Below, in pieces: positions 1-40,583 of a DNA stretch of 40,583 bases; the stretch's first letter is position 1; each line of letters starts with the position of its first letter. Below the pieces are notes generated by a model, which searched no databases, had not been told where the DNA came from, and was given only the letters and a program-made list of their open reading frames with translations. The translations under genes and the position numbers were made by a program. This DNA is from Ferruginibacter sp. (GTDB lineage Bacteria; Bacteroidota; Bacteroidia; Chitinophagales; Chitinophagaceae): assembly GCA_030157685.1 (NCBI GenBank), contig JAOAUI010000361.1, positions 77,802-118,384 on the forward strand, read 5' to 3'.

Positions 1-69
1 CATTTGCATGAGCTTGGCAGGAAAACGGGTGGCAGCATAGCGTGCCGGTATCATAGCAATTTTTTTCAT
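1..69 (-). CDS. kdsB: 3-deoxy-manno-octulosonate cytidylyltransferase (CMP-KDO synthetase), N-terminal fragment
   Basis: Only the first 23 codons lie in the window; the gene continues off the left edge. The visible protein starts MKKIAMIPARYAATRFPAKLM. This matches the N-terminal nucleotide-binding signature of KdsB (IPARYxSTRxPGKPL), where the Arg and Lys contact CTP. KdsB activates KDO to CMP-KDO for lipopolysaccharide core synthesis in the cytoplasm, as expected for a Gram-negative Bacteroidota. The gene follows the SH3 protein's stop codon by 15 nt on the same strand and could be read from the same transcript, although a good promoter box sits just upstream. Other sugar nucleotidyltransferases share part of this motif, but the exact IPARYAATRFP form points to KdsB. 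Confidence 0.8.
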   Translation of the reverse strand, partial: MKKIAMIPARYAATRFPAKLMQM

Positions 70-73
70 AAGG

Positions 74-81
74 CAAATATA
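74..81 (-). promoter_or_regulatory. Candidate -7 promoter box (TATATTTG) for kdsB
   Basis: On the minus strand the sequence reads TATATTTGCCTTATG. This is an exact match to the Bacteroidota -7 element TAnnTTTG, ending 4 nt before the kdsB start codon. If used, transcription would begin at or next to the A of the ATG, giving a leaderless or nearly leaderless mRNA. No convincing -33 TTG is visible at the usual spacing, so the call is moderate. Confidence 0.45.
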
Positions 82-84
82 ATA

Positions 85-843
85 TTATACGCCCGAGGTC
101 CAGAAAATAACGGCCTGTGTACCCAGTGTAAATATTTCAAATTCGGTAATGGCGCCTTGCTCTAAAACAATTTTTATTTTTTGTACAGGCCCCGGCTTAC
201 CATCGTATTTTTCTCTCTGAACTTCAATTGATTTACTGCCGGCCTCAATTTTTGTATTTGTGTTTTTTACAGGGAAGGGATCTTTTTCACTGATGAGGTC
301 GGGATACTGGCCCAGCAAACGCACTAATAAAAAGCATTGCTCAATGGTAAAATCGGGCAACAGGCAAAGATTGGAACTGTTTTCATATCCTTTTTCTTCC
401 TGCCACTCCATACCGTTTTTGAACAATTGTTTGGTAATAGTTGATTCGCCCATTTCATTTAAAGCGGCTTCCGATTTTTTTATCAGCAACGGGCTGCCTG
501 CTTTTGTGCTTACTTGCGAAAAATAATCGCTGAGTGTTTTTACGCCGGCTTTTGGTGCAGGCATTGGTAATACGTAGCTGTTTACAATATAGCCCGTCTT
601 GTTATTGTATTTCACCTTCCACCAAAAACCATTAAAACCTTCGGTGGCAATAGCAACCTGTTGACTTTCGTCGGCAATGGTAACCAGTTTTTCTCCGTAG
701 GCAATTTTTTCTAAAATCTTTGCATTGGTATTGGGTTGTTCACGCATACTGAGGCCGGCTTTTGCGGCAGCGTAATACGTGAATTGCGAAAAGGAAACAA
801 ACGATAAAAAGATTGCTGCTACAGAAACAATGATTTTTTTCAT
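85..843 (-). CDS. Exported bacterial SH3-domain protein
   Basis: A 252-residue protein starting MKKIIVSVAAIFLSFVSFSQ, a Sec signal peptide with cleavage likely after the Ser-Gln region. Residues about 23-92 form a bacterial SH3 (SH3b/SH3_3) domain: a GLSMREQPNTNAKILEKIAYGEKL stretch is followed by a WWKVKYNNKTGYIVNSYV strand pair. The remaining 160 residues match no family I recognise. SH3b domains usually bind peptidoglycan or other surface ligands. A longer reading from 936 exists, but it overlaps the upstream gene and would bury the signal peptide, so the start at 843 is preferred. It lies 10 nt downstream of the DUF2007 gene and is probably co-transcribed with it. Confidence 0.75.
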   Translation of the reverse strand: MKKIIVSVAAIFLSFVSFSQFTYYAAAKAGLSMREQPNTNAKILEKIAYGEKLVTIADESQQVAIATEGFNGFWWKVKYNNKTGYIVNSYVLPMPAPKAGVKTLSDYFSQVSTKAGSPLLIKKSEAALNEMGESTITKQLFKNGMEWQEEKGYENSSNLCLLPDFTIEQCFLLVRLLGQYPDLISEKDPFPVKNTNTKIEAGSKSIEVQREKYDGKPGPVQKIKIVLEQGAITEFEIFTLGTQAVIFWTSGV

Positions 844-853
844 CAGTATTAAA

Positions 854-1261
854 TTAAAATGAAGGTGGTAATTCGCTGAAATATTTTTTACAGGCTGTAC
901 AACGGTAGCCCTTGCTGTAGGTGGATGTTTGTCCAAACAAAACCTGGTTTTTTAATTTACCCCAAAAATTGGTGGGGTTATTTGTTTTTTCTTCAACAAT
1001 TAACGAATGGCTTTTGCACCTGGGGCAGGCAATGTCTTTTAAGTAATCACTTTCAGCTTCTTTCATTAAAGCAACTGCACGGTCAAAATCATTTTCTTCA
1101 ACCAGTAATTTAATCCCGCCAACAGCCGGGTTAAGCAAGGGGTCCACTGTTACAATATTTTCGTCCTTCATCTGGCACTTGATACCATTCTCGGTAAGCA
1201 GGCCCATAGTCATATTGGCGAGCATGTAATTATCGTAAGTAGCTATTATTTTAAAATTCAT
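854..1261 (-). CDS. DUF2007-type putative signal-transducing protein with zinc ribbon
   Basis: A 135-residue cytoplasmic protein. The N-terminal 70 residues (MNFKIIATYDNYMLANMTMG, then GGIKLLVEENDFDRAVALM) have the ferredoxin-like pattern of DUF2007, a small domain annotated as a putative signal-transducing protein related to PII folds. The C-terminal half carries a probable zinc ribbon, with Cys79 and Cys82 in CPRC and Cys121 and Cys124 in CTAC. The ligand and partner are unknown. It sits 9 nt after the YARHG lipoprotein and 10 nt before the SH3 protein, so the three form a likely operon. The family call rests on the overall pattern rather than a single catalytic motif. Confidence 0.7.
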   Translation of the reverse strand: MNFKIIATYDNYMLANMTMGLLTENGIKCQMKDENIVTVDPLLNPAVGGIKLLVEENDFDRAVALMKEAESDYLKDIACPRCKSHSLIVEEKTNNPTNFWGKLKNQVLFGQTSTYSKGYRCTACKKYFSELPPSF

Positions 1262-1270
1262 GTTGAGGTT

Positions 1271-2008
1271 TTACCTGCCAAAATCATCACCATATTCTTC
1301 GGCATATTTTTCAAATCGTTTTATAAGTGCAATATTCTTTTTTTCAATATCAGTAAGGTCTTTTTTTACATCTACGGTGTTTGGTATGTACCAATCCTTG
1401 TCTTCAAACAGCTCCCGCAGGTTTTTCTTTTTAAAACAATATCCGTGCCTTGCAAAAATTTCATTACGCATGGCTTCCAGGTCTTCTTTCATTAAATTAT
1501 TTACATCATCTTCTTTTAGTAACCTTTCAGATGCCTGTGGGTATTGGCCTGTATTTGTTAAATATTTAAAAGCTTTACGTTGCAATGTAAAGTCTTTTGG
1601 ACCCAGGTGAGCGCCTTCTGTATTGGGTTTCCAGTTCCCGGCAATTACATCGGGCTGTTTGCTGTTTATTGTAAAATTAAAAACACCATCATACTTATCA
1701 TCGCCGGGTTCTTTTGCCGAAACATTATATTTATCGTCTTCTAATTTTATAATACCCGTAAAAGGCCGGTCATTTCCACCAACAACGCTTCTGCCATCAA
1801 TGGTATCTCCGGCAATCCTGGTTATAAGGAGGGTTATCTTATTATCGCCAAAAGAGCCAACATAAGATCCCAACAGGTTTACGGCTGCATTTGAAACAAC
1901 GGCAACAGCATCTTTTGCTGTGCTTTTTTCATCTGCTTTGTTTGATGAGGAATTACAACTACAAAACAGGCTGGCAAGTATTACAGAAACAAACAGGGAC
2001 AGCTTCAT
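1271..2008 (-). CDS. YARHG-domain lipoprotein
   Basis: A 245-residue protein beginning MKLSLFVSVILASLFCSCNS. This is a short hydrophobic signal with a lipidation cysteine (probably Cys18) followed by Ser/Asn-rich sequence, as in many Bacteroidota lipoproteins. The C-terminal 80 residues form a YARHG domain: MRNEIFARHGYCFKKKNLRELF, then WYIP and DIEKKNIALIKRFE. YARHG domains occur extracellularly and are presumed to bind cell-wall or surface components; the function is unproven. The middle region (ITLLITRIAGDTIDGRSVVG) looks like a small beta barrel and is unassigned. An extended in-frame start near 2092 would overlap the divergent gene and mask the lipoprotein signal, so 2008 is chosen. Confidence 0.75.
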   Translation of the reverse strand: MKLSLFVSVILASLFCSCNSSSNKADEKSTAKDAVAVVSNAAVNLLGSYVGSFGDNKITLLITRIAGDTIDGRSVVGGNDRPFTGIIKLEDDKYNVSAKEPGDDKYDGVFNFTINSKQPDVIAGNWKPNTEGAHLGPKDFTLQRKAFKYLTNTGQYPQASERLLKEDDVNNLMKEDLEAMRNEIFARHGYCFKKKNLRELFEDKDWYIPNTVDVKKDLTDIEKKNIALIKRFEKYAEEYGDDFGR

Positions 2009-2037
2009 AATATTTTGTTTTTTTGTAAAATACAATT

Positions 2038-2691
2038 TTGGCCCCAACACGCAAAAACATATTGAAACTATTTCTTTTGGCTCTGCTGGCATTTTTTTCT
2101 TTTCTGATGCTGCGGATAATTTTTTTGTACATACCCATACAAAACGATGTTGCCTTTCTGCAACTGAAGCAATCTTATATACATATTACTGAGTGGCGCA
2201 TTGCTTTTTTTGTACACGTTTTCAGCAGTATGTTGGCTTTGCTGGCAGGCTTTACGCAATTTTCTAAATGGTTAGTGAAACACAGGCCCAAACTGCACCG
2301 GGCAATTGGCTATAGCTATGTAATTAATATTTTAGTGGTAACCGGTCCGGCAGGTTTGCTGATGAGCTTTTATGCCAATGGTGGCATATCATCACGCATT
2401 GCATTTGTGTTGTTATCTTTTTTATGGATTGGTTTTACAGCCATTGCCTTGTATAAGGCATTAAAAAAAGATTTTAAAGCCCACCGTGCTTTTATGATAA
2501 GGAGTTATGCGCTTACCTTATCAGCAATAACATTACGGGTATGGAAAGTGTTGCTTGCAAATTATACCGATATAGCACCCATGGACCGGTACCGCATTAT
2601 AGCCTGGCTTGGCTGGACACTAAACCTGCTGCTGGCAGAGTGTATTATTTATTATTACTTCAAAAAGAAGAAAACGGCATTGTTTGCCTGA
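2038..2691 (+). CDS. DUF2306-like integral membrane protein
   Basis: About 217 residues with several hydrophobic segments: LFLLALLAFFSFLMLRIIFLY, a segment around FFVHVFSSMLALLAGF, NILVVTGPAGLLMSFYANGG, AFVLLSFLWIGFTAIALYKAL and a C-terminal helix ending in a KKKK tail. The HRPKLHRAIGYSY and KAHRAFMIRSYALTLSAITLR signatures are typical of DUF2306, four- to six-helix proteins of unknown function with conserved His residues that might bind haem or metal. The only start covering the first helix is a TTG at 2038; the next ATG, near 2107, falls inside that helix. It diverges from the YARHG gene with only 29 bp between them and converges on the SPFH gene with a 2-bp gap. Confidence 0.65.
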   Translation: MAPTRKNILKLFLLALLAFFSFLMLRIIFLYIPIQNDVAFLQLKQSYIHITEWRIAFFVHVFSSMLALLAGFTQFSKWLVKHRPKLHRAIGYSYVINILVVTGPAGLLMSFYANGGISSRIAFVLLSFLWIGFTAIALYKALKKDFKAHRAFMIRSYALTLSAITLRVWKVLLANYTDIAPMDRYRIIAWLGWTLNLLLAECIIYYYFKKKKTALFA

Positions 2692-2693
2692 TG

Positions 2694-3599
2694 CTATTGT
2701 TTTCCATCAATAATGATGGGCGTATTTCCCTTGCCCATTACAATTACTTTTGAGTTTGTGCTTAGCGCCAATTCTTTCATGGCTTTTATCTGTTCGTATT
2801 GCAATTGCTGATCGGTAAGTCCGGTGTTGATAATGCGCTGATAATCGGCAATACCCTGTGCTTCCACCCTTTTACGCTCGGCTTCCTGTTTTTCTTTCAG
2901 TAATACAAACTCCATTTTTTTAGCATCCTGCTCGGCATTTATTTTAGATTCGATGGAAGCTTTTACTGAATTGGGCAGTGTAATATTTCTTACCAGTAAT
3001 TGCTCCAGCATAAGTCCACGTTTTTTAAAATCTTCTTCTATGCTTTTATAAATGCGTTGCTGAAAAACATCTCTTTTACTTCCAAACAAATCTACAGCCT
3101 GGTAATACACTGCATTGTCACGAATTTTTGTACGGGTGATGGGCCGTACAATTTTATCCCGGTAATCATCTCCTGTTTCTCTTAACAGCCTGGGGGCATC
3201 AGCACCTACCACACGGTATAAAACAGTAAGGTCAATGGTTACTTCAAGCCCATCGCTGGTTAAAACCCTGATGGCATCATCGCCAACCTGGTTACCCTCG
3301 TCATGCACACCACTCATGGTATAGTTCTGTGTTTTTACATCCAGCTTCTTTACATCCAGCAGTGGGTTTATAAAATGCAGACCGCTGCCCATCACATCGT
3401 TTTGAATACTGCCGAATAAAACCTTTACACCAACCTGGCCGGCATCAATCTGTTTTACACAGGCATTTAAAATGCCCAGTAAAATAAAAATTACGCCAAC
3501 AATGCGGCCAATGGGTTTAAATTTTGCCAGCGCAGGGTTGTTCTTAAGCACTACTGCGGTAACAACTAAAATGATAATTCCTATTACGATTAAAAACAT
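2694..3599 (-). CDS. SPFH/prohibitin-family membrane protein
   Basis: A 301-residue protein with two N-terminal hydrophobic segments (about residues 1-18 and 33-49). The SPFH domain follows: VKQIDAGQVGVKVLFG, SGLHFINPLLDVKKLDVKTQ, then LTVLYRVVGADAPRLL. A long charged helix (KINAEQDAKKMEFVLLKEKQEAERKR) and a QGIADYQRIINTGLT segment complete the layout typical of prohibitin and HflC relatives. Such proteins form ring assemblies at the inner membrane and modulate proteases or organise microdomains. The start at 3599 puts the membrane helix at the very N-terminus; an upstream extension to 3674 has no supporting features. It lies downstream of dnaN on the same strand but is separated from it by a terminator, so it is probably transcribed independently. 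Confidence 0.8.
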   Translation of the reverse strand: MFLIVIGIIILVVTAVVLKNNPALAKFKPIGRIVGVIFILLGILNACVKQIDAGQVGVKVLFGSIQNDVMGSGLHFINPLLDVKKLDVKTQNYTMSGVHDEGNQVGDDAIRVLTSDGLEVTIDLTVLYRVVGADAPRLLRETGDDYRDKIVRPITRTKIRDNAVYYQAVDLFGSKRDVFQQRIYKSIEEDFKKRGLMLEQLLVRNITLPNSVKASIESKINAEQDAKKMEFVLLKEKQEAERKRVEAQGIADYQRIINTGLTDQQLQYEQIKAMKELALSTNSKVIVMGKGNTPIIIDGKQ

Positions 3600-3684
3600 G
3601 GCTTGTAAGTTTAGAGATGTAAGTTCAATAAAATAATTAATAATAGAAGGATTGGTTTTGCACAGGCCTCTCAATTTTATAAAT

Positions 3685-3716
3685 AAAAAACCGCTTTCAT
3701 TTTTGGAAAGCGGCTT
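3685..3716 (-). terminator. Intrinsic terminator after dnaN
   Basis: CCGCTTTC (3691-3698) pairs perfectly with GAAAGCGG (3706-3713) around a 7-nt loop. On the minus strand the stem is followed by GGTTTTTTATTT, a good U-tract. It lies about 55 nt past the dnaN stop codon and separates dnaN from the SPFH gene. Confidence 0.85.
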
Positions 3717-3733
3717 AAGATTATGAGATCCAG

Positions 3734-3764
3734 TTCCCCCTTCAGGGGGCGTAGGGGGTATGGG
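3734..3764. repeat. GC-rich hairpin repeat remnant (CCCCCTTCAGGGGG type)
   Basis: CCCCC (3736-3740) and GGGGG (3745-3749) form a five-pair GC stem with a TTCA loop, followed by a GGGGG run and a GGG run. The base composition stands out sharply from the AT-rich surroundings. C/G-run hairpins of this kind recur between genes in many Bacteroidota genomes (general recollection). Here it lies directly after the dnaN stop, upstream of the terminator. Confidence 0.5.
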
Positions 3765-3767
3765 TTA

Positions 3768-4883
3768 TTAATTATTCAACATCAACGGCATTACCAACAT
3801 CAGCAACTCTTCTCCCTCACCCTGTTCGGTTGGTTTAATAATGCCAGCTTTGGTTGGAGTACTCAATTCCATATTAATATCGCCGGTATCGGCGCCGCCC
3901 AGCATTTCAATTAAAAATTTTGCGTTGAAAGCAATCTGCAGGTCTTCACCATCATACTGGCAGGCCATGCGTTCGTTACCTTCAAAACTAAAGTCAACAT
4001 CCTGTGCAGCCAGCTGTAATTCGCTGCCGCTGATGCTTAAAGCAACCTGGTTGGTGCTTTTGTTACTGAACACACTTACACGGCGCAGGGCGTTTTGAAA
4101 GTCGTGTTTGTTAACCGTCATCTTGTAAGGATTATCAACCGGTATTACCACTTTATAATCAGGGAAACGGGCATCAATCAACCGGCAAACCAGTTCGGTA
4201 CCTCCGTGCTTCACAAACAAATGATTGCTGTTGTAAGAAATATTCAACTCGTCTTCATTGTCGGGCAAAGCACTCTTTAATAAGTTCAAAGGTTTTTTTG
4301 GAACGATGAACGAATCTTTTTTAGGACAGCTGACATCTGTACGGGTATAGCGCACCAAACGGTGGGCATCTGTAGCAACAAAAGTGATGGATTTTTTATC
4401 CAGCTCAAAAAACACGCCTGTCATGGCAGGGCGCAGGTCATCGTTACTTACAGCAAACAAAGCCTTGTTGATGGCGGTAACCAAACCCGATGATGTCATG
4501 GTAAAAGCATTGGCATCATCAGCAGCCGGTTCTTTGGGGAAATTATCGGGTGTTTCGCCCATTACCTTGTACTTACCGTTATCGCTGGTAATTTCCACTG
4601 CAAAGTTTTTATCTATATTAAAAGTAAGTGGCTGCTCAGCAATATTCTTTAAAGAATCCAGCAATATTTTTGCAGGAATACATACTTTACCGCTGTCTTT
4701 TGCTTCAATATCCAGGTGAACCTTCATCACGGTTTCCAGGTCGGTGGCAACAACGGTCAGCTTGTTCTTTTCAATTTCAAACAAAAAATCTTCCAGTATG
4801 GGTAGTACCGTATTGGCATTAATTACGCCGCTGATCTGTTGCAGTTGCTTAAGCAGGGCCGATGAGGAAACGATAAACTTCAT
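3768..4883 (-). CDS. dnaN: DNA polymerase III sliding clamp, beta subunit
   Basis: A 371-residue protein of normal length for DnaN. It begins MKFIVSSSALLKQLQQISGV, the standard first helix of clamp domain 1. It then shows NTVLPILEDFLFEI, VVATDLETVMKV, LRPAMTGVFFELDKKSITFVATDAHRL and the C-terminal MLVMPLMLNN, which corresponds to the MPM/MPL tail that helps form the hydrophobic clamp-binding pocket. DnaN is the ring that tethers the replicative polymerase and repair enzymes to DNA. An in-frame extension to 4904 adds only MPTKDII and would start inside the 5' leader just downstream of the promoter box; 4883 matches the family N-terminus. No dnaA or recF lies next to it here. Confidence 0.97.
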   Translation of the reverse strand: MKFIVSSSALLKQLQQISGVINANTVLPILEDFLFEIEKNKLTVVATDLETVMKVHLDIEAKDSGKVCIPAKILLDSLKNIAEQPLTFNIDKNFAVEITSDNGKYKVMGETPDNFPKEPAADDANAFTMTSSGLVTAINKALFAVSNDDLRPAMTGVFFELDKKSITFVATDAHRLVRYTRTDVSCPKKDSFIVPKKPLNLLKSALPDNEDELNISYNSNHLFVKHGGTELVCRLIDARFPDYKVVIPVDNPYKMTVNKHDFQNALRRVSVFSNKSTNQVALSISGSELQLAAQDVDFSFEGNERMACQYDGEDLQIAFNAKFLIEMLGGADTGDINMELSTPTKAGIIKPTEQGEGEELLMLVMPLMLNN

Positions 4884-4901
4884 AATAATATCTTTAGTTG
4901 G

Positions 4902-4909
4902 CAAATATA
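4902..4909 (-). promoter_or_regulatory. Promoter -7 box (TATATTTG) for dnaN
   Basis: The minus strand reads TATATTTGCC, an exact TAnnTTTG element, 18 nt before the dnaN start. The region upstream (TTTTTAGCCCC about 20 nt before) contains only a weak -33 equivalent. The position gives a short 5' leader of roughly 12 nt. Confidence 0.6.
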
Positions 4910-4960
4910 TAAAATTAACGGGGCTAAAAATACAGGGTATTTGGCAAGATTTGTGGTTTT

Positions 4961-5160
4961 AATTTTAGGGGTAGTACACCAGTTTGAGATCTGCATTAAC
5001 AATTTTACTGTCAGGAGCTTGTAGAAACCGGGATGCCTTTTGAATAACCCGCCTTCAACTACACTTCTGCAAGCCTGGTGCAGGCTAACAACCAGCTGCG
5101 CTTATACAATTAAACAGCCATCTTATACAGCGAAGTAAATTTATTGCTTCGCTTTTTTTA
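4961..5160 (+). ncRNA. Candidate structured RNA (sRNA or cis-regulatory leader) upstream of the sensor kinase
   Basis: No protein-coding signal exists between dnaN (start 4883) and the kinase (start 5173), yet the plus strand folds well. CACCAGTTTG (4977-4986) pairs with CAAGCCTGGTG (5070-5080) with one bulged C. Inside it TGTAG (5020-5024) pairs with CTACA (5059-5063), and CGGG (5029-5032) with CCCG (5048-5051). AGCCTG (5072-5077) can instead pair with CAGGCT (5081-5086), which excludes the long-range helix. The stretch ends in an intrinsic terminator 13 nt before the kinase ATG. It could be a free sRNA of about 180 nt, possibly a 6S-type RNA, or an attenuator/riboswitch leader. I do not recognise it as tmRNA, SRP RNA or RNase P RNA. 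The 5' end is a guess based on a TAATTTTA box near 4960. Confidence 0.45.
5129..5159 (+). terminator. Intrinsic terminator before the sensor kinase gene
   Basis: AGCGAAG (5129-5135) pairs with CTTCGCT (5147-5153), followed by a run of Ts (5153-5159). It ends only 13 nt before the kinase start codon, so it either closes the upstream RNA or acts as an attenuator for the kinase. Confidence 0.8.
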
Positions 5161-5172
5161 TATTTATGATTA

Positions 5173-8088
5173 ATGCGGAAAATTATTCATCATATATGTA
5201 TTGCCTGCTGCCTGATGATAATGACCGGTACGGCATTTTCGCAATCAACCCAAACCATATTTTACACCACCAAAGACGGACTGCCATCCAACTCCATTTA
5301 TAAAAGTATTTTAGATAACCATGGCTTTTTATGGATAGCTACCGACAATGGTATTGCAAAATTTGACGGGAAGAACTTTAAAATCTACACAACCTCACAG
5401 GGTTTGCCGGATAATGAAATAACCGACATTTTCATTGACAGCAGTAACCGTATTTGGGTAACTCCTTTTAGAAGAACAGCTGCCTATTATAACCCAATAA
5501 AAGACCGCTTTGAAAATGAAGATACCGATCCCGAACTACAGAAAGTAGAATTGGGCAATACAAACCGGGGCAGCGTGTTGCAATATGGTGGCATTGCATT
5601 TTGTAATAACCTGCGTGATTTTTTTATTTATAAGAACGGGAGGGTTACTATTTATAAAGGAATGATGAATATTAAAAAATCATTTGCGCCGGAAAGGATC
5701 ATTGAATTCAGGCCGGAGAAATACCTGATCATAAGCCCCGATTCGGTAAGGGTGTTTGTAAAAAACAGGTTTACAAAATCGTTTCCGCTGAAGAATGATT
5801 TTTTCTACAGCGAATACTTTGGTAATACATTATATATCGCCACCGGCAACCAAATAAAAAAGTACAGGGTAGATAATGAAGGCAATATCAGCCAGGTTCT
5901 GGAAAAAACATTTCCGTTTGTTATTCGTATTTTTTGTAAGGCCGGTAAAGACCTTGCTGTTGCCACTTACAACCGAACAACCTACCCGGTTGATACGGCT
6001 ACGCTTGAGTTGAAAGACCCTTTATTGTACAATATTGCCGTAAGAAATGTATTGGAAGATAAAAACGGCAGCACCTGGATATCCAGCATTGACAGGGGGT
6101 TGATAAAGATCCAGCAAAAAAGGATATCATCATTTACCATTACCGATAAAGCGCTTAATGACGAGATAACCCAGCATTTTACTACGCTTGCTGTTATCAA
6201 TAAAAAAATATTTGTGGGTAATAATTATGGTGAAGTGTTGATTTATGATGGGGTGTATGATATAAAAAGGAGGTCCTTATCCAACGAAAAAAATATGGAT
6301 GCTGTAGTAAGAAAGATAATTGAACTGAAAGACGAAGTTTATGTGGCCTGTCAAACAGGTTCTTTTATACTCGATAAAAAATCGTTGCAGATAGTAATGC
6401 GGTTTGAAGGAAAAGATAACCTGTCATCCAAATCGGCATTATTACTTAACGACTCAGTCTTGTTATTGGGTACGCATGCAACAGCTGTAAAATATAATGC
6501 AGCCGCAAACAAAGGCATTGATACCATCATAAAAAGAATAACAGCATTTGGAGTAAACCAGGCTAAAGAAATTTACATTGGCTCAAACGATGGCCTGTAC
6601 CGCTGGGACAATGATTCTCTTTTTTATTTTGGAAAAAAATACAAGGCATTAAGTTACCGGGTAAATACCATTTTTAACACAGCCGATGATCTGTTGTGGG
6701 TGGGCCTGGGCTCTGATTCGTTACTGGTTTTAAAAAACAACCTGCTTATAAAATCAATTGCACTGGGCGATATCATTCCCGGAAGTGTTTGCAAATCTTT
6801 ATATAGCAACAGGCCCGGTATAATCTGGCTGGGAACAAATAAAGGCTTAAATAAAATTCAATACCAGCTTACTAACGAAAAATTCACTTTTTATAATACA
6901 TCTTTTGGTTTATCTGACGGTTTAATTGGAGAGCAGGTAAATGATATAACCATTTATAAAGACACGGTGTATGCTGCCACAACAGGCGGCATAAGTTATT
7001 TACCGTCTAATTTAAATTTGCCGGTGGCCGATATCACCACATTTATTACCCGTGTGTCTATAAATGGAGTAGATACCTTGGTGATGAAAAACTATACACT
7101 TGGGTATGATCAAAATGATATCAGCATCAGTTTTTCGGGCGCAGATCTTACGGGTTATTATCCATTGTTTGAATACCGGGTTAATGAAGCAGCCTGGCAA
7201 AAAACAGATAAGAATAATATTGAACTACGGCTTGCCTCGGGGAAGTATAATATTCAGATACGGGGAATGAAAAGAGACGGAACACCATCATCGCAAACAG
7301 AAAGCATATCTATTTATATAAAAACACCGTTCTGGCAAAGTGGTATATTCTGGACCATCATGGTAATATCACTTTTCATCATCAGCTTTTTTATTTTAGA
7401 AACACGTAATAAACAAAAACGAAGAGCCGAAGTAGAAAAAGTGATTACTGAAAAGAAATTAACTGAGCTGGAGATGCAGGCGCTAAAGGCACAGATCAAT
7501 CCGCATTTTGTATTCAACTGCCTCAACTCTATAAAAGGTTTTATTTTTGACCGGGACTATAAACAGGCAGATAAATACCTGGATAAATTTGCTGACCTGA
7601 TGCGTAGCACTATTGACAATTCCGATGCTTCCATTATTTCTTTGCAAAACGAGATCAGTTATTTAGATAATTACCTGCAACTGGAAAAACTGCGCTTTGA
7701 AGATAAATTTAATTATGCCATTGCTGTAGATGAAGATATTGATAAAGAACAGGTGTTTGTGCCCGCTATGCTGCTGCAGCCCTATGTTGAAAATGCCATC
7801 AGACACGGTATGCGTTTCCTTGAAAATAAAAAAGGGCAGATAAATATAAATGTAAAAAAAGAAAACAATTTCATAGTTTGTGAAATAGACGACAATGGCA
7901 TTGGCCGGGAAAAAGCTGCGGAACTGAAAAGCAAAATGCATGTGGAGTATCAGAGTAAGGGAATGAATATATCAAGACGCAGGGCCGAGCTGTATAATAT
8001 TGAACAAATGGTTACTGATAAAAAAGACGAGAACGGTATTGCAACCGGAACAACCATAACTGTAAAAATACCCGTAGACTTTAAATGA
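5173..8088 (+). CDS. LytS-type sensor histidine kinase with periplasmic two-component propeller
   Basis: 971 residues. A signal peptide (MRKIIHHICIACCLMIMTGTAFSQ) leads into a long periplasmic region of propeller repeats (GLPSNSIYKSILDNHGFLWIATDNGIAKF, later GIIWLGTNKGLNK) to about residue 620, then a Y_Y_Y-like domain to about 715. One transmembrane helix lies at about 724-744. The cytoplasmic part is a His_kinase (PF06580) module with QINPHFVFNCLNSIKGFIF; the predicted phospho-accepting His is His778. An HATPase follows, with N-box LLQPYVENAIRHGM and G-box IDDNGIGREKA. Such kinases sense extracellular ligands, often glycans or peptides, and phosphorylate a LytTR regulator. The stop overlaps the next start by 4 bp (ATGA), showing translational coupling. 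Its target is inferred to be the exported-protein cluster downstream. Confidence 0.92.
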   Translation: MRKIIHHICIACCLMIMTGTAFSQSTQTIFYTTKDGLPSNSIYKSILDNHGFLWIATDNGIAKFDGKNFKIYTTSQGLPDNEITDIFIDSSNRIWVTPFRRTAAYYNPIKDRFENEDTDPELQKVELGNTNRGSVLQYGGIAFCNNLRDFFIYKNGRVTIYKGMMNIKKSFAPERIIEFRPEKYLIISPDSVRVFVKNRFTKSFPLKNDFFYSEYFGNTLYIATGNQIKKYRVDNEGNISQVLEKTFPFVIRIFCKAGKDLAVATYNRTTYPVDTATLELKDPLLYNIAVRNVLEDKNGSTWISSIDRGLIKIQQKRISSFTITDKALNDEITQHFTTLAVINKKIFVGNNYGEVLIYDGVYDIKRRSLSNEKNMDAVVRKIIELKDEVYVACQTGSFILDKKSLQIVMRFEGKDNLSSKSALLLNDSVLLLGTHATAVKYNAAANKGIDTIIKRITAFGVNQAKEIYIGSNDGLYRWDNDSLFYFGKKYKALSYRVNTIFNTADDLLWVGLGSDSLLVLKNNLLIKSIALGDIIPGSVCKSLYSNRPGIIWLGTNKGLNKIQYQLTNEKFTFYNTSFGLSDGLIGEQVNDITIYKDTVYAATTGGISYLPSNLNLPVADITTFITRVSINGVDTLVMKNYTLGYDQNDISISFSGADLTGYYPLFEYRVNEAAWQKTDKNNIELRLASGKYNIQIRGMKRDGTPSSQTESISIYIKTPFWQSGIFWTIMVISLFIISFFILETRNKQKRRAEVEKVITEKKLTELEMQALKAQINPHFVFNCLNSIKGFIFDRDYKQADKYLDKFADLMRSTIDNSDASIISLQNEISYLDNYLQLEKLRFEDKFNYAIAVDEDIDKEQVFVPAMLLQPYVENAIRHGMRFLENKKGQININVKKENNFIVCEIDDNGIGREKAAELKSKMHVEYQSKGMNISRRRAELYNIEQMVTDKKDENGIATGTTITVKIPVDFK

Positions 8089-8849
8089 TGATCAACTGTG
8101 TAATTATAGACGATGAAGCTAAAAACATTAAGCTGTTGCAGAACATGCTGGAAATGTATTGCCCTGCGGTAAAGGTTTTGGCAACAGATACCGAAGCAAA
8201 AAATGGATTATTATTGATAGATGAACTGCAACCACAGCTTGTTTTTTTAGATGTTGAAATGCCGCACCTGAACGGTTTTGACCTGCTTAAAAAACTAGAG
8301 CCCGTAAACTTCGAAACAATTTTTGTTACTGCTTACAGCCATTATGCCATTGAAGCATTTGAGCACCATGCTACCGGGTATATTACCAAACCCATCAATA
8401 CCGAAAAATTAATTGCGGCAGTTAATAACGCAACCAAACGCATTGAAGAAAAGAATATCAACAAAAACCTGTTCTCTCTTTTAGAAAAAAATACACAAGC
8501 TGCTGCGCCGGATAAAATTCCTTTATCAACCAGCAACGGGTTGGTTTTTGTAAAGCTTGCTGAAATTTTATATTGCGAAAGCAGCGGCAATTACACCAAC
8601 TTCTTTTTATGCACTGATAAAAAAATTATGGTTAGCCGGCAGCTGGGCGAATATGAAAAACTGCTGCCCGAAACAAACTTCACCCGCATTCACGATAAGT
8701 ATATCATCAACCTTTCCTTCATTAAAGAGTATATTAAAGGCAGTGGTGGCGATGTTATTTTGGAAAACGGAAAGGAATTACCAGTTGCATCACGCCGCAA
8801 AGAAGAATTTTTAGCCAGGTTTGAAAAATGGATAAAAAGGAAAGCATAA
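8085..8849 (+). CDS. LytTR-family response regulator
   Basis: 254 residues. The N-terminal receiver domain has IIDDEAKN (acidic pocket), the phospho-acceptor Asp56 in VFLDVEMPHLNG, the Thr/Lys switch residues in FVTAYSHYAIEAF and YITKPINTEKL. The C-terminal LytTR DNA-binding domain runs from about residue 145 to the end: LVFVKLAEILYCESSGNYT, then FTRIHDKYIINLSFIKEY and LPVASRRKEEFLARF. It acts as a cytoplasmic transcription factor activated by the partner kinase, whose gene it overlaps by 4 bp. LytTR proteins bind pairs of short direct repeats upstream of targets. The gene 136 bp downstream, on the same strand, is the obvious candidate target, but I could not identify clear binding repeats by eye. 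Confidence 0.93.
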   Translation: MMINCVIIDDEAKNIKLLQNMLEMYCPAVKVLATDTEAKNGLLLIDELQPQLVFLDVEMPHLNGFDLLKKLEPVNFETIFVTAYSHYAIEAFEHHATGYITKPINTEKLIAAVNNATKRIEEKNINKNLFSLLEKNTQAAAPDKIPLSTSNGLVFVKLAEILYCESSGNYTNFFLCTDKKIMVSRQLGEYEKLLPETNFTRIHDKYIINLSFIKEYIKGSGGDVILENGKELPVASRRKEEFLARFEKWIKRKA

Positions 8850-8927
8850 GCTTAATTTCTCTTTTCCTGCACTTATACACTCATCCCCCCCACATATACA
8901 TTTCAGCAAAACCTTCGCTTTCTTCTT

Positions 8928-8937
8928 TACATTTTTG
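8928..8937 (+). promoter_or_regulatory. Candidate promoter box for the surface-protein operon
   Basis: TACATTTTTG lies 48 nt before the start at 8986 and resembles the Bacteroidota -7 element with two extra bases (read as an octamer it is CATTTTTG). The 136-bp gap between the regulator and the first surface-protein gene is the only sizeable gap in this run of six genes, so a promoter here is expected. Confidence 0.3.
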
Positions 8938-8985
8938 TATCCACAATAAAAGGCTTTCCAAAAAGCTAATTTAAAAAATCAGGAT

Positions 8986-11730
8986 ATGAAAAAAATAAAA
9001 CTGCTTTTACTGTTACTGATGTTTGGCGCAGCTTCTGCCTACAGCCAGTTACAACAGATAAAAATTGTAAGCTTTACAGTAAAAAACCAGTTACCGCCAG
9101 TTATTGATAACTGGGGTAATATTCCCGGATCATTATTGCTGGTAGCGCAACTGCCGCCAAATGTAAGCGTAAAAGGTATCAGGCTGATGGTTCAGATAAA
9201 AGGTGGCGGCGCCATTATCTGCAGTAATAATTCGGCTGGCGGCATGCAGGTTGATGAATTTACAACCCGTACATTTTCGGCCAATGAGCTTACAGGTACT
9301 TTACAGGGCTGTCATGATCTTAAAGAAGGAAGCTATTCTATCTGCGTTCAGTTTTATAATGTTGACCGGGTGGCCATCAGCAATGAAGTGTGTAAAGAAT
9401 TTAGTGTAGAAGTGCCCAAAGAAACAGAATACAATCCGCCAACTTTAATAAATCCTGAAAATGGAAAAGTGTTTACCGAAGCAGAGTTAAGCAGGCCTGT
9501 AACTTTTCGCTGGACGCCGCTGGTACCCAAACCCAGGGACCCGGTTACCTACCGTTTAAAAGTATGGCAATTGATGCAGGGCCAAAACAGTACAGAAGCT
9601 ATGCGTACAAATCAACCCATTGTTACCAAAGACGTAGATAATATTACACAGGCTGTTGTTAACGGAATTTACACAGGCCCTTGCAGGCCACCATACCTGT
9701 GCGAATATGTTTGGCAGGTACAGGCACTAAACAGAGAAGGTAAACCCATGGGGAAAAACGAAGGCAGGAGTGAACCGTACACATTTAAAGTCGAAACGAA
9801 TACAACAACATCTGCAGCTCCTCAACTGGTTTCTCCAGCTGATGGAAAAGCATTTGCACAAAATGAAATGTCGGCACCGGTTATCTTCAGATGGACACCC
9901 GTTGTACCCAAGCCACAATCAGTTACTTACCGTTTAAAAGTGTGGCAACTGATGCAGGGCCAAAGTGCTACAACAGCCATGCGTACAAATCAACCCATTG
10001 TTACTAAAGATGTAGATAATATAACCCAGGCTGTAGTTAGCGGAATTTATACAGGCCCCTGCAGGCCCCCTTATTTATGTGAATTTGTATGGCAGGTACA
10101 GGCGGTTAACAGAGAAGGCAATCCTGTAGGAAACAATGAAGGTAAAAGCGAATTGTGGTCTTTTAAAGTTGGAGAAAACAATAATTCAACTATAAAAAAT
10201 CTATCTCCCGATGACAAAAAACAATTTGCACCCAATGATGCAAAAAACAATATCAGCTTTCGCTGGACACCGCTTGTACCTAAGCCACAGGAACCTGTTA
10301 CCTACCGTTTAAAAGTTTGGCAACTGATGCAGGGCCAGAATGGTACACAGGCCATGCGTAGCAATCAACCTATTGTTACCAAAGATGTAGATAACATAAC
10401 ACAGGTAGATGTTGCATCCATATTAAGATCTGGTTGTACCAGCGGTCCTTGTTGTCCACCTTACCTCTGCGACTTTATCTGGAATGTGGAGGCCGTTATA
10501 CTTCAACCAGGCGCAACACTCAAAACTGTTGCAACAAGCGAACCTACTGAATTTATTGTAAGAGATAAAGCGACTTCAGGAAATGAATGTTCGCCACCAA
10601 AATTAGCAGAACCAGCCAATGCAAAATCATTTGCAGCAAAAGATATGAGTGCCCCGGTTTTATTTCGCTGGACACCACTTGTACCCAAACCACAGGAGCC
10701 GGTTACTTACCGGTTAAGAGTATGGCAATTGATGCAGGGGCAAAATAGTACACAGGCTATGCGTGAGAATAAACCTATTGTAACCAAAGATGTAGATAAT
10801 GTAACAGAAGCATCTGTAAGCGGTTTATACACCGGCCCTTGCAGGCCTCCTTATCTCTGCGATTTTATTTGGGAAGTGCAGGCATTAACCAGGGAAGGAA
10901 AGCCTGCCTGCGCAAAAAATGAAGGCAAAAGCGAAGCCTGGAGTTTTAAAATTCAAAACAATATTGATATACAGATTGACAGTTTAAAAGTTGGTTGTTG
11001 CGAAAAAGGAGTGCAATCCATTTATATTAAAGTAAGAAACAACCTGGCAAGTAGTGTAAATGTAGTAGCTGTAAAATATAAGATTAACGGAGTTGGAGCA
11101 TCTATAAATCTTTCACCCATTAGCCCTGTACCATCTCAAACTATTGCCGGCAATAGCTTTATTGTATTTACTGGAAGTGTTAAATGTGATCCTGCCATAA
11201 ACTTCCTTAAGTTTTTGGTAGATGCTGAAGACGTTACAGACCCGGATAATAAAGAAACAGAAGTAAAAAGCGATACGCTTCGCTGCGCCTGCACTGTATG
11301 CGATGAAAAGAATTTTATATTAAATGCACCTCCACCAGGCAATATAACCATCAGCAACAATACCATAACATTTAATCAGCCCATAACAGTAACAACCACA
11401 CCGACAAAAACAATCAAATCTATAAAAGCCGAACTGGTGTATTACGAAATGGTACCTGAAAATGATATGTGCATTCCCTGCAATAAAGATGCAGCTACAT
11501 ACGGACATTTTACAAACGGCATTAACAGCCAGGAATGGAACGGGCCGCAGCAATCTTTAAATATCAATATAACCACACCACAACTTACACCCTGTTGCAG
11601 CGCAGTATTTAAGTGGTGCATCAGGTATAAGATAGAATTTAAAGACTGCACCACCTGCAACAAACTGGTGTGTTATGAAAAGAAAAAAGAAGGATGCGAA
11701 AAAGTAAACCCTGATAAAAACATTAAATAA
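8986..11730 (+). CDS. Exported TANFOR-like repeat protein with Cys-rich C-terminal domain
   Basis: 914 residues. A signal peptide (MKKIKLLLLLLMFGAASAYS) precedes an N-terminal domain of about 120 residues containing LKEGSYSICVQFYNVDRVAIS. Its pattern resembles the TANFOR domain described from Tannerella forsythia proteins. Four tandem Fn3-like repeats follow (about residues 150-660), each with FRWTPLVPKPQEPVTYRLKVWQ-type cores, KDVDNIT and GPCRPPYLC. Residues about 660-770 are a further beta domain with CC and CACTVC motifs. The last 120 residues are a Cys-rich domain (CIPCNK, CCSAVFKWCIRYKIEF, DCTTCNKLVCYE) related to the end of the next protein. There is no type IX secretion tail and no lipobox, so how it is anchored is unclear. 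It is the first gene of a four-gene cluster, 6 nt before the PKD gene. The TANFOR assignment is by pattern memory. Confidence 0.7.
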   Translation: MKKIKLLLLLLMFGAASAYSQLQQIKIVSFTVKNQLPPVIDNWGNIPGSLLLVAQLPPNVSVKGIRLMVQIKGGGAIICSNNSAGGMQVDEFTTRTFSANELTGTLQGCHDLKEGSYSICVQFYNVDRVAISNEVCKEFSVEVPKETEYNPPTLINPENGKVFTEAELSRPVTFRWTPLVPKPRDPVTYRLKVWQLMQGQNSTEAMRTNQPIVTKDVDNITQAVVNGIYTGPCRPPYLCEYVWQVQALNREGKPMGKNEGRSEPYTFKVETNTTTSAAPQLVSPADGKAFAQNEMSAPVIFRWTPVVPKPQSVTYRLKVWQLMQGQSATTAMRTNQPIVTKDVDNITQAVVSGIYTGPCRPPYLCEFVWQVQAVNREGNPVGNNEGKSELWSFKVGENNNSTIKNLSPDDKKQFAPNDAKNNISFRWTPLVPKPQEPVTYRLKVWQLMQGQNGTQAMRSNQPIVTKDVDNITQVDVASILRSGCTSGPCCPPYLCDFIWNVEAVILQPGATLKTVATSEPTEFIVRDKATSGNECSPPKLAEPANAKSFAAKDMSAPVLFRWTPLVPKPQEPVTYRLRVWQLMQGQNSTQAMRENKPIVTKDVDNVTEASVSGLYTGPCRPPYLCDFIWEVQALTREGKPACAKNEGKSEAWSFKIQNNIDIQIDSLKVGCCEKGVQSIYIKVRNNLASSVNVVAVKYKINGVGASINLSPISPVPSQTIAGNSFIVFTGSVKCDPAINFLKFLVDAEDVTDPDNKETEVKSDTLRCACTVCDEKNFILNAPPPGNITISNNTITFNQPITVTTTPTKTIKSIKAELVYYEMVPENDMCIPCNKDAATYGHFTNGINSQEWNGPQQSLNINITTPQLTPCCSAVFKWCIRYKIEFKDCTTCNKLVCYEKKKEGCEKVNPDKNIK
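9436..10965 (+). repeat. Four tandem ~375-400 bp coding repeats
   Basis: The repeats start near 9436, 9817, 10192 and 10591 and encode units of about 125-133 residues. The central 110 bp of each (from ACCGTTTAAAAGT to GTAGATAAT) is almost identical at DNA level, which suggests recent duplication or gene conversion. Unit 3 differs: it has an insertion (ASILRSGCTS) and GPCC in place of GPCR, giving extra cysteines. Confidence 0.9.
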
Positions 11731-11736
11731 ACTGCC

Positions 11737-14700
11737 ATGAAGAAGATATTCAACATAATTATTGCATTATTTGTTTTTGCCAGCGCTGCGCAGGCACAAC
11801 AAACGGCCTGCTGCCCCGAATTTAAAATGGTTTTCAAAAGGGATTTTGATTGTACCAGGGAAGGTTCCTGTTTGCAGGGGCCGATTGGAGGCAATGAAGA
11901 ACACTTTACCGCCAGCATGTGCAAGTACAGCACCAATACCTTTTTGATTGTGCCCAATTTACCCGGCTATACCTATAACTGGGTTATTACCGGAGGTACG
12001 CCAACATCTGCCACCGGAAATCCGGTAACCATTACCTGGGGTGGCGGCGGTACCGGTACAATTATGGTAACCATTACCAGTGCAGACGGAAGCTGTAAAA
12101 AAACTATCAAAGAAACAATATGCTTACGTGATGCGCCCGTTGCTTCATTTACGTTTACCCAAAGCAGCCCCTGTGCCGGAGCTTTGGTATCTTTTTCAAA
12201 CACATCAACTGGCGCAGCCGGTGTTTCCTGGGACTTTGGTGATGGTAATTTTGCCGGCAATGTAAATAACCCAACACATGTTTATACTTCGCCGGGTGTA
12301 TATAATGTAACAATCTATGTTACCAATGATACAGCAGACTGCAGGCCTACAGCACCACCGGGACAGGGACAAAAACCCTGTTGTGGATGTACCAGTTCTT
12401 ATACACTACAGGTAACTGTTGTTGCAGGCAGCCCTTTATTAATTGTACCCAAGGAATGTATTAATCAGTGTTTATGTGCCGGAGATACAGCAGAGTATTG
12501 TATAACCGTACCATGCCCCGGGCCAATTACCTGGACGGTCTCCCCCGGATCAACAATTCTTTCTGGCCAGGGTACTCAGTGTGTAAAAATAAGATGGGGA
12601 ACTACTTACCCAACAACCATTTCAGTTAGTGCGCCCAATTGCGGAAATCCTTGTGGTAATACTGCAACGTTAAGTGTTCCGGTGCTGGTAAACAATATTC
12701 CAATACAGCCAAACACTATAATTCCGGTATGCCAGTTTACTACGCAAACCTATTCGTTACCGGCAATGCCCGGTGTGTTTTATAATTGGACAGTAACCGG
12801 CGGAACCATAGTTGGACCAAACGTTAATACCTCAGTAATAACAGTAAGCTGGGGAGCCGGACCAACAGGCGTGATAACCTGCACATATAATAATCCACTT
12901 AAAAAGAATTGCAGCGGAACCAGTACAAAAAATGTAAGTATTAAACCTGTATTAAAAATAAACGGCCCTTCACAAAGCTGTGTGGGTTGTACAGCTTTCT
13001 TCTTTACATCTGGGGGCCCTGTTACCTGGACAGGCTCTCCCGGATTGACTTTTTCTCCTGCGACTGGGCCAAGCACAACCGTTAGCTTCCCTGTATCGGC
13101 TACTACCAATACCTATACTATTACCGGAACCGGTGGAGCTGGTGTTTATTGTAATTCGCCGGTATCAGCATTTATTGTTGTTGCGCCAAGGCCTGTATTA
13201 ACCATTCTGCCAACATCGGCTACGGCATGCCCAAATACACCGGTAACTTTTGTAGCAACTTCTACCGTAACAACCTCCCCCATTAACTGGGTACTGCCTG
13301 CCGGTGCCACTATGATAGCCAACAGTGGCCCGCAATTGGATACTGCTGTAATAAGTTTTGCAACTATTCCTGCCGGAGGAGTTACTGTAACAGCAACCCA
13401 AAACTGTGCATTTAATTTAGCCTGTTCACAAGGCACAGCATCTGTAACGGTAAAAAAACCACAGGCTCCCCTTTTAGCCACACCACCCAATCCCTGTATT
13501 GATCAAACATCATCTTATTCAATTTCAAATTATATTCCCGGCATAACCTATACCTGGACTATCAGCAATAATTTAGGCACCATCACTTTGGGCCAGGGCT
13601 CAGGTACCATTAATGTGCTATGGCATGGAAACAATGCTGTTGCCAATACAGGTACAATAACAGTAAGTAATTGCGGAGGTTCAGTTTCAGTGCCCGTAAC
13701 AGTAACACTACCTGTTTATCCAACCATAACTGTTGGCGGCACCTGTATTAAAAACGGCATGACCTTAACATCCAGTACGGCCGGACCTTATACATGGACA
13801 GGCCCGGGTATTGTTGGGTCAACAACAACCCAAACAATAAACATTAACCAGCCGGGGCAGTATTGTGTAACGATCAACTCCGGTGCTCCGGGCAGTTGTG
13901 GTCAAACAAAATGTATTACCATTCCACCAAACCCTTATTGGGTAAAAATTATACCACCTTGCAGTGTTTCTTCCTGTAACCCGGCAACATTAAGTGTGCT
14001 GTTAACAGTGGCAACAAATATTCCTTCGCCCACAAATTGCCAATGGCTTTATCAGCCACCGGGCGGCGGGCCGTTTACGGTTGTGTCTACCACATGCGGT
14101 AATTATACAGCCACTTTGCTGGGCACTTATTATATGGTAATCACCGATCCTAACGGATGTAAAGACACTTCCAATATCATCAGGATACCTCAGGATATAA
14201 ATATCTGTTGTACTACACCAGCCTGTAGTGCATTATCCGGTGTTCAGTTTAATTTTACGCACAGCGGTTGCCAGCCAACAGCATTTACAGGCTCACCATT
14301 AGTATTACCGCCAGGATGGACAACTGGTACCCTACATCCAACCATTTGTTATGGCGATGGAACATCAGATGATTTTATCAGCTTGAATACAACACATCAA
14401 TATCCGGCTGCAGGACAGTACACTGCCTGTGTTGTTCAAAAAGTTGTAAAAATCAGCAGTAATGATACCTGTTGTATAACCAACTGCAGGCAGGTTATAA
14501 TTCCTGTAGTAACAAAATTCACTGCATCTTATAATTGCAATACAGGATTATTGACCATGACTGATGGATCCAGTTATTATCCATCGGCTGCAGGAGCTGT
14601 TTATACATGGACATATTCGGGAGCCTACACCGGAACATTGACCAATGGGCCTAATCAAAGCATTACGCCAACTGCTTCGGGAAATTTTATCATAACCCTG

Positions 14701-17313
14701 AACATTGTGCTTAATGGATGCTCATCTTCCTATAACGTGCCCATATTAATAGTATTACCTGCGGCGCCAATAAATATCAACCCCAATCCAAGCTGCGATG
14801 GCTCACCGGTTTTCTTTTCAACTACGGCAGGCATGGCCAGTTATAACTGGCAGTTTGGTGATAACAGTTTTTCATTGATGGCATCACCACAGCATATTTA
14901 TCCTGGTCCGGGTACTTATAATATAACATTAACTGTTGTTACACCAGAAGGTTGTACAGTAATTAAAACAGGTACAGTTACCATTCAACCAAAACCAAAA
15001 GTTACCTTATCGCCAAACCCGGTAAAAATTTGCCCGGGCACTTCTGTTACATTAACACCAACTATTAATGCCAACGGAAATACCATGTGTCCTAATTTAT
15101 CGGACTATACTTTCCAATGGTATAATAACGGTAACCCTGTAGGTACAAATACAAACACATTTACAGCAACAAACTATGGAACTTATTATGCAGTGCTTAC
15201 AGGTACCAATGCAGCATGCAATTGCGTAATAACAACCGATACAGTTACAGTAAGCTGGTATCCCAAGCCAATTGCAAAGATCAAGGGTAACTCAACTGTT
15301 TGTATCAATCCAAATACCGGCACCGGCACTTTAAACCTTGAAAATACAGTCAGCGGTTATACAACCTATAACTGGAGTGCAAATAGTGGAAATGTTACTT
15401 TCAATTTCAATAATATTTACAACCCGGTTGCTACCATAACTGCGGCCGGTAATTACCAGATATTTTTACAGGTAACAGATGCCAATGGATGTATGGCTTA
15501 TGATACACTGTGTATTTATGCCAGCAACAGCCCTACAGTAATTGTAAATGCGCCGGGCGGAACTTTATGTTCGGGTAATGTATATTCATTACAGGCTGTG
15601 CCTACACCTGCAACAGCGCCACCAGCCGGGTATAATTATTTGTGGAATAATGGTGCAAACACCAATACTATAAATGTATCGGCACCGGGAGTTTACAATG
15701 CTATTGTTACAGATATGAATACAGGTTGTTCGGCTATGTCTAATTCTGTATTTATAAATGAAGGCCCCGATCTAAGCCTCTTCCCATCCTGCTGCGATAC
15801 CATTTGCAGCGACGCACCAATCAATATCATTCCACCATTGCCATTGGGTCCCGGACAAACGGCCTGCACCCTTTATACAATAGTGTGGATGGATAACGGA
15901 GTTCCTATATCTCCTCAGCCATCACCATGCAATACACTTAATACCGCTACGCTGGTACCCTTGCTGGGAATGCACAATATTTCTATTGCAGTTACGCTAA
16001 ATGGCTGTACCGACACTTCCAATGTGTTTCAGTTATACATCAAAGACTGCGAGTGCGATTGTAAAGAAAGCAAATGGGATAAGATCACATTAACCAAGGG
16101 CAAAGCCGAAGCAGATCCTAAAGATCCCAAAGATGATCCTGCCCTGGCAAAATCCGGCAAGGCGGTGGTTATTGATAACCCCAATACCATTAGCATAAAC
16201 TGCGATAAAACATATAAACTTGATTGCAATAAACCTTACACAATCAACGCAGGTTACTTATGTAAGGATACTGCATGCCCCGGAAAAGTTACCTATAGTT
16301 TACAGCCGCCCAGCGGAGCTCCCATAACCGGAAGCATGCCGCCTGCACTTAATTTTACACCTACACAAAACGGTACCTATGTACTTACAATGTACGGCTG
16401 GTGCGGTGATAAGATATGCGATACCTGTATCATTAAATTTGAAGTGAATTGTGTAGCGTGTGATTGTAAAGGCAGCAAGTGGGGAGAGCAAATGGTTACG
16501 ATTGATAATAACACCAAAAATTTTAAATGCGGACAGCAGTACGATGTAAAATGTAAAATACCAGTCACAGTTAACGCAAATTATTTATGTGCTGATCCAA
16601 AATGTAACGGAGCTGTTACCTATTCCCTGCAGGGGCCAACCGGTGGACCAACAACCGGAACTTTACCGCTGACATTTACACCAATTCAAAACGGTACGTA
16701 TACTTTAACCATGTATGGCTGGTGCGGTACTACGCTTTGTGATAGTTGTGTAATTAAATTTAAAACAGATTGTAAGGAAGAAGATTGCTGTCCCTATGAT
16801 ATTAAAGCAACAACAGGAACTGTCAAGTATGATTATACACAGATACCAAACGCAACTGTTGCTGCGCAAATATTTACCATTAATGGTTTGGCATTGGCAA
16901 CCATTACCGAAGTTAGAGCTAATGTGGTTAGCTACGATATAACTGATAATTTTGGTAAGGAATGTATGAAATGCGTTAACCTGCCGTTTACCTGGGCAAG
17001 CATTGCATCTGCAGCAAGTATTGGCGCAGCGCCGGGTTTGATAACCATGTATGGCGGAACAACAGTTGTTTCATTTAATGGCAGCGGCGCTGATGCATAC
17101 AAAAACCCAAGAGAAGTGGTATGGAATAACGGAAGCCCGATTGCCATACCAAACGGAGCAAACATTGGTATGAACTTTATTTTACCGCCGGTGCCTGCAA
17201 TTGACTGTTGTGAGCTGAAAGGAAAGATCTGTGTTAAATTTACTTTCCGTGATAAAGATTGTAAGGAATGTGAAGTGATTGCATGTTTTGATTTTGTAAT
17301 CAAGAAAAAATAA
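11737..17313 (+). CDS. Giant Cys-rich PKD-domain surface protein
   Basis: 1858 residues with a signal peptide (MKKIFNIIIALFVFASAAQAQ). It is a chain of Ig/PKD-like beta domains. A PKD-like unit with YNWVITGG and ITWGGGGTGTI (about residues 67-120) is followed by a true PKD with WDFGDG (about 135-198). More WTVTGG/ITVSWG and WTISNN/INVLWHG units follow, then a second PKD with YNWQFGDN (about 1012-1075). Near the C-terminus are two tandem Cys-rich units (about 1437-1573 and 1574-1683), then a final domain (1684-1858) with CCELKGKICVKFTFRDKDC and CEVIACFDF, homologous to the end of the preceding protein. Paired cysteines throughout suggest many disulphides outside the cytoplasm. No type IX tail is visible. 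It is likely a long surface filament or adhesin; function is not known. It sits 6 nt after the TANFOR-like gene and 32 nt before the barrel gene. Confidence 0.85.
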   Translation: MKKIFNIIIALFVFASAAQAQQTACCPEFKMVFKRDFDCTREGSCLQGPIGGNEEHFTASMCKYSTNTFLIVPNLPGYTYNWVITGGTPTSATGNPVTITWGGGGTGTIMVTITSADGSCKKTIKETICLRDAPVASFTFTQSSPCAGALVSFSNTSTGAAGVSWDFGDGNFAGNVNNPTHVYTSPGVYNVTIYVTNDTADCRPTAPPGQGQKPCCGCTSSYTLQVTVVAGSPLLIVPKECINQCLCAGDTAEYCITVPCPGPITWTVSPGSTILSGQGTQCVKIRWGTTYPTTISVSAPNCGNPCGNTATLSVPVLVNNIPIQPNTIIPVCQFTTQTYSLPAMPGVFYNWTVTGGTIVGPNVNTSVITVSWGAGPTGVITCTYNNPLKKNCSGTSTKNVSIKPVLKINGPSQSCVGCTAFFFTSGGPVTWTGSPGLTFSPATGPSTTVSFPVSATTNTYTITGTGGAGVYCNSPVSAFIVVAPRPVLTILPTSATACPNTPVTFVATSTVTTSPINWVLPAGATMIANSGPQLDTAVISFATIPAGGVTVTATQNCAFNLACSQGTASVTVKKPQAPLLATPPNPCIDQTSSYSISNYIPGITYTWTISNNLGTITLGQGSGTINVLWHGNNAVANTGTITVSNCGGSVSVPVTVTLPVYPTITVGGTCIKNGMTLTSSTAGPYTWTGPGIVGSTTTQTININQPGQYCVTINSGAPGSCGQTKCITIPPNPYWVKIIPPCSVSSCNPATLSVLLTVATNIPSPTNCQWLYQPPGGGPFTVVSTTCGNYTATLLGTYYMVITDPNGCKDTSNIIRIPQDINICCTTPACSALSGVQFNFTHSGCQPTAFTGSPLVLPPGWTTGTLHPTICYGDGTSDDFISLNTTHQYPAAGQYTACVVQKVVKISSNDTCCITNCRQVIIPVVTKFTASYNCNTGLLTMTDGSSYYPSAAGAVYTWTYSGAYTGTLTNGPNQSITPTASGNFIITLNIVLNGCSSSYNVPILIVLPAAPININPNPSCDGSPVFFSTTAGMASYNWQFGDNSFSLMASPQHIYPGPGTYNITLTVVTPEGCTVIKTGTVTIQPKPKVTLSPNPVKICPGTSVTLTPTINANGNTMCPNLSDYTFQWYNNGNPVGTNTNTFTATNYGTYYAVLTGTNAACNCVITTDTVTVSWYPKPIAKIKGNSTVCINPNTGTGTLNLENTVSGYTTYNWSANSGNVTFNFNNIYNPVATITAAGNYQIFLQVTDANGCMAYDTLCIYASNSPTVIVNAPGGTLCSGNVYSLQAVPTPATAPPAGYNYLWNNGANTNTINVSAPGVYNAIVTDMNTGCSAMSNSVFINEGPDLSLFPSCCDTICSDAPINIIPPLPLGPGQTACTLYTIVWMDNGVPISPQPSPCNTLNTATLVPLLGMHNISIAVTLNGCTDTSNVFQLYIKDCECDCKESKWDKITLTKGKAEADPKDPKDDPALAKSGKAVVIDNPNTISINCDKTYKLDCNKPYTINAGYLCKDTACPGKVTYSLQPPSGAPITGSMPPALNFTPTQNGTYVLTMYGWCGDKICDTCIIKFEVNCVACDCKGSKWGEQMVTIDNNTKNFKCGQQYDVKCKIPVTVNANYLCADPKCNGAVTYSLQGPTGGPTTGTLPLTFTPIQNGTYTLTMYGWCGTTLCDSCVIKFKTDCKEEDCCPYDIKATTGTVKYDYTQIPNATVAAQIFTINGLALATITEVRANVVSYDITDNFGKECMKCVNLPFTWASIASAASIGAAPGLITMYGGTTVVSFNGSGADAYKNPREVVWNNGSPIAIPNGANIGMNFILPPVPAIDCCELKGKICVKFTFRDKDCKECEVIACFDFVIKKK
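16048..16785 (+). repeat. Two tandem Cys-rich coding repeats in the PKD protein
   Basis: Unit 1 (about 137 residues) and unit 2 (about 109 residues) both run from CDCK.SKW to a CDTCIIKF/CDSCVIKF end. They share the core C...Y.vkC..P, YLC, VTYSLQ.P, FTP.QNGTY.LTMYGWCG. Unit 1 has a 25-residue charged insertion rich in Lys, Asp and Pro (KAEADPKDPKDDPALAKSG). I do not know this repeat as a named domain. Confidence 0.8.
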
Positions 17314-17345
17314 AATACTCATTGGTTAAACCCAAACCGATTTTT

Positions 17346-19106
17346 ATGATGAGAAAAAAAATAATAACCAGCAGCTTTTTTCTTTGCATGTTTGTTGCTA
17401 CATCTTTTGCGCAGGAAACAGATTCGTTACTTAACAAAGCAAAGGATAAAGTAAAAGAAAAATTACAGATAAGCGGCACCATGGGCATAACCTACGAAGG
17501 GTATGGCCTTAGCCGCAGCCCATCGGGCTGGACAGGCTACCAGCCACGCAGGCCCTGGAACCAGGTACGCTTTAATTTTACGCCAACATTTAAATTCAGT
17601 AAAAATTTCAGCCTGCCGTTTAATTTTAATTTTGCCGCTATACCCACCAATTTTGCAGGGCCTTATGCAGGCATTAAAAAGCCAAGCTTCGGGCAGTTTA
17701 TCACCAACCCCATGAACAGTTTTGGCCTTAATCCAAAATACAAATGGGCCGAGCTGCAATTGGGTACGCAGTATTTAAAATACTCCGAACTTTCAACAGG
17801 TGATATTGGTGTGTTTGGCGTTGGAGTAGACCTGAGGCCCAAAACATTTCTCTTTAAATTTTTTACAGGTGTTTCACAACAAGGTATTAATTATGTTGTT
17901 GGTCCGCCAACTGTTACCGGTGCGTACAAAAGAAGAAACTGGATGGCGCAGATTGGTACAGAAAAAGAAGGTAAATATTTATTTGCATTAAATTTTGCAA
18001 AAGGAAAAGATGTACCAACATCAGCCGCACCGCCACCATTAACCATCAGGCCACAGGAAGGTATTGTGATAAGCCTGGTATCTGATCTTTACCTGGAGAA
18101 AGGATTTTATTTTAAAGCCGAAGGCGCACAATCAACTTTTACCAAAGACCTGGCAACGCCATTAAGCCCCAATTTAAAAAGCCTGAAACCTTTTATTGAA
18201 GCACACACATCCACCATAACCGATTTTGCAGCACAGGCTGCTATTGGGAAAAAAGGCAAGAACCTGGATTTGGGCGTAATGGTAAAATACCTGGGCGCAG
18301 GTTTTCAAACAATCGGCTATCCGTTTTTGCAAAGCGACAGGCTTGATTATCTTTTGAATACCCGTATCAATACCTGGAAAAACAAAATGAATATTGTAGC
18401 CAGCCTGGGCCAACGTGTAAATAATGTAAACAATACGGCATTAAAAGCAAAACAGTTTATCGGCAATCTCAACTGGTTTACACAGTTCAGCGAAAGCTTC
18501 AGTTTAAATATTAACTATAATAATTTTGGTTTTCAAACAGCAAGCGGCCTGAACCCCTTCGGCATAAAAAATGTAAGTAACGACCTGGGTATAAATCCAA
18601 CCTTTACTTTTACGGGTAAAAAAATTATTCACCTGATAAGCATTAGTTATAATTACAGTAAGTATGATGAACGTGATGTAATGACCGGCCTTACTACATC
18701 TAACAATACCCACACAGGTTTACTTACCTATGTGCCAACATACCTGGAGAAGGAAATATCGCCCGACTTCAGCATCCTGTATTTTTATAACAACGTGCCC
18801 GGTGCTAAAATTACCCTGGCTACATTCAGCGCAGCATTAAGTATGCAGGCAGCCAAAAAGAAAATGCGGCTTCGTGGTCAATTGCAATACACGCTTGGAA
18901 AATTAAATAGCTTCAGCAGCAACAATAATTTAATTGCCAGCTGTAATATTGATTTTAAGTTAACAAAGAAACTTACCTGGGTAACTTTTTTAACTACCAA
19001 CTATTTTAAATACGGAAACGAAATAACGCCCAACGGAGCCAACTACGTAGAAACAGGTTGCCGCACAGGATTTCAATATCGTTTTGACACAAAAAAACAA
19101 AAATAG
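17346..19106 (+). CDS. Putative outer-membrane beta-barrel protein
   Basis: 586 residues with a signal peptide (MMRKKIITSSFFLCMFVATSFAQ). A short amphipathic helix (SLLNKAKDKVKEKLQ) precedes alternating hydrophobic/polar strands rich in aromatic residues: ISGTMGITYEGYGLS, QVRFNFTPTFKFSKNFSLPF, GVFGVGVDLRP, IIHLISISYNYSKY. It ends in FQYRF plus a short tail, as outer-membrane barrels often do. It is longer than PorP/SprF proteins (about 300-350 residues), the barrels usually paired with giant surface proteins in this phylum. Its place between the PKD giant and a TANFOR-like protein suggests a dedicated export or anchoring partner. A TTG start at 17322 would add eight residues before the signal; the ATG pair at 17346/17349 fits better. 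The stop lies 3 nt before the next gene. Confidence 0.7.
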   Translation: MMRKKIITSSFFLCMFVATSFAQETDSLLNKAKDKVKEKLQISGTMGITYEGYGLSRSPSGWTGYQPRRPWNQVRFNFTPTFKFSKNFSLPFNFNFAAIPTNFAGPYAGIKKPSFGQFITNPMNSFGLNPKYKWAELQLGTQYLKYSELSTGDIGVFGVGVDLRPKTFLFKFFTGVSQQGINYVVGPPTVTGAYKRRNWMAQIGTEKEGKYLFALNFAKGKDVPTSAAPPPLTIRPQEGIVISLVSDLYLEKGFYFKAEGAQSTFTKDLATPLSPNLKSLKPFIEAHTSTITDFAAQAAIGKKGKNLDLGVMVKYLGAGFQTIGYPFLQSDRLDYLLNTRINTWKNKMNIVASLGQRVNNVNNTALKAKQFIGNLNWFTQFSESFSLNINYNNFGFQTASGLNPFGIKNVSNDLGINPTFTFTGKKIIHLISISYNYSKYDERDVMTGLTTSNNTHTGLLTYVPTYLEKEISPDFSILYFYNNVPGAKITLATFSAALSMQAAKKKMRLRGQLQYTLGKLNSFSSNNNLIASCNIDFKLTKKLTWVTFLTTNYFKYGNEITPNGANYVETGCRTGFQYRFDTKKQK

Positions 19107-19109
19107 CAC

Positions 19110-20003
19110 ATGAAAAAAATATTATTAACAGCCATCGCCATTATTATTACAACCATTTGTATGGCACAGGTAAAATTCAATTTTGCAATACTTAATACAC
19201 AGCCGCCTGCACAATTATCTGAGTGGGGCAACAGGCGTGAAGTGCTTACATTGATCGTTACTGGACAACCTGGTGTTCCTGGTGGTGGTCAGTATAAAAT
19301 AAAAACTGAGATCAAAACAACAGACGGAACCGTTGTAGCGTCGGCCGACCTGGCTAAAACACCTGTATTTACACTCAATTCAACAGGTACACCAACAATT
19401 TTGCTTGCCAATGATGTAATGCCGCTGGAGTTTATGGTGTTTACAGGCAAATACCAAACATCTTTACAAAGAACTGGTAAACTGCCTGCAGGTAATTATA
19501 TTATTTGTGCAAGGCCGGTTAATATTATAGATTACACACCTTTAGGGGAAGAACAATGCAAAACCTTTTACCTGGCATCAACACAATTACCCATTTTGAT
19601 GAAGCCGTATAATGAAGAAGTGATGGATGCAAAGAAGGCACAAACAGCCATCATCTTCAGATGGAGCCCGGTAGTACCTACGCAACCATCGCCGGTTACG
19701 TACCGCATACAGGTTTTTGAAGTGTTGCCAACACAAAGCCCGGTGCAGGCACTAAGAAGTAACCAGCCCTTGCTGGATAAAGAAGTTTTAGCTGCCACAC
19801 AATTCATCTGGCAACCGCAGTTAACTTTTTTACCGTACGATGATGAAACAAAAAAACTCCCCACATTTATATGGACCATACAATCGCTGGATGCAAGTCA
19901 TAATCCTGTTACCAGGACAGATGGAAATGGCGAAGGCAGAAGTGAACCGCTTATCTTTTTTGTAAACCCCGATAAAAACAAAAGGCCTAAAAAACAAGAT
20001 TAG
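19110..20003 (+). CDS. Short exported TANFOR-like protein with a single Fn3-like repeat
   Basis: 297 residues with a signal peptide (MKKILLTAIAIIITTICMAQ). The N-terminal domain (FNFAILNTQPPAQLSEWGN..., LPAGNYIICARPVNI) has the same plan as the N-terminus of the 914-residue protein: a core ending in a G-x-Y-x-x-C-x motif. One repeat follows, with IIFRWSPVVPTQPSPVTYRIQVFE, ALRSNQPLLDKE and TFIWTIQSLDASHNPV, plus EGRSEPLIFFV. This is a clear single-copy version of the fourfold repeat upstream, but it lacks the GPCRPPYLC cysteines and the Cys-rich C-terminal domain. It is the last gene of the cluster and is probably a minor component or cap of the same surface structure (inference). Confidence 0.7.
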   Translation: MKKILLTAIAIIITTICMAQVKFNFAILNTQPPAQLSEWGNRREVLTLIVTGQPGVPGGGQYKIKTEIKTTDGTVVASADLAKTPVFTLNSTGTPTILLANDVMPLEFMVFTGKYQTSLQRTGKLPAGNYIICARPVNIIDYTPLGEEQCKTFYLASTQLPILMKPYNEEVMDAKKAQTAIIFRWSPVVPTQPSPVTYRIQVFEVLPTQSPVQALRSNQPLLDKEVLAATQFIWQPQLTFLPYDDETKKLPTFIWTIQSLDASHNPVTRTDGNGEGRSEPLIFFVNPDKNKRPKKQD

Positions 20004-20030
20004 AATTCAGAAACTTCACTTCAGAACAAT

Positions 20031-20100
20031 TTTGCCACAGAGGCACGGAAGCACAGAAATATACAGATTCCCCTTCAGTGCTTCTGAGCCTCTGTGGCAA
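20031..20100. repeat. Long imperfect palindrome (TTGCCACAGAGGC type), possible operon terminator
   Basis: TTGCCACAGAGGC pairs perfectly with GCCTCTGTGGCAA (13 bp). After a 4x4 mismatch (ACGG against CTGA), AAGCAC pairs with GTGCTT. T-rich sequence (TTTTATTTTTT) follows the right arm, so it could terminate the surface-protein operon that ends at 20003. Palindromes built on this sequence recur between genes in many bacterial genomes, including Bacteroidota (recollection, not tested). Confidence 0.75.
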
Positions 20101-20152
20101 TTTTATTTTTTGCCGAAGGCAAAACCTATTATTTCATTGCAGGATTATGTTT

Positions 20153-20160
20153 TATTTTTG
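20153..20160 (+). promoter_or_regulatory. Candidate -7 box (TATTTTTG) for recX
   Basis: An exact TAnnTTTG match ends 7 nt before the recX ATG (20168). The nearest upstream TTG (20137-20139) is too close for a standard -33. If used, the mRNA leader would be only a few nucleotides long. Confidence 0.4.
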
Positions 20161-20167
20161 AGGGGAA

Positions 20168-20635
20168 ATGAACAATAAATATCATTCAAAAGAAGAAGCC
20201 CTTCAAAAAGCAAAACAATATTGTGCTTACCAGGAGCGCTGCCACAGCGAGGTAAAAGAAAAACTCTACAGTCTTGGAATGAATAAAAAAGAAGTTCATG
20301 AATTACTGAGCGAACTCATCAGCAACAACTACCTGAACGAAGAACGATTTGCCATTCAGTATGCCGGCGGAAAATTCAGAATAAAACAATGGGGCAGGAT
20401 TAAAATTAAATATGCACTTAAACAAAAACAGGTAAGTGAGTATTGTATAAAAAAAGCGTTGAACGCAATTGACGAAAAGGATTATACAAAAACAGCAGAA
20501 AAACTGTTTGAGCAAAAACTAAAAACACTGAAAGCAGAGAAAAATATCTTTATTAAAAAAAGAAAGCTGCAGGATCATTTATTGCAAAAGGGGTTTGAAA
20601 CAAGTCTAATAAGTAAACTGATTGCTGTAATTTAA
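20168..20635 (+). CDS. recX: RecX-family regulatory protein
   Basis: 155 residues, almost entirely helical and basic, as expected of RecX. Characteristic pieces are ALQKAKQYCAYQERCHSEVKEKL (first three-helix repeat), LISNNYLNEERFAIQYAGGKFRIKQWG (second repeat, matching the family's L..YLDD.RFA..Y...K....G motif) and IKKALNAIDEKDYTKTAEKL. RecX binds RecA filaments and modulates recombination and SOS induction. recA is not in the window, which is common in Bacteroidota. It stands alone between two palindromic repeats and converges on the WG-repeat gene. Confidence 0.85.
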   Translation: MNNKYHSKEEALQKAKQYCAYQERCHSEVKEKLYSLGMNKKEVHELLSELISNNYLNEERFAIQYAGGKFRIKQWGRIKIKYALKQKQVSEYCIKKALNAIDEKDYTKTAEKLFEQKLKTLKAEKNIFIKKRKLQDHLLQKGFETSLISKLIAVI

Positions 20636-20637
20636 TT

Positions 20638-20687
20638 GCCCGCAGATGTCGCAGAAAAAAACTGCGTATTCTGCGAAATCTTCGGGC
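20638..20687. repeat. Palindromic intergenic repeat (GCCCGCAGAT...TCGCAGAA type) between convergent genes
   Basis: The left arm (20638-20656) and right arm (20669-20687) form an imperfect stem: GCCCG/CGGGC, AGAT/ATCT and TCGCAGAA/TTCTGCGA, with single mismatches and a 12-nt A-rich loop. It starts 3 nt after the recX stop and ends 6 nt before the WG-repeat stop. It is likely to work as a bidirectional terminator. Sequences of this kind are common dispersed repeats in the phylum (recollection). Confidence 0.7.
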
Positions 20688-20692
20688 CAATT

Positions 20693-23035
20693 TTATTTCA
20701 AACTAAAATACACAGTCTCTGCAGGCTTAATACCCAGTATGGTGTTTTTATAAATGGAACCAAGCGATTTATATTCTGCAGGTACAATTAATTTGCCTGT
20801 TTTATCTACAACGCCTGCTTTATCATTCAACATAACCCTGGCAAAACCATTTGTAAAATCGTAAGCGCCCTGGTAAATGAATTCAGTCAGGGCCTTTCCT
20901 TTATTATCAAGCAGTCCCCATTTGCCTTCTTTTGCAGCCCACACCCTGTCTTCTGTCATGTATAAAATACTGTTGTATTTAAAATCAATGATGGTATTTC
21001 CTTTGCTGTCTATAAGGCCGGCCAGTTTATCTTTTTGAACAGGAAAGGTTCCGTTATCCGGATTGCCGGCAGCTTCATATTTGTTATTGTTAACCGGCTC
21101 GCCTTTTTTATTTATCAAAAAGAACTCATTGTTTAATTTAACCATAGCCGCTCCTTTCGTAAAACTGCTGGCTACATCAAATTTCAAATCAATTACCTTA
21201 TTGCCCAGCATATCTATAAACCCCCATTTTGAATTCTCTTTTACCAAAGCCAGGCCATCAGAAAATTCACCAATCTCATCCCAGGTTTTTGTGTTTATTT
21301 GTTTGCCTGTTTTATTTATCAGGTAATACTTGTTGTTTTTATCTTTAACAGCTATAAGTCCATCCTTGCACTTACTGCCTTCTTTAGCACTTAAATTAAA
21401 CACTTCATTACCTTTTTTATCTAGGTAATAAATATTGCCCAATTGGGGATTGGTTGCATAAGCAATACCTTCTGAATACGGTCCCTGAAAATTAGTAGTG
21501 AGATCTTTTATCTTTTTAAAGGTTTTGTCGGCAAGCATTGGTGCCGAAGTGCTGTTTACCTGTAATGCACAAATACCTTCGCTGAAATTTACAACCGAGT
21601 AATAACTTTCTGTATTTAATTTTTTACCGGTATAATCGTAAAAATCATATAGTTTTTGTTTGCCGATAAAAATCCCTTCCTCATTAAAATCTCCGGCCTC
21701 ACCAAACGGCAATGTTTTTATTGTATTGGCTGCCAGGTTAATTAACTGCACTGTATTATCGGTATTCAGTTTAATTGAATCTTCTGTTTCACTCAGGCTG
21801 TGGCCGTAGCTTTTTAAATTAAGATCGGTAAAAGTTTTTTGCGGGTTTCCGTTCAAATCAAAAATTTTCACTTTGTTGGTATAATGATAAACAATTCTTT
21901 TTTTACCAAGTATAACACCATTGGCGCTGTCTGGCTGAACGAAAACATTGTTGTTTACATCTCCCACTGTATACTTGCCATTTTGAATTACGTAAAACCT
22001 GTTGGCAACAGTAGCAGAAACATAGTCGTAGTTAGTAGCAACTATTATTGAACCGGTGTTGTTCATCATGCCGTACTTTTTTGTGTCAATGGTTTTAAAA
22101 ACAGTGTAACCCGCTTTATCTATGGTTACATCACTGTATTCCATCGGCAGTATGGGCATACCTTGCGTATTCATCGTTCCTTTTTTACCATTCGATTCAA
22201 TAATGAAAAGTCCGCCGGCATTCAGCGGCGATACCCGGTCAAACGATCTTTCCTGAATTACTTTTCCGGTTTTGTCAATCACAATCCATTGGCCGGGCAC
22301 TGTTGTTGAAGCTTGACCAACCTTATTCAATGTGTATCCTTTCTTTCTGGCAACAGAAGTAAACCCACCATAAAAAGGATTTGCATCTTCATATTCAGCA
22401 GCAATAACCAGGGTATTGCTTTTATCTATATAGCCGTATTTACCGGTTTCCGAAACTTTAACTGCGGCCAAACCATCACTGAAGACAGAAAAATTATAGT
22501 ACATGGCAGGGATGATAATCTTATTATTTTTATCCAGGAAACCCATCTTGTTTTCTTTCTGAAAGTTTATCGACCCTTCTTTTAAAACACCCAGGTAATC
22601 ATACTCAAATGGAATTGCAATACTGCCATTAACATCAACAGCTCCCCACGAAAAGCCGTAGTCAGGTTTTCTTTTTTTAATAACAGCCAATCCTTCACTG
22701 AATCCTTCAATATCAAAATATTGCGGCTCTACAATAGCTTTTTGTGCAGGTACCGAATACATGCCGGCATTATCTGCGCCGTCTTTAATAATAAAAATGC
22801 CGTTTTCGCCACTTGGCATAATACTTTTGTACAGCATGGGCACTACCAATTTTTTTTCGCTGTTGATTACACCGTATGTTTTTTCGGGTGCTTTTTGCAA
22901 AGGAGAAGCAGGAGGCAATTTTTTATATACCAGGGTATATCCATTGTTAAAAGGGTAATCAACCACATAGTCCTGGCAAAGCACATTTGAGTTAATAAAG
23001 AAGAATAAAACCAAAGTAGCAATCAGCTGTTTCAT
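20693..23035 (-). CDS. Exported WG-repeat protein
   Basis: 780 residues: a signal peptide (MKQLIATLVLFFFINSNVLC) and then WG (KWG) beta-repeats through the whole chain. Typical units are MGFLDKNNKIIIPAMYYNFSVFSDGLA, KYGYIDKSNTLVIAAEYEDANPF, SKWGFIDMLGNKVIDLKFD and GKWGLLDNKGKALTEFIYQGA. Each unit pairs a G[YF][IL]D strand with an [IV]P..Y strand. WG repeats form propeller-like or solenoid surfaces, mainly for protein binding; no enzyme motif is present. The signal peptide may alternatively have its cleavage around Cys20. Transcribed alone; the gap to the helicase gene contains divergent promoters. The specific role is unknown. Confidence 0.85.
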   Translation of the reverse strand: MKQLIATLVLFFFINSNVLCQDYVVDYPFNNGYTLVYKKLPPASPLQKAPEKTYGVINSEKKLVVPMLYKSIMPSGENGIFIIKDGADNAGMYSVPAQKAIVEPQYFDIEGFSEGLAVIKKRKPDYGFSWGAVDVNGSIAIPFEYDYLGVLKEGSINFQKENKMGFLDKNNKIIIPAMYYNFSVFSDGLAAVKVSETGKYGYIDKSNTLVIAAEYEDANPFYGGFTSVARKKGYTLNKVGQASTTVPGQWIVIDKTGKVIQERSFDRVSPLNAGGLFIIESNGKKGTMNTQGMPILPMEYSDVTIDKAGYTVFKTIDTKKYGMMNNTGSIIVATNYDYVSATVANRFYVIQNGKYTVGDVNNNVFVQPDSANGVILGKKRIVYHYTNKVKIFDLNGNPQKTFTDLNLKSYGHSLSETEDSIKLNTDNTVQLINLAANTIKTLPFGEAGDFNEEGIFIGKQKLYDFYDYTGKKLNTESYYSVVNFSEGICALQVNSTSAPMLADKTFKKIKDLTTNFQGPYSEGIAYATNPQLGNIYYLDKKGNEVFNLSAKEGSKCKDGLIAVKDKNNKYYLINKTGKQINTKTWDEIGEFSDGLALVKENSKWGFIDMLGNKVIDLKFDVASSFTKGAAMVKLNNEFFLINKKGEPVNNNKYEAAGNPDNGTFPVQKDKLAGLIDSKGNTIIDFKYNSILYMTEDRVWAAKEGKWGLLDNKGKALTEFIYQGAYDFTNGFARVMLNDKAGVVDKTGKLIVPAEYKSLGSIYKNTILGIKPAETVYFSLK

Positions 23036-23143
23036 ATTTACAAATTTTCGTTTTAAAATTACAAAAAAAACAGCGCAGGCTGATAAGGGTTGGCGGGTAT
23101 TTTGGCTTTAACAACACATCAACCCCTTCAAATAATTTAAAAC

Positions 23144-23151
23144 TACCTTCG
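23144..23151 (+). promoter_or_regulatory. Candidate -7 box (TACCTTCG) for the DEAD-box helicase
   Basis: TACCTTCG differs from TAnnTTTG at one conserved position and lies 17 nt before the start at 23169, a spacing similar to the dnaN and asnS boxes. Confidence 0.35.
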
Positions 23152-23168
23152 CAGTATATATTTTTAGT

Positions 23169-24497
23169 ATGACGTTTAGTGATTTAAATTTAAGCGGCCC
23201 ATTGCTCAATGCCCTTGATGAAAGAGGCTATACCACTCCAACCACCATTCAGCACCGGGTTTTCCCTGTGGTAATGAGTGGCCGGGATGTATGCGGTATT
23301 GCACAAACCGGCACGGGCAAAACCTTTGCTTACCTGTTGCCATTGCTCAGGCTTTGGAAGTTCAGCAAAGATAAAAACCCGCAAATACTGGTTATTGTAC
23401 CTACCAGGGAGCTGGCGGTGCAGGTGGTAGAATCGGTAAAAGAATTAACAACTTACATGAGTGTAGTGGCAATACCCATTTATGGTGGCGTAAATATTAA
23501 TACACAATGGAAAGATTTGCAAAACGGTGCAGATGTGCTGGTGGCAACACCGGGCAGACTGTACGACCTGATTTTGAACGGCGCATTTAAAACCAAGAGT
23601 ATAAAAAAACTGGTGATTGATGAAATGGACGAAATGCTTAACCTGGGTTTTAGAACACAGATAAAAAACATACTCGATCTTTTACCGGAAAAGCGGCAGA
23701 ACCTTTTATTTTCTGCAACTATTACCGACGAAGTGGAAACCCTGATGAACACTTACTTTAATGACCCGGAACGGGTGGAAGCCGCTCCAACCGGAACGCC
23801 ACTTGAAAATATTGAACAGACTTATTATGATGTTCCTAATTTTTATACAAAAGTAAATTTGCTCCACCTGTTGTTAACAGAGGATGAAAGCATGACCAAG
23901 GTTTTGGTATTTGTGGGCACAAAAAAACTGGCCGATGACTTGTATGAACAACTGGAAGCAAAGTTTCCGGGCACAGCCGGGGTTATACATTCGAACAAGG
24001 AACAAAACCACCGGTTTAATACCGTTAAGCAATTTCACGAAGGGGTTTACCGGTTTATAATAGCAACAGATATTGTTGCAAGAGGAATTGATGTTGCCGA
24101 AGTAACACACGTAATCAATTTTGATGTACCCGATGTGCCGGAAAATTATATTCACCGCATTGGCCGCACCGGCAGAGCCGATAAAAAAGGTATCGCCATC
24201 AGCTTTATAACCGAAAATGAAAAACCTTTACAGGAAGCGATTGAAACACTGATGAAACAGCCAATAACAAAACATACCCTGCCCGAAAGCCTCGTCATCT
24301 CAGATGAACTGACTGAAGATGAAAAGCCGAAGGTTTTTATGAAAGAGATAAAGTTGAAGATCCCAAAAGTTGAAGAACGTGGAGCAGCTTTTCATGAAAA
24401 ATCGGCCAAGAACAGCAAAGTGAATTTTATTGTAAGGAAGAAAGACCGCATGATGAAAAAATATGGTAAGCCTATTAAAAGAGCGCCTAAAAAATAA
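23169..24497 (+). CDS. DEAD-box-family ATP-dependent RNA helicase
   Basis: 442 residues with all helicase motifs in order: Q motif (YTTPTTIQ), Walker A AQTGTGKT (45-52), PTRELA (78-83), GG, TPGR (127-130), motif II DEMD (151-154), SAT (182-184), VFVGTKK, ATDIVARGID and HRIGRTGR (329-336). A basic C-terminal tail (KKDRMMKKYGKPIKRAPKK) probably adds RNA affinity. Such RhlE/DeaD-type enzymes unwind RNA in ribosome assembly and cold adaptation. Motif II reads DEMD rather than DEAD; the catalytic Asp and Glu are kept, so activity is expected. The mtfA-like gene follows after 17 nt and is probably co-transcribed. Assignment to RhlE, DeaD or CsdA cannot be settled by eye. Confidence 0.93.
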   Translation: MTFSDLNLSGPLLNALDERGYTTPTTIQHRVFPVVMSGRDVCGIAQTGTGKTFAYLLPLLRLWKFSKDKNPQILVIVPTRELAVQVVESVKELTTYMSVVAIPIYGGVNINTQWKDLQNGADVLVATPGRLYDLILNGAFKTKSIKKLVIDEMDEMLNLGFRTQIKNILDLLPEKRQNLLFSATITDEVETLMNTYFNDPERVEAAPTGTPLENIEQTYYDVPNFYTKVNLLHLLLTEDESMTKVLVFVGTKKLADDLYEQLEAKFPGTAGVIHSNKEQNHRFNTVKQFHEGVYRFIIATDIVARGIDVAEVTHVINFDVPDVPENYIHRIGRTGRADKKGIAISFITENEKPLQEAIETLMKQPITKHTLPESLVISDELTEDEKPKVFMKEIKLKIPKVEERGAAFHEKSAKNSKVNFIVRKKDRMMKKYGKPIKRAPKK

Positions 24498-24514
24498 AAA
24501 CAGTGCTACTTTTT

Positions 24515-25303
24515 ATGCAGACTATTCAATTACTCATCCTCATCATTTTTATACTGGCAATTTTTTACATGGTTAAATTTCTTGGAGGTAAAAAGAAAGT
24601 AACCGTCACTGACCCGGTACCGCTCCAGCTTAAATCTATTTTACAGGAACAGGTCCCGTTTTATCAGCAACTAAATAAAAATAAGAAAACCGAATTTGAA
24701 GAACGGGCAGCTCATTTTTTAACCCAGGTAAAAATAACCGGCGTTAAAACTGTTGTTGAAGATTTAGATAAAGTGCTGGTTGCAGCCAGCGCCATCATAC
24801 CTATTTTTAATTTTCCGGGTTGGCAATACCCAAACCTGAACGAAGTGTTGCTGTATCCCGATTCTTTTGATCATGAATTTGAGCAGCAGGGCGAAGACAG
24901 AAATATTTTGGGCATGGTGGGCAGCGGAGCTTTGAACCACGTGATGATCTTATCGCAGTTTGAACTGCGCCAGGCTTTTTTAAATGAAACCGGCAAAAAC
25001 AATACAGCCATACATGAGTTTGTACATCTAGTAGACAAAACAGATGGAGAAATTGATGGCATACCGGAATCCTTACTGCATAAGCAATACATAAAGCCAT
25101 GGCTGCAACTGATGCAGGAAAAAATAAAAGAGATCATTGACGACCAGTCAGACATTAACCCTTATGGCGCCACCAACGAAGCAGAATTTTTTGCCGTTGT
25201 ATCTGAATATTTTTTTGAACGGCCCGAACTGCTGAAAGACAAACACCCGGAACTGTATGAGCTGTTGCTGAAAATATTTCATCCTGCACCCGCCTCCAGT
25301 TAA
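24515..25303 (+). CDS. MtfA-like zinc-dependent peptidase (M90 family)
   Basis: 262 residues. An N-terminal membrane helix (TIQLLILIIFILAIFYMVKFL) is followed by a cytoplasmic or periplasmic domain with the family signatures VLVAASAIIPIF, YPNLNEVLLYP and WxxxxxG-type glycines. The zinc site is HEFVH (His167-His171), with a downstream Glu in NEAEFFAVVSEYFFERP. MtfA of E. coli is a peptidase that binds the Mlc repressor; family members of Bacteroidota often carry this N-terminal helix. The start at ATG 24515 is preferred over a GTG 12 nt upstream. It lies 17 nt behind the helicase gene, with no obvious functional link. Confidence 0.85.
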   Translation: MQTIQLLILIIFILAIFYMVKFLGGKKKVTVTDPVPLQLKSILQEQVPFYQQLNKNKKTEFEERAAHFLTQVKITGVKTVVEDLDKVLVAASAIIPIFNFPGWQYPNLNEVLLYPDSFDHEFEQQGEDRNILGMVGSGALNHVMILSQFELRQAFLNETGKNNTAIHEFVHLVDKTDGEIDGIPESLLHKQYIKPWLQLMQEKIKEIIDDQSDINPYGATNEAEFFAVVSEYFFERPELLKDKHPELYELLLKIFHPAPASS

Positions 25304-25325
25304 GTATTTTAACCGGCAAAAATCT

Positions 25326-26210
25326 TTAGATAATTTCTGCTACATGCCGGTGAATATTTTTTGCCAGCAAAGCTGTAGGCACATCATTCTCATCTCCTCC
25401 AAAAGGGTCTTCAATTTCTTCGGCAATTAATTCCAAACTTGCCAAAACATAAAACACAAAAGCTACAACAGGAACCACATAAAACCCCAGTTGAAAAACA
25501 TATCCAAAAGGCAGTGTCATAATATAAAAGAAAATGAATTTTTTTATAAACACGCTGTAAGAAAAAGGAATGGGTGTGTTTTTGATGCGTTCGCAGGCGC
25601 CGCATATATCGGTAAAGGATTGCAGTTCGGGATTTAAGAACAGCAACTGTTCGCCACTTATTTTTTTTGCTTCATGCAGTTGCTGTATACGTTGGTACAT
25701 AAGCATGGCCACCTGGTTAGGAATATGTTTTGCATGATCAATACCATGAAAAAATTCCCTGTGTTCTTCACCCTCAAATAACTCAACACGGGTCTGTTCC
25801 TTGTGCAGGTGGTTGTGCAGGGCATAGGCATAAGACGGAATTATTTTTCTAAAGAAGGCACGTTGTTCTTTATCGTCTGGCGGCAATATTGCCTGTAGTT
25901 TCATGGCCAGGTTACGGCTGTTATTTACCAGGCTGCCCCAGAGTTTGCGTCCCTCCCACCAGCGGTCGTAGGCGGTATTGGTGCGGAAAACCAGTAACAT
26001 GGAAATGGCAAATCCAAGCAGCCCATGCATGATGGGTATATTTTTTACATAGCTCGATTCAGAAAGTTTCCAGTACTCAAGCTCCAGCCACACAATGGTA
26101 CCGGCATACATGGCAATAGTAATGATAAGTGGCAGCAGTTTACGAAAGGTATCTGCCTTATGAAATTTAAAAATGAATGTAAACCAGTCCTTGGTATTGT
26201 AAGAGATCAT
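25326..26210 (-). CDS. Bestrophin-like anion channel (RFP-TM/UPF0187 family)
   Basis: 294 residues. Hydrophobic helices near the N-terminus (LLPLIITIAMYAGTIVWLELEY, IMHGLLGFAISMLLVFRTNTAYDRWWEGRKLWG) and in the C-terminal half (FIFFYIMTLPFGYVFQLGFYVV, PVVAFVFYVLASLELIAEEIEDPFG) match bacterial bestrophin homologues. FRTNTAYDRWWEGR and IEDPFG are the strongest signatures. Bacterial relatives form pentameric channels in the inner membrane, chloride- or cation-selective. The start is the ATG at 26210; a TTG-initiated extension to 26273 would run over the candidate promoter. It converges on the MtfA-like gene with a 22-bp gap. Confidence 0.88.
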   Translation of the reverse strand: MISYNTKDWFTFIFKFHKADTFRKLLPLIITIAMYAGTIVWLELEYWKLSESSYVKNIPIMHGLLGFAISMLLVFRTNTAYDRWWEGRKLWGSLVNNSRNLAMKLQAILPPDDKEQRAFFRKIIPSYAYALHNHLHKEQTRVELFEGEEHREFFHGIDHAKHIPNQVAMLMYQRIQQLHEAKKISGEQLLFLNPELQSFTDICGACERIKNTPIPFSYSVFIKKFIFFYIMTLPFGYVFQLGFYVVPVVAFVFYVLASLELIAEEIEDPFGGDENDVPTALLAKNIHRHVAEII

Positions 26211-26270
26211 GGTGTTTGTTTTTTCAAAAGTAAGCAATAGCAAAATGAATTGGGCAGGTTGTTGTTTTGC

Positions 26271-26278
26271 CAAAGATG
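26271..26278 (-). promoter_or_regulatory. Candidate -7 box (CATCTTTG) for the bestrophin-like gene
   Basis: On the minus strand CATCTTTGGC resembles TAnnTTTG except for the first base and lies 60 nt before the start at 26210. No -33 element is evident. Confidence 0.3.
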
Positions 26279-26346
26279 AAAACGTTCAAAAAATTGAATT
26301 ACATTTAAAGAAAGATTCACCCAAATAATATCTAAAAATTACCAGA

Positions 26347-26991
26347 ATGGAAAAGTTGTTATACCCGCGTTTTTTAATAGTGAAAGATGATTTCTACCCT
26401 AACCCTGATGAAGTTTATAAAGCAGCGCTGAAGTCGGATTTTTATGAACCTGAGCATGTAACCGGCTTCAGAAGTAAAAACGTTTATCACCCCAAAGGAA
26501 TAAAAGCAAGACTGGAAAAAATACTGGGAATAAAAATTACCCGTTGGGATACGGACCCCATTGAAGAAAACGGAGTTTTTTACCAGGGCTTTGCCAAAGG
26601 CAAGAGAAAAGAAATTCCTGGTGTTCATTCTGATGAACCCTATAACGACATTACTGTGGTAGTGTATTTAACGCCTGGTATTCCGCTGCATTGCGGCACA
26701 TCTTTGTGGATGCATAAACAAACGGGATTAATTGATCCGGTTACACCTGCAGCAGCAAGAAAACATAAAATAAAATTTGCCGACCTGAAAAATCAGTTAG
26801 AAGAAGAAAGTAAAGACCGCAGCAAATGGATTGAAATTGACAGGGCCGGTTACCGCTTTAACCGCATGGTTGCTTACCCTTCAGGTGCTTTTCACTCGGC
26901 AACCAACCATTATGGCGGCAGTTTACAAGGTGGGCGTATTTACCAGACATTCAGGATTGGTGTTGACTGGAATACATTTAAGATGCGTTAA
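26347..26991 (+). CDS. DUF6445-like putative 2-oxoglutarate/Fe(II) oxygenase
   Basis: 214 residues. The protein opens with FLIVKDDFYPNPDEVYKAAL, typical of DUF6445-like proteins, small enzymes with a double-stranded beta-helix plan. Candidate iron ligands are His94 and Asp96 in GVHSDEPYNDITVVVYLTPG, and a distal His (His183 in GAFHSATNHYGG; His188 is an alternative). Arg203 in YQTFRIGV could bind 2-oxoglutarate. This arrangement is that of 2OG-Fe(II) dioxygenases, so hydroxylation of an unknown substrate is inferred. It is not next to a halogenase or biosynthetic cluster here. It converges on a GNAT-like protein gene with a 7-bp gap. Confidence 0.6.
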   Translation: MEKLLYPRFLIVKDDFYPNPDEVYKAALKSDFYEPEHVTGFRSKNVYHPKGIKARLEKILGIKITRWDTDPIEENGVFYQGFAKGKRKEIPGVHSDEPYNDITVVVYLTPGIPLHCGTSLWMHKQTGLIDPVTPAAARKHKIKFADLKNQLEEESKDRSKWIEIDRAGYRFNRMVAYPSGAFHSATNHYGGSLQGGRIYQTFRIGVDWNTFKMR

Positions 26992-26998
26992 CGGGATA

Positions 26999-28654
26999 TT
27001 ATTTTTCAAAAAATTTTCGCAGTAAATCCTGGTAAACATAAATATCTGTTGTTGATGTAAAAACCATTTGTTTCATCAGTTGCAGTTTTTGTTTACTTGT
27101 AATTTGCATGGCCATGGCCCAAAGGGCAAGGTCTTCCATAATTTTTATTTCTATTGCCGAAAGGTTGCTGCTGCTGAGCTGTACACGGCTGCAAAAATTT
27201 TCAACCGCCTGTTTACAGGCATGTTGATAATTGTTCTTCCAATCTTTTTTTATAAAGGTTAATACCTGTGTTGAAATTTGAATTACATCCTGAGGTATAT
27301 CCTTACCAAGGTTCAAGGCAATATTACCTCCTGTAAAACCAACCAGTGTTTTGGCACTGCTGCGGTAATTTTTCCGGCTCTTTATTTTTTGTTGCTCCAG
27401 TTCTGCCTGTTCAAATATCTCCTTATCTACCGGCCTGAAGCCAAACCGGTAATAAAACCAGAATGCACCACTGGCTATGGCATCGTCGTTATCGGCGCCA
27501 AATTGAAACGGCTCCACTTCAAAATAACTGATATTAAAATACTGTTTATAAACCCTCAGCAACTGGCAAAGCAAATAACCCGATTCTCCACCCCGGTATG
27601 GTTCAAAAACATTAAAACCAACTTTTGCCCTGTTACCAAAAACCCACATGCCACCATAAGAAACTGGCAGGCCGTTTTTAAAAATGGTAAAGCCCATATA
27701 GGTTTCCAGCGGCAACTGCCTTTCGGCATACATACCATAAATAGACATGGTTAAACCTCTTTCCAAAACAATAAACCGCATCGAATCTTCCTGCAGGTAC
27801 GTAGCCGGATCAATTTCCCGTTCTGTTAACGACATGGCATATTTAATCACTTTAACCAGTTGCTCTTTTCCGCTTTTGCCCATAATTTTTTCAGGTGCTA
27901 CCGGTTCATGCAGCAATGGTTCATTCATCAGTTGCACATGATCAAATCGTTTCAGCATATCCTGGTGATAATAAACAGGCTGATGCGGTATGCGGTTATA
28001 GGAACGTGAAAACTGTTTGCTTTTGGGAACAACCTGTACAAAAAGATTCAGGCCATCAGATAAAAGATCTTTAGCCTGCGGATATTCCTTTAACGCCCCA
28101 AGCTGTCCATGTACAAAATCCAAGAACTGCCTGGTTTTCAGGCCCAGTACTTCCAGCAGATCCTCAGGGCCTAATCCGGCGGTGGTTTCGGCTTTTAATA
28201 AAGAAGGCAGTGTAATATTTAGCACTTCATTCAATGTTAGTTTGGGATTATAAAAGGAATCGAAATAAAGTGTAAAGTCTTTTTGCTGCAATGACCAGCC
28301 CAGAAAATCTGGCGAAAAACTGGTGATTGTTTCTGTAAACGGAAGGCCTGAATTTTCGGGCAGTGATTTTTTAATTTTCCGGTAATTTTTTTTCAGGTGC
28401 AGGGCAATTCTACTCAGTTCATTTTCGGCAAGTCTGCGTAAAGTTGCATTGCCTGCGTAGGCGCATAAAAACAATAAAGTCTCATTATAAACAGGTAAAT
28501 ATTTACCGGCAGGTAAAGCCATACTGGCAAGGGTTTGCAGCAGATCTTTTTTAAGCAGGTTTGCATCCTTATCCATGTTGGCTGCAATTTCTTTCAGCGA
28601 TTGAAGGCAACGGCCAAACTTGTTTTTTGTATTTAGTGAAACGGGATTTTGCAT
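26999..28654 (-). CDS. Unassigned ~550-residue protein with GNAT-like core (paralogue A)
   Basis: 551 residues, no signal peptide or membrane helix. I do not recognise a named family. The N-terminal 280 residues are helical and Leu/Lys-rich. Around residues 300-400 there is a mixed alpha/beta region with the order of an N-acetyltransferase: MGFTIFKNGLPVSYGGMWVF, VGFNVFEPYRGGESGYLLCQ, YFEVEPFQFGADNDDAI, SGAFWFYYRFGFRP. The turn YRGGES could serve as the acyl-CoA loop and the final GF motif matches the usual GNAT end. The C-terminal 150 residues are helical. The same core recurs in the gene at 31492-33144. The GNAT link is inference from pattern; enzyme activity and substrate are unknown. It diverges from the pullulanase gene across 169 bp. 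Confidence 0.7.
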   Translation of the reverse strand: MQNPVSLNTKNKFGRCLQSLKEIAANMDKDANLLKKDLLQTLASMALPAGKYLPVYNETLLFLCAYAGNATLRRLAENELSRIALHLKKNYRKIKKSLPENSGLPFTETITSFSPDFLGWSLQQKDFTLYFDSFYNPKLTLNEVLNITLPSLLKAETTAGLGPEDLLEVLGLKTRQFLDFVHGQLGALKEYPQAKDLLSDGLNLFVQVVPKSKQFSRSYNRIPHQPVYYHQDMLKRFDHVQLMNEPLLHEPVAPEKIMGKSGKEQLVKVIKYAMSLTEREIDPATYLQEDSMRFIVLERGLTMSIYGMYAERQLPLETYMGFTIFKNGLPVSYGGMWVFGNRAKVGFNVFEPYRGGESGYLLCQLLRVYKQYFNISYFEVEPFQFGADNDDAIASGAFWFYYRFGFRPVDKEIFEQAELEQQKIKSRKNYRSSAKTLVGFTGGNIALNLGKDIPQDVIQISTQVLTFIKKDWKNNYQHACKQAVENFCSRVQLSSSNLSAIEIKIMEDLALWAMAMQITSKQKLQLMKQMVFTSTTDIYVYQDLLRKFFEK

Positions 28655-28823
28655 CTATTGATTTTTTTATACCAGGTTTATACATTCAATTTAGGCATAA
28701 ATAACAATATGGTTTACTTTAGTCTTTCAATAATAACACATGAAATGAGCCATAACAAAAGTAGCTACTTACCGAAATGTTAGCAGGCGAATTCCATGTG
28801 GCTAAAAACAATAAAATAAACAC

Positions 28824-30788
28824 ATGAAAATATTATTCCTCTTCTGGTTCTTTTCTTTTAAAAGCATCCAGCTAAAGGCACAGCAAAATATTTATCCAAC
28901 CTACACCGGTAACGATCTTGGATTAACTTATTCCAAAGCTGCATCCAACTTTCGTATCTGGGCGCCTACTGCTACAAGGGTGCGGTTAAATCTTTACCAA
29001 CAACCTCTTGGCGGAGATGCGGTTAAAACCATCGAACTAAAAAAAGCAACACAAGGCACCTGGACAACAACCCTCTCCGGTGATCGTGCCGGAACCTATT
29101 ATACATTTTCTGTTGAATACAATGGCGAGTGGCTGAGCGAAGTGCCAGACCCTTACGCAAAAGCCGTTGGCACCAATGGCAAAAGGGCTATGATTGTTGA
29201 TTTGGCAAAAACCAATCCTGAAGGATGGGGCGGAGAGAAGTCGCCAAAATTAAAAGGCCCAACCGATGCTGTTATTTACGAACTGCATATTCGGGATGCA
29301 AGTATTGATGCCAGCAGCGGCATCAGTAACAAAGGAAAATTTATCGGCCTTACCGAAAGCGGAACTAAAAACCAGGCAGGACAGCCAACAGGACTGGATC
29401 ATTTGGTGCAACTTGGCGTAACACATATTCACCTGCTGCCATTTTTCGATTACAACTCTAATGATGAAACCGAAACTCAAAAACCGCAGTACAACTGGGG
29501 TTACGACCCGTTGAATTATAATACACCCGAAGGCTCTTATGCAACCAATGCTGCAGACGGCGCAGTACGCATAAAAGAACTGAAGGAGCTGGTGCAGGCT
29601 TTTCATAAAAAAGGATTGGCTGTTGTGATGGATGTGGTTTACAACCATACCGGGTTAACTGCAAAAAGTAATTTTAATCAGATAGTACCTGATTATTATT
29701 ACCGCAAAACCGCAGCAGGTAAATACAGCGATGCTACAGCCTGTGGCAATGAAACCGCCAGTGAAAAAGCCATGATGCGCAAGTTCATTATCGAATCTGT
29801 TTTGTATTGGGTAAAAGAATACCATATTGATGGTTTTAGGTTTGACCTGATGGGCGTACATGATATTGAAACCATGAACCTGGTTTCGGCTGCACTCAAA
29901 AAAATTAAACCCGGTATATTAATTTATGGCGAAGGCTGGACTGCCGGCGCATCAACCCTGCCGGAAAACAAACGGGCATTAAAAAAATATGCAGCACAGC
30001 TTAACAACATTGCCGTATTCAGCGATGATTTACGTGATGGTATTAAAGGTAGCGTGTTTGAAGCAGCCGATAAAGGCTTCGCCACCGGCGATACCTCCAA
30101 AGCAGAAAGTATAAGATTTGGTATTGTTGCTGCTACACAACACCCGCAGGTAAATTATAAAAAAGTAAATTACAGCAAAGCGCCTTATGCAAATTCGCCG
30201 GGCAGCGTTATCAGCTATGCCGAGTGCCACGATAATAATACCCTTTGGGATAAGCTTGCCATCAGTACTCCGGGAGCAACTGTTGCCGAACGTACCAACA
30301 TGCACAAGCTGGCATTATCTATTGTGCTCACCAGCCAGGGCATTTCTTTTTTACATGCAGGCACCGAATTTCTGCGCAGCAAAAAAGGTATCGAAAATTC
30401 TTACAACAAACCAGACAGCATTAATGCTATTGACTGGAACCTTAAAACTATTAACAATGATGTGTTCACTTATGTGCAGCAACTCATCAGCCTGCGCAAA
30501 ACACACACCGCTTTTAGAATGCAGACGGCAACACAAATACAACGCAACCTGAGTTTTTTACCTTCTCCGCCGGGTATTATCGGCTACCGTATAAACGGCA
30601 GCGCCCTTAAAGATAAATGGAAAGATATACAGGTATGGTTTAATGGCAATGCAACTGAACAGGCATTACCATCTGAATGGACTGCCGGTTATAAAACCGC
30701 TGTATTGAATAATGAGTTTGTTGCAGCAGCTTCTGGAGGGCAACCGGTTATTAAAGGGTATAGCTGTGTGATTTTGTACAAGGATTGA
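28824..30788 (+). CDS. pulA: Type I pullulanase (GH13 debranching enzyme)
   Basis: 654 residues with a probable N-terminal signal (MKILFLFWFFSFKSIQLKAQ), so likely exported to the periplasm or beyond. A CBM48-like domain (SNFRIWAPTATRVRLNLYQ) precedes the GH13 barrel. The barrel has the pullulanase signature YNWGYDP, region I DVVYNHTG, region II DGFRFDLMG (nucleophile Asp341), region III YGEGW (acid/base Glu370) and region IV AECHDN (third acid Asp470). It hydrolyses alpha-1,6 branches in pullulan, glycogen or starch. No susC/susD pair, other amylases or sugar regulator lie nearby, so it is not part of a polysaccharide utilisation locus here. It converges with the acyltransferase gene with a 14-bp gap. 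The length fits the family. Confidence 0.93.
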   Translation: MKILFLFWFFSFKSIQLKAQQNIYPTYTGNDLGLTYSKAASNFRIWAPTATRVRLNLYQQPLGGDAVKTIELKKATQGTWTTTLSGDRAGTYYTFSVEYNGEWLSEVPDPYAKAVGTNGKRAMIVDLAKTNPEGWGGEKSPKLKGPTDAVIYELHIRDASIDASSGISNKGKFIGLTESGTKNQAGQPTGLDHLVQLGVTHIHLLPFFDYNSNDETETQKPQYNWGYDPLNYNTPEGSYATNAADGAVRIKELKELVQAFHKKGLAVVMDVVYNHTGLTAKSNFNQIVPDYYYRKTAAGKYSDATACGNETASEKAMMRKFIIESVLYWVKEYHIDGFRFDLMGVHDIETMNLVSAALKKIKPGILIYGEGWTAGASTLPENKRALKKYAAQLNNIAVFSDDLRDGIKGSVFEAADKGFATGDTSKAESIRFGIVAATQHPQVNYKKVNYSKAPYANSPGSVISYAECHDNNTLWDKLAISTPGATVAERTNMHKLALSIVLTSQGISFLHAGTEFLRSKKGIENSYNKPDSINAIDWNLKTINNDVFTYVQQLISLRKTHTAFRMQTATQIQRNLSFLPSPPGIIGYRINGSALKDKWKDIQVWFNGNATEQALPSEWTAGYKTAVLNNEFVAAASGGQPVIKGYSCVILYKD

Positions 30789-30802
30789 GATGAAGTTTTA
30801 AA

Positions 30803-31381
30803 TTAATTTACTACATCTTCCTGTTCTTTCAAATGCCTCAGATCCAGCTCAGGCTTTTTGCCTTTAATGTTTGCATAGAAAGCAATGATTTTTTTTAAAT
30901 CAGCGGTCTCATCTTCACTTGCAAAAAAAGCTTCGCCAACTATCACCAGTTTGTTTGCATAATCAAAGCCAATTGGCACAATGGGCACCCCTGCTTTTTT
31001 GGCGATATGGTAAAAGCCGGTACGTAAAGTATTTACTCTTTTGCGGGTGCCTTCGGGCGACAGGCCCAGCATAAAGGTTTCATTATTATTGAATAATGCA
31101 ACTACCTGGTCAACCATACCGTGTTTACTAAAACGGTCAACCGGTGTGCCACCCAGTTTGCGAAGTATCCAGCCAAGTGGCCACACAAACAATTCTTTTT
31201 TACCTAAAAATTTTGCCTGCGGAATATTAAGAGCCTGCCTTGCTGCAAGGCCCACCATTACATCAACCCAATGAGTATGTGGTGCAACAGCCAATACTAT
31301 TTTTTTATACTGATACGGGAAACTGCCGGATATTTTCCAGCGAAAGATTTTCCAATATAGCTTTAAAAAGAGGCGAAGCAT
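30803..31381 (-). CDS. PlsC-like 1-acyl-glycerol-phosphate acyltransferase family protein
   Basis: 192 residues. It has the acyltransferase motifs: HX4D in PHTHWVD (His35-Asp40), FLGKKELFVWPLGW, GGTPVDR (77-83) and LSPEGTR (SPEGTR ending about residue 113), followed by VPIVPIGFDY. These belong to the LPLAT/PlsC superfamily, which transfers fatty acyl groups to lysophospholipids or related lipids at the inner membrane. It is shorter than classical PlsC (about 240 residues) and is closer to the compact forms common in Bacteroidota. The substrate is not fixed by the sequence. It has its own promoter box and diverges from paralogue B. Confidence 0.85.
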   Translation of the reverse strand: MLRLFLKLYWKIFRWKISGSFPYQYKKIVLAVAPHTHWVDVMVGLAARQALNIPQAKFLGKKELFVWPLGWILRKLGGTPVDRFSKHGMVDQVVALFNNNETFMLGLSPEGTRKRVNTLRTGFYHIAKKAGVPIVPIGFDYANKLVIVGEAFFASEDETADLKKIIAFYANIKGKKPELDLRHLKEQEDVVN

Positions 31382-31418
31382 TTTAGTAAGTTAGTTGATT
31401 TACAGTTGTAAAACATAG

Positions 31419-31426
31419 CAAAGATA
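31419..31426 (-). promoter_or_regulatory. Promoter -7 box (TATCTTTG) for the PlsC-like gene
   Basis: Exact TAnnTTTG match on the minus strand (AATATCTTTGC), 37 nt before the start at 31381. The same TATCTTTGC sequence is found upstream of asnS. Confidence 0.55.
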
Positions 31427-31491
31427 TTAATGAGTGGCAAGAGATAAATATGTTAACTTTCCTGTGTTGAGTTTAATCTCTTTTTAATTGT

Positions 31492-33144
31492 ATGATGACA
31501 ACCAGCGCATCCATCAATAAACTTTTTTCTATCCGTAATCAATACGGCAAAGGAAAGGTATTGGAAAAACTACAATTGCTCAGCAATATCAGCGTAAAAA
31601 ATATTAAAAGTAAGAAAGCTCTACAAACACTGTATGCAGCATTATTATTTATGCAGGCTTATCCCGACAACAAAACAATGCATAAACAAGCGGGAGATAA
31701 GTTGCAGTTATTAACAGAATATATAAATGAGCACGAAGACCTACAATACAAGTTATACAACACGGGTATTACCGGCACAACCATGTGTGCAGGATTTGGT
31801 TTTGAAATGGTAAAGTGGTTAAGAAAAACACATCCTACATCAGTCAGGTTTAATTCATTTGAAAATGACGAAATACATATTCAGCCATTTGTTTCGGTTG
31901 TTATGAACAAAGCTGAGTCGGAAATTTTCCAGGACGGGAACGCATCCTGGAAGGAATGGTTAATGCAGGTAAAGCCGGAAGAAGATATACTGGATCAGCT
32001 GATTGCTATTTTCGACTGCAGTGATATAAGGCCCGAAGTAAAAGATGAAATTTGGAATGCCATTGGTATTAATATTGAAATCGATTTTGTAACTCACTGT
32101 CGTTTGCCGCAATCAATGACTAAAATTTTTTATCACCGGTCATTGATCAGGAAAGAAAAAAATAATGAACCATTACCCAAACCGGTTCCGGTTAATTTAG
32201 CCGATACCTCAGCAGAACAGATCATTGACTGCAGCAGAATGATACTGCTAAGCCATCTCCGGGAGATTGATCCAATCAGCTTTACAGCAGCAAAATTAAT
32301 TTCCTGTTATCACTTATCCCGGGGCATTTCAATTGCTTTGATGGGGATGGTACCCGAACGGCGCCACCCTATTGACAGTTACATGGGCTATATGGTTTTT
32401 AAGAATGGTTTACCGGTTGCTTATGCGGGTTCGTGGATATTGTTTAACAGCGGCCGTATTGGCCTGAATGTTTTTCCGGATTATCGTGGGGGCGAAACCA
32501 GGTTTATTTTTGAACAGGTACTGCAATTGCATGCACGGGTCTATAATTTAAAACGGTTTACTGTAGATCCTTATCAAATTGGAAAAGTCAACAATGATGG
32601 AATTCAATCAGGTGCATTTTGGATTTATTATCATGCAGGATTTCGGCCGATAGAAAAGAGGCAACAACAGTTGGCGGAAACAGAAGCAGCGAAAATCAGT
32701 AAGAGTAAAAAATACAGAACCTCTCCAGCTGTTTTAAAAATCCTGGCTGACTCCAGGCTGGAAATGGTTTTACAAAAAAACGCCACCCGATTTGATGCTA
32801 CAGATATGAGCAGAGTGTATGCCGGAATCCTTATAAAAAAGCATCTTGGCAACCGGCAGCTTTCAGAGAAGGGTGCTGTAAAAAAACTGGCCGGGATCTT
32901 AAAAATAAAAAATTATCAGGATCATAATATGCACTTTGTTTTAAAAAACTGGTGTATTTTTTTATTGTGTAATGAAAAAGAATTTGTTCAAAACAATCGT
33001 TTAAAAAAGATATTAAAAACCCTGTTTAACCTGAAGGCAACGGGGAGCGAAGAAGCATATATGGCTACTTTACAAAAAGCACATGATTTGCGAAAACTTG
33101 TGGAAGAACTTATAAAGATTTATGCATTTGAATTGAGGCACTGA
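31492..33144 (+). CDS. Unassigned ~550-residue protein with GNAT-like core (paralogue B)
   Basis: 550 residues, paralogous to the protein at 26999-28654 and nearly equal in length. The shared core (about residues 280-385) reads MGYMVFKNGLPVAYAGSWIL, IGLNVFPDYRGGETRFIFEQ, FTVDPYQIGKVNNDGI, SGAFWIYYHAGFRPIEK. The two proteins are clearly related in this core but diverged at both ends. The N-terminal half is helical with no known domain, and the C-terminal part is basic and helical. No signal peptide or membrane segment. It has its own leader after the divergent acyltransferase and ends 55 bp before the formate ligase gene. No function is assigned; an acyl-CoA-dependent transferase is one possibility. 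Confidence 0.7.
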   Translation: MMTTSASINKLFSIRNQYGKGKVLEKLQLLSNISVKNIKSKKALQTLYAALLFMQAYPDNKTMHKQAGDKLQLLTEYINEHEDLQYKLYNTGITGTTMCAGFGFEMVKWLRKTHPTSVRFNSFENDEIHIQPFVSVVMNKAESEIFQDGNASWKEWLMQVKPEEDILDQLIAIFDCSDIRPEVKDEIWNAIGINIEIDFVTHCRLPQSMTKIFYHRSLIRKEKNNEPLPKPVPVNLADTSAEQIIDCSRMILLSHLREIDPISFTAAKLISCYHLSRGISIALMGMVPERRHPIDSYMGYMVFKNGLPVAYAGSWILFNSGRIGLNVFPDYRGGETRFIFEQVLQLHARVYNLKRFTVDPYQIGKVNNDGIQSGAFWIYYHAGFRPIEKRQQQLAETEAAKISKSKKYRTSPAVLKILADSRLEMVLQKNATRFDATDMSRVYAGILIKKHLGNRQLSEKGAVKKLAGILKIKNYQDHNMHFVLKNWCIFLLCNEKEFVQNNRLKKILKTLFNLKATGSEEAYMATLQKAHDLRKLVEELIKIYAFELRH

Positions 33145-33199
33145 AAATTTTAACTACATTTATTATACCCAATAATCACCTTTATTAAAATCATAAACC

Positions 33200-34864
33200 A
33201 TGAAATCAGATTATGAAATTGCCCAGGAAAATATAAGTCAGCCAATAACGGCCATAGCCGAAAAAATGGGACTGCCGCCGGAGATGCTGATACCTTATGG
33301 CCGCTATAAAGCCAAGATAGACATCCGGAGTTTTGATGAGAAGAAAGTGGCAAATTCAAAATTGATTTTGGTTACAGCCATTACACCCACCAAAGCAGGC
33401 ATTGGTAAAACAACCACATCTGTTGGCCTTGCCGATGGGTTGAATAAACTGAAAAAGAAAGTAGTGCTGGCTTTGCGTGAGCCCTCGCTGGGACCATGTT
33501 TTGGTATGAAGGGAGGTGCAGCCGGCGGCGGCTACAGCCAGGTGGTGCCCATGGAAGAAATTAACCTGCATTTTACCGGCGACTTTCATGCCATTACCGC
33601 AGCCAATAATAATCTGGCAGCCTTGCTGGATAATTTTCGTTTTTACAATCGTGGTAAACCGGAAGGAATTAAAACTGTTTTATGGAAACGCTGTCTGGAT
33701 GTAAATGACCGGGTGCTGCGTAAAATTGTTACTGCCTTGGATACGCCAAATAACGGTATTCCATCCGAAACTGGATTTGTAATTACACCAGCCAGCGAAA
33801 TTATGGCAGTGCTTTGTTTATCGGAAGGTTTGGAAGAGCTGCGGAAAAAAATTGACAATATTTTACTTGGTTTTACTTTTGCAGGTGAGCCTTTCACTAC
33901 AAAAGACCTTGGTGTAACAGGCGCAATTACTGCTTTACTAAAAGATGCCATTCAACCCAACCTGGTGCAAACATTGGAGGGTACACCGGCCATGATTCAT
34001 GGTGGCCCCTTTGCCAATATTGCCCATGGCTGTAATTCGTTAATGGCTACTAAAACGGCACTACAGTTTGGTGATTATGTGGTAACAGAAGCAGGCTTTG
34101 CAACTGACCTTGGTGCAGAAAAATTCTTCAACATAAAATGCCGCAAAGCAGGATTACAGCCAGCCATGAGTGTGTTGGTGGCTACATCGCAGGCACTTAA
34201 ACTAAGCGGCGGTGCCGATGCTAAAACCATGATGCTGCCCGATATGGCGGTGCTGGCCAAAGGTGTCCGCAATCTTGAAAAACATATTTCAATCCTTAAA
34301 TCATTCGGGCAAAAAGTATTGGTAGTGCTAAACAGGTATCAGTTTGATACTGCCGAAGAAATTGCCTGGCTGCGTAACTGGTGTGCCGAAAAAGAAGTGG
34401 CTTTTGCGGTGAATGATGGTTTTACACATGGAGGCGAAGGAGCACTGGAAATGGCGCAGGCTGTGGTGGATATTTGCGAAAAGCCATCGCCACCCATACA
34501 ACATACATACGAGCTGAGCGATGATATTGAAACCAAGATCCGTAAAATAGCAACTACCATTTATGGTGCTACTGATGTTGTGCTGTATAAAAAAGCACAG
34601 GACATGATCAAGAAAATAAAACAGCTTGGTTTGGAACACCTGCCTGTTTGTATGGCAAAAACACAATACTCTTTTACACACGACCCCACAAAAAGCGGCC
34701 TTGATGGTGATTTTAAAATAGATGTGGATGATTTGGTAATTAACCAGGGTGCAGGTTTTATTGTAGCTGTTTGTGGCGAAATGGTGCGTATGCCGGGGCT
34801 GCCTAAAATTCCACAGGCAAATAATATTGATGTGGTAGATGGAAAGATTATTGGTGTGAGTTAG
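33200..34864 (+). CDS. fhs: Formate-tetrahydrofolate ligase
   Basis: 554 residues, full length for FTHFS. It joins formate to tetrahydrofolate using ATP, giving 10-formyl-THF for purine and one-carbon metabolism. Family signatures are present: ITAIAEKMGLPPEMLIPYGRYKAKI, the ATP loop TPTKAGIGKTTT (about residues 62-73), LREPSLGPCFGMKGGAAGGG, then YSQVVPMEEINLHFTGD, and TPAMIHGGPFANIAHGCNS. The loop differs from the classical TPTPAGEGKTTT: Pro and Glu are replaced by Lys and Ile. The catalytic Lys-Thr-Thr is kept, so it is probably active. It converges on the DUF1295 gene with a 12-bp gap and no terminator stem. Confidence 0.96.
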   Translation: MKSDYEIAQENISQPITAIAEKMGLPPEMLIPYGRYKAKIDIRSFDEKKVANSKLILVTAITPTKAGIGKTTTSVGLADGLNKLKKKVVLALREPSLGPCFGMKGGAAGGGYSQVVPMEEINLHFTGDFHAITAANNNLAALLDNFRFYNRGKPEGIKTVLWKRCLDVNDRVLRKIVTALDTPNNGIPSETGFVITPASEIMAVLCLSEGLEELRKKIDNILLGFTFAGEPFTTKDLGVTGAITALLKDAIQPNLVQTLEGTPAMIHGGPFANIAHGCNSLMATKTALQFGDYVVTEAGFATDLGAEKFFNIKCRKAGLQPAMSVLVATSQALKLSGGADAKTMMLPDMAVLAKGVRNLEKHISILKSFGQKVLVVLNRYQFDTAEEIAWLRNWCAEKEVAFAVNDGFTHGGEGALEMAQAVVDICEKPSPPIQHTYELSDDIETKIRKIATTIYGATDVVLYKKAQDMIKKIKQLGLEHLPVCMAKTQYSFTHDPTKSGLDGDFKIDVDDLVINQGAGFIVAVCGEMVRMPGLPKIPQANNIDVVDGKIIGVS

Positions 34865-34876
34865 GGACTGTGGTCT

Positions 34877-35650
34877 TTATTGTATTTTTCGGGGAGGCAG
34901 CGGTATCAATACACTGGTTCTTTTTTTATATTCTTCAAAAGCAGGATTGCCTTTGTATTTTTTTTCGAGCATGGGAATGCCGGATACAAATACCAGCAAC
35001 AAAGTAATTGTAAGCGGGCTGATAATAAAATAAAAGCTGTTTGCAAACGGAATGGTGATAAAAAAAATGCTCCACCACATCAGGATCTCTCCAAAATAAT
35101 TCGGGTGGCGGCTGTATTTCCATAAGCCTGTTTGTATTATTAAACCTTTGTTTTTTTTGTCAGATTTAAAAACTGCCAGTTGCCAATCTGCCATCGCCTG
35201 AAAATAAAAACCAATTATCCAGCAGCATAAACCAATCCAGGTAAAAACATTCCATTGAAGCGATTCCGCAACTGCCGCATGTATGATGGGTGAAATAATA
35301 ATCAGCAGAAAAAACCCCTGTAACAAAAACACTTGCAGATAACTGCGCAGGTAAAAAGATTTCCCCCATTCTTCCCGCCAGGCCTTGTAACGAAAATCTT
35401 CTGTTTTGTTTTTATTACGGGTGTAAATGTGAATACTCAACCGCAACCCCCAAAAAGTAACAAGTGCATATAATAGTATTGAAACATCGGAAGCCGGGTA
35501 AGTATAAAAAAGAAAACCACAAATAAGAATATACCCAGGTCCCCAGGCAATATCGGCTACATCATTTCTTTTTTTATAAACAGATATGGCAAACCAAACG
35601 CTTGCATAAACAAAAATGATAAGGAAGCAGGTTATAAAAACAGTTAACAT
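34877..35650 (-). CDS. DUF1295 / steroid 5-alpha-reductase-like membrane protein
   Basis: 257 residues with about six or seven hydrophobic helices. The C-terminal half has the family signature [20 protein letters not shown], the NADPH-binding region shared by DUF1295 proteins, steroid 5-alpha-reductases and isoprenylcysteine methyltransferases. Also present are [14 protein letters not shown] and [20 protein letters not shown] near the N-terminus. It probably reduces or modifies a lipid in the inner membrane. It starts directly after the DUF2177 stop codon (TAAATG), so the two are translationally linked. DUF1295 and DUF2177 genes often neighbour fatty-acid cyclopropanation genes in other bacteria; none is visible here. 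Confidence 0.88.
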
Positions 35651-36058
35651 TTAAGCAACCCATTTTACAATATAAAAACCGGCTGTGCTTACAATGCCGG
35701 TGAGTACAGCGCCCCAGATGATATCAATAAAAACAATTGGCAGCGGCCAGTCTTTTAAGGTAGCTAAATTGGTAAGATCGTAAGTGGCATAAGTAAAAAC
35801 ACCAAACAGCGCCCCACTAATGATAGCTTTGGCCAAAGAGTTTTTTTCAACAGCCGGCAATATGGCAAAATAAAAAATACCAATAATAAACAACAGGTAA
35901 AAAATAATAGCAGCGGGCCAGTTTACTTTATCGCTCAAAAAACTGCCCAGGTATTTTTTGTAAAGTCCTTTGGCAATAAAACCAAGCCAGGCCATATCTA
36001 CGGCAAAAAAAACGATGGTGGTAAGCAGGTAATTGATGAAGAGTTTATAAAATGGCAT
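35651..36058 (-). CDS. DUF2177-family membrane protein
   Basis: 135 residues with four hydrophobic helices. Signatures are FAVDMAWLGFIAKGLYKKYLG, GALFGVFTYATYDLTNLATL (strongest) and DIIWGAVLTGIVSTAGFY. DUF2177 proteins have no proven function and are thought to act with fatty-acid or lipid-modifying enzymes. Its stop codon abuts the start of the DUF1295 gene. It diverges from the aminotransferase-fold gene with a gap of about 60-75 bp. Confidence 0.88.
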   Translation of the reverse strand: MPFYKLFINYLLTTIVFFAVDMAWLGFIAKGLYKKYLGSFLSDKVNWPAAIIFYLLFIIGIFYFAILPAVEKNSLAKAIISGALFGVFTYATYDLTNLATLKDWPLPIVFIDIIWGAVLTGIVSTAGFYIVKWVA

Positions 36059-36123
36059 AGATATAAAGTTAAACTAAATACTACAATAAAGCAGTTTGTA
36101 GTTTACGAAAAATAAAATGACAT

Positions 36124-36131
36124 TATATTTG
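36124..36131 (+). promoter_or_regulatory. Candidate -7 box (TATATTTG) for the aminotransferase-fold gene
   Basis: Exact TAnnTTTG match ending 3 nt before the ATG at 36135. It also lies inside the coding sequence if the upstream ATG at 36117 is used. A TTTG lies 25 nt upstream (36095-36098), somewhat far for a -33. Confidence 0.35.
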
Positions 36132-36134
36132 GTG

Positions 36135-37298
36135 ATGCAAAATCTTAAACAACAGTTTTTATTAAGAGACGATATCACGTATCTCAATTTTGGATCCTTT
36201 GGTGCCTGCCCAAAACCGGTTTTTGAAAAGTACCAACAGTTTCAACTGGAGTTGGAACAGGAGCCGGTGCAATTTATTACCGTAAACGGATTAAAATACC
36301 TGGAAACAGCAAGAGAGGCACTGGCTAATTTCCTGCATTGCCATAAAGACGACCTGGTATATGTAACCAACCCATCGTATGCTGTAAATACTGTAGCTAA
36401 AAGTTTAGATCTTAAAGCAGGCGATGAAATTTTAACCACCAGTCTGGAATACGGTGCTTGCGATAAAGCCTGGGAATATTTTTGTAAAAAAACCGGAGCT
36501 GTTTATGTAAAGCAATCCATTTCATTGCCCGTAGAATCGAAAGCAACATTTGTGGCAGAATTTTTTAAAGGGTTAAGCAGTAAAACAAAATTGATTTTCA
36601 TAAGCCATATTACAAGCAGCACAGCCCTGCGCCTGCCAGTGGAAGAAATATGTGCAGCTGCAAAAGAAAAAGGCATACTCACTTTTGTAGATGGTGCACA
36701 TGCGCCCGGACAAATACCATTGAATTTACAGGATTCGTCTTTTGATATGTACACCGGCGCTTGCCACAAATGGATGATGACACCCAAGGGCAGTTCTTTT
36801 CTGTATGTAAAAAAAGAATTGCAGCACATGATAGATCCGCTGGTTGTTAGCTGGGGCTATAATGCACAGTTTCCTTCTCATTCAACTTTTTTGGATTATC
36901 ACCAGATGAATGGCACAAGAGATTACTCAGCTTTTTTAACCATACCAACAGCCATAGAATTTATGCAAACGCACAATTGGCCGCAGGTTGCTGCTGATTG
37001 CAGAAAGCTGGTACAGGCAAATGCTATTGCATTTTGCGAATTGTTGGTAGCAAGTCCGCTTGCACCAATAAATGATGATTTTATTTTACAACTCTTCAGC
37101 GCAGAAATAAAAACTACAGAGCCTGAAAAGTTATACCGCCATTTTTTCGACAACTATAAAATTGAAATACCGGTAATGCGGCATGGAGATAAAGTGTACC
37201 TGCGCTATTCTATTAATGCATTCAATAGTCAGCAAGACCTTGATACACTGTTTGCGGCAATTAAAGAGATAAAAAGTAAAACAGACCTGATTGGCTAA
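36135..37298 (+). CDS. Class V aminotransferase-fold PLP-dependent enzyme (isopenicillin-N-epimerase-like)
   Basis: 387 residues from this start. Signatures are ITYLNFGSFGACPKPVF (the N-terminal substrate loop of IPNS-epimerase-like proteins), VYVTNPSYAVNTVAKSL, LTTSLEYGACDKAWEYF, TFVDGAHAPGQIP (the Asp that contacts the PLP nitrogen) and YTGACHKWMMTPKG, in which the Lys of HKW (Lys212) should form the Schiff base. It may be an epimerase, cysteine-desulfurase relative or lyase; the substrate cannot be read from the sequence. An ATG at 36117 would add MTLYLV; MQNLKQQF is closer to related proteins and is preferred. It ends inside a hairpin shared with the convergent gene. Confidence 0.85.
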   Translation: MQNLKQQFLLRDDITYLNFGSFGACPKPVFEKYQQFQLELEQEPVQFITVNGLKYLETAREALANFLHCHKDDLVYVTNPSYAVNTVAKSLDLKAGDEILTTSLEYGACDKAWEYFCKKTGAVYVKQSISLPVESKATFVAEFFKGLSSKTKLIFISHITSSTALRLPVEEICAAAKEKGILTFVDGAHAPGQIPLNLQDSSFDMYTGACHKWMMTPKGSSFLYVKKELQHMIDPLVVSWGYNAQFPSHSTFLDYHQMNGTRDYSAFLTIPTAIEFMQTHNWPQVAADCRKLVQANAIAFCELLVASPLAPINDDFILQLFSAEIKTTEPEKLYRHFFDNYKIEIPVMRHGDKVYLRYSINAFNSQQDLDTLFAAIKEIKSKTDLIG

Positions 37299-37315
37299 GA
37301 AAGTCAATCAGGTCT
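37283..37315. terminator. Bidirectional intrinsic terminator overlapping the aminotransferase stop codon
   Basis: AGACCTGATTG (37283-37293) pairs with CAATCAGGTCT (37305-37315); one wobble and two more pairs bring the stem to 14 bp with a 5-nt loop. The TAA stop (37296-37298) falls in the loop region. T-rich sequence follows on the minus strand (GTTTTACTTTTT) and, more weakly, on the plus strand, so it serves both convergent genes. Confidence 0.8.
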
Positions 37316-37338
37316 TGAAATTATTTTTGTAGCGGTTG

Positions 37339-37710
37339 TCAGTTTAATTTTTCTGCAAAAAATTCTACCAGCCTTTCATCACTCATTTTGTTTGCAGTAG
37401 ATTCTTCTGTTTTTGTGTTTTTAAACTGAGGAGTTTCTGCCAGGTAATGAATAAATTGCTCCTGAACCTGGCCCGTGCCGGTTGCATGCAGGTGTGTAGC
37501 ATTTACCATGTGTGCTGCTATTTCTTTAAAAAATTTTGCCTGCAGCATTTGTTTCTGGTTGTTCTCATTCTTATTGCTTGGGCTTGGCGAAACAGCTTCG
37601 CCGGCAATATGCGCCAGTACAGTCAGTATTTCTGTTTCCGGATTTTCATATCCTACTACGGTGGCGTGTTGTGTATCCATCCACACACCGAATTTTTTTT
37701 GCTTGTTCAT
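37339..37710 (-). CDS. Small protein resembling domain 3 of eRF1-type release factors
   Basis: 123 residues. The N-terminus FGVWMDTQHATVVGYENPETE resembles the first strands of bacterial eRF1-related (baeRF-like) and ribosome-associated domains. Later, FFKEIAAHMVNATHLHATGTG and QVQEQFIHYLAE match the A/G-rich turn followed by helix found in eRF1/Dom34 domain 3, where a G-[PTH]-G loop precedes a K/QxxF helix. The end (KMSDERLVEFFAEKL) fits too. Only this one domain is present; no GGQ domain. A role at the ribosome or in stress response is inferred from fold similarity only. Transcribed on the minus strand, 85 bp after the exported orphan. Confidence 0.5.
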   Translation of the reverse strand: MNKQKKFGVWMDTQHATVVGYENPETEILTVLAHIAGEAVSPSPSNKNENNQKQMLQAKFFKEIAAHMVNATHLHATGTGQVQEQFIHYLAETPQFKNTKTEESTANKMSDERLVEFFAEKLN

Positions 37711-37795
37711 ATTGTTTTATTTAGTGTACTGTATGTAATCAATAACCATACCCTAAATGCCAGAAACACTTTTACCTGATTAACTGTCTAAAATT

Positions 37796-38617
37796 TTATT
37801 TGTAGCCTATCCATTTTCTGTTGGGTATGTCAAAAAGCCAGTAAATACCATTGCTGTAGGTAAAATTAAAGGAAGACTCCACCGGAGCAGATTCGGGCAG
37901 TTTTAAAGTCTGTTGCAGGTAACCTTCTTTATAATTATACAATTCAATTTGCTTACTTGCTGTATTTAAAAAACCAAACTCGGCATTTTTAATATTGGTA
38001 GCAACTACATTGCTGTTATAATCTTCACCAACCTCCCCGTCATCTTCGCCGGGGCCTTGTGATTTTTTGCGGCCCCAATGTATCTGCACCGATTCTTTAA
38101 CTTCGGCAGCATCAGCACTACTTTGATACAGCACGACCTGGTTCCCATCAAGAAAGGCAACACTTTTAAGAAGGGTATAGTACGAGCCTACACTTTGTTC
38201 ATTAGGCTGGTTCATACCGGTGAATTTATAATAATTAGTTGTAGGGATGCCGGCGCTATTCAGTTCATAATTTATCCAGCCAATTTCATTGTAGCAGTTT
38301 GCCATTATCCTGTTGATAGATGGATTGAACCAAATGCCACGGATATCTTCCATGGTGGTAAGGCTATCGCCTGACACTCTTTTTCCTATAGAGGTAAAAA
38401 CAGCCATAGGGAAGCCTGCATTGCCGCAAAATGCAGCATAATATTTTTTTGTTATCGGGTTCCAGCAAACACCGGCGCCACGTGTACCGCACAGTTCATC
38501 ATCGGCAGTTTTGGGCATTTGTAATTCCATAACCTGCTTTAATGTGCGGTCTTGTGCAAGCAAGCCATTTGATGAAATTAGAAACAAGGCAATAATAAAA
38601 ACGACATACTTTTTCAT
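37796..38617 (-). CDS. Exported protein of unknown function
   Basis: 273 residues with a signal peptide (MKKYVVFIIALFLISSNGLLAQ). The mature part is rich in beta strands with aromatic residues (GVCWNPITKKYYAAFCGNAG, FPMAVFTSIGKRVSG, DIRGIWFNPSINRIMANCYN, GWINYELNSAG, VAFLDGNQVVLYQSS). This suggests propeller-like repeats around a W/Y-x-x-x-x-x-K-Y-Y pattern, but no known domain is clear. An acidic loop (GPGEDDGEVGEDYN) lies at about two thirds of the length. Two cysteines, in CGTRGAGVC, could form a disulphide. A start at 38653 would put a basic stretch before the signal peptide and is rejected. The stop codon lies 85 bp before the small eRF1-like gene. Confidence 0.7.
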   Translation of the reverse strand: MKKYVVFIIALFLISSNGLLAQDRTLKQVMELQMPKTADDELCGTRGAGVCWNPITKKYYAAFCGNAGFPMAVFTSIGKRVSGDSLTTMEDIRGIWFNPSINRIMANCYNEIGWINYELNSAGIPTTNYYKFTGMNQPNEQSVGSYYTLLKSVAFLDGNQVVLYQSSADAAEVKESVQIHWGRKKSQGPGEDDGEVGEDYNSNVVATNIKNAEFGFLNTASKQIELYNYKEGYLQQTLKLPESAPVESSFNFTYSNGIYWLFDIPNRKWIGYK

Positions 38618-38676
38618 GATGTTTTTTTTACAAAGTTTGATAAAACATTTCACAATTGCTATACCTGCTGTTGGGT

Positions 38677-38723
38677 ATTTATATAAAAAGCCAAAGCAAT
38701 CAGCTTTGGCTTTTTATATAAAT
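38677..38723 (-). terminator. Intrinsic terminator after asnS, 21-bp perfect stem
   Basis: Positions 38677-38697 pair perfectly with 38703-38723 around a 5-nt loop (AATCA); the core is AAAAAGCCAAAGC/GCTTTGGCTTTTT. Read on the minus strand it follows the asnS stop (38761) by about 40 nt and has the needed U-run. The stem is AT-rich outside and GC-rich inside, and is symmetrical enough to work in both directions. Confidence 0.9.
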
Positions 38724-38730
38724 CAAATTC

Positions 38731-38755
38731 ATACTTCGACAGGCTCAGTATGACA
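38731..38755. repeat. Dispersed repeat remnant (CTTCGACAGGCTCAGTATGACA type)
   Basis: ATACT (38731-38735) and AGTAT (38747-38751) form an inverted pair around TCGACAGGCTC. Variants of CTTCGAC.GGCTCAG.ATGACA are a familiar intergenic repeat in Bacteroidota and other genomes (recollection). A diverged copy lies at 40318-40346 on the other side of asnS. Confidence 0.55.
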
Positions 38756-38760
38756 TTTCG

Positions 38761-40203
38761 TTAAAACTCCGCACTCTTCGGATACCTTGGAAAAGGGATT
38801 ACATCCCTGATATTGCCCATACCGGTTACAAACTGCACCAGGCGTTCAAAACCAAGCCCAAAGCCGGCATGAGGACAGGTACCAAATTTCCTCGTTTCCA
38901 GATACCACCATAATTCTTCGGCAGGTATATGCATTTCTTCCATACGTTGGGTAAGTTTGTCCATGCGCTCTTCACGCTGGCTGCCGCCAACAATCTCACC
39001 AATACCAGGCGCTAAAATATCCATGGCTGCCACAGTTTTTCCATCATCATTTTGACGCATGTAAAAACTTTTGATCTCTTTGGGATAATCAGTAAGTATC
39101 ACGGGCTTCTTAAAATGCTTTTCAACCAAATACCTTTCATGTTCACTCTGCAGGTCGGTTCCCCAACCCTCAATCAAATATTGAAATTTCTTTTTCTTAT
39201 TATGATTGCTTTCTTTTAAAATTTCAATGGCTTCAGTATAGGTCAGTCTTTCAAAATCATTATCAACCACAAAATTTAATTTCTCCAGCAAGCCCATTTC
39301 GCTTCTTTCAATTTGTGGTTTTTGTTTTTCTTCTTCTTCCAATCGTTGTGCTAAAAATTCCAGGTCTTCTTTATTGTTATCCATGGCATATTTTATCACG
39401 TATTTAATAAATGCTTCTGCCAGGTTCATATTATCTTCCAGGTCGTTAAAGGCAACTTCGGGTTCAATCATCCAGAACTCAGCCAGGTGGCGGGTTGTGT
39501 TACTGTTCTCGGCACGAAAAGTTGGCCCGAAAGTATAAATATCACTGAACGCCGTTGCTGCCAGTTCACCTTCCAGTTGTCCGCTTACAGTAAGGTTGGT
39601 ACTGCGGCCAAAAAAATCTGCTGTATAATTTACAGAACCATCTTCATTTTTTGCAGCGGTTCCATCCAATGGTAATGCTGTTACTTTAAACATTTCTCCG
39701 GCACCTTCTGCATCACTGGCTGTAATGATAGGTGTGTGCAAATAAAGAAACCCTTTATCATTAAAAAATTTATGAATAGCAAATGCCAAAGCATGGCGAA
39801 CACGAAATACCGAACCAAATGTGTTTGTTCTGAATCGCAAGTGAGCATTCTCCCGTAAAAACTCCAGGCTGTGTTTTTTAGGTTGCATCGGAAATGTTTC
39901 GGCATCACTATCGCCCAGTATTTCTATGGTGGTAGCTTTCAGTTCTACTTTTTGCCCCTTGCCTAATGAAGGAATTACTTCGCCGGTAGCTTTAATGCAG
40001 GCACCGGTTGTAAGGCGCTTTAACAAAGCTTCATCAAACTGGCCAAGTGTGGCAACTATCTGTACATTATTATTGGTGCTGCCGTCGTTAAGGGCAATAA
40101 ACTGGTTGTTACGGAAAGTGCGTACCCATCCCATTACAGTTGCTTCGTAGTTGGCCTTATCGCTTGCCAACAGGTCTTTAATTCTGATTCTTTTGTTGAA
40201 CAT
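38761..40203 (-). CDS. asnS: Asparaginyl-tRNA synthetase
   Basis: 480 residues. The N-terminal OB-fold anticodon-binding domain begins [20 protein letters not shown] with [17 protein letters not shown]. The class II catalytic domain follows: motif 1 region [21 protein letters not shown] with [18 protein letters not shown], motif 2 [20 protein letters not shown], and motif 3 [21 protein letters not shown]. The conserved end is [12 protein letters not shown]. AsnS rather than AspS or AspS2 is indicated by [21 protein letters not shown] and the [10 protein letters not shown] end. A start at 40284 would add 27 residues across the promoter box; the ATG at 40203 is the family start. It stands alone as one transcription unit, with a promoter at 40223 and a terminator at 38677. 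Confidence 0.97.
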
Positions 40204-40222
40204 ATTTATTATTTGTGGATTG

Positions 40223-40230
40223 CAAAGATA
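40223..40230 (-). promoter_or_regulatory. Promoter -7 box (TATCTTTG) for asnS
   Basis: Exact TAnnTTTG match (GCTTATCTTTGCAATCC on the minus strand), 19 nt before the asnS start. No TTG is found at standard -33 spacing. Confidence 0.6.
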
Positions 40231-40317
40231 AGCGTTTGTCTGAACGGGGATTTCATTGGCATTACCATAATTAGTGCAAAACACAATTAAAGCCCAATAG
40301 AATTACCGCTTTTGAAC

Positions 40318-40346
40318 GGAGTCCTTCGCTGCTCTCAGGATAAACT
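40318..40346. repeat. Diverged dispersed repeat (CCTTCGCTGCTCTCAGGATAA type)
   Basis: GGAGTCCTTCGCTGCTCTCAGGATAAACT resembles the intergenic repeat CTTCGCTGCGCTCAGGATGACA known from many genomes and is distantly similar to the copy at 38731-38755. The two copies flank asnS. Confidence 0.4.
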
Positions 40347-40418
40347 CTGCCACATCTGCCCAATCAAAGATTAACAGCCCACCCTCCAAAAAAATTCCTT
40401 TTTTTTAAAAAAACGCCG

Positions 40419-40426
40419 TAATATTG
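40419..40426 (+). promoter_or_regulatory. Candidate -7 box (TAATATTG) for the right-edge gene
   Basis: CCGTAATATTGCATC is one base away from TAnnTTTG. It would give a 5' leader of about 125 nt, which fits a rho gene, where leaders are often long and used for autoregulation. Confidence 0.3.
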
Positions 40427-40557
40427 CATCAGATCAGGCTGAGGAGCAACTTTCAAACAAATACTTTATCAGCGGTTTAAATCCATCAATATAAATTCTC
40501 AATCACTATTTCAGATTTTAAGACGGGATTTTTGAAGAAAATCATTTTTCATTATTT

Positions 40558-40583
40558 ATGTACGACATTTCACAACTGAACGA
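40558..40583 (+). CDS. rho: Probable start of transcription termination factor Rho (8 codons)
   Basis: The window ends 26 nt into a reading frame beginning MYDISQLN. Rho proteins of Bacteroidota typically start MYDI.QLN or close variants ahead of the N-terminal helix-bundle domain, so rho is the best guess. With only eight residues the identification is tentative. It is oriented away from asnS and has a long upstream leader. Confidence 0.5.

What the first reader, a model, noticed from the sequence alone, without database searches (positions are those of the whole stretch)
5173..20003. Candidate undescribed surface system: LytS/LytTR pair followed by TANFOR-like, giant PKD, beta-barrel and TANFOR-like proteins
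Six co-oriented genes with very small gaps (4-bp overlap, 136, 6, 32 and 3 bp) combine a propeller-type sensor kinase, its regulator, two TANFOR-like proteins sharing one repeat type, a 1858-residue Cys-rich PKD protein and an outer-membrane barrel candidate. Barrel plus giant protein resembles the SprF/SprB logic of gliding motility, but the barrel is larger than PorP/SprF and neither large protein has a recognisable type IX sorting tail. The set could build and anchor a disulphide-rich surface filament under its own sensory control. Co-regulation is inferred from order and strand.
Basis: partly seen in the sequence, partly recalled or inferred. Interest (0 to 1): 0.75.

Follow-up and report, generated by a model that had tools for sequence, protein, structure and literature searches.

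The report
TANFOR surface proteins with partner barrel
A bacterium related to Ferruginibacter carries a conserved gene set in which very large secreted proteins travel with their own, previously unnamed, large outer-membrane barrel, and a private sensor pair probably switches the set on; this may be the missing outer-membrane partner of a known class of bacterial toxins and surface proteins.

Summary
The six genes and gaps are as described. The 585-aa protein is a confidently predicted outer-membrane barrel (pLDDT 86.6, about 25 strands) of a family without a Pfam or NCBIfam match, too large for PorP/SprF. Its usual partner is the TANFOR domain, which defines a published class of Bacteroidetes polymorphic toxins. 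In 198 genomes of the order, all 20 with a TIGR02542 (TANFOR) match are among the 47 with the barrel; in 395 of the phylum, 12 of 12 among 178. A TANFOR gene lies within three ORFs of 80 of 101 barrels, and two genomes have a supported TANFOR-barrel fusion. The cassette TAN1-giant-barrel-TAN2 recurs in 27 of 38 close loci. TAN1 and the giant share a Cys-rich C-terminal domain. LytS/LytTR is optional, but all 7 relatives with an orthologous LytR share, with the window, a TATACA direct repeat of exactly 21-bp period before TAN1; here it also precedes LytS. Best reading: a dedicated barrel that exports or anchors TANFOR proteins, under its own two-component control. Whether export uses this barrel or the type IX system (SprA present in every strong barrel genome tested) is open. 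The 2020 TANFOR paper does not use the word barrel.

The parts
5103..5129 (+). Direct repeat TATACA-N15-TATACA (21-bp period) before LytS, likely LytTR site (autoregulation)
   Evidence: one of 4 exact copies in this draft genome; 43 bp before the LytS start; a near-identical copy lies at the matching distance in the genome of L159 (place inferred from coordinates)
5173..8088 (+). Propeller-type sensor histidine kinase (LytS-like)
   Evidence: Reg_prop, His_kinase PF06580, HATPase_c
8085..8849 (+). LytTR response regulator
   Evidence: Response_reg and LytTR
8874..8900 (+). Direct repeat TATACA-N15-TATACA (21-bp period) before TAN1, likely LytTR site
   Evidence: also in 7 of 7 relatives with LytR at 73% identity or more and 1 of 22 other relatives (one copy with a mismatch, L159)
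8986..11730 (+). TAN1: signal peptide (by eye), TANFOR domain, about four Fn3-like repeats (by eye), Cys-rich C-terminal domain
   Evidence: its relative in L178 folds as a chain of Ig-like domains
9049..9465 (+). TANFOR domain of TAN1
   Evidence: E=2.1e-6, profile without window sequences
11368..11727 (+). Shared Cys-rich C-terminal domain (copy in TAN1)
11737..17313 (+). Giant 1858-aa Cys-rich PKD protein
16879..17310 (+). Shared Cys-rich C-terminal domain (copy in the giant)
   Evidence: the only two copies found in this draft genome
17346..19106 (+). BAR: outer-membrane barrel, about 25 strands, no Pfam/NCBIfam family
19110..20003 (+). TAN2: signal peptide (by eye), TANFOR domain and one Fn3-like domain (by eye)
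   Evidence: E=5.8e-8
19161..19610 (+). TANFOR domain of TAN2

Best explanation
This is a TANFOR-barrel system under two-component control. Sec takes four proteins to the periplasm. The large barrel BAR sits in the outer membrane and is the cognate partner of TANFOR proteins; the TANFOR domain right after the signal peptide is the module that docks them to BAR (inferred), so that the long Ig/Fn3/PKD chains end up at or beyond the cell surface, with exchangeable C-terminal parts (Cys-rich domain here; a serine-hydrolase domain in two Flavobacterium species; toxin-like ends in four loci of the unnamed family f25). TAN1 and the giant probably act together through their shared Cys-rich tail (inferred). 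LytS senses an outside signal with its propeller, and LytR switches on its own promoter and that of TAN1 through 21-bp direct repeats (sites shown, binding inferred). Shown: conserved order, co-occurrence, fusion, predicted barrel, shared tail, repeat sites. Inferred: docking, surface placing, export route.
For: Co-occurrence: TIGR02542 genomes are all barrel genomes, 20 of 20 in the order sample (47 of 198 have the barrel; p=7e-15) and 12 of 12 in the phylum sample (178 of 395; p=6e-5). Of the 25 TIGR02542 places in the order, 20 (18 of 20 genomes) lie within 10.1 kb of a barrel. With a wider TANFOR profile 44 genomes have both, 3 barrel only, 5 TANFOR only; in the window's own family 6 of 6 barrel genomes against 1 of 29 others (p=4e-6). 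Order: 80 of 101 barrel loci have a same-strand TANFOR gene within three ORFs, or in the same ORF. Fusion: TANFOR domain N-terminal to the barrel in L075 and L076 (E 1.7e-7 and 5e-7 with a profile made without them). Cassette in 27 of 38 close loci; TAN2 next after BAR in 37 of 38, the other at a contig end. Shared tail. Exchangeable C-terminus. Regulation. Barrel. A Runella plasmid carries BAR, a TANFOR giant and an Fn3 protein side by side, all annotated hypothetical.
Against: 21 of 101 barrel loci show no TANFOR gene nearby: some are cut by contig ends, about six have another giant family in its place (by eye), several look solitary, so TANFOR is the usual but not the only partner. 5 of 25 TIGR02542 places have no barrel near, two of them in genomes (G109, G160) with no nearer one. 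The wider profile was built mostly from barrel neighbours, and close loci include near-identical genomes, so counts are not independent. No physical or experimental evidence of docking or surface placing. Window proteins fall far below TIGR02542's cut-off. The 21-bp repeat also occurs in L173 without LytR in the 1.1 kb seen, and genome-wide the exact pattern is not always commoner than its reversed control (31 against 14 over 11 genomes; G578 3 against 4).
Confidence: 0.62

Rival explanations
1. Type IX export with the barrel as surface anchor: SprA exports the TANFOR and PKD proteins by an unrecognised signal and BAR holds them on the surface, as SprF does for SprB.
For: SprA is present in 79 of 79 strong barrel genomes outside the order that I tested against 43 of 76 barrel-negative ones (p=6e-13), and in all 47 barrel genomes of the order (base rate there 192 of 198 over cut-off). 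PMC7073777 reports type IX systems in over 95% of TANFOR genomes, and SprB repeats and type IX tails enriched near TANFOR genes, and proposes type IX export (section read). PorP/SprF partners are often coded beside their giant substrates (PMC12618676, PMC9143113, passages). The Cys-rich tail sits where a sorting tail would.
Against: 31 of the 33 SprA-negative genomes are one family (f38), so the enrichment is largely phylogeny. No type A or B tail by HMM in the window proteins or in 25 complete TANFOR giants. PorP/SprF are 14-stranded (PMC9143113); BAR has about 25. The Cys-rich tail is found in only 3 of 198 order genomes, the barrel in 47.
Confidence: 0.33
2. Uptake complex: BAR is a porin and the TANFOR/PKD proteins are surface receptors that capture a polymer, regulated by a propeller sensor as glycan-use loci are.
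For: Propeller sensors often control glycan use in Bacteroidota (recalled); Ig/PKD chains are common in glycan binding (recalled); Foldseek lists porins and TonB receptors among its hits; the only weak solved-sequence match worth naming is a 59-residue stretch of the fatty-acid transporter FadL (E 0.0022); a pullulanase-type gene lies 8.8 kb downstream at 28824-30788.
Against: No TonB plug domain in sequence and none apparent in the predicted elements; no glycosidase inside the cassette; flanks are dnaN and recX; toxin-like ends with small downstream genes in four related loci.
Confidence: 0.15
3. Polymorphic toxin locus proper, with the window copy a toxin delivery set.
For: TANFOR proteins are a tested toxin class (PMC7073777); L120 shows AHH nuclease and Imm11 matches, both below cut-off, next to its barrel.
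Against: No toxin domain by Pfam in TAN1, TAN2 or the giant and the next gene is recX, not an immunity gene.
Confidence: 0.1

Closest known systems
TANFOR-domain polymorphic toxins (TIGR02542; Jana et al. 2020, PMC7073777)
   Same: N-terminal TANFOR domain after a signal peptide, Fn3 domains, PKD neighbours, Bacteroidota with type IX systems
   Different: The word barrel does not occur in its main text and its enrichment table has no outer-membrane barrel; its supplements were not seen. The window set has no recognisable toxin or immunity gene, and adds BAR, the shared Cys-rich tail and the repeat sites
SprB/SprF and PorP-type B substrates
   Same: Giant exported protein coded next to its own outer-membrane barrel
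   Different: PorP/SprF are 14-stranded FadL-family barrels serving a C-terminal tail (PMC9143113, PMC12618676, passages); BAR has about 25 strands, no PorP/SprF match, and tracks an N-terminal domain
Chaperone-usher ushers and the barrel of the Mtr complex
   Same: Large barrel; best Foldseek hits (FimD E 2.7e-8; 6r2q_B TMq 0.50)
   Different: TMq 0.29-0.50, about 10% identity; no chaperone, pilin or cytochrome genes in the cassette
Two-partner secretion (type Vb)
   Same: Large exported protein with an N-terminal domain that tracks a barrel coded beside it
   Different: No Omp85/POTRA match

Membership tests
TANFOR domain (TIGR02542) | Match over the curated cut-off (67 bits) | tested here: not met
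   TAN2 12.9 bits, TAN1 none; 0 of 198 order genomes have a match over it either
TANFOR domain (TIGR02542) | Homology to TIGR02542-positive proteins, at the N-terminus | tested here: met
   E 5.8e-8 and 2.1e-6 from 17 seeds that exclude the window
TANFOR polymorphic toxin | C-terminal or downstream toxin plus immunity gene | tested here: not met
   no toxin family in the window proteins; next gene recX. An undescribed toxin end is not excluded
PorP/SprF | Sequence family match | tested here: not met
   none for the window barrel; not among the 17 families listed for 57 homologues
PorP/SprF | 14-stranded FadL-like barrel | tested here: not met
   25 strands of 8 or more residues in the predicted model
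Type IX secretion substrate | Type A or B C-terminal domain | tested here: not met
   also none in 25 TANFOR giants by Pfam and none in the rows shown for 5 cassette giants (two of the five lists were capped)
Type IX secretion substrate | Export lost in a type IX mutant | not testable with these tools
   SprA is present in this genome
TonB-dependent/SusCD uptake | Plug domain | tested here: not met
   no such match; predicted elements show no plug-sized domain before the strands
Two-partner secretion TpsB (Omp85) | POTRA plus Omp85 barrel | tested here: not met
   no such Pfam match
LytS/LytTR two-component system | His_kinase PF06580 sensor and LytTR regulator side by side | tested here: met
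LytTR binding site | Two direct repeats about 21 bp apart (spacing recalled) before target genes | tested here: met
LytTR binding site | Bound by the regulator | not testable with these tools
   no binding data; a recalled consensus pattern found nothing

The most novel reading that the evidence does not exclude
BAR is itself an outer-membrane exporter: a Bacteroidota two-partner secretion system, unrelated to Omp85 and to the type IX translocon, in which the N-terminal TANFOR domain addresses giant adhesins, enzymes and toxins to a cognate barrel of about 25 strands.
Probability: 0.3. Interest if true: 0.92.

Novelty: new variant of a known kind. Interest (0 to 1): 0.73.

Why it matters
The export route of TANFOR toxins was left as a hypothesis by the paper that defined them. 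A barrel that is present in every TIGR02542-positive genome sampled (20 of 20 and 12 of 12), near the TANFOR gene in most, and fused to a TANFOR domain in two genomes, turns that question into a simple deletion test. It also gives an unnamed barrel family, found across many Bacteroidota families, a partner and a likely job.

Tried and rejected
PorP/SprF membership, type IX tail, TonB receptor, Omp85 and toxin-immunity readings of the window set were tested and not met (membership test). A Bacteroidota -7 box (TAnnTTTG, recalled) was not found before TAN1 or LytS; a looser form occurs in 8 of 27 upstream regions against 4.5 expected by shuffling (maximum 11): no claim made. My first LytTR pattern (recalled consensus) found nothing; the TATACA repeat was seen by eye in the printout and then counted, so its discovery was not blind; one search is the genome-wide check. 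LytSR as an obligate part was rejected. The Cys-rich tail as a general sorting signal was rejected: 3 of 198 genomes. Rfam and tRNA scans of the window were empty. The fold search with the TAN1 relative gave generic Ig/Fn3/macroglobulin-like chains. Literature searches. Of PMC7073777 I read the outline, parts 1 and 2 of 6 of the text, section 9 and found passages; of PMC12618676 and PMC9143113 passages only; all others as listings. PubMed Central open papers only; supplements not seen.
Full report
Observation. The six ORFs, strands and gaps are right. Pfam finds a propeller-type LytS-like kinase, a LytTR regulator and a PKD giant, and nothing above cut-off for TAN1, the barrel or TAN2. Upstream lies dnaN on the other strand, downstream recX. 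The window belongs to a 3.18-Mb draft genome, 77% complete; its barrel is 90% identical (best segment) to one in a Ferruginibacter draft genome.

The barrel. With 56 homologues AlphaFold2 gives mean pLDDT 86.6, pTM 0.80, and I count 25 strands of eight or more residues. Foldseek's first solved hits include the FimD usher (E 2.7e-8, TMq 0.29) and chain B of the Mtr complex (E 1.6e-7, TMq 0.50), at about 10% identity. No Pfam family matches more than 2 of 57 members at E 0.1. By sequence the best solved match is a 59-residue stretch of FadL at E 0.0022. So it is very probably a real large barrel of an unnamed family.

The partner. In a sample of 198 genomes of the order the barrel is found in 47. 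The curated TANFOR model finds 20 genomes at E 0.001, none over its cut-off, all among these 47 (p=7e-15). Of its 25 places 20, in 18 genomes, lie within 10.1 kb of a barrel; five do not (G043 twice, G067, G160, G109; G109's is the short protein named below). A wider profile built here finds 49 genomes at E 1e-6; 44 are shared, 3 have only the barrel (G065, G121, G137) and 5 only TANFOR. Four of these five carry only short proteins (open frames of 234 to 397 aa) and in the fifth (G100) the match begins 1.6 kb from the contig start. The wider profile was built mostly from barrel neighbours, so the curated model is the fairer test. In 395 genomes of the phylum 12 of 12 TIGR02542 genomes are barrel genomes, each with a barrel match at E 2.2e-61 or better; 178 have a barrel match, many weak.

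Neighbourhoods. I fetched 60 stretches of the order and 40 of the phylum. Of 62 barrels examined first, window included, 52 have TANFOR near: next downstream in 36, two genes upstream in 12, one upstream in 1, same ORF in 3; 10 have none. Of the 40 phylum stretches one (L146) gave no barrel ORF and 27 of the other 39 have TANFOR near. Over both sets, with a re-iterated profile, 80 of 101. The 21 without include contig-edge cases, solitary barrels and about six with another giant family, judged by eye. A third gene, a 360-850-aa Fn3-like protein, often completes the set. Two genomes carry TANFOR, a coiled-coil-like stretch (by eye) and barrel in one ORF; with a profile made without them the TANFOR part scores E 1.7e-7 and 5e-7; a third, shorter ORF (L074) is a homologue whose TANFOR end is not independently detected.

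The cassette. A scan of named genomes gave 38 loci. TAN1 with tail, giant, BAR, TAN2 in this order are seen in 27, four of them with an extra called ORF between giant and BAR (L159, L168, L175, L181); two (L176, L179) have a TANFOR giant and the Fn3 protein before BAR and TAN2; the other nine are cut short upstream or lack a detected TANFOR on TAN1. TAN2 follows BAR in 37 of 38, the other ending at the contig edge; the BAR-TAN2 gap is under 30 bp in 31 of 37. The full cassette is seen in Ferruginibacter and other Chitinophagaceae drafts, Flavobacterium erciyesense, F. muglaense and a Prolixibacteraceae draft; a Paludibacter draft shows BAR and TAN2 at a contig edge. Flanking ORFs differ between these groups, which argues for selection on the order. 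A 371-aa opposite-strand neighbour, probably dnaN by size and strand, stands directly before TAN1 in six loci without LytSR (L160, L161, L162, L174, L178, L184).

Tails. TAN1 and the giant share a Cys-rich C-terminal domain of about 120-150 aa; this draft genome shows exactly these two copies and only 3 of 198 order genomes have any; most close relatives have the same pair. The L178 relative of TAN1 folds as a chain of Ig-like domains, tail included (mean pLDDT 83.8, pTM 0.35, so domain arrangement is uncertain). In two Flavobacterium species the giant ends instead in a serine-hydrolase (AmpH/D-aminopeptidase-like) domain by NCBIfam (L187, L191); L190 and L195 have similar ends by eye. In four loci of the unnamed family f25 the TANFOR giant next to the barrel has an unrelated end followed by small genes, one pair with AHH and Imm11 matches below cut-off: toxin-like, not proved. 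Pfam found no toxin family in the 25 of 31 complete giants that I scanned, one metallopeptidase-like match apart.

Regulation. A direct repeat of TATACA with exactly 21-bp period lies before TAN1 (8874) and before LytS (5103). All 7 relatives with LytR at 73% identity or more have it before TAN1 (one with a mismatch); of 22 other relatives one has it (L173). Relatives with more distant LytR or LytS (L167, L176, L179, L181) do not. Exact copies in this genome number four, two of them here; the reversed control pattern has none. Over 11 genomes the pattern has 31 copies against 14 of the control, 21 against 10 without the repeat-rich G582, and in G575 and G578 the control is commoner; so it is the placing, not the number, that speaks for function. 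In the genome of L166 a second copy lies 3.8 kb upstream of the first, where LytS should begin. LytTR proteins bind direct repeats of about this spacing (recalled). This is the best evidence for control by the adjacent pair and for autoregulation.

Type IX system. SprA is present in 79 of 79 strong barrel genomes outside the order (of 81 with E 2.4e-38 or better; G343 and G487 were left out by oversight) and in 43 of 76 barrel-negative ones (76 of 206 tested), but 31 of the 33 negatives are one family. The window's genome has SprA and 42 type A tail matches, none on these proteins. This leaves two routes open: unrecognised type IX export with BAR as anchor, or export through BAR.

Verdict. TANFOR proteins are known; their barrel partner, the paired Cys-rich tail and the repeat sites were not found in the literature searched. 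The partnership is well supported, the mechanism is inferred.

Noticed in passing
L069, L079, L088, L121, L122, L124: A second family of giant proteins without TANFOR sits beside the barrel, in several with the same Fn3 protein; grouped by eye only.
   Followed up: partly
L187, L191 (by NCBIfam), L190, L195 (by eye): The cassette giant ends in a serine-hydrolase (AmpH/D-aminopeptidase-like) domain instead of the Cys-rich tail.
   Followed up: partly
L073 1836-6881: A barrel with an N-terminal extension of about 1100 residues made of repeats, before a TANFOR gene.
   Followed up: no
L118, L119, L120, L123, L124: Barrels of the unnamed family f25 carry a C-terminal extension of about 250-290 residues of unknown role, mostly helical by eye.
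   Followed up: no
G055, G091, G139, G140: Short proteins (open frames 234-397 aa) with a partial TANFOR match occur in genomes without a detected barrel.
   Followed up: no
L230 (Runella sp. SP2 plasmid pSP2_2) 8004-17089: Barrel, TANFOR giant and Fn3 protein side by side on a plasmid, all annotated hypothetical, beside a divergent TPR gene and response regulator.
   Followed up: partly
L229 (Bergeyella porcorum plasmid pQD2021): A barrel-like gene after short PKD-domain ORFs that look like pieces of a broken larger gene; listed only.
   Followed up: no
L151 and other weak one search hits: A distant group of about 800-aa proteins matches the barrel profile weakly in many phylum genomes.
   Followed up: no
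window 26999-28654, 31492-33144, 37796-38653: Three ORFs of 551, 550 and 285 aa without any Pfam match at 0.001.
   Followed up: no
G020:C2:1708486-1708857 (L156): A 982-aa open frame with a weak copy of the Cys-rich tail (E 2.7e-6) in a genome where one search found no barrel.
   Followed up: no
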